From positions 44,419,654 to 44,483,653 of the forward strand of contig CM060197.1 of NCBI GenBank assembly GCA_030549335.1: a stretch of DNA of 64,000 bases. The letters run 5' to 3'. This DNA is from Pontederia crassipes. Lineage: Eukaryota > Streptophyta > Magnoliopsida > Commelinales > Pontederiaceae. Positions 1 through 64,000 of this stretch are shown piece by piece. The notes under the pieces are model-generated. The model was not told the DNA's origin. It saw only the letters and a list, made by a program, of their open reading frames with translations, and did no database searches. The translations under genes were made by a program, and so were the position numbers. Every line of letters starts with the position of its first letter. Within the stretch, counting starts at the first letter, position 1.

Positions 1-1995
1 ACGCTCCCCTTGCTCACAGAGTTGCACTTGGCAGATGCTATAACTTTTATTCCTGGTGTTCTTTTTAACTTCACTTCATTACACGTCCTTGATATTTCTG
101 ATAATGAATTCAACACCACATTACCCCGATCGTTGTTCGAAATTGGTAGCTTAAAGTACCTTGGCCTCTCTGGGAATAATTTCATTGGGCATTTCCCCGA
201 TTTAAACTTGACATCTCTTGAAGGCCTCGACCTTTCATACAACCAATTGAATGGAATGCTACCAGAAAGTCTTGGACAGCTTAACAGGCTGGTTGAGCTG
301 GATTTAAGTGGAAATTCTTTTGATGGTGTTCTCACCGAGGCGCATTTCAGAAATCTCAGTAGCCTTCGGACACTAGACTTGGCTGGCAACCTGCTGACCA
401 TTGACATCAGACATGAATGGAGTCCCCCTTGGAAGTTAACTGAGTTAAACCTGAACGGATGCAAAGTTGGACCAGCGTTTCCTTCATGGCTTCGAGGAAT
501 GGAGAATATTTCAACAATAAGTATGCCTAAAGTTGAGATATCAGATGTGATACCAGATTGGTTTTGGAACTTATCTCTTAACATGTCCATCATCATTCTA
601 TCAAACAACAAGATAAAAGGCAAGCTCCCTGTTTCACTCCGTCACCTAAAACATCTTTGGTATCTTGATCTGAGCAATAACCAGTTGGAGGGCCCATTTC
701 CGCAATTCTCAGGGCCGATTCCTCAATTATATTTAGATCTATCAAACAATTCAATATCAGGGCCAATTCCTCAAAATATAAATGAGATGGTGGCTACCAC
801 AGACTTAGAGTTAGATGTCTCTAAAAACAAATTAAATGGGAGTATACCCTCATCGATATGCAAACTGAAGGAGCTTGCAAGTATTGATCTCTCCAGCAAT
901 CAACTATCAGGAGAGATACCGGACTGCTGGGATAACAACACTCTGTTTCATATCGATTTAAGCAATAATGGCTTATCTGGTTATATTCCTGCCTCACTTT
1001 GCTCCGGATCCGGTCTTTATTCATTGAATTTGGAGAGCAATACTCTATCAGGAGGCCTCCCTTTAGCCCTACAGAATTGTACTAATTTGGAGGTTCTTGA
1101 TCTTGGCAATAATATGCTCGACGGGAGCATACCCAAGTGGTTAGGAAAATTTTTAAGCAGCTTGATCATATTACGTCTTCATTCTAATATGTTCTACGGC
1201 GAAATTCCTTCAGAGCTTGGTAACCTCTCCTCCCTCGGGGTCATTGATCTCTCAGATAACATGTTATTTGGACCCATACCGAAAAGCTTTGCCAACTTCA
1301 ATCCACTGAAGATGCATTCTCACAATCGAACAGTTTTAAGTGATATACGTGTGGTACATGTAATCACGAAAGGAATGGACCTAGAATATTTGAGTATGGA
1401 GACAACGCCCACAAGCATAGATCTGTCAAGCAACAATCTTTCTGAAGGAATTCCTGAAGCTCTCACAACTATAATTGGTTTGCAAAACTTGAACTTGTCT
1501 AGAAATCAGCTGAGAGGAACAATTCCATGGAGCATTAAGGGACTACGATCTTTAGAATCCCTTGATTTGTCATTTAATGGCCTTACAGGAGAGATTCCAC
1601 CTACCATCGCTGCTCTAAACTTTTTGGGTATTATGAACTTCTCTTTCAATGACTTATCAGGAAGGATCCCGACAGGTGGACAATTTGATAATCACCCAGA
1701 TCCATCCATCTATATGGGTAATGAGCATCTTTGTGGCTTTCCATTGAGTTCCACTTGCGGAGGTCCTATTTATCAACCGTCTCATTATACTAGCATTGGC
1801 GAAGAAGAAGAGAATGAAGAGGCATGGCTTTATGTAAGTGAAATTTTAGGATTTGTCACTGGAGTTTGGACACTTGTTGGTGCCTTGTTGCTCAAAAAGA
1901 AGTGGAGGGCTGTATACTTTCAATACATAGACAAGTCTTATGATAAGCTTTATGTATTTGCCGCAGTTAATCTTGCAAAGATTAGAGGTATATGA
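1..1995 (+). CDS. RLP-A: LRR receptor-like protein, 3' part (5' end outside window)
   Basis: The frame is open from base 1 to a TGA at 1993-1995 with no internal stop, so only the 5' end is missing. The roughly 660 visible residues are about 18 extracellular leucine-rich repeats of the plant type (LxxLxLSxNxLxGxIP). A non-LRR island with the segment VITKGMDLEY (about 1318-1400) lies before the last four repeats, which is the usual EIX2/Cf-type RLP layout. An acidic juxtamembrane stretch (GEEEENEEAW) precedes a hydrophobic helix at about residues 606-628. The short basic tail ends in NLAKIRGI and has no kinase domain. Family knowledge: such proteins sit in the plasma membrane, sense apoplastic ligands and signal through SOBIR1/BAK1-type kinases. 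The ligand here cannot be inferred. It is the only receptor copy in the window with no visible lesion; whether it is expressed is unknown. Confidence 0.9.
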   Translation, partial: TLPLLTELHLADAITFIPGVLFNFTSLHVLDISDNEFNTTLPRSLFEIGSLKYLGLSGNNFIGHFPDLNLTSLEGLDLSYNQLNGMLPESLGQLNRLVELDLSGNSFDGVLTEAHFRNLSSLRTLDLAGNLLTIDIRHEWSPPWKLTELNLNGCKVGPAFPSWLRGMENISTISMPKVEISDVIPDWFWNLSLNMSIIILSNNKIKGKLPVSLRHLKHLWYLDLSNNQLEGPFPQFSGPIPQLYLDLSNNSISGPIPQNINEMVATTDLELDVSKNKLNGSIPSSICKLKELASIDLSSNQLSGEIPDCWDNNTLFHIDLSNNGLSGYIPASLCSGSGLYSLNLESNTLSGGLPLALQNCTNLEVLDLGNNMLDGSIPKWLGKFLSSLIILRLHSNMFYGEIPSELGNLSSLGVIDLSDNMLFGPIPKSFANFNPLKMHSHNRTVLSDIRVVHVITKGMDLEYLSMETTPTSIDLSSNNLSEGIPEALTTIIGLQNLNLSRNQLRGTIPWSIKGLRSLESLDLSFNGLTGEIPPTIAALNFLGIMNFSFNDLSGRIPTGGQFDNHPDPSIYMGNEHLCGFPLSSTCGGPIYQPSHYTSIGEEEENEEAWLYVSEILGFVTGVWTLVGALLLKKKWRAVYFQYIDKSYDKLYVFAAVNLAKIRGI

Positions 1996-2824
1996 TTCTT
2001 GTACCATAATATTTAGAACAATCAGGAGTCCAAATCATATCATTTATAAATGAAGAAGTATATATTTTGTTTTGTCTGTTACTCTTCCATTACTTTTGAT
2101 TATAAATGAAGAAAGAAGTAAACTCATATTTTCTTGTCAAGGTGTAATTCGTAGAATTCTCATTTCTTATTTTCTTACTAATTTAGAAATAAACTAATAG
2201 AATAAAAATCAAATAAAATAATATTATTAATTAGCTAGGTTGATGATAAATAATAATGTTATATGCACTAGGAAAATTAAGTGGTACTATTATTTAATAT
2301 TTATTTTCTTACTAATTTAGAAATAAACTAATAGAATACGAATGAAATAAAATAATAATATTAATTAGCTAGGTAGATGATAAATAATAATGTTATATGC
2401 ACTAGGAAAATTAAGTGGTACTATTATTTAATATTTTATGAGCAAGAGTAAAGAAAAAATCAAAATGCAAGAAAACGAAGTAGTACTATAATAAAAGTGT
2501 TGATTAGCAATGGCATTTATCGATGTCACAAGACTGACATTGACGTATCCCCATTAGCAATGTGAAAATAAAATGGTATTGTCAGACTGTGAATAGGAAT
2601 GGCATGAAATTATGGAAACTGAGATGCTATCGCCGATAAAAATATAGAGGAAATGAAACTTAGAAGGGATCGAGGGATAGTAGTTTATATTTGTTTGGTT
2701 GATTTTGTAATAGAGGAAAAAGAATAATAGAACTTCATTCATTTCTTCTATCACCTTATCAAAGTAAAATATCTAACACACCTATAAAAATATATATATT
2801 TGTCAAAAGTATTTGTAGGTAACA
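1996..2824. other. 3' flank of RLP-A, AT-rich, no gene
   Basis: No coding signal was found. The stretch 2000-2580 is recognisably homologous to 25840-26430, downstream of RLP-B: both contain cttccattacttttgatta, a ttcttgtcaaggtgtaa-like segment, the 134-bp repeat unit and ttagcaatgtgaaaa. It is therefore a paralogous 3' flank that was duplicated together with the receptor gene. Confidence 0.7.
2167..2435. repeat. Tandem duplication, two copies of a 134-bp unit
   Basis: Copy 1 runs from 2167 to 2300 and copy 2 from 2301 to about 2435. Both start ttattttcttactaattt and end ctattatttaatat, with only a few substitutions between them. A single diverged copy stands at about 26176-26312 in the RLP-B 3' flank, so the tandem doubling is specific to the RLP-A flank. 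Confidence 0.85.
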
Positions 2825-3120
2825 CCGTTAATAATGTCTTGAATCATATCGCAATTGAAAACTGTCTAATTCTAAGATACTCTGAAGTAGAAGGTGCCCT
2901 CACACTTTAAAAATTTTATGGAGTATTCTGTATGTGATTCAAATTTGATTTATTATCACGAGTAGGTGTCCTATCATTTGAAGAAGAGAGTATCTATATA
3001 AATTTTCTAGGGATCGAAATAAAAAGAAATCTATCTTGTAATTTTCTTCTGTTTCTTTCATCTAATAAAATTTTGTGTCACCTTAAATTTCTCAAATTTT
3101 TTTACGGTGCATATTTTCTC
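2825..3120 (+). repeat. Diverged LTR relic, same family as the solo LTR at 56144-56361
   Basis: The left part (ttaataatgtcttgaatc) and the right part (ttcttctgtttctttcatctaat, then caccttaaatttctc and acggtgca) match the start and end of the 218-bp solo LTR at 56144-56361 with many substitutions. The middle is poorly conserved. No target duplication is visible. It is an old non-coding insertion. Confidence 0.6.
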
Positions 3121-3395
3121 TCTTATCTATACAAAGGATAGGATGGAGGGGGTAAGCGGAAAGGTACGACATCCCCTCTTATCTACATGTGCTAAGAGGG
3201 AGTTAAAATCACTTTCAATCATCTATCATCAAGGGGATGTCCCATGCTAACTGAATGTCCTTAAGCTCTGACCAAAGAGAATTGCGTAAAGACGGAAAAA
3301 CACTTGCGTAGACACATGAAAGCAAAAATGAAAAATTAGAGATCGAGAGAGCAAGATGTAAGACTTGAGGGGACTTGCAGATCGATGTCACAATG

Positions 3396-3650
3396 TCACA
3401 AGGTGTAAGATGTCACCTGAACAAGATTCGCATGCCAAGCCACAATGATTCCTTCCGCCACACCTGTCCCCGACTGGAAGTGCCCCTGCCAAGAGGGGCC
3501 AAGACGACGGATGACATGAGCGGACTTCACAGTGTCCGTGCAGGACTCCACCAGCATTATGACTTCAGGGTTGCTGTTTCGGATCAAATTAGAGAGGCGG
3601 TCCTTGACCTTACTTCTATATGCCCCTCTATAGTTCCAAATCATACTAGG
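3396..3650 (-). pseudogene. LINE (L1-type) endonuclease fragment
   Basis: Read on the minus strand, about 80 residues start with WNYRGAYRSK and continue LIRNSNPEVIMLVE, then GTGVAEGIIVAW. This matches the opening of the apurinic/endonuclease domain (exo-endo-phos) of plant non-LTR retrotransposons, which begins with a W-N-C-R-G-A-like motif and a D/E-VVxLxET strand. The normally conserved Cys is Tyr here. Nothing of the reverse transcriptase was found, so this is a short dead scrap. Confidence 0.65.
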
Positions 3651-3763
3651 GAAAGAGCACCTATAAAAATAAAGGGGAAATAATAATCAAACTTTGTTCA
3701 TTTCTTCTTTGACCTTACCAAAGTAACATAAATAACACACCTTAAAAAATATATATTTGTCAA

Positions 3764-5354
3764 AATTAAATTATTATTTAATCTTTCCTCAATTCCCCTT
3801 TTAGTCAATGGTGCCATTTAAATAATGTTAATTATTTGCCTTTAATTCTTTTTCGTGTTCTTCTCCTAGTTTACATTTTTCTCCATTACCTTGTTTTCCT
3901 TTATTGATTCCCAACCATACTCTAGCACCCTAAAGTTTGGTACTACTGAGGAACCTTGGGTAAGGACACTCTTACATAATGATAATAACAAAATATAATG
4001 GAAGACTTAATAACTTTACGTGATGAGCATCATTAATCTTGTATATTCTATGTCACTATGCTTGAATTTCATAGGTAATTGAATTCAACAAGGATGGAGG
4101 TAAAAGTGACAATGTGCATGATGATATAGTTGCATATGAGATCAACTCAATAAGACTCTTTATTATTATTATTTGATGTAATAGTTATTTGAAAGTTTGT
4201 TAACTTTTTTATTATCTATCATTTGATATGGTTAAGTGGACTCATCAAAACCAAAGAAAAAGTATTTGTAGGTAATGTCAATCTAAAAGCAGTCAAATTG
4301 TCATGAGGTAGGAGGGTAAATTTTTGAGACATTATAGCATTTGCACAATATATTATGGTCAAATCGTAACGGAGGCCTCTATATCATAACATACGTATTA
4401 TGATGATGGTATAATTGAGATTTAGTCTGAAACGGGCATAAGTCATAGGGCATCTCTTATGGCAGTAGTGGCATTCGATGGGTCGTAGCGCTCACACCGC
4501 AGTAGTGGCATCTCTTATTTTAAAATATGTTATGTTAATATAATGAACGGTTTTGAGCCCATAGATAAATAAGTTGAACTATGAATTGTTTGTTAACACT
4601 CCACTTCTATCGGATTAACCAATGAGCGCGGTCGACAAAAAAACGTAGCATACCGCATCAAATGAAAGTAAAATATCTTTCTCTTATTTCCGGTAAAAGA
4701 AATCTGTTTTTTTTTTGTTCTGCCTCTTCCCCGATGTACAAATAGAATAGAATATAAATAAATTGATAAAAAGAGAAAAGAATAATTATGGAACTCATGG
4801 TTGAATAAGGTCAACAGCTCCATTTTTATAATAGTATATAAATAATAAATGCAACTCTCTTTTTTTTTAAAAAAAATAAGAATAAGAAAACCGTGCCAAG
4901 AGTGGACTTGGGTCAACGATTGTGTATAATTGGGGTTTCCATTGGTGTTAATTAGGAGTAAATGGAAGCTACGCACATCAAACGACCAGTCAACATGCGC
5001 ATGAGACCTCCTCATTGCCTCCTATAATTTCTGTGACAACAATCATAATAAAGAAATGAAATAATCAATAAAGATGATAAGAGTTTTGAGTAATTGGAAG
5101 CTACGCACATTGCCTCCTCTAATTTCTTGAAAACAATTATAATAAAGATAATTAGAATGTGCAAAGAAATAAAATAATAAAAATAATAAGAGTTTGAAAG
5201 TAAATAAAAATATAGTTAGAAAAGAAAAAGGAAAAGAATCAATGGATTAGGAAAACAATTTGTGATTAAAATTAGATTATGGCCGAACATTACGCTTGCT
5301 AATTGTAAAGTACCGGAAGCGATTGAACACGTCGAAGACTTGGAAGTTGGAAAG
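3764..5354. other. AT-rich spacer without recognised genes
   Basis: Open frames here (for example 4593-5015 on the minus strand) are compositionally AT-rich and match no family I recognise. The only structure seen is an imperfect tandem duplication: about 4957-5087 and 5088-5200, each with ggaagctacgcacat, then attgcctcct and a tail of aataataagagttt. TTGAC cores (W-box-like) occur near 4905-4995 but are too short to be convincing. Confidence 0.6.
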
Positions 5355-7292
5355 TGTTAAGAATATAAAATAATAGATATTGTTCTTCCTAATTCTTTTG
5401 TTTTCTAGTTTAATATTTTTCATGATATCATAGCCGTTAACCAAAGTGATTTTTTTTTCTTCGTACATAATTTCTGTAAGTTTAACAACATGGCAACCTC
5501 AAGCGAAGGGAAGATCGAGCGGGATGGGTTGATGTCACCTTATCACCTAAGTTCCTTCGACAATCCTGGCTTGCCTCTTGTTACTTGCCTACTAAATGGA
5601 GACAATTACTCCATGTGGGCAAGGGCGATGCAGAATGCTTTAATGGCGAAGAACAAATTTTGCTTTGTTGATGGTTCACAAATCAATCCAGGCAAAGACT
5701 CGTCAGATCTTATGGCTTGGGAAGTATGTGATTCTATGGTGAAAGCCTGGATTCTCAACTCCCTCGAGAAGACACTACAGAGCAGTATCGCATATGCACA
5801 CACAGCAAAAGCGATGTCGGATGATCTGAAGGAGCATTACTCACAAGGAAATGCACCTCGTGCACATCGTGTACATCAGTCTCCTACGGCAAGGGGGTTC
5901 CTCTGTCACAAACTACTTCACAAAACTGAAGGGTTTATGGGATGAGTTGGATGAATATTACTCCATGCCAACATGCATTTGTAATTGCAAGTGTGAGGCA
6001 GCAAAGGCATATGCGCCGAAGAAGGAGATTGAAAAGCTACACAATTTCCTCATGGGATTAGATGAAATATACAGTACGGTAAGATCCCAAATCTTGAACA
6101 TTAAACCACTACCCTCTCTTGGCAAAGCATATGCAATGATTATTCAAGAAGAACGTCATCGAATGATCACAAACTACAAAGATAGTAAACCAGAAATGTC
6201 AGTATTTCATGTGAGCAGAGGATCAAATGCCAAAATGGAACATAGGACATGCTGCCAGCATTGTCACAAACTGGGACATGACAAGGAGCATTGTTGGGAG
6301 TTGGTGGGATACCCACCACATATAGAAGCACGACGAGGCAACAAGGTGAAGAAAAATAGAGAAGTCAGCACACCCACATCTAATGTGATCTCCAAACCAC
6401 AAGCAGCAATAACTCTTTGCCATGATTCTAGTGTGACCTCAGACCCTAGAAAAACTCCTATTATTACCAGTGATCAATACCAGCAACTGATCACCCTCCT
6501 TAATGCCATCAAAGGTCCTAATGAGCTACATATGACAGGTAACAAGCTTGCACAACCCTCTGTTGATTGGATCATCGATATAGGTGCTTCTTTTCATATG
6601 ACAGGCAGCAAGCATCATCTTCTTAATATCAAGCAGCTCGAGTATGCATATCCTATACAGTTGCCAGATGGGAGAAGCATTCAAGCTAATGTTGTTGGGG
6701 ATATTCAGCTCACAAATGATATTTTTCTTAAATATGTGCTTTATATTCCTGGACTTCATTGCAATTTAATATCTATTGGAAAATTACCTTCTGACTTAAA
6801 TTGCATCTTAATAACTTTTCCTCATTATTGTATCATACAGGATCTCATCTCGAAGATGCCGATTGGAGTGGGTGAGATGCGCGGTGGGGTTTACCACTGG
6901 GACCGATGACACACATATCTGCATACAAGGCTATGACTCCAGAAAATTATGAGATTTGGCATCGACGACTTGGGCATCCAACTAAAGAAGCACTTAGTCA
7001 TTTGTTTAGTTTCCAAAGTACTGAGCATTTGTCTTCTATTTGTGATGTTTGTATGCGTGCTAAACAAACACGTGGCCATTATATTTCTTCGTTGAATAAT
7101 GCGAAAGAACCTTTTGATTTGATTCATTGCGACATATGGGGACCATATAGTACTGCTTCATTATCTGGAGCTAGATATTTTTTTACAATAGTTGACGATC
7201 ACACTCGAGCCACATGGGTTTTTCTTATGCAGGATAAATCACAAACCTATCAACATCTATTATTTTATATTCTTAACAGAAAGGTTTGTTGA
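5355..7292 (+). mobile_element. Copia-1: truncated Ty1/Copia retrotransposon
   Basis: The element holds gag, protease and the start of integrase, then stops at about 7292. Reverse transcriptase, RNase H and a 3' LTR are missing. A possible primer-binding site, tgatatcatagcc (5423-5435), resembles the usual TGGTATCAGAGC, and a short stretch 5355-5422 that starts TGTTAAG and ends TTTTCA may be what is left of the 5' LTR; this boundary is a guess. The element lies 130 bp upstream of the RLP-B start codon in the same orientation, so it separates that gene from its original promoter. Confidence 0.75.
5490..7292 (+). pseudogene. Copia-1 gag-protease-integrase remnant
   Basis: Gag begins at an ATG (5490; NGDNYSMWARAMQNAL). 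A frameshift near 5870-5900 moves it to another frame, where it continues to a TGA at 6907-6909. The zinc knuckle CQHCHKLGHDKEHC (CX2CX4HX4C) lies at about 6253-6294. The protease active site reads DIGA (6577-6588) instead of DSGA/DTGA. After a second frameshift the GAG-pre-integrase motif IWHRRLGHP and the integrase opening with HCDIWGP follow. The rest of the integrase catalytic core is absent. It cannot encode a working polyprotein. Confidence 0.85.
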
Positions 7293-7424
7293 AGATGGAA
7301 ATCATGGATGTTGTACATGGAAAAAAGATTGCACTCAAATTCCTAATTGAACAATAAATCTTGTAAAATTTAGTGACCATCATCTGGACATACAGCCAAT
7401 TGACGCTCGTCTAGGAGACATTCC

Positions 7425-7890
7425 ATGGGCATCATCCAATATGGTGCTTTCCTTTCTTTGTTGATTCTCTCATGCTTGCAGAGCGAGCAGCTCCGTCGTT
7501 GCCATGGAGCACCCACCATGATCAGTTGCAGGGAGGATGAGCGGAAAGCCCTCTTCCAGTTCAAAGTAGGCCTCAACGACACCCATGGTCTTCTGTCATC
7601 TTGGGTTGGCCACGATTGTTGCAGCTGGCGGGGAGTGGTGTGCAGCAACCACACTGGGCACGTCATAAAAATGTACAATCCAGATCCTGAATACTTCAGG
7701 AGTACTACTGATCCTGGATACATGGTATCTTGAAATGAGATCAATCCATGCTTGCTCGTCCTGCGACATCTGACTTATTTGGATCTCAGTTGGATTAACT
7801 TCAATGAAGCTCCATTCCCAAGATTCATCGGTTCATTTTAGCGACTGAGGTACCTCGATCTATCAGAGACATGGCTCTTTGGAACTGTTC
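7425..7890 (+). pseudogene. RLP-B, 5' part: signal peptide, LRRNT_2 cap and first LRRs
   Basis: The ATG at 7425 opens a signal peptide (FLSLLILSCLQS) followed by the LRRNT_2 cap with the hallmark CREDERKALFQFK and DCCSWRGVVCSN. The reading frame then meets TGA at 7731-7733 and TAG at 7839-7841, but stays colinear with RLP-C (NEINPCLLVL against DGINPCLLSL, and FPRFIGSF against IPKFIGSF). At 7890 the gene is cut by a Gypsy-type LTR. Its LRR continuation reappears at 14159, with several repeats missing between. It is a dead paralogue of RLP-C; the start codon was chosen because it directly precedes the hydrophobic leader. Confidence 0.9.
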
Positions 7891-8865
7891 TATAACGCCC
7901 TCAAAATTAAGCTCCAATTTAAATTTTTTGCCGAACCCTAGGTGACGTCACATTGACGTGACCATGACCTAATTTCATAAAAACTTTTGCAGCGGAAACA
8001 TAATCCTATATAAACATAAAACATCAATATCATAACAGTGGAAGACTTCATAAGTAGATAAAATTTTAAGATACATAAACTGGTCCATGGACTAACGTAT
8101 ACTCAATAGAAGGTTCATCATACATAAATGAGTTCAAGTAGAGTACAAGACTCAATAAAAGGCCCATAAGCCATACATACTTCACCCTTATAAGGGTTTA
8201 TCATCATGACATAAAAAGAGATAACAACTTGGGCCGTAGCCCGATAGACCCATGTGCAATGTCGTTATCACGAGGCTCACGTTGCCGAACCTAAGCCTCC
8301 TCCATACCTGCACGGATCCATGAGGTGCAGGAAATTTCTCCCATTAGAGTATATTGAGGTCCATGCATGCTATAATCTTATAACATGATTTCTACATGTC
8401 ATGGCATATGCATTTCATCATCATGAAACATAAATCATATGCATGCTATGAGCTACTTATGCATACTATATGGCATGTGAGCATATCATCATGGCAAGAT
8501 AAGATAACATGTAACATCATAATCTTTAGATCATACACATCATAACTTATACTTATCATTATGCTAATGCATATCATGATCTTGTCTTACTTTACTTGTC
8601 ATCTTTATCTTATCATTATGCTAATACATATCATGATCTTGTCTTACTTTACTTTGTCATCTTTGTTCATGACATCATATGATGTGACAAGTGAACATTC
8701 ATAATGCATCCTCATAGGTACCTTCTTCATCTTTATCATCTTTGTCTTTATGTCTCAAGTCATTCATCATTCATCTTTGCATCTTTTCATCTTTCATTTT
8801 TACTTAGATACTTTCTTATCTTGTCGATTGAGAAGAGTGGTGGCTCAAATCATAATACTCACCGT

Positions 8866-9071
8866 AGATGAGATCTTTATCCTCATCCATAGATGAGGTC
8901 TTTATCCTCCCCGTAGGTGAGGTCTTTATCCTTTTCCGAAGACAAGGTCTTTATCCTTCCCGAATGTGAGGTCTTTATCCTTCCCTGAAGACAATGCCTT
9001 TATCCTCCCCAAAGGTGAGGTCTTTATCCTCATTCGTCAATAAAGTCTTTCCCCACCCGTCGGTGGGGTCT
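8866..9071 (+). repeat. Minisatellite, ~25-bp units, within LTR copy A
   Basis: About eight degenerate units of the form aggtgaggtctttatcctcccc lie head to tail. At the equivalent place in the sister LTR (57225-57510) a different, longer repeat is present. Confidence 0.85.
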
Positions 9072-9247
9072 TAGGTTAGGTACCGATTTGTCCCGAGTCA
9101 TAAAATTGCCACTCCATCAATCCGTCTTTTAATCATGTTCATCAATACATACAATCATTCAATATATGTTGTATCTTTTAATCTTATTTAAGGTCGTGCA
9201 TACTTCAAATCATTCTAAGTGTGGACAATACAAATATTACATAGAAT

Positions 9248-9560
9248 CTGAGCTGGTCACGACCGTACCCTTACTTGGGCACGGGTGTGCCAAGGTTCGG
9301 CACAGCCGAACACTTAGGCATTTTCCCGTCACTATCCTGCACGGCCGTGCATCACGAACTTCACGACCATGACAGAAGGGTCATTTTCGACCATTCTGAA
9401 AATATTTCTAAGGCATAAACATCTTGGGCATCACGGCCGTGCGAATGCATGGTCACAGCCGTGCGATCCCAAGGTCACGGCCGTGACAGAACGATGATTT
9501 TTGTTCACCTTCATAAAACAACTCGTCACGGTTGTGCCACGCTTCGTCACGGCCGTGCCC
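9248..9560. repeat. Cluster of CACGGCCGTG-type palindromes in LTR copy A
   Basis: At least eight variants of tcacggccgtg (for example near 9342, 9434, 9453, 9475, 9526 and 9549) occur within about 310 bp at irregular distances. The perfect form is a 10-bp palindrome. The same cluster is found in the sister LTR at 57687-57970, so it is an inherited part of this LTR family. Function unknown; a protein-binding site in the LTR is one possibility. Confidence 0.8.
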
Positions 9561-9919
9561 GAACAGTTAGACAGGGTTTCCCCTGTTTTATCCAATTTTC
9601 ATCATTTTTACACATACATATAGACATCCTTACAATGTACATTCATCCAGGCATTAATAATAGCAACTTTATAATTTTACACTAATCATATATGACTAAC
9701 AATTTATTAGGCAAACATCATAAACATGAATCATATATAACTTGCATATAAATCATTAAGGCTAATAGACATGTTCTCGTATAGAAAATGAGTAAACCAT
9801 TCATGAGCTAAACATGGGTAATAATGAACATTCTAGTTCTAAATATGATTATCAATAGAGCATAAATCTTAATCGAACATAAAACATACAAATGCTAATA
9901 TGCAGATCAATCTTTGCAT

Positions 9920-10828
9920 TTTTAATGGCAAAAATGTAATGCACTTGTGATTTCTTGGATTCTTTCAACTGTATCACATGGTCTTTTAGGAAGTAATGCA
10001 TATATTTCAGAAGCCTATGTTGTATGGAAGGATTTAAAGGAATGATTTGATGGGATTAACACTTCCAAGATGTATTAGATGCATAAGGAAATCACAATGT
10101 TTACACAGGATTTGTTAGGAATGATAGAATATCACACTAAACTCAGATTATATTGGGAAGATCTGTATAGTATTATTCCTTCTTTGAGCATTTCAGAACC
10201 AGCAAATGTGTTGTACATTCAGCAATTAAAAGTTTTTCAGTTGCTTATGGGACTAAATGCCTATGCTACTATTAGATCCCAGATCATCTTAATGAAGCCA
10301 CTTCCTTCTGAAAATGAAGTTTATGACATACTTTTAGAGGAAGAACAGAAAAGAAAAAACACTTTATACTCCACAAATCAGCCAGCTCTTAATTCTAGTT
10401 TGATTCCTGTAGCCTTATCAGAAGTCAATTCTTCTTATCAGATTTCTGGACAAAAGAACAGAAAGAATAGAAACGTTATATGTGATCACTATCATAAGGT
10501 TGGTCATATCAAGACTCAATGCTATAGAATAATTGGTTATCCACCAGGCTTCAAGTTCAACAGGCCCAGAAATCCAACAAATGTCAATGCAGTACAACTT
10601 TCTGACCAAACTTCTTCTACTAAATTTACACAAGGATCAGCCTCCAAAGTTTTGCAATCTGGATGCTCCTCTTCTAATCAGGATACTAATTCTGAAATCA
10701 CTTCTGAACAGTATCAACAAATATTAAGAATTCTAAACAAACACAATCCTACTGATACTTTTGCTAATATGGAAAGTAATGGATTCTTTAATCTTACCTT
10801 GTCCTCTGTAAATTGGATTATTGATTAA
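9920..10828 (+). pseudogene. Copia-2 gag remnant and start of protease
   Basis: The frame reads CNALVISWIL, then VVWKDLKE and a TGA, then continues on the same gag fold (HKEITMFTQD, LMGLNAYATIRSQI, PLPSENEVYDILLEEEQ). The zinc knuckle at 10481-10522 reads CDHYHKVGHIKTQC, with Tyr in place of the second Cys. The protease motif is VNWIID followed by a TAA (10826-10828) exactly at the second active-site residue. Confidence 0.85.
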
Positions 10829-13800
10829 GGAGCTTCAGATCATATGGTATTAGATTTACATTGTTTACATAATGTTCAGCTCTTACCATCAGCTCGACAA
10901 GTGAAATTGCCAAATGGCAATGTTGCACAGATAACTCATATTGGTAGTTGCCAAGTAAATTCAACAGAAAGTTTACAAGATGTTCTGTATACACTAGAAT
11001 TTCATTATAACCTATTATCCATCTCCAAGCTCACCAAAGATTTGTTGTGCACTCAAATTTTATCCTGATTTCTGCATATTTCAAGACCTTTGCAGTGGAT
11101 TGGTGAAGGGATTGGTAAACGAGTGAATGGCTTGTATTTTTTGGTTCAAGGGATTGTTGCTGATCAAGTTCCTAAGTCTCCTTCCTTGATGAGCAAAGGG
11201 GATAATCTAGCTGATGTTGCTGCTGCAGAAGTAGATAGTGTTATGCTTTGGCATTGCCGTTTGGGTCATGTACCTTTTCCAAAACTAATAGTTGTAAAAT
11301 CTTTGTCTTCTGACGGTATTCACACTGATTGTAAAGTCTATCATTTGTCCATATAGACTCGATTGCCATTTTACACTCATTCTACTTCTAAAAGTTGTTT
11401 TGATTTGATTCATATGGATGTATGGGGGCCATATCAACATCAAACTCATGATGGATTTCATTTTTTTCTTACTATTGTGGATGACTTTTCTCGCATGACT
11501 TGGATATATCTTTTGAAGTTTAAGAATGAGGCTATCATATGCATAAAGCAGTTTGTTGCTATTGTTGAGAATCAGTTTCGAAAACATATCAAAATCATTA
11601 GGTCTGATAATGGCTCAGAATTTGTTAACCATGATTGTCATAATTTTTTTGCATCCAAGGGTATCACTCATCAGACTTCATGCAACTATACCCCACAACA
11701 AAATGGGGTGGTTGAACATAAACATCAACATATTTTAGAGGTTGCCGGGGCACTAAAATTTCATAGTAATGTTCCAATTGAGTTTTGGGGTGATTGTGTC
11801 CTTACTGTAGCATATCTGATCAACAGATTACCTTTATCAGTACTTGCTAAGAAAAGTCCATATCAAGTTTTCTTTGGCTCCTCTCTAGATCTCACTCATT
11901 TAAGAGTCTTTGGCTGTCTTTGCTACTACAGTCTTTTACCAGTTTCAGATAAATTTTCTCCTCGAGCTTCTCATGCAGTATTTCTTGGCTATTCTGCTAC
12001 ACAGAAAGGTTATAGGCTTCTGGATCTCTCTTCTCACAAAATTGTTTGTTGCAGGGATGTTCAATTTCAGGAAACAGTTTTTCCTTTCCTTGATTCACGT
12101 ACTTCTTTGTCTTCTCCTACTGCTGTCATTTCTAAGCCTGTCATTCTTGATCTTTTTGCTTCTGTCCATGTATCTTCTTCAAATTCTCCTACTAGTCCTG
12201 ATACTTCTTCTTCTAGTCCTCCTATTCCTATTGTTCCTCCTTCTCTTCTTATTTCAGAACTGCCGATTGAGCCTTCTTTTGGTGCTACTTCCCGGCCTCG
12301 TCGGGTTGTCAAACCTCCTAACTGGCTTCACGATTATGTCACTCATTCTTTTTCTTTAGTTTCTCCTCGATATCCTATCTCTAATGTTGTTTCATATGAC
12401 CATCTGCCAGCTCGATATCAAGCTTTTCTGGTCTCTTTGAATGTTGTTGTTGAACCTTCTTCTTACTATGAGGCTGCTAAACATCCTGATTGGATTCAAG
12501 CCATAAAATTAGAGATGGATTCTCTTGAGTCCAATAACACTTGGGAGATTGTTTATTTACCATCTGGTAAAAAGGCCATAGGGTGCAAATGGGTTTATAA
12601 AGTGAAATTGAATTCTTCTGATCAGGTCGAATGATATAAGGCTAGGTTGGTGGTTAAAGGCTTTACTCAATTAGAGGGTGTTGATTACAAGGAGACATTT
12701 TCTTCTGTTGCTAAGTTGACCACCATTAGATGTCTTCTTACAACTGCTGCCTTTCATTCCTGACCATTGTTTCATCTAGACATTAATAATGCCTTTCTCA
12801 ATGGGGATCTTTATAAGGAGGTCTATATGCAAATTCCACCTGAATTTCGTCGACAGGGGAGTCTAAAGTGTGTCGACTTCAACGTTCATTGTATGGATTA
12901 AAGCAGGCTTTGAGGCAATGGAATCTTAAACTTTCTCAAGTGTTAATTCAGGCAGGTTTCTTGCAAAGCCATTTGGATTATTCCATGCTTATCGAACGTT
13001 CTAAGGGTAATATTTTTGTCCTTCTCGTTTATGTGGATGATATTATTCTCACTGGGATTGCTGAAAGTTTGAAGTTTTTCCTTGGTTTAGAGGTTATGAG
13101 ATCTAACAAAGGAATTGTCTTGAATCAAAGGAAGTATGCTATGAATTTGGTTGCAGATACTGGACTCTTTGCAGCCAAAGGAGTTGAAGCACCTCTTGAA
13201 CAAAATTTAAAGCTCACAACTCTTGAATATGATAAGTTGTTTGTTCCTGAATCAACTGACACAGTTTTATCTGCCTATCAAAGGTTTATGGGGAAACTAA
13301 TATATCTGACAATTACTCGTCTTGACATTTCCTTCTCAGTCCAGCATCTTAGTCAGTACATGCAATAACCCAAACAGTCACATATGGAATCGGCCTTAAG
13401 AGTAAAATAATCCAAGTGCTGGTCTTTTCTTTCCTACAAAGAATTCTGATAAATTGCAGGGCTTTTGTGATGCTGACTGGGCAGCCTGCCTTATGACAAG
13501 GCGTTCAGTAATAGGGTATTGTGTAAAGATGGCACTGATATCTTGGAAGTAAAAAAAAATAAGAAATAGTCTCTCGTTCTTCTGTAGAATCCGAGTACAG
13601 GAGTATGGCCAGTCTTGTTGCTGAACTTATATGGATATATAGAATGTTTTCAGAATTGGGGTTTCATGTCTCGACTCCCATTGCAATTGGTTGTGATAAT
13701 AATGCAGCAATATGATGCCAAGGATCTAATCTTCCACGAAAGAACCAAACATATAGATGTAGATTGTCATTTTGTCAGGGATCAGTTTATAGCACAATTT

Positions 13801-13923
13801 ATTCATCCATATTATGTCGCTTCGAATGAACAAGTTGCTGATATTTTTACTAAGGCATTGAGTACAAGGCAAGATGCTTATCTTACTTCCAAACTAGGAA
13901 TGCTTAGTGTGCATAAGGCCTAG
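10829..13923 (+). pseudogene. Copia-2 pol remnant (protease, integrase, RT, RNase H)
   Basis: After the protease stop the frame continues GASDHMV. The GAG-pre-integrase motif (LWHCRLGHV), the integrase (DVWGP, RSDNGSEF, QQNGVVEH) and the integrase C-terminus (CVFLGYS-like FLGYSATQKGYR) follow. In integrase the catalytic Glu region reads VVEHKH, with the conserved Arg replaced. RT starts AIGCKWVYKVK, breaks at a TGA (about 12632), and resumes with SLYGLKQ and YVDDI (13030-13041). Right after YVDD a deletion (about 13060) removes the segment leading to FFLGLEV. RNase H is frameshifted; the tail HERTKHIDVDCHFVRDQ with DIFTKAL ends at 13923. Confidence 0.85.
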
Positions 13924-13935
13924 TTTGAGGGGGAG

Positions 13936-14158
13936 TGTTGATAGTTAGTTGATTCTTCTTTGTTCTATGTAACAGCGTTATAAAGTTCTGTATCGGCGTA
14001 GTGTATATATCGGAAGAGTTGTAACTTTCAGACAGTTATTTTAGTTTTTACTGTACATTCATCATTTGTAAGAATGTCATATAAATACAAAGTGCTCCTC
14101 AGTCAATCTGATTGAGTAGTTTTTCGCCCACATTGTTTCCATCTTTCTGAATTTGACA
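13936..14158 (+). repeat. Copia-2 3' LTR
   Basis: It starts TGTTGATAG right after the polypurine tract gagggggag and ends TTTGACA, giving TG...CA over 223 bp. The next base returns to LRR coding sequence of RLP-B. A run of atataaatac near 14090 may be the TATA box of the LTR promoter. Confidence 0.8.
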
Positions 14159-14399
14159 GTTTCATCGGGCATTTACTCGATTTAAACTTTACATCTCTTG
14201 AAGTCCTCCACCTCTCTGAGAATTATTTCACTGGGAATTTACCGGATTTAAACTTTACATCTCTTGAAGTCCTCGACCTGTCTCATAATAATTTCACTGG
14301 GCATTTACCCGATTTAAACTTGACGTCTCTTGAAATCCTCGACCTTTCATACAACCAATTGAATGGAATGCGACCAGAAAGTCTTGGATAGCTTAACAG
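14159..14399 (+). pseudogene. RLP-B, internal LRR piece with three near-identical 66-bp repeats
   Basis: The frame reads FIGHLLDLNFTSLE, FTGNLPDLNFTSLE and FTGHLPDLNLTSLE: three 22-residue LRR units that are almost identical at DNA level. RLP-A has one such unit here (FIGHFPDLNLTSLE). The piece continues SYNQLNGMRPESLG and then a TAG, where RLP-A has GQLN. It is cut at 14399 by a solo LTR. The left junction with Copia-2 lacks several LRRs relative to RLP-C. Confidence 0.85.
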
Positions 14400-14800
14400 T
14401 GTTAGAGTTGGTGAATACTTCAGGGCCCCTTGTTTCTCACACGGGGTTCGCCCACGTGAGCTTAGGGGAATCTGAGTATTACCCAATTAACATTATTGCT
14501 GGCGTACGAATGAAAAGGGGGTTCGAGGGGCCCCGCCCCCCGACGGCGGTCCCGTGTAGTTCGGATTAGGTTTTTTCTCTGTTTGTTTGGGTTTTAAACC
14601 CGGTTTGGAGAGGCTATTAATAGCCTAATTTTCTGATGTAATTTTGTGCGGCGGCTGAAAACTTAAACGATATAGTGGAACTTCTTTGCAGGACATAGCC
14701 CTAATCTCAAGGGTGAACCTGGATAAATTCGTGTGTCTCCTCTATTTTTTCTTGCAATCTCTCTGCGATCTTCTCTCCTTGTTCTCGGATTTTCCCATCA
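14400..14800 (+). mobile_element. Solo LTR of the Copia-3/4/5 family, TSD AACAG
   Basis: It starts TGTTAGAGTTGG and ends TTTTCCCATCA (401 bp). The 5-bp target duplication AACAG is present on both sides (14395-14399 and 14801-14805). The undisrupted RLP-A sequence agcttaacaggctggttgag shows the empty site. It lacks the 39-bp segment present in 5' LTRs of this family. A GC-rich inverted repeat (ggggccccgcccccc) lies at about 14529-14545. Confidence 0.93.
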
Positions 14801-15066
14801 AACAGGCTACTTGAGCTGGATTTAAGTGGAAATTCTTTCGATGGCGTTCTCACCGAGGCGCATTTCAGAAATCTCACAAGCCTTGAGAAATTACACCTGG
14901 ATGGCAACCTGCTGACAATTGACATCAGTCATGAACTGAGTCTCTCATGGAAGTTAACTGAGTTAAAATTGGACGGATGCAAAGTTGGACCAGTGTTTCC
15001 TTCATGGCTTCGAGGAATGGAGAATATTTCAGCTGTAAGTATATCTAGTGTTGGGATATCAGATGT
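14801..15066 (+). pseudogene. RLP-B LRR fragment, array copy 1
   Basis: It continues the receptor frame exactly after the target duplication: RLLELDLSGNSFDGVL, then TEAHFRNLTSLEKLH, DGCKVGPVFPSWLRGMEN and VGISDV. RLP-A has the same order (VGPAFPSWLRGMEN, VEISDV). It stops at 15066, where a truncated Copia LTR is fused. The same fragment recurs at 19820-20095 and, shortened, at 24873-24922. Confidence 0.9.
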
Positions 15067-15352
15067 GAAACCTAAATGGGTTTTAGGCTTTTGTTTAGCT
15101 GGCCCGTGTGGTTCGGATTAGGTTTTTTCTCTGTTTGTTTGGGTTTTAAACCCGGTTTGGAGAGGCTATTAATAGCCTAATTTTCTGATGTAATTTTGTG
15201 CGGCGGCTGAAAACTTAAACGATATAGTGGAACTTCTTTGCAGGACGTAGCCCTAATCTCAAGGGTGAATCTGGATAAATTCGTGTGTCTCCTCTATTTT
15301 TTCTTACAATCTCTCTGCGATCTTATCTTCTTGTTCTCGGATTTTCCCATCA
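15067..15352 (+). repeat. Copia-3 truncated 5' LTR
   Basis: It begins inside the LTR at gaaacctaaatggg, which is the start of the 39-bp segment seen in the Copia-5 5' LTR, and ends TTTTCCCATCA next to the primer-binding site. The promoter-proximal part of the LTR is therefore missing. Confidence 0.88.
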
Positions 15353-15418
15353 ATTGGTATTAGAGCACAGGTTGTTCAAGGAATTAGGGTTTATTCGAGA
15401 CGGTTTGATCTCTGAAAG

Positions 15419-16640
15419 ATGAAGATGGAGGATCTCCTTTGTGATCGAGATCTTTGGACGGCAATCGAGAAGGAGAGACCAGGCATGGAGGCGGCGAAGG
15501 TCGCGGACGAGGCCTCCTCCAGTCAGGCAGATCCAAAGGCGATCGAAGAGTGGGATCGGATTGATAGAAAGGCGAAGGGTTTGATTCGGTTGTGTCTCGC
15601 GAATTCAATTCTTACGAATGTGATGGGCGAATCTACTGCCAGAGATCTGTGGAGGAAGTTGGAATCCCTATATCAAAGTAAGTTGTTGGTTAACAAGTTA
15701 TTTCTAAGGAAGAAATTGTACAATCTTCGGATGCAGGAGGGTGACTCATTTTCTACTCATCTTTATAACTTTAACACGGTGATCAGTCAACTTGTATCAA
15801 TCGGTGTTAAGTTTCAAGATGATGATAAGGCAATAACATTGCTCTATTCGCTGCCGGATTCATGGGACAATCTGATTGTTGTGATTGGTGGCGGAGATAA
15901 AGAACTTTCGTATGAAAGTGTATGTGCTGCCTTGTTATCAGAGAAAATACGGAGAAAGGGATCAGCAAGTTCTGGTAAAGAGGCGCTGGCGGCCAGAGGA
16001 AGGCAACCAGAAAGGAATCAAAATCAGAGAGGGAGATCCAAATCTCGTGGGCGTTCGAAGAGTAAGGATAAGAAGGTGCAATGCTGGAGATGTCAAGAGT
16101 GGGGCCATCTGAAGCGAGATTGCAAAAACAAGCCGGTTCATAAGAAAGAAGCTGAGTCAACCTCGGACAAAAAGGAGGTTGAGGCAGGAGATATGTATGT
16201 GGCTTCTGCATGTACGGCACAGTCAGATAAAGATGTCTGGCTTATCGACACTGGTGCTTCGTACCACATGACGCCTCATAAACACTGGTTCTGTGAATAT
16301 GAGGAGTATAATGGTGGGGATGTCATGCTCGAAGATGGCACTGCGGTTCAGATTGTTGGACGTGGCAGGGTGAAGTTGAGGATGAATGATGGCACGGTGA
16401 AGACTCTACCAGATGTGATGCATATACCACTTATGAGCAGGAGTTTATTATCTGTTGGTACAATGGCTGACTCGGGTGTTATATTCAGTTGCGATAAGGA
16501 TTCGTGCAAGATGATCAGAGGGTCCATTGTAATTGCACGAGGGGTTCGCTATGGCACGTTGTACAAGTTGCTCGGAGAGACAATATTTGTGGGCTACGGA
16601 TTTATTTCTGAAGAGGCCAAAGAAGATGAAGACAGCAAAT
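15419..16640 (+). pseudogene. Copia-3 gag-protease
   Basis: Compared with Copia-4, about 45 bp are missing at 15401, including the normal start codon and the first ~15 codons; the next ATG (15419) starts at MKMEDLL. Gag (UBN2 type; SLYQSKLLVNKLFLRKK, FNTVISQLVSIGVKF) is followed by a basic RGRSKSRGRSKSK stretch. The zinc knuckle CWRCQEWGHLKRDC (16082-16123) is intact. The protease motif LIDTGASYHM has DTGA at 16247-16258. A 1-bp deletion near 16641 (tctatttgtgg against tctatgttgtgg in Copia-4) shifts the frame at the GAG-pre-integrase boundary. Confidence 0.92.
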
Positions 16641-16644
16641 CTAT

Positions 16645-19416
16645 TTGTGGCATCGGAGATTAGGCCATATCAGTGAAAAAGAACTCTCCACTATAGCATC
16701 AAGTCAGATGGTAGAAGGAGTTCCGGATTGTTCTGTGGGCTTCGGGTTCTGTGAACATTGCCTCCATGGAAAACAGAACCGAGTCAGTTTTCAACACACA
16801 GATTCAAGAGCAACGAAGATTCTCGAACTGATTCATAGTGATGTCTTTGGACCGACTCCGACTCCATCTATTGGAGGGTCCAGGTACTATGTTTCTTTTA
16901 TAGATGATTTTTCGAGATACAGTTGGATTTATTTTATCAAGAATAAATCAGATGTATTCGATAAGTTTCGAGAATTTAAAGTTTTGGTGGAAAATCAATT
17001 GAGCTGCAAGATCAAGGTCCTTCGTACAGATAATGGAGGTGAATTTTGTTCAGATAAGTTTGAGCATTTGTGCGTGGACAATGGTATTGCTAGGCAGAAG
17101 ACAACTCCATATACACCTGAGCAGAATGGAGTAGCTGAAAGGTTAAATCGGTCACTCATAGAGAAGGCCAGATGTATGCTGAGTTGGGCTGAATTGGGGC
17201 AAGAATTCTGGGCAGAAGCTGTAGCCATAGCAAACTACCTGAAGAATCGCTCACCGACCTCATCAGTGAAGGATCAGACACCTTACGAGGCAATGTTTGG
17301 GAAGAAGCCAAATTTGTCTCATGTTCGGGTGTTTGGATGTGACGCATATGTTCATATACCCAAGGAAAAGCGGGGTAAGCTTGATAGTAAATATGAAAAG
17401 AATATATTTGTCGGATACAAGGAAGGGATCAAGGGCTACAAACTGTGGAATCCAAAGTCAAGGACTATTGTTTACAGCAGGGATGTTGTTTTCCGTGAAT
17501 CACGTTCTCAAGTTGAAGTTCAAAAATGTGATGAACCTAAGAAAGTGGTAGTGCTTGAAGAAGATTCTGATTCTGAAACTTCAGAGGTGGATGCACAAGA
17601 TACTTCAGTTGAGTCTGTTACAGAACCGGATCAAGAGAACTCGGTTAATGAAGTTGAAGATGCAGATTCAAATGAAGACCCGGATACTGGTACTACCATA
17701 CCAGTTCTCAGGAGATCGACACGAGAAAGAAGAGCACCTTTGAGATACTCTCTTAGTGCTCTCAGTTCGTTTCATGCTTTGAGCATCATCGGAGAAGAAC
17801 CTAGTTCTGTAAAAGATGCAAGGTCTATGGATGATGCAAATCAGTGGGAGCTTGCTATGGCAGATGAGATGCAATCACTGGATAAGAATGAAACATGGAG
17901 CTTGTGTCAATTGCCTAAGGATAGAAAGGCAATTGGTTGCAAATGGGTGTTCAAGCGAAAGCTGAAACCGGATGGGTCTGTAGAGAAGTACAAGGCGAGG
18001 CTGGTAGCTAAAGGGTACTCTCAGGTTGAGGGAGTCGATTATGATGAGATTTTCTCTCCCGTGGCGAAAATGACTTCGATCAGATTTGTTCTATCTCTGG
18101 CAGCAGCATATAATCTTGAGGTAGAGCAGATGGATGTGAAGACGGCATTCCTTCATGGGGACTTGGAGGAAGAGATATATATGAGGCAACCAGAAGGCTT
18201 TGAAGTTCAAGGTAAAGAGAAGCTGGTGTGCAAATTGAAGAAGTCTTTGTATGGATTGAAGCAGTCGCCAAGGATGTGGTACCAGAAGTTTGATACGTAC
18301 ATGCTCGAACTCAAGGTTGTACGTTCAGATTCAGATCACTGTGTTTACGTGAAGAGAGTTGACGATCAATTTGTCATTCTTACACTGTATGTGGATGACA
18401 TGTTACTGATTGGAAATAGTATGAAGATGGTAAATTCAGTGAAGGGTTTGTTGGCCAAGAAGTTTGAGATGAAAGACTTAGGGCCGGCGAATTTTATTTT
18501 GGGTATGCAGATTAGAAGAGATCGTCAGAAGCGAAAGTTGTGGCTAGGACAGGAGAAGTACATAAAAAAAGTGTTGAAGAAATTTAACATGGCAGACTGC
18601 AAGTCAGTGGGTACTCCTATGTCTCTAGGAACCAAACTTTCTGCAGAGCAATACCCGACGGATGAAGAAGCCGAAGAGATGGACCGTGTGCCATATTCAA
18701 GTGCAGTGGGCAGCTTGATGTACGCCATGGTGTGCACGCGTCCAGATATAGCCCAAGCAGTGGGAGTCTTGAGTCGTTATATGTCTAACCCAGGCAGGGA
18801 ACATTGGAATGCTATCAAGAGAGTTTTCAGGTACCTTCGTGGAACTTCAGATTTTTCGTTGTGTTTTGAAGGTACAAGGAAAGCAAAGATGCTTGATATT
18901 GTGGGTCATGTAGATGCTGATTGGGGTGGGGATATTGATAGTAGACGATCCACTAGTGGATATATTTTTACATTATTTGGGACTGCACTAAGTTGGATAA
19001 GTTGGATGAGCAAGAGACAAAGCGTGGTAGCACTTTCTTCTACAGAAGCATAATATATGGCTCTTACTCATGCTGCAAAAGAGTCCATATGGCTACGACG
19101 GTTGTGCTTGGAGCTCGGATTTGAGCAAGGTGCTATAGAGGTGAGATGTGATAATCAAGGTGCTATTCAGTTAGCTAAGAATCCCGCATTTCACTCACGC
19201 ACAAAGCATATTGACATTCAATACCACTTTATTCGGGAAAATGTGGAAAAGAAAGAGGTTCAGCTTGAAAAGGTTGATACAACAGAGAATAGTTCTGATT
19301 TTCTGACTAAAGCAGTTACAGGTGTAAAGTTTGAGTGGTGCTCTACTGCTGTCGGATTGAAGAAGAATGTTGCTGGCAAGGCTCTCATTAGTGTGAAGCA
19401 TCCACCAAGTGGGAGA
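16645..19416 (+). pseudogene. Copia-3 integrase-RT-RNase H
   Basis: The 802-residue open stretch starts WHRRLGHIS. The integrase catalytic residues are visible as HSDVFGP (Asp at 16840), RTDNGGEF (Asp at 17029) and NGVAER (Glu at 17137). Then follow CKWVFKRKLKPDG, the RT core with SLYGLKQSPR and YVDDM (18388-18399), and RNase H with DADWGG. A TAA at 19051-19053 falls inside the motif SSTEA(E)YMA. The remaining RNase H (TKHIDIQYHFIRE) continues in frame to the 3' LTR. RT and integrase look intact; the frameshift upstream and the stop make it non-functional. Confidence 0.92.
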
Positions 19417-19417
19417 A

Positions 19418-19819
19418 TGTTAGAGTTGGTGAATACTTCAGGGCCCCTTGTTTCTCACACCGGGTTCGCCCACGTGAGCTTAGGGGAATCTGAGTATTAC
19501 CCAATTAACATTATTGCTGGCGTACGAGTGAAAGGGGGGGTTCGGGGGGCCCCGCCCCCCGACGGCGGTCCCGTGTAGTTCGGATTAGGTTTTTTCTCTG
19601 TTTGTTTGTGTTTTAAACCCGGTTTGGAGAGGCTATTAATAGCCTAATTTTCTGATGTAATTTTGTGCGGCGGCTGAAAACTTAAACGATATAGTGGAAC
19701 TTCTTTGCAGGACGTAGCCCTAATCTCAAGGGTGAACCTGGATAAATTTGTGTGTCTCCTCTATTTTTTCTTGCAATCTCTCTGCGATCTTCTCTCCTTG
19801 TTCTCGGATTTTCCCATCA
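19418..19819 (+). repeat. Copia-3 3' LTR (recombinant junction to RLP-B fragment)
   Basis: Complete 402-bp LTR, TGTTAGAG...CCCATCA, of the short type without the 39-bp segment. It is followed by AACAG and the same receptor fragment that follows the solo LTR at 14400-14800. Its right flank is therefore the flank of the other LTR insertion, as expected for an exchange between LTRs. Confidence 0.9.
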
Positions 19820-20095
19820 AACAGGCTACTTGAGCTGGATTTAAGTGGAAATTCTTTCGATGGCGTTCTCACCGAGGCGCATTTCAGAAATCTCACAAGC
19901 CTTGAGAAATTACACCTGGATGGCAACCTGCTGACAATTGACATCAGTCATGAACGGGGTCTCTCATGGAAGTTAACTGAGTTAAAATTGGACGGATGCA
20001 AAGTTGGACCAGTGTTTCCTTCATGGCTTCGAGGAATGGAGAATATTTCAGCTGTAAGTATATCTAGTGTTGGGATATCAGATGTGAAACCTAGA
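19820..20095 (+). pseudogene. RLP-B LRR fragment, array copy 2
   Basis: It is nearly identical to 14801-15066; a visible difference is gaacggggtctctc against gaactgagtctctc. It has the same ends: AACAG on the left and the gatgt|gaaacct fusion on the right. Confidence 0.92.
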
Positions 20096-20418
20096 CGGGT
20101 TTTAGGCTTTTGTTTAGTCGGCCCGTGTGGTTCGGATTAGGTTTTTTCTCTGTTTGTTTGGGTTTTAAACCCGGTTTGGAGAGGCTATTAATAGCCTAAT
20201 TTTCTGATGTAATTTTGTGCGGCGGCTGAAAACTTAAACGATACAGTGGAACTTCTTTGCAGGACGTAGCCCTAATCTCAAGGGTGAACCTGGATAAATT
20301 CGTGTGTCTCCTCTATTTTTTCTTGCAATCTCTCTGCGATCTTCTCTCCTTGTTCTCGGATTTTCCCATCAATTGGTATCAGAGCACAGGTTGTTCAAGG
20401 AATTAGGGTTTATTCGAG

Positions 20419-21603
20419 ATGTCAGGAGGGTCACGAATCGAGATAGAAAAATCTGATGGAACACGGTTTGATCTCTGGAAGATGAAGATGGAGGATCTCC
20501 TTTGTGATCGAGATCTTTGGACGGCAATCGAGAAGGAGAGACCAGGCATGGAGGCGGCGAAGGTCGCGGACGAGGCCTCCTCCAGTCAGGCAGATCCAAA
20601 GGCGATCGAAGAGTGGGATCGGATTGATAGAAAGGCGAAGGGTTTGATTCGGCTGTGTCTCGCGAATTCAATTCTTACGAATGTGATGGGCGAATCTACT
20701 GCCAGAGATCTGTGGAGGAAGTTGGAATCCCTATATCAAAGTAAGTCATTGGTTAACAAGTTATTTCTAAGGAAGAAATTGTACAATCTTCGGATGCAGG
20801 AGGGTGACTCATTTTCTACTCATCTTTATAACTTTAACACGGTGATCAGTCAACTTGTATCAATCGGTGTTAAGTTTCAAGATGATGATAAGGCAATAAC
20901 ATTGCTCTGTTCGCTGCCGGATTCATGGGACAATCTGATTGTTGTGATTGGTGGCGGAGATAAAGAACTTTCGTATGAAAGTGTATATGCTGCCTTGTTA
21001 TCAGAGGAAATACGGAGAAAGGGATCAGGAAGTTCTGGTAAAGAGGCGCTGGCGGCCAGAGGAAGGCAAGCAGAAAGGAATCAAAATCAGAGAGGGAGAT
21101 CCAAATCTCGTGGGCGTTCGAAGAGTAAGGATAAGAAGGTGCAATGCTGGAGATGTCAAGAGTGGGACCATCTGAAGCGAGATTGCAAAAACAAGCCGGT
21201 TCATAAGAAAGAAGCTGAGTCAACCTCGGACAAAAAGGAGGTTGAGGCAGGAGATATGTATGTGGCTTCTGCATGTACGGCACAGTCAGATAAAGATGTC
21301 TGGCTTATCGACACTGGTGCTTCGTACCACATGACCCCTCATAAACATTGGTTCTGTGAATATGAGGAGTATAATGGTGGGGATGTCATGCTCGGAGATG
21401 ACACTGCGGTTCAGATTGTTGGACGTGGCAGGGTGAAGTTGAGGATGAATGATGGCACGGTGAAGACTCTACCAGATGTGATGCATATACCACTTATGAG
21501 CAGGAGTTTATTATCTGTTGGTACAATGGCTGACTCGGGTGTTATATTCAGTTGCGATAAGGATTCGTGCAAGATGATCAGAGGGTCCATTGTAATTGCA
21601 TGA
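20419..21603 (+). pseudogene. Copia-4 gag-protease
   Basis: Gag starts at ATG 20419 (MSGGSRIEIEKSDG), 48 bp after the primer-binding site. The zinc knuckle reads CWRCQEWDHLKRDC, with Asp replacing the conserved Gly. The protease DTGA motif is present. A CGA-to-TGA change ends the frame at 21601-21603, where Copia-3 still reads Arg. Confidence 0.92.
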
Positions 21604-24469
21604 GGGGTTCGTTATGGCACGTTGTACAAGTTGCTCGGAGAGACAATATCTGTGGGCTGCGAATTTATTTCTGAAGAGGCCAAAGAAGATGAAGACAGCA
21701 AATCTATGTTGTGGCATCGGAGATTAGGCCATATCAGTGAAAAAGAACTCTACTATAGCATCAAGTCAGATGGTAGAAGGAGTTCCGGATTGTTCTGTGG
21801 GCTTCGGGTTCTGTGAACATTGCCTCCATGGAAAACAGAACCGAGTCAGTTTTCAACACACAGATTCAAGAGCAACGAAGATTCTCGAACTGATTCATAG
21901 TGATGTCTTTGGACCGACTCCGACTCCATTTATTGGAGGGTCCAGGTACTATGTTTCTTTTTCGAGATACAGTTGGATTTATTTTATCAAGAATAAATCA
22001 GATGTATTCGATAAGTTTCGAGAATTTAAAGTTTTGGTGGAAAATCAATTGAGCTGCAAGATCAAGGTCCTTCGTACAGATAATGGAGGTGAATTTTGTT
22101 CAGATAAGTTTGAGCATTTGTGCGTGGACAATGGTATTGCTAGGCAGAAGACAACTCCATATACACCTGAGCAGAATGGAGTAGCTGAAAGGTTAAATCG
22201 GTCACTCATAGAGAATGCCAGATGTATGCTGAGTTGGGCTGAATTGGGGCAAGAATTCTGGGCAGAAGCTGTAGCCACAGCAAACTACCTGAAGAATCGC
22301 TCACCGACCTCATCAGTGAAGGATCAGACACCTTACGAGGCAATGTTTGGGAAGAAGTCAAATTTGTCTCATGTTCGGGTGTTCGGATGTGACGCATATG
22401 TTCATATACCCAAGGAAAAGCGAGGTAAGCTTGATAGTAAATATGAAAAGAACATATTTGTCGGATACAAGGAAGGGATCAAGGGCTACAAACTGTGGAA
22501 TCCAAAGTCAAGGACTATTGTTTACAGCAGGGATGTTGTTTTCCGTGAATCACGTTCTCAAGTTGAAGTTCAAAAATGTGATGAACCTAAGAAAGTGGTA
22601 GTGCTTGAAGAAGATTCTGATTCTGAAACTTCAGAGGTGGATGCACAAGATACTTCAGTTGAGTCTGTTACAGAACCGGATCAAGAGAACTCGGTTAATG
22701 AAGTTGAAGATGCAGATTCAGATGAAGACCCGGATACTGGTACTACCATACCAGTTCTCAGGAGATCGACACGAGAAAGAAGAGCACCTTTGAGATACTC
22801 TCTTAGTGCTCTCAGTTTGTTTCATGCTTTGAGCATCATCGGAGAAGAACCTAGTTCTGTAAAAGATGCAAGGTCTATGGATGATGCAAATCAGTGGGAG
22901 CTTGCTATGGCAGATGAGATGCAATCACTGGATAAGAATGAAACATGGAGCTTGTGTCAATTGCCTAAGGATAGAAAGGCAATTGGTTGCAAATGGGTGT
23001 TCAAGCGAAAGCTGAAACCGGATGGGTCTGTAGAGAAGTACAAGGCGAGGCTGGTAGCTAAAGGGTACTCTCAGGTTGAGGGAGTCGATTATGATGAGAT
23101 TTTCTCTCCCGTGGCGAAAATGACTTCGATCAGATTTGTTCTATCTCTGGCAGCAGCATATAATCTTGAGGTAAAGCAGATGGATGTGAAGACGGCATTC
23201 CTTCATGGGGACTTGGAGGAAGAGATATATATGAGGCAACCAGAAGGCTTTGAAGTTCAAGGTAAAGAGAAGCTGGTGTGCAAATTGAAGAAGTCTTTGT
23301 ATGGATTGAAGCAGTCGCCAAGGATATGGTACCAGAAGTTTGATACGTACATGCTCGAACTCAAGTTTGTACGTTCAGATTCAGATCACTGTGTTTACGT
23401 GAAGAGAGTTGACGATCAATTTGTCATTCTTACACTGTATGTGGATGACATGTTACTGATTGGAAATGGTATGAAGATGGTAAATTCAGTGAAGGGTTTG
23501 TTGGCCAAGAAGTTTGAGATGAAAGACTTAGGGCCGGCGAATTTTATTTTGGGTATGCAGATTAGAAGAGATCGTAAGAAGCGAAAGTTGTGGCTAGGAC
23601 AGGAGAAGTACATAAAAGAAGTGTTGAAGAAATTTAACATGGCAGACTGCAAGTCAGTGGGTACTCCTATGTCTCTAGGAACCAAACTTTCTGCAGAGCA
23701 ATGCCCGAAGACGGATGAAGAAGCCGAAGAGATGGACCGTGTGCCATATTCAAGTGCAGTGGGCAGCTTGATGTACGCCATGGTGTGCACGCGTCCAGAT
23801 ATAGCCCAAGCAGTGGGAGTCTTGAGTCGATATATGTCTAACCCAGGCAGGGAACATTGGAATGCTATCAAGAGAGTTTTCAAGTACCTTCGTGGAACTT
23901 CAGATTTTTCGTTGTGTTTTGAAGGTACAAGGAAAGGAAAGATGCTTGATATTGTGGGTCATGTAGATGCTGATTGGGGTGGGGACATTGATAGTAGACG
24001 ATCCACTAGTGGATATATTTTTACATTATTTGGGGCTGCACTAAGTTGGATAAGTTGGATGAGCAAGAGACAAAGCGTGGTAGCACTTTCTTCTACAGAA
24101 GCATAATATATGGCTCTTACTCATGCTGCAAAAGAGTCCATATGGCTACGACGGTTGTGCTTGGAGCTCGGATTTGAGCAAGGTGCTATAGAGGTGAGAT
24201 GTGATAATCAAGGTGCTATTCAGTTAGCTAAGAATCCCGCATTTCACTCACGCACAAAGCATATTGACATTCAATACCGCTTTATTCGGGAAAAGGTGGA
24301 AAAGAAAGAGGTTCAGCTTGAAAAGGTTGATACAACAGAGAATAGTTCTGATTTTCTGACTAAAGTAGTTACAGGTGTAAAGTTTGAGTGGTGCTCTACT
24401 GCTGTCGGATTGAAGAAGAATGTTGCTGGCAAGGCTCTCATTAGTGTGAAACATCCACCAAGTGGGAGA
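21604..24469 (+). pseudogene. Copia-4 integrase-RT-RNase H
   Basis: A 2-bp deletion near 21750 (gaactctactat against gaactctccactat in Copia-3) shifts the frame in the GAG-pre-integrase region. A 12-bp in-frame deletion near 21960 removes four residues of integrase (YYVSF then FSRYSW, where Copia-3 has IDDF between). RT is open with YVDDM at 23438-23449. The TAA at 24104-24106 is the one shared with Copia-3, and the RNase H tail resumes at once after it. Confidence 0.92.
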
Positions 24470-24470
24470 A

Positions 24471-24872
24471 TGTTAGAGTTGGTGAATACTTCAGGGCCCC
24501 TTGTTTCTCACACCGGGTTCGCCCACGTGAGCTTAGGGGAATCTGAGTATTACCCAATTAACATTATTGCTGGCGTACGAATGAAAGGGGGGGTTCGGGG
24601 GGCCCCGCCCCCCGACGGCGGTCCCGTGTAGTTCGGATTAGGTTTTTTCTCTGTTTGTTTGTGTTTTAAACCCGGTTTGGAGAGGCTATTAATAGCCTAA
24701 TTTTCTGATGTAATTTTGTGCGGCGGCTGAAAACTTAAACGATATAGTGGAACTTCTTTGCAGGACGTAGCCCTAATCTCAAGGGTGAACCTGGATAAAT
24801 TCGTGTGTCTCCTCTATTTTTTCTTGCAATCTCTCTGCGATCTTCTCTCCTTGTTCTCGGATTTTCCCATCA
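24471..24872 (+). repeat. Copia-4 3' LTR
   Basis: 402-bp short-type LTR, TGTTAGAG...CCCATCA, followed by AACAG (24873-24877) and the start of the third receptor fragment. Confidence 0.9.
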
Positions 24873-25840
24873 AACAGGCTACTTGAGCTGGATTTAAGTG
24901 GAAATTCTTTCGATGGCGTTCTTGTACTCTTTTGGGGGTCCTTGTTCTCGGGAATAATATGCTCAGTGGGAGCATACCAACATGGTTAGGAAATATCTCA
25001 ACGGGCTTGGCAATATTACGCCTTCGTTCAAATATGTTCCGTGGCATAATTCCTACTGAGCTTGGTAATCTCTCCTCCCTCGAGGTCATTGATCTCTCAT
25101 ATAACATGTTATCTGGACCGATATCAGAAAGCTTTGCCAACTTCAATCCAATGAGGCATTATCAAAATAACACAGGACATGTAGGTCTTGATTGTGTGGT
25201 ACATCTAATCACGAAAGGAATGGATCAAGAATATTTGGATATGCCAGGAGTAATACCCACAAGTATAGATCTCTCGAGCAATAATCTTTCTAAAGGGATT
25301 CCTGAAGCTCTCACAACTCTAATTGGTTTGCTAAATTTGAACTTGTCTACAAATCACCAGATAGGAACGATTCCAAGGGGCAGTAAAGGGCTAGTGCTAC
25401 TATTTTTAAAATCTCTTGACTTGTCATTTAATAACCTTACTGGAGATATTCCTCCGACCATGTTTGCTTTACACTTTTTGGGTATTATGAACTTCTCTTT
25501 TAATGACTCGTCCGGAAGGATTCCGACCGGTGGACAATTTGATAATCACCCAGATTCATCCATCTATTTGGGCAACGATCATCTATGTGTCTTTCCATTA
25601 AATTCGACTTGCGAAGGCCCTATTTATCAACCACCTCATAGTACAAACATTAACAAAGAAGAAGAGAATGAAGAGGTATGGTTTTATGTAAGTGCAATTT
25701 TAGGATTTGTCACTGGAGTTTGGTCATTTCTTGGTCCTTTGTTGCTCGAAAAGAAGTGGAGGATTCTGTACTTTCAATTTATATGACAAGGTTTATGTAT
25801 TTGCTGTGGTTAATTTGGCAAAGATTAAAGGTTTATGATT
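24873..25840 (+). pseudogene. RLP-B, 3' part: last LRRs, membrane helix, degenerate tail
   Basis: The first ~50 bp repeat the array fragment (ELDLSGNSFDGVL). An internal deletion at about 24922 then joins it to a later LRR (LGVLVLGNNMLSGSI). From there the order is that of RLP-A: island with HLITKGMDQEYLD, final LRRs, acidic NKEEENEEVW, and a helix near VSAILGFVTGVWSFLG. The frame ends early at TGA 25784-25786, where RLP-A continues into the cytoplasmic tail; remnants of the tail (VFAVVNLAKIK-like) follow in a shifted frame to 25840. Confidence 0.9.
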
Positions 25841-26440
25841 TTCTTTTCTGTCTATATTTCGTTTTGTTCGATCTTTTACGTATCCGAAGTCCAAAATTTT
25901 TTCATTCATTTTTTGTGCTCTGCATCCACACATATATTATGTTTGGGCACTCTTCCATTACTTTTGATTATAAAGAAGAAACTCATATTCTGTTGTCAAG
26001 GTGTAACTTTTAAATTCCGTTCTTTTTGACAACATGTGCGCTTGATGTAATGGATCACCCCTCGATTTGTATATTTGATGTGTTCAAATGCAATTATGAA
26101 ACTTACCCATTTATATTCAGATTATTTTTCCTTTCTCGCATTAGGCTGATGAGCCTTCTTTTGTGATAAAAAACTTTCTTATTTTCTTACTAGTTTACAA
26201 ATCAACTAATATAATATAAATTAAATAAAAAATAACATTAAGAGTAATTAAGTTGATGACAAATGATAATATTATACAGACCAAGAAAATTAAATGGTAC
26301 TATTATTTAATATTTTATGAACAAAAATGAATCAAAAAACAAATTGAAAGAAAACAAATAGAACTGCGAGAATAGGATTGTGTTGAATAGCAATAGCATT
26401 TATGATGCCCTGTTAGCAATGTGAAAAAATTAAGAGTAAA
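25841..26440. repeat. RLP-B 3' flank, paralogous to 1996-2580
   Basis: Colinear with the RLP-A 3' flank, including a single copy of the 134-bp unit (about 26176-26312) and the tail with agcaatagcatttat and ttagcaatgtgaaaa. No gene. Confidence 0.75.
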
Positions 26441-28490
26441 TTACGTCAAATACCCTTATCATTTTTCCAACACTATCCTCCAACTTTACTAACAAGTCTT
26501 CCATCTTTTAATCGGTGAAATCACCAAATACTCTTTTCACTGATTATATATAGGTCATTACCCGGTCACTCTTCTAACATTGCACCGAAGTGGCATTTTC
26601 TCTCTTCTCCACGCAAACATTCTCTCCTCAATGTAAGCATTGCTGACATGGTATTATTAAAAAAATAAAAAATGCCTATGTGTGAAGTCGCTAAATGCGT
26701 CGCAACCTCCGGCCGAAGGGGGGGGCTCCACCCCAGAGAGAATTAGCATTTTTTTGAACTTATGTATCAATGATAAAAGAGAATCTAATTTAAATGATAA
26801 GAGAACTAAACTAAGATTGCTCAAAGAAAGTTTGCAGGAATGTGACAATTTTGTGGTTTCTTATTTTATATATTTATGTTATCTATTTAATGAAAATGTT
26901 AAACGAGAAAAATAGAACTAAAAAAACAAAATTAAGTCACGAATGATGTTAACCAATATTTTTAGAATTGGATCGGAGATCGAATTGTCAATTGGGTCGT
27001 GGTTGAATAGGTCCAATCGAGTTCGATTGGAATAATTTTATTAAAATAATATTATTTATAAAAAAATAATATTTATAACACAAATTAATATTATATAATT
27101 TATAAAAATATAATAATAACCTAATAATAATAATAATAATATAGCATAATTATATTATTCAAGAATTAATATTCATCAAAGTTTGACTCAAATTATTAAT
27201 ATTGATATATTAATATTTTTTATTTATTCATTTAATTTTGATCTATTTATCTTTAATGTTTTTTGTATTTTCATTAACTAATATCATGTTAATTATTTAA
27301 TGCCATTTTCCCTCGAGTATTTAATAAAATATTAAATTTTTTACAATGAATTACTCATATTCTATTTATTTTTTTAATACTTTCCTTTTTTATTTCCATT
27401 AAAATCTATTTCCCCATAAATTTTGCCATATCTATTTCTTTTTTCACTACCTTTCAAATTTTAGTTCCTATGATTCTTCATTCAAATTTGTTTCCATTCT
27501 TGTACTTTCCCATTTTTTTCATTTTATCCTTTTTTTTGCTTTATTTTTATTTTTTTCTAGATTTATTATTTTTTAAATTTGATTAGTTCACTGATTTTTT
27601 CTGGTTCAACCGATTTTTGGTCGGTTCAAAGTCAATTTCAATTTTGATGTTGAACCAGACCAATTCATAATTGAACCAGCCAATCCGGATTGATTTTAAT
27701 AACATTGAAGTTAACTATCAAGACTAGAGCATTCTTTTGAGGGATGAACATCAATTAATTATGCTTAAGAGATTTAGGTTAATTAGATGTTAGCAAAATC
27801 TGAAAATTGACCACTTCAACCTCTCAACTCTCGCTACGAGATCGCAAGACTCAAGTTTTTATAGGATGAGAATATGTCCATTGTATTTTGAGACTTTTAG
27901 AGTGTTTTTTCCTAATAACATAGTCACACAACAACAAAAGGCTACTCCCCTAAGCTCTCCTCTCTCGATTTGAGCTCAGAGGTCTCTGACGTTAACTCAT
28001 TGGTTGATTATCCTGATACAGCTAGCTAATCTCTTGGCTAACTACTAAATTGTTCCACAACATATGCTCTTCTAAGGACTTCATTGTAGAAAAAGGAGAA
28101 ATCAGACACAAAGTAGATAGATGAGAGATTAAATATGACACGTCAGAAATAAAGCACAAACAAAGACAACAAATTATTTCCCTTGTTCGAGTCCAATCTT
28201 CTCTGACTTAATGACTTAATTAACTAAATGCAGCCAGCTAACCTCTTGGCTCATTGCTAACTCTCTAACAACATATATCCTTCTCAATGGTTGTTGTAGA
28301 AAGGGAAAACCAGACATCAAGTAAAGAGATGGAAGTTACCAAGATAACACATCATTAATTATCACAATGGAGACTACAATACAAAACATCATCATCTTCC
28401 TACTAAACATAGTTCAACAAAGAAATAAAGAGAAAAACAATCAAGAAGTAAGATAAAACAACAGAAAAAAGCAGCATCAACTCTAATCTT
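26441..28490. other. AT-rich spacer, no gene recognised
   Basis: Mostly low-complexity A/T. Two things stand out: a pair of ~120-bp imperfect direct repeats (about 28018-28150 and 28230-28350; agctaatctcttggct and caacatat...ttgtagaaa in both), and a short Gly-rich-looking GC patch at 26700-26740. No coding signal. Confidence 0.6.
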
Positions 28491-28504
28491 ATATTTCTTT
28501 CATC

Positions 28505-29190
28505 ATCGGCCAACAAAAATAAGGAGTTGTCGTTGGACCTTACGGTGTGAACCCTTCTGCGCATAATCCTAATCTTATATTTCTTTCATCATCTGCAAAT
28601 TCTGGATGCAAACGATGAAAGTGTTTCCATGCCTCACCATCAAATGGATGAAGTATGACACCTTCAGTTGTCTTATGTTGTGCATGCCATTTCATTTGTG
28701 ACGCAAATCCTATGGAAGAATATAATTTCATAAGTCTTTAAATAAGAGGCAAGTAGAGCTTAATTGGAACCTCCTTCTTTGTGTTTGATTTATATCACCG
28801 GGCACCACAAAATTTGCACTCCCTCGGGGTTATGTCACCAATATAAAATAACACACATCCATTTCGATAACAAGCTATCTTCGTAGAGCCAAGATTATGT
28901 TTTGAAACTAATCTTTTGGTTCGATAATAATTCTCAAGTATTCGAGCCCCGGATGGTGTGACATCTTTTAATATCTCCATAAATACGTCAAAGCAAGCTT
29001 ATGAAATATTATGATCGACCTTTATATTTAGCATTCTAACTGCTAATAATAATTCGGAATAATTTCACAACGGTGCCACAAGGGTTCACTCGAGGCTATT
29101 AGTAAGTCGTAAAAATCAGCAGCTTTAGAGTCTATTGACTTGTCTTCGTGCTCTTGTTGAAATTTGATGTGGCCATATTCGATTGTTGCA
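28505..29190 (-). pseudogene. CACTA (En/Spm) TNP2-type transposase fragment
   Basis: Read on the minus strand in several frames: FYDLLIASSEPLWHRCE, then EILKDVTPSGARILENYY, CYRNGCVLFYI and CKFCGAR, then GFASQMKWHAQHK, HPFDGEAWKHFHRLHPEF and DERNIRLGLCAEGF. This order (small-domain LLxxAxxPLxxG, then LxxLLK, then the CPNxCxLF-like Cys motif, then MRWH and HPxDxxAWxxF, NxRLGLxxDGF) is that of plant TNP2 transposases. Stops and frameshifts separate the pieces. The catalytic core further downstream is missing. Confidence 0.8.
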
Positions 29191-29566
29191 GCACAAATTA
29201 TGATATTTTGAAATAAAATCATCATCGATATTAGTGGGAACCTCTTGCCCAGTGATGGCTACTTTTCTATACTTTTCTATAGAGTAGAAAAGTCTAGCAA
29301 GTATACCGATCGCACAACTAGTAAAAAGATATCGATGCCACAAGGACTTTTATCTCTCACTCTTACTAGATAAAAATTCTTTAAGAGAAATGAATTATGA
29401 AGATAATCAGAGGGAACAAGAAATAGGTTCACGAAAAAGAAATACTAATTAAAAGAAAGGTTGATTTTATTAAGCATTCCTCCACTGTTAATTGAGTAAG
29501 AAAATCATATCTGATGGACTTAATATAAATTAGGACTCTAACCAGATGTCATATTTATTTTATCAA
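29191..29566. other. Non-coding stretch next to the Athila-like remnant
   Basis: No coding signal. The segment with tagcaagtataccgatcgc and aagatatcgatgcc (29295-29340) looks like non-coding sequence of plant Gypsy-type elements, but I cannot place it in a defined LTR. Confidence 0.4.
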
Positions 29567-31151
29567 TTAAATATTTGAAGAAAGTTTAACGAAATCGTTC
29601 TCCATGAGGACAATGCCTTCCTTCACCATGAAGTGACATTTTTCCCAATTTAGTACCAGATTTGTTTCTTCACAACGCTGCAAAATCAAGGTTAAATTTT
29701 CAAGATAATTATCAAATGAGTTGCCAAATAAAGTGAAATCATCCATAAAGATTTCAAGAATCTTTTCATTCATATCAGCAAATATTGCCATCATACATCT
29801 TTGAAATGTTGTCAATGCGTTGCAGAGTCCAATGGGCATCCTTCGATAAGCGAAAGTTCCGTACGGGCAAGTAAAGGTTGTTTTCTCCTGATCTTGAGGT
29901 GCCACAACAATCTGATTGTATCCTGAATAACTATCTAGAAAATAATAAAAACTATGTCCTGCTACTCGTTCCAACATTTGATCCACGAACGACAGAGGAA
30001 AGTGATCCTTGCGTGTTGCTTCATTGAGTTTGCGATAGTCGATACACACACGCCAACCTGTAACTGTTCTACTAGGTACCAACTCATTTTCCTTGTTAGT
30101 AATCACAGTGATGTCCCCTTTTTTTGTACTACTTGTACGGGGCTAATCCATGGACTATCAGAGATAGGATAAATGATACTTGCATCGAGAAGTTTGATAA
30201 CTTCTTTCTTAACTACCTCTTTTAGAGTCGGGTTTAGCCTACGCTGGAATTGGGCGCTTGGTTTACTTTTCTCTTCCATTAGAATCTTTTGCATACATAT
30301 TGATGGTGATATTCCCTTGATATCATTGATGGACCAAGCAATAGCTTTTTTGTGTTTCCTGAGAACCTGTAAAAGTTTGCTTTCCATTATGTCAGTTAAT
30401 TCTAAGGAGATGATAACAGGGAATGACTCTTTTTCGATAAAAGCATATTTAAGATGAGTAGGCAAGCTCTTGAGTTCTGGATTTGGTAGTGAAGGTGATA
30501 TGTCTGTCTTCTCCAAGGTGGATTCCTTGAAAGGGATTGACTCTTTTTTGTCTAAGTCAATTCCTTCTTCAGTGTTGTCCATTAATTCTTCAATAGTTGT
30601 GTAAGGATTCATTATCACCTCTGTTCAAATTCGTCAAAAACATCATCTTCAAAAGTATCAATAGAATAACAAAATGATAAATTTAAAGGTCGTTTGAGAG
30701 AGTCAGAAATATTAAAACACAGTTCTTCATTCTCCACTTTTAGAGTGAGATGTTCCTTTTTGACATCTATCAACGTGTTACCAGTAGCGAGAAATGATCT
30801 GCCTAGGATGATGGGTGCTTCGGCTTCTGAATCCATATCCATGATAATGAACCTACTGGGAATGCAAATTTATCAACTTTGATAATAACACCTTCTAAGA
30901 GGCCTTTAGGCTTCTTAATGGATTGATCCGTGAATTGGAGCATCACCGAAGTATCCTTAAGCTCGTCATAACCTAATTTTGAAAAAAACTGAATACGACA
31001 TCAGATTAATACTAGCACCCAAGTCACATAGTGCTTTGGAACAGAAAAAATTTCCAATAGTACAGGGGATGGTAAAACTCCCTGGATCCTTTTCTTTTGT
31101 TCGCAAATCTCTCTTGCAGACTGAACAACATTGAGTGGTCAATTTGATCAA
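29567..31151 (-). pseudogene. Athila-like protease and reverse transcriptase remnant
   Basis: The protease piece (30966-31151) has DPGSFTIPC and ALCDLGASINLM, with the active site as DLGA. The next piece (30615-30842) has APIILGRSFLATG. The linker and RT (29567-30618) read AIAWSINDIKGISPS, RRLNPTLKEVV, WRVCIDYRKLNEAT, then FLDSYSGYNQI, TFACPYGT-like TFTCPYGTFAYRRMPIGL, and MDDFTLFG at the catalytic box (usually Y/FxDD). The RT ends soon after the thumb start. The frame is broken between each piece. Confidence 0.85.
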
Positions 31152-31214
31152 GTCCGTCTCCTCAATTTGTCATTTATTTGAAAGCACATTCTTCATGAAT
31201 TTGGCATATACGGG

Positions 31215-32739
31215 CATCTATTTAAGCGCTTCATGAAATGGGATGTTAATATGAATTTGCTTAAAAATTTTTAAAAAATGAGAGAATTGTTTATCTAATT
31301 GTTCCTGCCAATATTTTTGAGGATATGACAAGTTTTGAGATTTTGCAGGAATCTGGTGTTTTGTAACCTCCTTTTTGATTGATGAAGTAAGAGGTTGATC
31401 TGAAGATGGATGATCAGGGGTCTGAGTTGGCATTGATTCTAGTAGCTCCTTACCACTTCTCAATTTGACTGCCTTCGCTTCTTTCCTCGGGTTCCTTTCT
31501 ATATTGCTAGGAAGAGAACCTGGTTGTCCCACCTGCAATCATGTTAGCTAATTGTCCCACCTGATTTTCTATGTTGCGAATTGAGACTTCTTGATTTGCA
31601 AATTTTGTATCCACCATTTTGATAAACTTAGCCAATACATCTTCTAGGTTGGATTTTGGTTCGGCCTGAGGTTTGTCATCGTTGCGCGGTTGAAAACCTG
31701 GTGGTGGAGCACCTCGATGGTGTACCCAAGAGTAGTTGGGTTGATTTCTCATCCCAAACCCATAGGTGCCATAATTGCCCCCCTTGATTGTTCCTGAAAT
31801 TATTATTCGATACATAATTAGCATTTTCAAAAGAAGTGGAAGAGGAAGAGTTAGAGTTTGAGACCATTGGGCATTCATGAGTAGAGTGCTCTTCACTACA
31901 AAATTCACAAGTTTGTTGTACGACTTTAACAAGGGCCTTTTTATTGATGCGACTCATCAATGTCTCCATTTTTAATTCATGTCTTCTATTTGCGCCGTAA
32001 ATTGAGTGTTGTCGTCTACCTGATAGACACTTGTCTTTCGTGGTAGTTCTTTATTCCTATTATTTTGCCAATAATTCATAGCAAGATTTTCAATAATATT
32101 ATAAATCTCTTCAAGAGATTTATCATTCATAGAACTTCCTGCAGAAGTGTCAATCTTATCTCGTACTTTGAAAGTAGCACAATTATAAAAGAATTGAATT
32201 TGTTCATGAAGTGGTACATTATAAGGAACACGAGATACAAGTTCCTTAAACCTTTCCCATGCTTCATGCATGGTTTCTGAGTCTTGTCGATAGAATGCTT
32301 TGACATCAGAGATTAATCGAGTTGCTTTCTAGGGCGGACAATATTTGTTGATGAATTTTTGTCACATCTCACTTCAGTCTGTGATGGTTCCTTCAAGCAA
32401 AGTATGGAGCCAAGTGGTTGCTTTTCCTCTTAAGGAGAAAGGAAAGAGTCTCAACCTAACTGCATCATTAAAAACATTATGAAATTTAAAAGTAGAACAT
32501 AATTGAAGAAATTTCCTAACATGCCCAAAAGGGTTTTCATCTTGATTACCACTAAATTGGTCATTTTGCACAAATTGAAGGGTGCCATGTTGTATTTGAA
32601 AATTGGTGTTGATATTTGGAAGAGTTATGCTCCATGGGTCATGATTCATCTGACCAATAGTGTAATCCCTCATCGTCCGATAATTCGGATTTGGATTTTG
32701 ATTTCCTAGCTATTGTTGTTGTTGTTGATTTTCCGCCAT
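31215..32739 (-). pseudogene. Athila-like gag remnant
   Basis: From 32739: MAENQQQQQ and then a stop, followed by MRDYTIGQMNHDPWS, a gag core (FLQLCSTFKFHNV, LRLFPFSLRGKATTWL), then WERFKELVSRVPYN, the Cys/His box CEFCSEEHSTHECPM at about 31880-31920, and VGQLANMI. The order and motifs are those of the retrotransposon gag family of Athila-type elements. At least four breaks divide the frame. Confidence 0.8.
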
Positions 32740-32984
32740 CTCTTTGATTCTTATAAATTTTCTTTGATGTTTAGCAAATTTTTCTATTTCAGGATCGAAG
32801 AGAAGTGCTTCTTTCGAGCTTTTGGTGTTATGTCTCTTTATCGTTTTACTCGAATATTTCAGGGCGCGATTAAATCAACAACAATTTAAAATAATTATTG
32901 AGAAAATCAAATGACTCAAAAAGATTTATTTTTTATTATTTTTTTAGGTCGAGACTCGTCGTTCTAAAAAAGGAAAATATTTCA

Positions 32985-33190
32985 GAAAGAACGAAACGCG
33001 GGCCGTGTACACATAAACACAGACCGTGTTCGTAAGCGTGGCTACAAAATACGGGCCGTGTATTGTAAATGCAGACTGTGTTAAAGTTGCCTTTGGTTAA
33101 AATGGGAGAAAGGAAAATGTGGTCCATTTTCAGACAACGCGGATCATTTCAGAATTGACGACGCGGGTGGTTTCCTGAACAGCAGCCCGT
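32985..33190. repeat. Degenerate cgggccgtgt-type repeats upstream of Athila-like gag
   Basis: Four to five variants of gcgggccgtgta / acagaccgtgtt / acgggccgtgta lie 20-60 bp apart. They recall the CACGGCCGTG clusters in the Gypsy LTRs. The segment may belong to the 5' untranslated part of the Athila-like element; no LTR end is visible. Confidence 0.5.
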
Positions 33191-33240
33191 TTGATGGCAC
33201 ATTGAAAATGATCTTAGATTCAGAGCAATTGTCCGGTTCA

Positions 33241-33925
33241 ATTGTTGGTTTACAATAACAAAATTGAAAATAGTTATAGATGGGGGAAAATCGATCGAGC
33301 CTATAAAATTATATTGATAAACTAGAGAAAACCCGGCAAAAGTGTAAACAAAATCAACTCAATAAGGAAAGTAAATTAATATGATAAAATAAATCAATAT
33401 ATCATCAATTGTATAAAAAATGAAATATTAATAATAACCTATCGACAACTAGTTGAGAATCACTTTTATCAATACTAGCATCCAAAAGTAAATAAATAAA
33501 ATAAAAATATCTTCATATTAATTCATTATTAGTAGTTTATTACATTATGCAATATTAGTTGTGCTATATCTTTAGAATTACATGTCAATAATATTCTTTA
33601 TTCCAATGGAATTTTGTTGGAAACGTTGTTACAAGGCTCAAATGGGATTCGGTATTGAGTTTTCTTTTTCTTGGAAAGTGTTAACAAAGGAAGTAAAAAT
33701 AAAACAAAATGACCCATCATCAATTGTATAAAATACTAAATAGAATATGAAGAATAATAACCTATCAATATTAACAAATTAGAGAGGCAAGTTTCAGAAT
33801 ATTCGCTCTCGAGTTTTCTTTTTTCTTGCCTTGTTGGGTCACAACACCAAAAAATTCTTTTTTCTCTGCTTGCATCATATCTTCCAAAATCACTAAAATC
33901 GTTTTCAAGTGGTATATACCTGATT
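33241..33925. repeat. Paralogous upstream block L (matches 42988-44065)
   Basis: Colinear similarity with block R: aaaattgaaaatag, then ggaaaaaatcgat.gagcctataaaatta, then aatattaataataacctatc, then ggaaa.cttgttacaa, and finally aaaatcgttttcaagtggtat. Block L lies 200 bp upstream of RLP-C, so the block probably belongs to the upstream region of each receptor unit. Confidence 0.8.
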
Positions 33926-34090
33926 GGAAAATTTGATGCCTTGAACACAAAGTCATTCTAAGTCCGTTGAACACAAAATTATAACTTTATAACAATTTCA
34001 CATTAATTGGAAAAGTTGCAGCGTTGAGCCACCTGCAGGTCATTCTCCGCAGGGAAAAGTCTCACTGACCGCGTACAAATTGGCATAACA

Positions 34091-34100
34091 TTTATATATA
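34091..34100 (+). promoter_or_regulatory. Candidate TATA box of RLP-C
   Basis: tttatatata lies 35-44 bp upstream of the RLP-C start codon (34135). A start site about 30 bp downstream would leave a very short leader. This is inferred from sequence and position only. Confidence 0.4.
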
Positions 34101-34134
34101 TGCGCAATGGAAACTAAGTGAGACAGTGGAATCA

Positions 34135-35500
34135 ATGGCAACTAATTTGCACTACGCTACTCTTCTTCTTCTGGTCTTACTCTACCTGCAGACCGGGCGC
34201 CTCCACCATTGCCACGGAGCCCCTGCCTTCATCTGCAGAGAAGATGAGCGGACGGCCCTTCTCCAGTTCAAAGATCGCCTCAAAGACCCTTACGGCCGGC
34301 TATCGTCCTGGGTTGGTCAGGATTGCTGCATCTGGTGGGGTGTGGCATGCAGCAACAGGACCGGCCTTGTGACGCAGCTCCGCCTTCCGAGTGGTCCTGA
34401 TGACCGATATTTCATAGCTGACGGGATCAATCCATGTCTGCTCTCGCTGCAAGGATTGAATTACCTCGACCTCAGCGGCAACTACTTCAATGGAGCTCAA
34501 ATACCAAAGTTCATCGGTTCATTCAAGCGACTGATTCACCTCAATCTGTCGAGAACGAATCTTGTGGGAAGTATTCCTCCAGAAGTTGGCAACCTATCAG
34601 CCTTGCGCTTTCTTGATTTGTCCTTCACTCACCACTTTCTTGATTTATCCTGGATCCGCGGACTCGAGCTTGAAGATGCCGCTTGGCTCTCTCGTCTTTC
34701 ATCTCTCCGGTACCTCGACTTGCGTGATGTGAATATTAAGAACGCGACTTGTGCTCTGCAATCCCTGGGTACGCACCCCTTCCTCTCCGAGTTGCACTTG
34801 TCAAATTCTGTAACTTCTGTTCCAGATGCTCTTCCTCCTCATGCCAACTTCTCATCCTTGCATACCATTGATCTTTCTTCGAATTACTTAAACACCACAA
34901 TACCGTCATGGCTATTTGAAATTCGTGGGTTAAAGATGCTTGACCTGTCCTTGAATAGTTTTGTTGGCGAAGTTCCCAATTCAATGGAGAACTTGACATC
35001 CCTCCAAGTCTTGCGTTTGGGGAATAATGAATATCTTGAAGGGAACTCATTATCCAGTTCAGTATCCAAACTCTCGAATTTAACCACACTTGACTTGGCT
35101 AGTATTAATCTTAAAGGTCGACTACCACTGTGGTTTGGCAACCTTGAGAACCTAAAGATTCTTGACCTTTCATCCAACCAGTTGAACGGGACGATAGGAG
35201 CAAGCCTTGGACAACTTAGCAGGCTAGTTGAGTTATACTTGGGTGGAAATTCCTTTGATGGTGTTCTCACTGAAACTCATTTGGGAAATCTCACGAGGCT
35301 TCAGATGTTAAACTTGGCAGGCAACCCACTGATAATCGACATTCAACCTGGATGGATTCCTCCCCCACAGTTAACTGTCACCATCTTAGACGGATGCAAA
35401 GTTGGACCTGCTTTCCCCGCGTGGCCGCGAAAGATGGAGAATCTCTCTTACATAAGTATGTCCAACGTGGGAATATCAGATGCCGCGCCGGATTGGTTTT
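34135..35500 (+). pseudogene. RLP-C, 5' half: signal peptide, LRRNT_2, LRR 1 to ~14
   Basis: Start ATG 34135 (MATNLHYATLLLLVLL); the frame is open further upstream, but this ATG directly precedes the signal peptide. The cap has CREDERTALLQFK and WVGQDCCIWWGVACSN. LRRs follow without a break, ending GCKVGPAFPAWPRKMEN and APDWF. Copia-5 is inserted after 35500 with target duplication GTTTT (35496-35500 and 40433-40437). Without the insertion the gene would span about 924 codons, a usual RLP length. Family role: plasma-membrane immune or developmental receptor lacking a kinase; ligand unknown. Confidence 0.93.
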
Positions 35501-35898
35501 TGATGGGAAAATCCGAAAACAAGGAGAGAAGATCGCAGAGAGATGGCAGAAAAATAGAGGAGACACACGAAATTTATCCAGGTTCACCCTTGAGATGAGG
35601 GCTACGTCCTGTAAAGAGGTTCCACTATATGTTTAGGTTTACAGCCGCCACACAGATTACACCAAAAAATTAGGCTATTAATAGTCTCTCCAAACCGGGT
35701 TTAAAACCCAAACAAACAGAGACAAAACCTAATCCGAACCACGCGGGACCGCCGTCGGGGGGGCGGGGCCTCCCGAACCCCCCTTTCGTTCGTACGCCAG
35801 TAATACTGTTAATTGGGTAATACTCAGATTCCCTAAGCTCACGTGGGCGAATCCGGTGTGAGAAATAAGGGGCCCTGAAGTATTCACTAACTCTAACA
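35501..35898 (-). repeat. Copia-5 3' LTR (short type)
   Basis: On the plus strand it begins TGATGGGAAAA and ends CTCTAACA. It lacks the 39-bp segment that the 5' LTR of the same element has. Confidence 0.92.
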
Positions 35899-35989
35899 TT
35901 CTCCCACTTGGTGGATACTTCACACCAATGAGAGCCTTGCCAGCAATATTCTTCTTCAATCCGACAGCAGTAGAGCACCACTCAAACTT

Positions 35990-38900
35990 TACACCTGTAA
36001 CTGCTTTAGTCAGAAAATCAGAACTATTCTCTGTTGTATCAACCTTTTCAAGCTGAACCTCTTTCTTTTCTACCTTTTCCCGAATAAAGTAGTATTGGAT
36101 GTCAATATGCTTTGTGCGTCAGTGAAATGCGGAATTCTTAGCTAACTGAATAGCAACTTGATTATCACATCTCACCTCTATAGCACCTTGTTCAAATCCG
36201 AGCTCCAAACACAATCGTCGTAGCCATATGACCTCTTTTGCAGCATGAGTAAGAGCCATATATTCTGCTTCTGTAGAAGAAAGTGCTACCACGCTGTCTC
36301 TTGCTCATCCAACTTAGTGCAGCCCCAAATAATGTAAAAACATATCCGCTAGTGGATCGTCTATCATCAATGTCTCCACCCCAATCAGCATCTACATGAC
36401 CCACAATATCAAGCATCTTTCCTTGTACCTTCAAAATACAACGAAAAATCTGAAGTTCCACGAAGGTACCTGAAAACTCTCTTGATAGCATTCCAATGTT
36501 CCTTGTCTGGGTTAGACATATATCGACTCAAGACCCCCACTACTTTGGCTATATCTGGACGCGTGCACACCATGGCGTACATCAAGCTGCCCACTACACT
36601 TACATATGACACACGGTCCATCTCTTCGGCTTCTTCATCCGTCTTCGGGCATTGCTCTGCAGAAAGTTTAGTTCCTAAAAACATAAGAGTACCCACTGGC
36701 TTGCAGTCTGCCATGTTAAATTTCTTCAACACTTCTTTTATGTACTTCTCCTGTCCTAGCCACAACTTTCGCTTCTGACGATCTCTTCTAATCTGCATAC
36801 CCAAAATAAAATTCGTCGGCCCTAAGTCTTTCATCTCAAACTTCTTGGCCAACAAACTCTTCACTGAATTTACCATCTTCATACTATTTCCAATCAGTAA
36901 CATGTCATCCACATACAGTGTAAGAATGACAAATTGATCGTCAACTCTCTTCACGTAAACACAGTGATCTGAATCTGAACGTACAAACTTGAGTTCGAGC
37001 ATGTACGTATCAAACTTCTGATACCACATCCTTGGCGACTGCTTCAATCCATACAAAGACTTCTTCAATTTGCACACCAGCTTCTCTTTACCTTGAACTT
37101 CAAAGCCTTCTGGTTGCCTCATATATATCTCTTCCTCCAAGTCCCCATGAAGGAATGTCGTCTTCACATCCATCTGCTCTACCTCAAGATTATATGCTGC
37201 TGCCAGAGATAGAACAAATCTGATCGAAGTCATTTTCGCCACGGGAGAGAAAATCTCATCATAATCGACTCCCTCAACCTGAGAGTACCCTTTAGCTACC
37301 AGCCTCGCCTTGTACTTCTCTACAGACCCATCCGGTTTCAGCTTTCGCTTGAACACCCATTTGCAACCAATTGCCTTTCTATCCTTAGGCAATTGACACA
37401 AGCTCCATGTTTCATTCTTATCCAGTGATTGCATCTCATCTTCCATAGCAAGCTCCCATTGATTTGCATCATCCATAGACCTTGCATCTTTTACAGAACT
37501 AGGTTCTTCTCCGATGATGCTCAAAGCATGAAACGAACTCAGAGCACTAAGAGAGTATCTCAAAGGTGCTCTTCTTTCTCGTGTCGATCTCTTGAGAACT
37601 GGTATGGTAGTACCAATATCTGGGTCTTCATCTGAATCTGCATCTTCAACTTCATTAACCGAGTTCTCTTGATCCGGTTCTGTAACAGACTCAACTGAAG
37701 TATCTTGTGCATCCACCTCTGAAGTTTCAGAATCAGAATCTTCTTCAAGCACTACCACTTTCTTAGGTTCATCACCTTTTTGAACTTCAACTTGAGAATG
37801 TGATTCACGGAAAACAACATCCCTGCTGTAAACAATAGTCCTTGACTTTGGATTCCACAGTTTGTAGCCCTTGATCCCTTCCTTGTATCCGACAAATATG
37901 TTCTTTTCATATTTACTATCAAGCTTACCCCGCTTTTCCTTGGGTATATAAACATATGCGTCACATCCGAACACCCGAACATGAGACAAATTTGGCTTCT
38001 TCCCAAACATTGCCTCGTAAGGTGTCTGATCCTTCACTGATGAGGTCGGTGAGCGATTCTTCAGGTAGTTTGCTGTGGCTACAGCTTCTGCCCAGAATTC
38101 TTGCCCCAATTCAGCCCAACTCAGCATACATCTGGCCTTCTCTATGAGTGACCGATTTAACCTTTCAGCTACTCCATTCTGCTCAGGTGTATATGGAGTT
38201 GTCTTCTGCCTAGCAATACCATTGTCCACGCAGAACTGCTCAAACTTATCTGAAGAAAATTCACCTCCATTATCTGTACGAAGGACCTTGATCTTGCAGC
38301 TCAATTGATTTTCCACCAAAACTTTAAATTCTCGAAACTTATCGAATACATTTGATTTATTCTTGATAAAATAAATCCAATTGTATCTCGAAAAATCATC
38401 TATAAAAGAAACATAGTACCTGGACCCTCCAATAGATGGAGTGGGAGTCGGTCCAAAGACATCACTATGAATCAGTTCGAGAATCTTCGTTGCTCTTGAA
38501 CCTGTGTGTTGAAAACTGACTCGATTCTGTTTTCATGGAGGCAATGTTCACAGAACCCGAAGCCCACAGAACAGTCCGAAACTCCTTCTACCATCTGACT
38601 TGATGCTATAGTGGAGAGTCTTTTTTCACTGATATGGCCTAATCTCCGATGCCACAACATAGATTTGCTGTCTTCATCTTCTTTGGCCTCTTCAGAAATA
38701 AATCCGTAGCCCACAGATATTGTCTCTCCGAGCAACTTGTACAACGCGCCATAGCGAACCCCTCGTGCAATTACAATCGATCCTCTGATCATCTTGCACG
38801 AATCCTTGTCGTAACTGAATATAACACCCGAGTCAGCCATTGTACCAACAGATAATAAACTCTTGCTCATAAGTGGTATATGCATCACATCTGGTAGAGT

Positions 38901-39947
38901 CTTTACCGTGCCATCATTCATCCTCAACTTCACCCTGCCACGTCCAACAATCTGAACCGCAGTGTCATCTCCGAGCATGACATCCCCACCATTATACTCC
39001 TCATATTCACAGAATCAATGTTTATGAGGGGTCATGTGATACGAAGCACCAGTGTCGATAAGTCAGACATCTTTATCTGACTGTGCCGTACATGCAGAAG
39101 CCACATACATATCTCCTGCCTCAGCCTCCTTTTTATCCGAGGTTGTCTCGGCTTCTTTCTTATGAACCGGCTTGTTTTTGCAATCTCGCTTCAGATGGCC
39201 CCACTCTTGACATCTCCGGCATTACACATTCTTATCCTTACTCTTCGAACGCCCACGAGATTTGAATCTCCCTCTCTGATTTTGATTCCTTTCTGGTTGC
39301 CTTCCTCTGGCCGCTAGCGTCTTTTTACCAGAACTTGCTGATCCCTTTCTCCGTATTTCCTCTGATAACAAGGCATCACATACACTTTCATACGAAAGTT
39401 CTTTATCCCCGCCATCAATCACAACAATCAGATTGTCCCATGAATCCGACAGCGAACAGAGCAATGTTATTGCCTTATCATCATCTTAAAACTTAACACC
39501 GATTGATACAAGTTGACTGATCACCGTGTTAAAGTTATAAAGATGAGTAGAAAATGAGTCACCCTCCTGCATCCGAAGATTGTACAATTTCTTCCTCAGA
39601 AATAACTTGTTAACCAACGACTTACTTTGATATAGGGATTCCAACTTCCTCCACAGATCTCTGGCAGTAGGTTCGCCCATCACATTCGTAAGAATTGAAT
39701 CCGCGAGACACAGCCGAATCAAACCCTTCGCCTTTTTATCAATCCGATCCCACTCTTCGATCGCCTTTGGATCTGCCTGACTGGAGGAGGCCTCGTCCGC
39801 GATCTTCGCCGCCTCCATGCCTGGTCTCTCCTTCTCAATTGCCGTCCAAAGATCTCGATCACAAAGGAGATCCTCCATCTTCATCTTCCAGAGATCAAAC
39901 CGTGTTCCATCAAATTTTTCTATCTCGATTCGCGACCCTCCTGACAT
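35990..39947 (-). pseudogene. Copia-5 gag-pol, multiply disrupted
   Basis: Gag starts at 39947 (MSGGSRIEIEKFDG). Stops interrupt it at VGVKF (CAA to TAA, about 39486), before the knuckle CRRCQEWGHLKRDC, just before LIDTGAS (TGG to TGA) and at HKH. A 1-bp deletion lies in the integrase head (about 38533). From 38319 to 36409 integrase and RT are open, with RTDNGGEF, NGVAER, SLYGLKQSPR and YVDDM. A 5-bp deletion near 36418 and a 2-bp deletion near 36295 break RNase H (DADWGG). Most stops are G-to-A or C-to-T changes, as expected from decay of methylated cytosines. Confidence 0.93.
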
Positions 39948-39978
39948 CTTGAATAAACCCTAATTCCTTGAACAACCT

Positions 39979-39995
39979 GTTGCTCTGATACCAAT
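39979..39995 (-). other. Copia-5 primer-binding site
   Basis: On the minus strand this reads attggtatcagagcaac, next to the inner end of the 5' LTR. It matches the usual Copia site complementary to the initiator methionine tRNA. Confidence 0.8.
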
Positions 39996-40432
39996 TGATG
40001 GAAAAATCCGAGAACAAGGAGAGAAGATCGCAGAGAGATTGCAGAAAAATAGAGGAGACACACAAAATTTACCCAGGTTCACCTTTGAGATGAGGGCTAC
40101 GTCATGCAAAGAGGTTTCACTATATGTTTAATTTACAGCCGCCACACAGATTACACCAAAATATTAGGCTATTAATAGCCTCTCCAAACCGGGTTTAAAA
40201 CCCAAACAAATAGAAAAAAAACCTAATCCGAACCACACGGGCCGGCTAAACAAAAGCCCAAAACCCGTCTAGGTTTCGGGACCGCCGTCGGGGGGCGGGG
40301 CCCCCCGAACCCCCCTTTTCGTTCGTACGTCAGTAATACTGTTAATTGGGTAATACTCAGATTCCCCTAAGCTCACGTGGGCGAACCCGATGTGAGAAAC
40401 AAAGGGCCCTGAAGTATTCACCAACTCTAACA
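39996..40432 (-). repeat. Copia-5 5' LTR (long type)
   Basis: On the plus strand it begins TGATGGAAAAATC and ends CTCTAACA. It contains the additional 39 bp (about 40243-40281) next to the GC-rich inverted repeat at about 40282-40312. Confidence 0.92.
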
Positions 40433-41845
40433 GTTTTGGGCACATCTAATATCATTATGTCGAGCAACATGATCAAAGGTAAGCTCCCTGCTTCGTTAGC
40501 TCACCTGAATCATCTCACTGTTCTTGATCTGAGCAACAACTGGTTGGAGGGTCTGTTCCCACAATTTCCAAAACAGATCATGGAATTGCGCCTATCAAAT
40601 AACTTAATATCAGGGCCAATTGCTTCAAATATCGACGACATGATGCCTAACATATGGTACTTGGATGTGTCTGCAAACAAATTAAAAGGCAGCATTCCCT
40701 CTTCAATATGTAAATTGAAGGAGCTTTCTTATCTAGTTCTTTATCACAACCGACTATCAGGAGAAATTCCAAACTGTTGGGACAGCCATAATAGTTTTAG
40801 GGATATCCGTTTAAGCAACAATGAATTGTCTGGTACCATTCCTTCTTCTATTTGCTCTGTGCCTACTCTTGAAATATTGTATGTGCGGAGCAATACTTTG
40901 TCAGGAGGCCTACCTTTGGCCTTACATAATTGCAGTAAATTAATGTTCCTTGATTTGGGGAGTAATAAATTTCGTGGAAGAATTCCAACCTGGTTAGGAA
41001 GAATCATGACTAGATTAGTTGTGTTAAGCCTTCCATCTAATATGGTTGTTGGAAAAATTCCTGCAGAGATTGGCTACCTCTCCTCTCTTAGAGTCCTTGA
41101 TCTATCAGACAACATGTTATCAGGGCCCATACCACAAAGCTTTGCAAATCTAAGAGCAATGAAGAAATCCCCCCATGAAGAATCCTATATATTATATATA
41201 GAGACCTTAAATATTGACATGAAAGGAAGAGACGATGAATATGATATATCTGTACCTTACTTACCTAAAAGCTTAGACCTATCCGGCAATGATATCTCAG
41301 AAGGCATTCCAGAAGCTCTCACCACATTAGATGGATTGCAGAACTTAAACTTATCCAGAAATCATCTTAGAGGAACAATTCAGAGGAATATCATGAGGCT
41401 TCAATATCTTTAATCTCTCGACTTGTCATTGAATATCCTTACAGGAGAGATTCCTCTCACCATGACTGCTTTGAATTCTTTGGATGCCATGAATTTTTCT
41501 TACAATGATTTCTCTGGAAGGATTCCGACCGGCGGGCAATTCGACAACCACCCGGATCCTACAATCTACATGGGCAATGATCATATTTGTGGGTTTCCAC
41601 TAAATTCCAATTGTGGAGGCAATGCCACAAATCTGCCCATCCAGAATACTAATGATGAAGAAGAAGAAAATCAACTATTGTGGCTTTATGTAAGCGCAGC
41701 TCTAGGATTTATTAGTGGATTTTGGGGACTTGTTGGTGCTTTGCTACTCAGAAGGAGGTGGAGGATTGCATACTATGAATACATAGATCATGCATATAAT
41801 GAGGCTTTTGTGTTTGTAGCAATAAATCTGGCTAGGATTATTTAG
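40433..41845 (+). pseudogene. RLP-C, 3' half: LRRs, island, membrane helix, tail
   Basis: The half begins with the second GTTTT and reads SNIIMSSNMIKGKLP. LRRs follow, then an island with IDMKGRDDEYD, final LRRs, the acidic DEEEENQLLW, a helix at VSAALGFISGFWGLVG and a tail ending INLARII. Two lesions do not depend on Copia-5. The reading frame of this half is off by one base against the first half when the target site is closed up. A TAA stands at 41411-41413 inside RLQYL(E)SLDLS, where RLP-A has RSLESLDLS. RLP-C would therefore be non-functional even without the retrotransposon. Confidence 0.9.
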
Positions 41846-42011
41846 GCAGACAAAAAGAAGGATCATTTAAAATTATTTGTTTCCCTTGGGGTTTAGCTTC
41901 CATTGAGAATGCTTTAATATTAAAAATATATTAAGTAATGGTGCATTGCTTAACTTGTAGATTTGTAAATCTCGAGTTCAAATTCTATTAATGATCTCTG
42001 ACGCGTCAACT
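41846..42011. other. RLP-C 3' flank, similar to the RLP-D 3' flank
   Basis: Contains aaaattatttgtttcc, ggtttagctt and aaatctcgagttcaaattctat, matching 62988-63125 behind RLP-D. No gene. Confidence 0.65.
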
Positions 42012-42255
42012 ACAAGTCAAATTTTGAATCTTTCTTCCACGTTTTGATCCACGTAATATAAAATTAAATTTGTTTCCATGGATAGTGACATGTTGTTGAT
42101 ATTCTTGTTGCAGAAAGCTTTGGAGAGATGATACCACCAATAAAAAAACATAGATGAACTAAAACAAACAAATAAATAAATAAATAATATCTTCGTATTA
42201 AAGAGACGCCTTGGACGTACGGATATTATTGGTACTGAAAAGAAAATCGTTACTA
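42012..42255. repeat. Dispersed block X (matches 61905-62125)
   Basis: Both copies read gtcaaattttgaatctttctt, then ttttgatccac, then gtgacatg.tgttgatattctt, then aaaaaacatagat, taaataatatcttc and a tail with ttggac and gtactgaa. The block lies downstream of RLP-C and upstream of RLP-D in the same direction, so it marks the intergenic part of the receptor units. Confidence 0.8.
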
Positions 42256-42987
42256 TTTTCCTCTCCAACAATTTTACAAACCTTTATTAATATGAATACA
42301 AGTACCACCACAAGATAAGTCAGACAACCTGAAAAATCTATTGGTTGTCACGTCCTGAAAAATCTATTTGATTCAAAAAAAGTTAAATTGAAAAAAAAAA
42401 TTAAAATTAAGAATTTTTAATATATTGAAATCCACCCATCATGCGAAAAAGTCGTAAGGCCTTGGAGCTCCTCTTTTTACACACTTTATAATTAATTCAT
42501 AAGTTTTTAACTTTTATATAATTAATTCATAATTTAAGTTTTTATTACAGATATAATAATTTTGTATATAATTTCATATTTTTCTATGCCATTATGGAAC
42601 CTCTAATTTTGTAACTTTAAAATTTTAGGTTTTATATTTAATTATAAATTAACTATATTATGTTAATTTTATTATATAAATTTTAAAATATAATTATATA
42701 AAATAGGATCTAAAAAAACATCCGAAAAGATACTTGATAAAAAGTTAATTTTAGTTTTTAAAATGATTTTAGAGTGATTTTCTTATGTCAAAAAAATGTT
42801 GTAAAAAATAAAGGGTGACTTTTTTGGACAAAAGATCGATCCGATGCGGCTACTTTCACTCCTAAACAATGACGAATATATTCAACGGAAAGGGAAAATG
42901 CATGTTTCTTTCTTTTTTTTTTCTAAAAAATTCGTAGGAGTTATTACTGGACCCTACACTTTCCAAACTTCTCTTTATTACATGCCA
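42256..42987. other. AT-rich spacer, nothing recognised
   Basis: Low-complexity A/T sequence without coding signal or clear repeat. Confidence 0.6.
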
Positions 42988-44065
42988 AATTGTTTGTTTA
43001 TAATATCAAAATTGAAAATAGGTGTAGACGGGAAAAAAAATCGATAGAGCCTATAAAATTAAATTTGATAAACCAGAGAAAAAGCCGGCCAGGTTCAAAA
43101 GCGAAGACAAAATCAAGATTCAATAAGGAATATAACGACACAAAAAAAAAAGTATCAAAAGGAAAGGAAATGAGGGAAAATATTTAAATCATGGATAAAA
43201 AAGTTAAAAGTGGAAATTGGCGATCATTCGAGGACTAACAGGTGAGAGAGCAAAAATCAAATTAAAAGAGAATGCTAAAAAATAAAATAAAACAAACACA
43301 AGTGTAGTATAAAATAAATTAATATATCATCATTTGTTTAAAAGAACAAATGAAATATTAATAATAACCTATCAACAACAAGTTGAGAATCAGTTTTATC
43401 AATACTAGCATCAAAAAATAAATATATAAAAATATCTTGATATTAATTAATTATCATTAGTTTATTACTAATTTTTATACATTGTTATTATTTCAATGGA
43501 ATCTAGTTGGAAACCTTGTTACAATGCTCTAGTGGGTTACAATGCTCTAATGGGATTCGGTCTTGTGTTTTCTTTTCCTTGGAAATTGTTAACAAAGAAA
43601 GTAAAAAAAAATAAAACAAATGATTTAAACAAATAAAATAAAATAACCCATCATCAATTATATCAAATACTAAATAGAATATTAAGAATTTCCTATCAAT
43701 ATTAACAAATTAGAGAGTCAAGTTTCAGAAGTATTAACATTGTAAAATAAATAAATAATATCTCCATGTTGATATTTAATTACTAATAGTTTATTATAAA
43801 TTTTTGTATACATTATAGACATTAGTTGTGCCATACCTTTAAAGTTAATATTATAAATAATATTATTTGGATAAAATCAATTTCACTCTGACCAAAACAT
43901 TTTTTCAGCAAGACGCAAATTTTATTCGCTCTGACTAAAACATTGATGAAATTGGACGTGCTCTCAAAAAATTCTTTGGTTGCAGGGCTCAAGTCCACAT
44001 CCATCTCTGCTTGCACCATATTTTCCAAAATTACTAAAATCGTTTTCAAGTGGTATCTGCCACTC
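42988..44065. repeat. Paralogous upstream block R (matches 33241-33925)
   Basis: Colinear with block L upstream of RLP-C, but longer because of an internal duplication (aatatct.catatt...ttagtttatta at about 43432 and again at 43757). No receptor gene follows it here, so the receptor unit it once preceded appears lost or displaced. Confidence 0.75.
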
Positions 44066-45830
44066 GATTGCACTATATTCCTTTGTTTTTTAAATATCGT
44101 TTGACAAGTCAAATTATAAATTTTCTGAGTTTTAGACTAATACTTGAAATGATAAATTAATTTTAAGCATGAAATTAAATATAATGATGAGCATGCGTGA
44201 AAGGATAAAAATATAGTGTGATAAACTTAATTCTACTTTTTTTGTTGTCTTGTTTTCTTTGGTCATTTGTCATGTTATTTGATATAACCAATAAAAAATG
44301 GTTGGTTCCAAATAGTTCCCATTGTCAAACAGAAAGGGACGCTATGTGGGAAAAGAATGCAAACTCTTTTTAAACCAGTATATTAAAAAATGACTTACAA
44401 CGTATGATAAACCAATATAATATTACGGCAAATTAAATATCTGAATACAAATACTATCAATTATAAACAAGTATCTTTATATAATTTAAACTTTCAAAAC
44501 ATAGTAATTTTGGTTTCAATTTTTGAAGGTGGCAAATTAATCAATATTCACTCGCATTCAAATATTTGATTAATTAGATGTTGACAATTTCAAACATAGG
44601 AACTTAAATTATATAATTTTAATACATGAAGTAAAAGTTAGAATGGGAAAAAAAGGGTCATATTAAGTATTATCATTAATACATGAGTGGTAGTGCATGA
44701 TCGCACCTTGTTTAGCTTTGTACGTGCCTGGATAGTGATAAACAAGGGCATGCAGATTGTAGTGCGCATGCATAGTTAAGTATAAAAAAAACCAAACTAC
44801 TAACCTGACACGTAAAAGGTGGTGCACAACATGTAATAAGTCCAAACAGAACATGATCTCAATTCGACTGATCATGCTAAATCCAAAGAATTCAAATATG
44901 AGAATTCTTTCTTGCATAACATGCGACAGAAGCATTAAAAAAATAGTAAATGATCATAAACTTTAAACTTAAATTATATTTTCCTAATTATTTAACATGT
45001 TGGCTAGTAGAAAATTAAAATTATAAGACTTGTCGAATCATGCTGCAATCATTAGAACATTTAAATTCTTATATACATCAACTTATAATTATCCATCAGT
45101 GAAGAACAATTGTCAAGGACTTTCAAAATAGTACCAAGAGAAAGACGCATAAAATTATGTAATTCAGATATTGTCTCTTACATCCAAGGATAACTTCATA
45201 TCTAACAAATAAAATAATTATGATGTTCATCAATGTCCCCCATTATGATTGCAAAAATATTACAATTTTTCGTATTCTTTCTATCATAACTGTTAAATTA
45301 GTTAGGTCACAAATTACGCTTAACATGTGACCTAAAAGTTTTGAACATTTAGGACAATTTCTCATCGTCAGTCCATTTGCCATACATTATTAACATTAGA
45401 AGACTTTAACAATTTTAAAAAATTCATAATTAATAAAAACTTTATAATATCATACTATCTTTTCCTCTAATATTTTATAAGATATCAAATTCCTAAAAAC
45501 TTTATTACATAATGATCATCAATGTTAAACTAAAATCAGAACTTATTTAACCCTAAACATATGCAATTCTTTTATCTTAAGCTTGAGTCATCATTCTTTA
45601 TTCTTATTACCTGTATGGATTCAGAGTGTAAAATTTTTCAATTAAGATATGTAAAAGTCATACATGACAACTTATAACGTATCTAATTAACTCCAACGCT
45701 ACTTATAATGTATCTAACTTACTAAGTTAACATCAAAAATTAATTAATAGCACGTACCAATAATGCAGGATAGGGAGTGCTGTGGGCGATTCAAGGTTTG
45801 GAAATTATGTAAATCACTCAACTTTCGTTT
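44066..45830. other. AT-rich spacer, nothing recognised
   Basis: No coding signal and no obvious repeat. The last three bases (TTT, 45828-45830) form the left target duplication of the adjoining CACTA-like element. Confidence 0.6.
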
Positions 45831-46480
45831 CATTACAACAAAATATGTTTATTGGGACAAAAAAAATTGGTTTCAAACTCATCAATTTTGGCGCCTATTT
45901 CTTTCTGGGACAAAAATTTTTGTGGCCCCTATTAGTTCTTAGAAGCTGGTCTTTAAAAGTTTTAGGAACAAAAAAAATTTGTGTTGGATGCCAATAATAT
46001 CACTTTTAGACGCTAATCTATTGATCCCTATAAAATCATGCAATGGTCTCTAATAACTATTTTTGGTCACAAATCAAAATAGCTTTGACAACAAAAAAAA
46101 ATCAAATAATTGACACCAAAAAATTGGTTCCTAATAATATACTTTTAGGAACCTAGAGGTTGGTTCCTAATAACATATTTATAAAGATCAACATGCTGGT
46201 CCTCGTATATATTTCTCTCTAACAATGTACTAGTAGTCAATTTATGAATTTCTAAATGCAGAGACATTAGACAATAAAAATTAAGATGCAAAAAGGATTT
46301 CAGCCACATAACTTCATATTCCTCCTTGATTCGTTACAAAAGTAATGTTTAAAAAATATTAGAAGTGTCATCCACAAAACTTCATATTACCCCTCTAGTT
46401 TGTACATTAAATTTTACATGTCAACAAAAGAATCATAAAAAAGAAATTGTAAGCATCGTATAGAGTTGATGATGCTCGGA

Positions 46481-47088
46481 TTAAATAATGGATGGATTGG
46501 CATAAACAATGAGATTGTAAGCAGACTCAATTAAGTGAATCCCATCCCAGTTCACATATATTACTGGATTACCGCAAATGCTTGATCCAGCTTTGACGCA
46601 TGATGCCCTGACACTGACATTGTAGTTACCAACTCCATTTGCTCCAAACCAACCTCTTAGAGCTCCACCTGTAAATCCAACAAAATATACAATGACTCAT
46701 AGGCTTAAATGGCATGCACCACAAAAGAGATTAACTATTCGATTGACTATACTCAAAACTTTGATTTGTTGGATCATTACATGAATCGTAGAAATTTTCT
46801 ATATGAGATGATTCTGATGGATCGTCTCATATGAGATGACTAAGAAAATCTTGAAGTATAAATTTTCTAAAACCAAATAAATCAAATTCTTGCAGTTAAT
46901 GAAGTGACCATGTGCTAACCAAAATTTTAGGTCCACGACTATACCAAAGGCAGAGCAGTATTATGATGCACAAATTCTAGTTAGGGCCAAGGATAACATA
47001 GCTCACCATATTTTCTTGGATTGGCCACAAACTGGATTGTTGGGTCGTAGTCTTCTGCGTATCTCATCCTTGTCCAGGTATACTTCCT
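46481..47088 (-). pseudogene. Captured GDSL esterase/lipase fragment (last two exons)
   Basis: Exon 1 (47088-47007) reads MRYAEDYDPTIQFVANPRKYG and ends at a GTGAGC donor. Exon 2 (46668-46481) starts after a tttacag acceptor and reads GALRGWFGANGVGNYN, then CVKAGSSICGNPV and NWDGIHLIESAY, ending at TAA. Joined across the intron the frame is kept. The block with D-x-x-H (WDGIH) is the catalytic Asp-His block V of plant GDSL hydrolases, while the front of the gene with the catalytic Ser is absent. The usual block reads WDGxHxTE; Ile replaces Thr here. Confidence 0.8.
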
Positions 47089-47514
47089 CTGCAATAGAAG
47101 TTATCTCAAGTACACAAATAAATTCAAATTACATATTCCTGCATTCAGATGTTCAAAATGGAAACTATCATTAAAAAACTAATAAAACACTACTAATAAA
47201 AATATAAAGAGAAGAAGAATTTATTTTCTCCATCAACATAAAAAGAAACATGTAGGCAGAGCATGATTTGCTTGCTTCTTACTCGCATAAAGCTTAATGT
47301 TGTTGTACCAAATCTAGCATCGATCTTTGGGGCCCCCACACAAACACAACAAATCTAGTCAGATGAACAATAGCATCTCAAGCTTTCACCATGCGCAAGC
47401 AAAGCTGAAAAACAAGATGTATGGGAACTCGGATGGCGACCTGCGTCACAAGGCCGAAGTCAAAGCGGGCAGTGATGTCATGGTTTTACCAAGACATGTG
47501 AAAGAAGTCAACTA

Positions 47515-48260
47515 AACTGCAGAAAGGCTTAATTGTCCGAAGGCATATGGTAAAGCTGAATACATCCCAGCTGCTCTCTCCCTGTAGAAGACAATGTGTT
47601 CAATGGCGACCACTGGCTGAACAAACGAACAATTCTGTATCCTGATGAATAGTACAACAGAATACATGGATCCCATTGTGTTGAATAAATCTTGCTTCGT
47701 CGATCTATAATTCTGCCAGTACACTTAGACCTTATGATTTCATAGTTAAGCTAATAAGAAGCTCTCATGAACGGGATCGGATATACCTTTTGTGCCGAGG
47801 TTCTAGAATATCAAGCCGAACATTAACGATATGAATGTTGTGAAGAAGAACCTCAAAATAGTGTATGGAGGATTCCTCGAGTATGACCAGTGCTGCTTCC
47901 AGAGGTAGGCCATGCATTGCACTACAGAAGGTTGTGAATATTTGGTCGGGAAGTGCAGATCTCTGGAACCAGGAGGAGGAACATTGAGTTCCTTAATCGG
48001 GCTCTTGTTTCTCCTAAAAAAGACCATCCATTTTTGAGATAAAATTAATACAATGTCGCAACATATGAATTATGAGAAAAGAGGACTGTGCTAAGTCTTT
48101 TCAGTTCATAAACCAATGCTACTCACTGATATAGTTCAGAGTTTCTGTATATTTCAGTGAAGTTAACCCCCAAAAGCTCTTCTTGAGACTGTGTGGTCAC
48201 TTCCAGCATCCATGTTGCGGGATTGTAACCATCGTTGATCTTAATTAGGGATACATTGGA
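47515..48260 (-). pseudogene. Captured ABCG/PDR transporter fragment (three exons)
   Basis: Exon a (about 48260-48127) reads INDGYNPATWMLEVTT and ends at a GTGAGT donor. Exon b (48013-47787), after a ttttag acceptor, reads NKSPIKELNVPPPGS, LHFPTKYSQ, LWKQHWSYSRNPPYT and FTTFISLMFG; an in-frame TAG replaces the expected Trp before NLGTK. Exon c (about 47710-47515) reads TKQDLFNTMGSMYSVV and HIVFYRERAAGMYSALPYAF. These are the end of the second nucleotide-binding half and the start of the second membrane domain of full-size PDR-type ABCG transporters. Exon a joins exon b in frame (LYQ/RNKS). Both ends of the gene are missing. Confidence 0.85.
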
Positions 48261-48559
48261 CTCCCTTAAGAAAACTTCGACAATAATTTGAGTTAATTAC
48301 TGACCTCTTGTTATCGTATCAAACTAATATTGATATCCACAAGGAAAAATAAAATGCAATATAGGACTCATGATTTTACCTAGTGATCTCCAAATAGGTG
48401 TTGGCGGTGGGTGAAAAGCAGGAGCACATGCATAGCATGTGCGAGGATTGTAGTCGCCACCAGTTTGCATCCGCTTACTTTAATTGTCAGAGTTACCCCC
48501 GCCGCTCCCTCTGACATAAGCCATTTTGCCGATCGAGAATGTCTCGATGGCCGAACGAT

Positions 48560-48905
48560 CTATCCGTGGATTGCCCTGGTGGTGGCTCTGCTGTTGGATG
48601 ATTTCTGTCGCAACCACTGATTGGGATTGCGGAGAGGCCGCCGGGGCTGCGATCGCAGCGTTGCAGCCATGGAGTAGATGATGAAGTTTGCTAAGAGGAG
48701 CATGACAGAGGTGGGCGTGCAGGAGAAGACCTGGAAGAGCCAAACGAAGGAGGAGTTCATTTCCTACTGGACCCTGCCCAAGATTCTCTGGAGGACCTCG
48801 TAGAACAGGACCCGCCGGAGCTAGAGGGCATAGCTCTGGAGCTCGCGGACGATGAACACCATGGAGGAAAAGGCCTTCTTTAGGAAAAGGCTAATTCGCC
48901 CGCCC
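48560..48905 (-). pseudogene. Third captured plant gene fragment, probably a TPR-like protein
   Basis: A GC-rich block, unlike its surroundings, reads on the minus strand SSMVFIVRELQSYAL, a stop, LRRVLFYEVLQRILGRVQ, a stop, EMNSSFVWLFQVFSCTPT and VMLLLANFIIYSMAA. From memory this resembles a conserved region of a plant protein family annotated as tetratricopeptide-repeat-like; the assignment is tentative. Two in-frame stops make it dead. The shift in base composition at about 48390-49060 supports an origin elsewhere in the genome. Confidence 0.5.
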
Positions 48906-49354
48906 CCGCCATCTCAGCTGCTCCCCATCGCTTCTTCTTCTCCATGGCTACTCTACCCGGCTGGCGTTCTCCTCCACGATCGCCGGCACGACCTCAATCA
49001 GCCACTCCGGAGGCTGCGGCTGGATGGGGTGCCCACGGCGGCTCGACCACTGAAATGAGGCGTCTGAGACTCTGAAATCATATTAACAAAAAGGAATAAG
49101 ATTTGTGGGAACCATTGAAATCGGGACCAAGATTGTGATTGGACCCAAAAATCAGTGCTTATGAAATAATATTAGACATCAATATTTTAATTGGTTTCTG
49201 AAATATTTGTATTAGGCATAAATTAAATTTTTGTCTCTAAAATTAAGAAGAATTTGGGTCCAATTTTTCATTGGTCTCAAATAAATATTTTTTGAAAATT
49301 TAATTATGATTGGTCCCAATAGTGTAGTTCCTAAATGTTAATTTTGTTGTAATG

Positions 49355-50509
49355 TTTCGGTATATGTTCTCTTGAGGTTGATTACATGCTGAGGATGGAC
49401 GATGGAGAATCGATTACATGCTGAGGATGGACGATGGAGAATGAAACAGACCATGTCCAAAGAAATCTTCTATGAATTTCTTTTGAATTAAATTTTTTTG
49501 TGACATTAATGTACATGTACTATTGAATGCTATAACATTACCGGGACAGACCAAGGCTCCGTGGGAAAGAAAATGCAAAATATTTGTAAACCATGACAAA
49601 GTATATTAAAAGAGGAATAAAGTCATTCTTCTGTTCATTTCTGATTCCGGTTCCATCATCAAGGGGTGATAATGCATCTATAACACAATACACAAATAAT
49701 AAACTAGATGTACAATACAAATAAATCTAATTAACATACGTTTAGTAATAGGATCTGATGAAACCAGGAACATCATTTGATACATTTCAAACCTAATGCC
49801 ATTTCCTTATAAACTCATCTTGGTGGAGAAGGAAGAGGAGAAAGGAAAACATTGTGGTTGCTTCAAATTCTCAATTCTTATTCTCCAAAGAACCTATTGA
49901 CACTCCATTATTGTGATTATCTTCCACATTTTCTAGTTTCATCTCGTTGCTGTGGTGTAGACAAAGGTTTGTTTTGTTATAAATCTTATTGTGGAAGAAC
50001 AATTCATATGGCGGAGATTTTGGCATAGTTTTTTACCCTTTTGATTTTAAGGGATTTTTCCACCTTAAATGACATGTGCATGTGTTGATAAGTGTATTGC
50101 ATTGCAACTTCGATTTTGTGCAAATTATAGTTTCTGATCTGTATACAATAAGATCTATGCCTAGACCTTCTTCATGTTTCAAGCCGCCTCTGCGCGTGAG
50201 GCAGTGTCAAGCCGCCTCTGCGCGTGAGTCAACTGCCCGATCGCACGGGAGGCCATCGATGGTCACATCTGCACAAGAAGTAGCTCATCGGCCCCCTCTC
50301 ATTCGGGGTGGCCATCGAGGGTTGCATCCATTGCGACGGCCGCCCCTTGCGTGAGAGGAAGAGTTGGGGGCTTACTCTTTCTTTTTTTTCTGTGCTCCTT
50401 CTCTGGTTGATCAAGAAGTAGTTAGAATTGTTACTTAGTCAAGCTGGCATGCTTTAATGTTTAGAGATTATTATAAAGATAGGAATATAATGTTGTGCTT
50501 AATAAAATA
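49355..50509. other. Spacer with two short tandem duplications
   Basis: No gene recognised. A 32-bp unit (gattacatgctgaggatgg...) is present twice in tandem at 49378-49441, and a 28-bp unit (tcaagccgcctctgcgcgtg...) twice at 50178-50233, the latter in a short GC-rich patch. The rest is AT-rich. Confidence 0.65.
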
Positions 50510-50514
50510 ACATG

Positions 50515-50705
50515 TGAGAGAATTAGAGAGAGATTGACACAAGAATTATCTCCCTTATTGCATCTTAGGGATCCTCTTCTATCATATATCAAAGGCTGAG
50601 CTTACATACCATATATGATAATAGGAGTCCTCTAGGCATATAATTATCATTACAAGGAAATATTCCTAATAGAATCTCTCTTTATATAAAACTATATTCC
50701 TAATA
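50515..50705 (-). repeat. Copia-6 3' LTR, TA...CA ends
   Basis: 191 bp; in the element's own orientation it starts TATTAGGAATATAG directly after the polypurine tract and ends AATTCTCTCA. The canonical start would be TG. Confidence 0.78.
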
Positions 50706-50839
50706 CTCCCCATCAAGTTGGAGCAACCATACATGCCCAACTTGCCACAAATACAAAGAACCCAAAACTCGAAGAGCTTTAGTAAACATGTCAGCCAGAA
50801 ACAAAAAATGTCACAATATCCCTCAATATTACTTTCTCT

Positions 50840-52450
50840 CGAATGAAGTGACAATATCTACTTCAATATGTTTGGTCCTCACATGAAAAATAGATTTTGA
50901 TGCAATGTGAATAGCTGCCTTATTATTACAAAACAATTTCATAGGATGCAATTGCGTAATATTTAACTATGTAAGTTCAACCATATCAATTCACATGTAG
51001 TTGAAGTCATTGCTTTATATTCAGCCTCTACGCTAGAAAGAGAAACTACATTTTGCTTCTTACTCTTTCAAGAAATCAAATTGCCCCCACAAAATACGCA
51101 ATAACCAATCATTGATCGTCCATCAAATGGAGTACCAGCCCACTCAGCATCTGTATATCCAACCACTTGCTTATGACCTCTATCTTGATATAGTAAACCT
51201 TTATCGACACCTTTAATGCGTTTAATGATTTTGATCACTGCATCCCAATATTTCTTAGTTGGTGCATCCAAAAATTGACTCACAATGCTCATAGCAAATG
51301 ATATATCAGGATGAGTCACTGTGAGATAGTCCAATTTGCCAATTAATCTATGATACCTTCCATTATCTGAAAATGGCTCCTCCTCATCGGGTACTAATTT
51401 CACATTTGGATCCATTGGAGTGCTTGTTGGTCGGCAATTAAGTAAGCATGTCTTTTGTAGAACATCCAACTTTGAGAAATATATATACCTTGCAAATATT
51501 GAGCAACATCAATACCAAGAAAATATTTTAGAAGTCCCAAATCTTTAGTCTAAAACTATGAATGCAAATTGGAGTTAAGCTGAGAAATACCAATTGCATC
51601 ATCTAGTTATAACAATATCAACATATACAACAAGAAGTATTAGTTGTCCCTTTGAATGTTTGTAAAATGCAGAATGATTTGATTTACAATGACTTAGTCC
51701 AAAGTCGATAACAGTTGAACTAAAACGACAAAATCATGCTTGAGGAGACTGTTTGATGCCATATAAAGATTTTTTTTAATTTGCATACATACTAGAATAC
51801 TCCCCTTGAGCACAAAAATCATGAGGTTGAGCCATATAAACTTCCTCTTCAAGGTTACCATGCAAGATCGCATTCTTAATATCAAGTTGGTGCAAAGACC
51901 AATGATTAATAGCAGCCAAAGAAAGGAGGAGGCAGATAGAAGTGATTTTAGCAATTGGTGAAAAAGTATCACGTTGAGTATAACCCTTGGCAACCAAACG
52001 AGCTTTTAAGCTATCAACTTAACCATTGGGCGATACTTTCCCATTGAATACCCATCGACAACCTACTCTAGTTTTATCGTGAGGCAGAGGTACAAGTTTC
52101 CAAGTACCACTAGCATGCAAAGCAGACATTTCTTCCATCATAGTTGTGTGCCAATTAGGATGATCCATGGCCTCTACAATAGTTTTAGGAATTGGAACAG
52201 ATTCTAGAGAGGAAATAAAGGCAGCATATAAAGGAGATAAGTGACTGTAGCACAAAAACGAATAAATAGGATGTGGATTGATAGTCCTGTGTGTACCTTT
52301 TCTTTGATAAATAGGCAAATTTGATTATATTATAAGTGATGGATTCGAGAATGGAGGAACCGATGACATAGAAGGAATTGCATGCCCTTCTTTGGAAATT
52401 GTCTCATCAATTGTCACGGGTCTTTTCTTTTTTCCTTGATATGTAATAAT
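50840..52450 (-). pseudogene. Copia-6 RT and RNase H remnant
   Basis: Pieces read TRVGCRWVFNGKVSPNG, then [51 protein letters not shown]-like, and a catalytic box in which YVD is followed by IVIT, so the second Asp of YVDD is missing. RNase H follows with PTSTPMDPNVKL, YTDAEWAG, then VEAEYKAM and RTKHIEVD down to about 50840. Stops and frameshifts separate the pieces. The right boundary is the Gypsy insertion at 52451. Confidence 0.82.
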
Positions 52451-54264
52451 TGTAACGCCCGAGCCTAATTGGGAAAAATAAATAAAAGGAAAAGAAAAGG
52501 AAGATAAAATAAAGAAGGAAAAAGAAAAAAAATCTGAGATTAAATTTTAAGAGGAGTTGGTTTCCAACCAAAACTCAAACTTTTCCCCAAACCAAACCAT
52601 AAATCCCTTTTTGTTTCCTCACGAGCCGGCCCTAATTTTCCCCGTTCGTGCGCCCTTCTTGTCCCCGCTCATGCATGGCGACTGCTGCCACACAGGAGGA
52701 CAACTATGGGACGTGGATGTCATCGGCCGCACTTCTGAACCGAGAGGAGCGGGTAGAGGAAGAGGAGGAAGAAGAAGACTGCACGAATAGTTTCTTGGAC
52801 AGAAACAAAAAGGTATGGAACTATAATAGATTCTTCCTAGAATCTTGATTTTAGACTTGAAGCATGCCCTAGTTTATACCTAGTGTAAAATAATGTTCTA
52901 TGATGATGATTGATATCGGCCATCACCGAAAAAGTCGAACTGAACACGAACTGTTCGTCTGCGCAGTTTCTGCGTAAGAAGAACCCGACCCGGGTTCACA
53001 AGAACTCAGCCCGGCAGGTCCTTCGTCGGACCAAGTTCGTAGGAACTCAGCACGAACCTGTCATTGATGCACTCTCCGAGTTTTGTAATTGGACAAACCC
53101 GGCCGGGGTTGAAGACGACCCAGATCGAGTCTCACGCACGACGAATAGTCGGGCGCGACGGCTATCCTGACAAGAAGACGACCCGACCTGGCTCGGGTGT
53201 AATCCGAACCCGGCCCGGGTATTCCTTGATTTTTAACGAAGATGACCATGTATGAACCCGACCTGGGTTTCTCCATATGCCCGGGTTTCATTTGTGATTA
53301 AGATGATTTTACGTTGTCAAGACCCTTGATCTATGTTCCTATTCTAGATCTTAATGATGCCTATGATTATGTCAATAATGCCCCTAATTTACTCTCCATG
53401 ATCTTGTCTTTTATTTTGATTTAAAATTCTTTTCAAGATTTGATTTGATTAATTAAAAGATGCAAGATAAAAAAACGTAAATCGTTAAATGGAGAGTTCT
53501 TTAATAATGGACTAGTGACGATCATGTTATGGGCTGACTTTGATTTGGGCTGGCTCTGCCAGTTATGATGATGATGGACGGGTTGATGTGGGCCTCCCCG
53601 TGGGTTGAAATATATCTCAAATAAGTCAAAGATGGAAAATATAAGATGATGAAGAAGATGAACACATATGAATAATGAACATTTCTTATGAGGTCCGACT
53701 TATGCCATTTTTATTATGACTCTTTATGATCTCTTATTCATATGTCCCTTTATATGTTTCCATTATCCTATTTATGATCATGATCCAGTCTTCTTATATG
53801 ATTATGTTATCTTTATGATTCTTGTCTAGTATCATGATATTATGATGATATTTATCTTACTTTCATACTAAATTGAAAAACTCATAGGGAGGTTTTCCCC
53901 TGCATGTTCTTAAATGCAGGACAAGGTCAAAATAATGAAGGTGGCCAACGGTGACAGATCGAGCTCGTAGGTGACTGCACATAGTTATCGAGTCCTTTAG
54001 ATGATGGATAGCTTTTTCCTTTTTTTTATTACTTGATGTACTAGCTTTCCTTTGGACTCCTATGAAGTCATTTATCAGTCTTCCTCATATTATGATGTTA
54101 CTCTCTTTTATCATGAATGATGATAAAGCTTTTCGCTTTTATCGATGTTGAGTTGACCAGTCAAAGTCATATTTTTTGTCAATCAGATGTACACGTAAGG
54201 ATGGCCCATAGCATTCCCGAATCGTATTCTGCCACATGGCGAGATGCAATTTGGGGACATTACA
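52451..54264 (+). repeat. 5' LTR of the Gypsy/Del-like element
   Basis: 1,814 bp, TG...CA. It contains a GC-rich segment (about 52960-53290) with many cccggg/acccgacc-type repeats. The part from about 53680 to the end is repeated at 54709-55281. Confidence 0.85.
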
Positions 54265-54423
54265 GTTAGGTATCAGACCCTAAAGTTAAGGCATTCTCAT
54301 GTCCTAATGTATGATGTATGGTCTATGTACAAGTGCCACGACCAATCACCGTGCCACCTGAAGTCAAGTAAGTTTATCTTATCTCATAAGATGTAGGATG
54401 TTTTTCTAAATATGATGATGTAG

Positions 54424-54708
54424 ATGCCTCCACGCCGCGCACCTGCTGCTAGAGCTTGGGGTCGACCTCGAGGTAGCGGTGGGGTTGGAAATCCGCAACA
54501 AGAGGGAACGGACCACAATGAGGTCCAAATGAGTTAGGCTCATGCTGTGGAGCCGACAGTTCAGTCACCAACGGTCCAGCCTGTACCAGCGTAGACACCA
54601 CTGGTCCAGCCTCCACATGTACAATCCATGTCAGTGCTCTCCTGAGTATGACGGTTCGAGAGAATTTGATAAGGCTAAACGATGGCTGAGGACTATAAAG
54701 GAAAAACT
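54424..54708 (+). pseudogene. Gag start of the Gypsy/Del-like element
   Basis: It starts MPPRRAPAARAWGRPRGSGG, typical of the basic N-terminus of Del/Tekay-type gag, hits stops, and continues in another frame with CSPEYDGSREFDKAKRWL, the opening of the gag core. It ends where the truncated 3' LTR begins. Confidence 0.7.
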
Positions 54709-55281
54709 TTCTTATGATATCCGGCTTGTGTCATTTTTATGATGACTCTTTATGATCTCTTATTCATATGTCCATTTATATGTTTCCATTATCCTATTTA
54801 TGATCATGATCTAGTCTTCCTATATGATGATGTTATCTTTATGATTCTTGTATAGTATCATGATATTATGATGATATATATCTTACTTTCATTCTGAGTT
54901 GAAAAACTCATAGGGAGGTTCTCCCCTGCATGTTTTTAAATGCAGGACAAGGTCAAAATGATGAAGATGACCAATGGTGACAGATCGAGCTCGTAGGTGG
55001 CTGCACATGGTTATTGAATCCTTTAGATGATGGATAACTTTTTTCCTTTCTTTTTATTACTTGATTTACTAGCTTTTCTTTGAACTCTTATGAAGTCATT
55101 TATTAGCCTTCCGCATATTATGATGTTACTCTCTTTTATCATTAATGATGAATAAGTTTTTCGCTTTTATCGGTGTTGAGTTGACCAGTCAAAGTCATAT
55201 TTTTTGTCAATAAGATGTACACATAAGGATGACTCGTAGCATTCCCAAAGCGTATTCTGCCATAAGGCGGGGTGCAATTTG
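54709..55281 (+). repeat. Truncated 3' LTR of the Gypsy/Del-like element
   Basis: From ttcttatgatatccgg onward it is colinear with 53680-54258 of the 5' LTR (catagggaggtt.tcccctgcatg, gacagatcgagctcgtagg, ttgagttgaccagtcaaagtc). Confidence 0.87.
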
Positions 55282-55285
55282 AACA

Positions 55286-55978
55286 TTCTAGAATTTATAT
55301 GTTCTTAAAGGAGGAGAAACATACAAGGGTGGAATAGGTAGACATAGCAACTCAAATATAAACTCAGAAGTATGATCGAAGAAAAATGGAGTAGATTCAA
55401 CGAATGTGACATCCGCACAAACAAAATAACGACAGGAGAGTAACACTTGTACCCTTTTTTAGCATGAGAGTATCCAAGAAATACACAACGAATTGAATGA
55501 GAAGACAATTTAAACCTGTCCGATGATAAATTATGAACAAAACATACACATCCAAAGATTCACGGAGATAATGAATAGAATGCATCTCGAGTAAACAAAA
55601 TTGAGATTGGGATTTGATAATGTATAGCACTAAATGAGATCGTGTTAATTAAATAACAAGTTGTAATCGCGTCATCCCAAAATTGGAGTGGAACATTCGT
55701 ATGGAACAAAAGTGTACAAGAAGTTTCAATGAGGTGTCTATTTTTTCTTTCTGCTACTCCATTTTGTTGAGGAGTATATGCAGAAGAAGATTGATGTATC
55801 ATTCTATGAGATGACATAAAGGACTTAAAATCTGTAGAAAAATATTCTCTAGCATTGTCACTACGGGGAATACGAGTAGCAACACCAAATTGAGTTTGAA
55901 CTTCAGCACAAAAAGATACAAAGTTAAAGAATAATTCAGTACGATTCTTCATTAAATAAATCCATGTCATCCTAGAAT
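55286..55978 (-). pseudogene. Copia-6 integrase, downstream half
   Basis: On the minus strand: HDHSRMTWIYLMKNRTEL, IPRSDNAREYFS with the second catalytic Asp, PQQNGVAERKNRHLIE with the catalytic Glu, then LQFWDDAITTCYLIN, and after frameshifts SHSIRCVFLGYSHAKKGYKCY. It joins the upstream half at 59168 when the solo LTR between them is ignored. Confidence 0.88.
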
Positions 55979-56143
55979 GATCATGTAACGCCCTCAAAAT
56001 TTGGCCCCAATTTAAATTTTGCCGAACCTTAGGTGGCATCACTTGACATGACCTAATTTCATAAAAACTTTTACAGCGGAAACATAATCATATATAAACA
56101 TAGAACATCAATATCATAACAGCGAAAAACTTCATAAGTAAAT

Positions 56144-56361
56144 TGTTGATAATGCCTTGAATCTAAACCCAATGTATCTCCTTATGTAATCAGGCGCTTT
56201 AGCATATTTCCCCTACGGGGGTCTCGCTAGAGGGTCCAAAGAGAAAATAATGTGATCTTGTAATCCTCTTCTGTTTCTTTCATCTAATACAATTCTGCGT
56301 CGCCTTAAATTTCTCGAGTTTTTTCGCGGTGAATAATTTCTTTCGTGCAGAAATCCTAACA
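56144..56361 (+). mobile_element. 218-bp solo LTR inside Gypsy LTR copy B, TSD TAAAT
   Basis: It starts TGTTGATAATGCC and ends AATCCTAACA (TG...CA), with TAAAT on both sides (56139-56143 and 56362-56366). LTR copy A at 8050-8066 (cataagtagataaaat) shows the site without insertion. A diverged relative stands at 2825-3120. Orientation is arbitrary for a solo LTR. Confidence 0.9.
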
Positions 56362-57224
56362 TAAATAAAATCCCAAGATACATAAACTGGCCCATGGACC
56401 TAATAGGCTCTAACGTATATCCAATAGAGGGTTCATCATACATAAATGAATTCAAGTGGAGTACTTGACTCAATAAGAGGCCCATAAGACATACATACTT
56501 CACCCTTATAAGGGTTCATCATCGTGATATAAAAGAAGTAAACAACTTGGGCCGTAGCCCGACAGACCCATGTGCAATGTTGTCGTCACGAGGCTCTCGC
56601 CGCCGAACCTAAGCCTCCTCCATATTTGTACGAATCTATGGGGTGCAGGGAATTTCTTCCGTTAGAGTATGTTGAGGCCCATGCATGCTATGATCTTATA
56701 ATAATTTCTACATGTCATGACATATGCATTTCATCATCATAGAACATAAATCATATGCATACTATGATCTACTTATGGATACTATATGGAATGTGAGCAT
56801 ATCATCATGGCAAGATAAGATAAACATGTAACATCATAATCTTTAAGTCATGCATATCATAATTTATCATCATACTTATCATTATGCTAATGCATATCTT
56901 AACTTATGGTCATACTTATCATTATGCTTATGGTCATACTTATCATTATGCTATTGCATATTATGGTATTGACTTACTTTACTTTGTCATCTTTGTTCAT
57001 GACATCATATGATGTGACAAGTGAACATTCATAATGCATCCTTATAGGTGCCTTCTTCATCTTTGTCATCTTTGTCTTTATGTGTCATATCATTCATCAT
57101 TCATCATTCATCTTTTCATCTTTCATCTTTACTTAGATACTTTCTTGTCTTGTTGATTGAGAAGTCCATGTTGACTCGTCGATCTTAACTTGACTTTACT
57201 TAACTAAGCCGAGATCTTTTTGTT

Positions 57225-57510
57225 TCGTTGGAGGCCACACCTTGTCCACTCTTATATGGGGTCTTGGACTCCGAGAATGCCATACCTTGTCCACTCTATG
57301 GTGGGGTCTTGGTCATCCCCTAGTTCCTTTATCGGGATCTTTTTGTCCCATGAGAAGTCACACTTGTCTACTCTTATGTGGGGTCTTGGTCTTCCCTTAA
57401 TTCTTTTATCGGGATCTTTTGTCCCATGAGAAGTCACATTTGTCCACTCTTATGTGGGGTCTTGGTCTTCTCCGAGAGCCACACCTTATTCCCTTAAGGG
57501 GGGTCTTGGT
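57225..57510 (+). repeat. Minisatellite, ~70-75-bp units, within LTR copy B
   Basis: Four to five degenerate units combine cacaccttgtccactctta, tgtggggtcttgg and, in the two longest, tttatcgggatctttttgtccc. The unit differs from the ~25-bp minisatellite at the same position of copy A. Confidence 0.8.
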
Positions 57511-57686
57511 CTCCCACTTACATCCAACGACATCAACAAGGCACCATCATCAATTCATCTTTTAATTATGTTCATCAATACATACAATCACTCAATACAT
57601 GTTGTATGTTTAATCCTATTTAAGGTCATACATACTTCAAATCATTTTACATGTGGTCATCACAAACATTTACATAGACTGTAGGG

Positions 57687-57970
57687 CTGGTCACGACCGT
57701 GCCCTTACTTGGGCATGGGTGTGCCAAGGTTCGGCACGATCGAACACTTGGGTACTTCTGTCACTACAACATTGCACAGCCGTGCTCATGAGCATCACGG
57801 CAGTGATAGAAGAGCCATTTTTTACCATTCCGAAAATGTTTCTAAAGCATGAACATCTTGGAGCGTCACGATCGTGCGACTACGAGGTCACGGTCGTGAC
57901 AGAACGATGATTTTCGTTCTGTTTTAGAAACGACTCATCACGGCCGTGCCACTTTTCATCACGACCATGC
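57687..57970. repeat. CACGGCCGTG-type palindrome cluster in LTR copy B
   Basis: Variants such as gtcacgaccgtg, cacggtcgtgac and tcacggccgtgcc recur at irregular spacing, colinear with the cluster at 9248-9560. Several sites differ between the copies by C/T changes. Confidence 0.75.
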
Positions 57971-59167
57971 CAGAATAGCTGGACAGCGTTTTCCCTATCT
58001 TATCCATTTTTCATCATTTTTACACATACATAGAGACATCCTTAAGATGTACATTCATCCTTGCATTAACAATAACAACTTTACAATTTTTCCCTAATCA
58101 CATGACTAACAATTTATTAGACGAATCATCTTAAACATGAATCATATATGACTAGCATATAAATCGACTAATAGACATGTTCTTATATAGAAAATGAGTA
58201 AACCATTTATGAGCTAAATATGGGTAATAATGAACATTCTAGTTCTAAGTATGATTAGCAATAGAGCATAAATCTTAATAGAACATAAAACATATAAGTA
58301 TTAATATGCATATCCCTTAATCATTCATTTAAAGAATACATGTTAGATTCTTATGCTCTAATCCAAACACATAAGCATCATTATGTAGTGATTAGAGGAT
58401 TTGAATCCTCTCAATATACCTTTAAGACTTAGGTTAAAACCCTAATCCTAATACTAATTCTTCTTCCCTCCTCTTCTCTTTCTCTTCCTCTTTCTTGCTG
58501 GACCGTTCACCCTCTAGCTCCTGTCCTCTCGACTTGTTGCTGCCCTGGTTGCTTTCACGAGGCGTTGTGAGTGAGGGAACATGAGTGAGTTAGTGCTAAA
58601 ATGGGGAATCTTAATGCTGGCCGAGAGCTACTACGAGGGAGTGAGTGAGAGAGAGAAATCTTGTTATGTTGTTGGGATTCTTGCCATGATGTTGCTGTCC
58701 ATGAGTTGATAGGAAGTAGAGAAAATGAGAGAGTGGGTGAGGTGCCTTCTTCCTTGATGTTGTGCAAACGTGAGTGGAGAGGGCGAGTAAGAGAGAGAGA
58801 GAGAGAGTTTGGGGGCTGCTGCTTGGGGTGCTATGCTCTGCCGAGAAGTAAGGAAGAGGAGAGAGGGTGTGAGCTCCTTGAGTGTTGTTCAAGAGTGAGG
58901 GAGCTAGGGAGCTGAGAGGAGGTGGCTGGCTGGTCTCAAGCTTCTGGCCGCATGAAAAGGAAGTGAGGGAATGAGAGGCTGTCGGCTGGGGGGTTTTGGG
59001 GAGAGGAAAGTGAGAGGTTAGGTAAGAAGGGTTTAGGGTATATAGTCTAAGTTTTGGGGCTTATAGATTAGTAGGCTTTTTAATTAGGCTTAAATGATTA
59101 TAGCTTCATTTTACTTATTTATTTTTCTTTTTATTTTATTTTATTTCTTTAAGGATATTACAGATCA

Positions 59168-59690
59168 TGGATAAAAATATCAAAGAAAATGAAATTCTGA
59201 AATGTTTTCTAACTCATTTACATGGGACAAGTTAGAAACCATTTTCAAGTCGACTATGGATCTGAATTGGATATGCAGCAACCATGCAAGAAGTAGATAA
59301 CTTGGGTGAAAATGAAGCAATAGACAAGTAATAAAGACCACGAGACTCATATCCCTTGCCAATCATTCCTTCTGTCCTCAAGTCCTGGATAACAACAAAA
59401 TCAAAAGAAAAAAGTCGCACTACAATTAAGTTTCTCAGTAAGTTGGCTAATAAAAAAAAGTTAAATGGAAATTTAGGAAGATATAAAACTGAGCATAAAG
59501 ATAAAGATGTGGTAGGTGATGTTGTTCCAATGTCTTGTACAGGAGCAGAGGACACATTGGCTAAAGTGACAAATAGTAAAACATGAGTATTAGTAAGCTG
59601 AGAAAATAAAATAGGGTTACCGGACATATGATCTCAAGCACCCGAGTCAAGAACTCAAGGTCCCAAGGAGGATGATTGAGTAAGGCAAGC
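59168..59690 (-). pseudogene. Copia-6 protease and upstream half of integrase
   Basis: The protease motif reads VLDSGA with stops just before (Trp codon as TGA) and just after (Ser codon as TGA), then DHMSGNP. The segment to the integrase follows: VSSAPVQDIGTTSPT, SVLYLPKFPFN, VVIQDLRTEGMIGKGYESRGLYYL. The order is the usual protease to GAG-pre-integrase layout of RE1-like Copia elements. Confidence 0.85.
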
Positions 59691-60860
59691 TATGGATTGA
59701 CCTGATTGTGCACAAGAAGTGACATGAAGAAATGTCTGTTGAGCCGCTTGGTGTTGGAGAAAATGAGTATACTCTTTTGCAAAAATAATCATGCCACAAG
59801 GTAATGATGTGTCATCAACAACACGAGACCCATGTGGTTGAGCTGCATTGGCTACTCTGGGATTTGAGGAAAACCACGTAGAGAGTAATAAGTATCACGT
59901 GTGTGCCCTCGCTTGTTACAATAACCACATCTAGGAACATTTTCACGTCCTCCTCTGCCATTGCCTTTACCATTTCATCCACCATGATTGTTTCCAATGT
60001 CCAGGAAGAAAATTAGGAGAGTCAACATGGGTTGTAAGAGCAGACATCTCTCTATATGTCCATGGTCTAAGATAATGGATGTGGATGATACACGTATCAG
60101 TTAGAAGAAAATATTTGTGAGAGAAGGTACAAAAGCACTGCCCAAAATTTGTCTTCGAATTGGCTCATATTCAGGGCGAACACTTTGTAAACAAATGACT
60201 GCAAACATCTTATCACGTTGTTCTTGTTGCTTTGTCAAATCTTCGGTGAAGGGCGTAAATTCAATAATTCGAGAATAAAGCTTGTAAGTGCTTCAAATGT
60301 TTCTTCATATCTATGTCAGTTTGCTTCAATTGAAGTAAACGAGATAAAACATTATATATTCTAATAACATCGTATACAACTCATGAGCATGAATTCGCAC
60401 CTCTCTACAAGAGCGATAAGGACGAAACATTACCATTAAAGAGGGTTCAATTGCTTGCCACAAGAGACTAAGCAACTGAGCATTCGTCTTTCTCCAACTG
60501 GCTTGTTCAAAATCTTTGATCTTGAAATAGTCTTGATAAGATGTTTTTCTTGTCTTATTCCTATAAATCAAACTTCAACAGCGGCAAGCCAATCAGAAAA
60601 ATTATTTCTATTCAGTTTGACTATTGTAATAACTTGATTTCCATAAATATATGATACGTTGGGATGAGAAATGGCTGATGGCGAAGTAATTGAAGACGTC
60701 ACATATATGAAAGAAAATAGAACAATCCAAAAATTTATGTTGCAAAAAAAAATATGCAGAATCAGGATTTGCACTTGAAAGCAAGCAACCTGCACAAGAT
60801 ATCTGCAATAGAGAACGAGAAAGATCTGCACAGGAAATTTGCAATAGGGTTCCTCGCAAG
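59691..60860 (-). pseudogene. Copia-6 gag remnant
   Basis: Near 60600: NQVITIVKLNRNNFSDWL, the usual gag opening. Then NAQLLSLLWQAIEPSLMVMF and EVRIHAHELY, all interrupted by stops. A knuckle-like CNKRGHTRDTYY with a lost Cys lies near 59900. The start codon region is too decayed to assign. Confidence 0.75.
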
Positions 60861-61160
60861 TTAGAAGGAAGATTTGTGTTAGAGTTCCTTACATAAGAAT
60901 ATCAAACAATAAGAAAGATCTACACAGAAGATCTGTGCAAAGATGCCACGAAACAAGAGCAACTGAACTTAGGGTTCTTTGCACAAAAAATTCAAAAAAA
61001 CTTGCATAGAATAATTGCACTTGCACAGAATATCTGCACTAGAGAATGCACAAATCTGCACTATAATTTCTTATAAGAACTGCAGGTGCACTGATGAAAA
61101 AAAGGAGGGCCGTAGAATTGCTACAGTAAAAAGTAGGTTTTTTGTATGGCTCTGATGCCG

Positions 61161-61273
61161 TGCGAGAATTAGAGAGAGATTGATAGAAGTCTTCTAGGCA
61201 TATAATTATCATTACAAGGAAATATCTGACCCTAATAGAATCTCTCTTTATATGAAAAGATATATTCCTAATA
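61161..61273 (-). repeat. Copia-6 5' LTR, internally deleted
   Basis: 113 bp. It matches the two ends of the 191-bp 3' LTR (gagaattagagagagattga and ctaggcatataattatcattac through cctaata) but lacks about 80 bp of its middle. It is followed by the target duplication ACATG at 61274-61278. Confidence 0.82.
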
Positions 61274-61278
61274 ACATG

Positions 61279-61904
61279 TAGCTAAAATCCTTTGTTCCTT
61301 GTCATGTACGAATTATTATTTTTCTTATTCATTTAGTTTATATTATTATTTTAATTTTTTTTAATTATCATAAATTTATAAAAGTGATGCATTATATTCA
61401 TTTTCACATCATTTGACCTATTCAAGTATTTTAAAAGTTAATCCACATATTATGGTTTATTTTATATGCATCATATTTCTTTATTTTAGTCGCACAACTA
61501 TTTTATTTAATTTTATAAAAAAAGTAAATAACTGTTTTATGAATGCTTTGTTTTTTTTTTATGCAGCTATTTTCACTCTCTCCATGAGATTTATTTGATT
61601 TTGCAAGTTCTCGCTTCTTCAGCAAAAAATTGAAATATTTCTTTAACAATCTTCGCTTACGGGTAAACTCTCTTTCTGCAAATATGCTCTTGTGATTAGA
61701 AAATTTTATTTATTATTATGTTGATTATTGAATGTTTATATTGTTAAGTTTCATAAGCTATATGTTGAGAACAAGTTATTTGTTTTTAGATGCTTTACTA
61801 ATTGTGTTGTTCAAAAAACAAATATAATGGATTAGAAATATGTGATGCGTCATATTTCTAAATATTTAGATCTAATTATTATTGGGCAGCCGGATCCATC
61901 TCCA
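61279..61904. other. AT-rich spacer, nothing recognised
   Basis: Low-complexity A/T-rich sequence with no coding signal. Confidence 0.6.
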
Positions 61905-62125
61905 CAGTCAAATTTTGAATCTTTCTTCTATGTTTTGATCCACATAACATAAATTTCTGTGTCAGTAGTGACATGGTGTTGATATTCTTATTGCAGGAAT
62001 CCTTGGCAAGACGATACGACCAATGAAAAAACATAGATTAAGTAAAATAAATAAATAATATCTTCATATTGAAGCAACACCTTGGACTGGATTTTATTGT
62101 ACTGAAGAAAAATTGATTACTAATT
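61905..62125. repeat. Dispersed block X' (matches 42012-42255)
   Basis: Second copy of the intergenic block that follows RLP-C, here about 0.6 kb upstream of the RLP-D relic. Confidence 0.8.
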
Positions 62126-62628
62126 TTTGCTAAAATTAGTAGAGATAGCTGGCTCCATACTATTCCATAGCCAAGTTTTCACCAAACTATCATTCTTGCT
62201 CCATTTAGCATACACAGGCTGTAGGTGCAACTTTCTCAACAAAATCAATTTTGTCCTTGGCTATTAGAAAGGCTTCAACTGATTGCATCCAATACAAATA
62301 ATTATCCTCATTTAATTTGAGAGTAGTAATTTGATTTGCACAGAATCAAACATCTTATAAACCAAGTAGATATTTGTTGTATGGAACCCCTCTTTTTTCT
62401 TACGTATCAATCTGCTATAAGAAATTGTCCACCAACAAAGGAACAATATGAACACACCACTAAGATCAGCAACACCAACCAATATAACACAAAGAAAAAT
62501 CATCCGAAGAGATAAAGGTGTTGTGAAGGCAAAATCTTTTGCAAACCTATCATCTCTTGAAGACGAGATGCATCTGGCGCCAACAAACTACAGGACAGCG
62601 GCTCAAGAAAGCCCTAGCTCTAATACCA
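62126..62628 (-). other. Unassigned segment ending in a retrotransposon primer-binding site
   Basis: On the minus strand, tggtattagagc (62628-62617) is a good primer-binding site next to a TG...-ended LTR stub. A short frame (62312-62503) encodes a hydrophobic helix followed by RLIRKKKEGF; I do not recognise it. The segment could be the 5' internal part of a truncated minus-strand retroelement. Confidence 0.4.
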
Positions 62629-62702
62629 TGTTAGTTGGGGCTAAAAAATTGCATATATTATTATTCTTAATATATAAGTCTTTATACATACCAACTAATG
62701 AA
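62629..62702 (-). repeat. LTR stub fused to RLP-D
   Basis: On the plus strand it starts TGTTAGTTGGGGC directly beside the primer-binding site, so on the minus strand it is the end of a 5' LTR. It runs only about 74 bp before RLP coding sequence begins. The rest of the LTR is lost. Confidence 0.5.
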
Positions 62703-62989
62703 GGGTATATATGTCAACAGACCATCTTTGTGGGTTTCCACTAAATTCCACTTGTCATGGCAATGACACAAATCTGCTAATCCAAAATACTAATGATGAT
62801 GAAGAAGAAGAATTATGGCTTTATCTAAGTGCAGCTTCAGGATTTTGGGCATTTGTTGGTGCTTTGTTGCTCAAAAGGAGGTGGAGGATTGCATACTATG
62901 AGTATATAGATGATGTATATAGTAAGACTTTTGTGTTTGTAGTAGCAAATATGGCTAGGATTAGGAAGACAAAAACAAGGAGCATTTAA
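62703..62989 (+). pseudogene. RLP-D relic: juxtamembrane, membrane helix and tail of an LRR-RLP
   Basis: The frame reads DHLCGFPLNSTCHGND, then an acidic DDEEEELW, a helix around LSAASGFWAFVGALLL and RRWRIAYYEYIDD, ending at 62989. It is closest to the RLP-C end (DHICGFPLNSNCGGN, RRWRIAYYEYIDHAY). All LRRs are gone. The open frame is intact, but without a leader or ectodomain it is a relic. It shows that a fourth receptor unit existed. Confidence 0.88.
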
Positions 62990-64000
62990 AATTATTTGCT
63001 TCCTTTCAATTCATAAGTTATGGGATTTAGCTTTTATATAAATTTGGAATACACTATTGAGATTGCTTTAGCCATCAAAGGATATTAATCCTGTAAATTA
63101 ATAAATCTCGAATCCAAATTCTATCATTGAGATTATATGTGCACTTAAGCCACTCTTTGTGATCGAAAATTAAATATATTAACCTTAATTATTTGAGGGA
63201 AATCAGCAAAGCTTTATAAGGAACAGTGAAAAATCCAAATATATTTACATTAATATTTGATGAGAAATAGGTTATTAATTGGTTATATGTTATGCAACAT
63301 TTGTTACCCCATATAATTAACATCTCTAGTAAAAAGGATAACTGATCTTGGTTGAATCCATTTAACAAGAATTAGTTGAAATTTCGGTTTTGAAAAACAT
63401 TGTTTCTCACTAGAAAACCTTGAAAGAAATATGATATGACACTAATTGAGTCGATAAATTGAAATAGAAATATTAAAATTCACAATTAATTCACATGCGT
63501 ACATTTTTATAAACTTTTTTAATATTCATTATCCTCAATACATTTTACTCTAACATTTATTAACCTTTTAAATTTATTATTTTTAGAAAAATTACAAGGC
63601 TACAAAAATCCAAATTGATTACATGACTCAATATTGAATTTCCTTTTTTTTTTCAAGTTGACACCAAATATCAACCATATATTTGTCACGAATGTGATCG
63701 AATCAAGTTTTCCACTTATATCCCAGATGTCAAAAATGAGGAATTATTTCTTTTCCGATCCCCAGCTAACTTCCAATGCATTTGGAACAAATTAATCTTT
63801 TGGGACGTTATTTGCCCTCAGGGTAGTGGTGTTTATTAATTAGACTCAACAGCCCGACTCGTCCATTGGCCAACTCGATATGATAACAGGTAAGTTCGTC
63901 CATGACTTGTTCGAATCCGTCCAATAAGCTAACGTACGGATAGTATGCAAACATTATATTTCAGCCGTTTGCCTGATATATGATAGTCCGATGTTCGTCT
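62990..64000. other. RLP-D 3' flank and AT-rich spacer to window end
   Basis: The first ~135 bp match the RLP-C 3' flank (aaaattatttgctt, tttagctttt, aaatctcgaatccaaattctat). Beyond that no gene or repeat was recognised. Confidence 0.6.

Follow-up and report, generated by a model that had tools for sequence, protein, structure and literature searches.

Tandem array of a Copia retrotransposon and a receptor-gene fragment in the pseudogene RLP-B of Pontederia crassipes

A 266-bp piece of the receptor gene RLP-B of Pontederia crassipes is repeated together with a Copia element in a tandem array that occupies the LRR part of that gene. The presence of the array in the assembly was confirmed, and its structure agreed almost to the base with that described in an earlier sequence-only reading, including the order LTR, fragment, element, LTR, fragment, element, LTR, fragment and the steps of about 5 kb. 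The array probably results from a single Copia insertion that was followed by a tandem duplication at sites of low homology, by unequal homologous exchange and by solo-LTR formation. The sequence-only reading had traced its founding to a solo LTR that crossed over with a neighbouring element's 3' LTR; this is not the best fit, because AACAG and the LRR start follow the last LTR and there is one target duplication overall.

Layout of the array in RLP-B

The whole stretch of DNA analysed (the window, 64,000 nucleotides) corresponds to C15:44419654-44483653 of a 1.13-Gb assembly with 43 contigs. The order of features was read off positions 13.5-25.5 kb and from a comparison of the window with itself: RLP-B, solo LTR, LRR fragment, truncated LTR-Copia-LTR and fragment, continued by truncated LTR-Copia-LTR, a 50-bp fragment and RLP-B (Table 1).

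Table 1. Features of RLP-B and of the array inserted in it (positions in the window)
Feature	Position	Strand	Remarks
Probable 5' part of RLP-B	7477..7891 (approximate)	+	Set apart by transposon sequence
RLP-B, LRR part left of the array	14160..14399	+	Pfam LRR_4/LRR_1 on 14161-14385
Target site duplication, left copy	14395..14399	+	AACAG
Solo LTR	14400..14800	+	Short U3 form; 401 bp; TG...CA
LRR fragment 1	14801..15066	+	AACAG + 261 bp; one open frame; Pfam LRR
5'-truncated LTR of unit 1 (Copia-3)	15067..15352	+	Long U3 form, cut at GAAACC
Copia-3 internal region	15353..19417	+	Copia gag, integrase and reverse transcriptase by Pfam on pieces
3' LTR of Copia-3	19418..19819	+	Short U3 form
LRR fragment 2	19820..20085	+	262/264 sites identical to fragment 1
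5'-truncated LTR of unit 2 (Copia-4)	20086..20371	+	Breakpoint as in unit 1
Copia-4 internal region	20372..24470	+	Nonsense mutation common with Copia-3
3' LTR of Copia-4	24471..24872	+	Short U3 form
LRR fragment 3	24873..24922	+	50 bp only: AACAG + 45 bp, then deletion junction
RLP-B, right part (LRRs)	24922..25840	+	Resumes at RLP-A 1077; 81.5% to RLP-A 1077-1997

The solo LTR is flanked on either side by AACAG, in keeping with the clean target duplication previously claimed for it. The left part of RLP-B terminates in this pentamer, and right-hand copies follow at 14801-14805, 19820-19824 and 24873-24877. The paralogue RLP-A carries AACAG once (283-287) and reads uninterrupted across the insertion site, and therefore serves as the empty site. 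The start of the LRR fragment recurs after the 3' LTRs of both Copia-3 and Copia-4, at 19820 and 24873, again as described. An identical fusion to a truncated LTR had been attributed to every fragment, and this holds for fragments 1 and 2, in which the same novel LRR|LTR junction falls at an identical position, as in a tandem duplication; junction positions differing between the units would have told against the earlier proposal. It does not hold for fragment 3, of which only 50 bp are left, since about 745 bp have been deleted here in comparison with RLP-A (332 joined to 1077).

The element belongs to the Ty1/copia type. Three scanned pieces of unit 1 gave the Pfam order Retrotran_gag_2, gag_pre-integrs, rve, SH3_retrovirus and RVT_2, with integrase after gag and before reverse transcriptase, and TG...CA LTRs with 5-bp target duplications are found both at 14400-14800 (AACAG) and in a further copy of the window, Copia-5 (GTTTT). 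The Copia-3 internal region has a 44-bp deletion close to the gag start.

As for the host gene, positions 14160-14357 consist of three tandem 66-bp LRR units of 22 residues each, a stop codon stands in the LRR frame immediately left of the insertion, and Pfam LRR matches cover 24887-25783 of the right part. The segment at 7477-7891 probably belongs to RLP-B, judging by order and strand. Its positions 7477-7649 match the 5' part of RLP-C at 34187-34356, and 7610-7890 share 80% identity with an RLP paralogue about 91 kb left of the window, in the 5' region of the latter. A repeat found at 7893-9908 and 55986-58314 has its first copy directly after this split 5' part. Owing to the premature stop, the split 5' part and the deletion, RLP-B has no continuous LRR coding frame and is, on its sequence, a pseudogene. 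Open stretches span 896 codons in RLP-A and 918, 948 and 874 codons in the paralogues at about -63, 110 and 121 kb, while the RLP paralogues near -90 and -75 kb are disrupted. Every match to the LRR fragment (best 40 of 53 candidates) is on C15 or C16, which suggests paired RLP clusters on two related chromosomes. Elsewhere in the window, a 578-bp direct repeat (53678-54253 and 54705-55281; 91% identical, about 1 kb apart) possibly represents the LTRs of a small element.

Founding of the array and number of insertions

In the history considered probable here, one Copia element inserted in the LRR part of RLP-B; the AACAG duplication to which this gave rise is shown by the empty site in RLP-A. 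A head-to-tail duplication would then have extended from inside the 5' LTR (at GAAACC, next to a GC hairpin) through the internal region and the 3' LTR to 266 bp of downstream RLP-B, the founding junction between the 5' LTR and RLP position ~548 being presumably created by end-joining or replication-template switching. Once two units were present, a further unit may have arisen through unequal homologous exchange. Recombination between a 5' and a 3' LTR may have removed the internal region of the first unit to leave the solo LTR, and a separate, later event, the ~745-bp deletion, would have trimmed the last fragment.

The new junction displays only about 2 bp of exact overlap, and the founding duplication is for this reason best read as end-joining or template switching. 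The dinucleotide GA at the breakpoint is common to three of four RLP paralogues (the fourth is without it) and to 3/3 long-form LTRs. Against a founding at low homology stands the patchy RLP/LTR similarity that extends for about 20 bp beyond the breakpoint, where RLP-B's own original sequence is lost, and which would allow homeologous exchange.

The truncated LTR was also considered as the complete LTR of another family, which was rejected, the sequence being internal to a longer LTR form. The 5' LTR of Copia-5 contains the segment internally, as a ~45-bp piece that starts with GAAACC and is absent in short-form LTRs, and the junction of the array falls at the start of this piece. The longer form was seen in Copia-5 and, wholly or partly, in 20 fetched copies, a sample that was selected by similarity to the truncated LTR and is hence biased at the breakpoint. 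Matches to the truncated LTR among the best 40 of 3000 candidates, query and twin included, are all at least 95% identical, and long-form LTRs are, from such matches, widespread. A family rule of long 5' and short 3' LTRs was rejected; the short form is found in 6/6 LTRs from three pairs (best 40 of 1788 candidates), and seven same-strand match pairs 4.5-4.7 kb apart fit the long form at both places (best 40 of 3000). Copia-5 (35501-40432, minus strand) interrupts RLP-C. Its LTR pair is strongly divergent (K2P 0.116), with a long U3 at the 5' end and a short one at the 3' end, and its internal region and 3' LTR are about 96% identical to Copia-3. Another family copy, at about 919-5793 of locus L022 (C15, about 29-24 kb left of the window), lies beside an RLP paralogue, carries different deletions in its two U3s and has a shortened 3' LTR, after which comes LRR-like sequence.

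The GC hairpin adjoins the array breakpoint in the LTR U3 zone (e.g., 40222-40312, minus strand). When folded as single-stranded DNA, the long-form U3 surpassed its shuffles (z -2.15), with 6/200 shuffles equally good, and no folding beyond shuffles was seen in the zone of the solo LTR (z +0.80) or of the 3' LTR (z +0.18), or in a control stretch (z -0.39). Nine lengths of the U3 zone occur among 23 parsed LTRs (7/30 unparsed) and four lengths of a control LTR zone among 27 (3/30 unparsed), the zones having been cut out by pattern and part of the U3 variation being G-run length. The evidence for the hairpin as cause of the breakpoint is weak or mixed. It is held to be unlikely that the indel-prone U3 of this abundant family, with its GC hairpin beside the breakpoint, is a fragile site from which host DNA is duplicated in tandem at any receptor cluster that the element enters, and that unit numbers in the population are changing to this day.

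An alternative close to the founding event of the sequence-only reading assumes two separate insertions. AACAG would have received the solo LTR, and a second Copia with a truncated 5' LTR would have entered about 264 bp downstream; unequal crossing-over between the solo LTR and the 3' LTR of this second element would then multiply fragment and element. Such a course yields the same LTR-fragment-element-LTR order and accounts for long-form 5' and short-form 3' LTRs without any later change in U3. A single insertion is less comfortable here, as the 5' LTR copies possess a ~45-bp U3 segment missing in the 3' LTRs, which is unexpected for a fresh insertion unless one LTR afterwards underwent deletion or conversion (the U3s of Copia-5 and L022 are also mismatched). 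The short-form LTRs of the array have R-U5 states that are usual among long-form LTRs, so that shortening or conversion of their U3 probably followed insertion. Two insertions, on the other hand, would predict the sequence downstream of the second element after the last 3' LTR. What is found there is AACAG with the LRR start, so that one would have to assume a third unit as well as the deletion of over 5 kb, and the second element would be without a target duplication. A single 5-bp target duplication, with its AACAG copies at 14395-14399 and 24873-24877, surrounds the whole array.

The R-U5 portion of the five array LTR copies was compared with that of 47 others, comprising 22 short-form copies and 20 that are long-form in whole or in part (taken from the best 40 of 1788 and the best 40 of 3000 candidates), together with five LTRs that belong to Copia-5 and to two relatives in the left flank of 100 kb. 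The tree omits the duplicate loci L004 and L005, the LTRs of which are those of L010 and L009. Two substitutions (alignment columns 117 and 177) are common to 5/5 array LTRs; among the 47 others the first occurs in five, the second in three and both together in none, which argues against two insertions. With IQ-TREE on the 52 LTRs, the five array copies formed one clade (95 UFBoot/76 SH-aLRT), within which the solo LTR was grouped with both 3' LTRs (98/79), and these two 3' LTRs with each other (97/79). FastTree recovered this grouping too (local supports 0.73-0.80) and joined the truncated LTRs as sisters (0.74). The SH-aLRT values of only 76-79, and the truncated LTRs not being sisters in IQ-TREE, count against the single insertion. 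The order of the LTRs in the IQ-TREE tree is that expected if the solo LTR, which differs from both 3' LTRs, has kept the right-hand portion of the original 3' LTR and the split between units 2 and 3 came afterwards. The solo LTR can therefore be a product of the array and not the cause of it, the first internal region having been lost by LTR-LTR recombination. Two insertions predict its grouping with the 3' LTRs too.

Plain R-U5 distances fit two insertions as well as one. The truncated LTR of unit 2 (tL4) differs from the solo LTR at 4/252 sites, from L049 at 4/250 and from L061 at 4/247, that of unit 1 (tL3) differs from the solo LTR at 7/252 and from L049 at 7/250, and the genome matches to tL4 (best 40 of 3000) include LTRs at 97-98%, equal to its twin tL3. 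The distances of the truncated LTRs to the array 3' LTRs are thus no smaller than to some LTRs elsewhere, a point against the single insertion, and at this level of sequence comparison they leave one and two insertions unseparated.

The internal regions of Copia-3 and Copia-4 have in common a nonsense mutation downstream of the reverse transcriptase that is absent from Copia-5 and from the copy about 29 kb left, the sole other matches in the 264-kb region searched. In addition, LTR pairs within a unit are more divergent (5/253 and 8/252 sites) than the units (58/5005; Fisher, p 0.23 for one pair alone, p 0.012 pooled), as expected where insertion preceded duplication, which is a weak indication of that order. 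Together, the shared nonsense mutation, the LTR clade with its substitutions and the single AACAG pair favour one insertion duplicated at the DNA level, and the course with two insertions is judged unlikely.

Uniqueness of the units and further alternatives

The units, of about 5.05 kb, are identical at 4947/5005 aligned sites (58 differences) and differ further by five indels. Substitutions are scattered along their length, 0 to 6 per 250 bases and without a step, and for fragment 3 the compared sites are identical at 48/48. With this divergence the units cannot be one piece printed twice. A 19-mer across the LRR|LTR junction, allowing one mismatch at most, matched twice in the 1.13-Gb assembly, both times in the array (control 0), and a 20-mer across the deletion junction at 24922 matched once in the genome. 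The LRR fragment at 99-100% was found only within the array, the next matches reaching 91% (partial) and 88% (full length) among the best 40 of 53 candidates. These confined matches indicate a local event and no dispersed composite element. No second-haplotype copy of the fragment appeared among the same 40 scored matches. That contig C28 represents the region's second haplotype was not supported, the compared loci (0.7-3.3 kb) having element sequence alone in common.

The divergence of the units, about 1.2%, is within the range possible between two haplotypes of an outcrossing plant and would suit an assembly error in which two one-unit haplotypes were strung together, the true copy number per chromosome being lower. 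A real duplication would be required even then, however, since a lone unit already contains the LRR|LTR junction and has a fragment behind its 3' LTR. Moreover, the junction has an overlap of about 2 bp, unlike the long overlaps on which assemblers join, and occurs twice at the same base, and the solo LTR is distinct from both 3' LTRs. Merged haplotypes are held to be unlikely as well, slightly below the two insertions.

A distinctly smaller chance is given to the reinsertion of an extrachromosomal circle. A circle of truncated LTR, internal region, LTR and fragment, closed at the LRR|LTR junction, would recombine back at a homologous LTR or LRR and add one unit each time. It predicts the same unit with the same single junction, and the homology for reinsertion exists. 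Sequence alone does not distinguish it from duplication in place, but it takes more steps, and no circle-specific trace was seen.

The repeated order LTR-fragment-truncated LTR-internal region could also be read as a mobile element with a composite LTR that had captured the receptor piece and transposed with it, which is hardly credible and was rejected for this assembly: the junction (at most one mismatch) is absent outside the array, where the fragment reaches no more than 91% (best 40 of 53), RLP-B sequence still flanks the array on either side, and both internal regions carry the identical nonsense mutation. Capture of the fragment at the RNA level by read-through was rejected on reasoning only, since the truncated LTR contains U3 followed by the primer site and internal region, an order that the 5' end of genomic RNA does not offer.

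Related arrays and significance

Tandem arrays of LTR retrotransposons are described as frequent and polymorphic in rice, and as frequent in Arabidopsis, almond and cotton (Morales-Diaz et al. 2025, PMC11899658). Those of rice, like the present one, comprise two internal regions and several LTRs within one surrounding target duplication, a single-insertion origin is argued for them by the authors, and a solo LTR, also present here, occurs as another allele at such loci. Two internal regions within one target duplication, the minimum for a tandem array, are found in RLP-B. In contrast to the neighbours in the published arrays, which share one internal LTR, the internal regions here are separated by an LTR, the 266-bp LRR fragment and a truncated LTR, so that each unit adds host receptor-gene sequence and a 5'-truncated LTR. 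This composition indicates that the founding junction was not LTR-LTR.

Three other systems offer partial parallels, as far as the parts of the sources consulted go. Both end-joining and homologous recombination were described for maize P1-wr (Goettel and Messing 2009, PMC2686159), where eleven copies of 12-kb gene repeats are involved, whereas here a gene fragment and a transposon are repeated in a pseudogene. The Cassandra arrays resemble the present one in their tandem LTR-internal units and in the unequal crossing-over proposed for changes in number, but they consist of short non-autonomous elements, whose LTRs and internal domains are described without host gene sequence in the unit (PMC7215508). 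The RGA08 cluster of banana is, like the present locus, a resistance-type gene cluster (NB-LRR) with LTR elements; LTRs were named there as possible templates for unequal recombination, and the authors found no evidence of their involvement (PMC3017797). In RLP-B, unlike RGA08, LTR sequence is part of the repeated unit, albeit in a dead gene. No array with a receptor fragment in its unit was found at the level of titles and abstract openings, which is not proof of absence.

The suggestion in the sequence-only reading that part of an immune-receptor gene is multiplied in this way stands as regards an LTR-associated amplification in steps of about 5 kb. Its functional side is weak, the multiplied piece being an open LRR stretch of 87 residues within a pseudogene, and multiplication of a receptor is, given the state of RLP-B, not supported. 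Nothing suggests a role of the array in immunity, and no gain of receptor function is demonstrated by it; the best reading is that of a by-product in a dead gene rather than a receptor-building device.

In summary, the array is an ordinary kind of duplication. It is nevertheless well preserved, and what happened at this receptor-gene cluster can for the most part be read in sequence, from insertion through a probable low-homology duplication and homologous expansion to solo-LTR formation. It also shows LTR sequence participating in the rearrangement of a receptor gene, for which the RGA08 authors report no evidence at their locus (PMC3017797).
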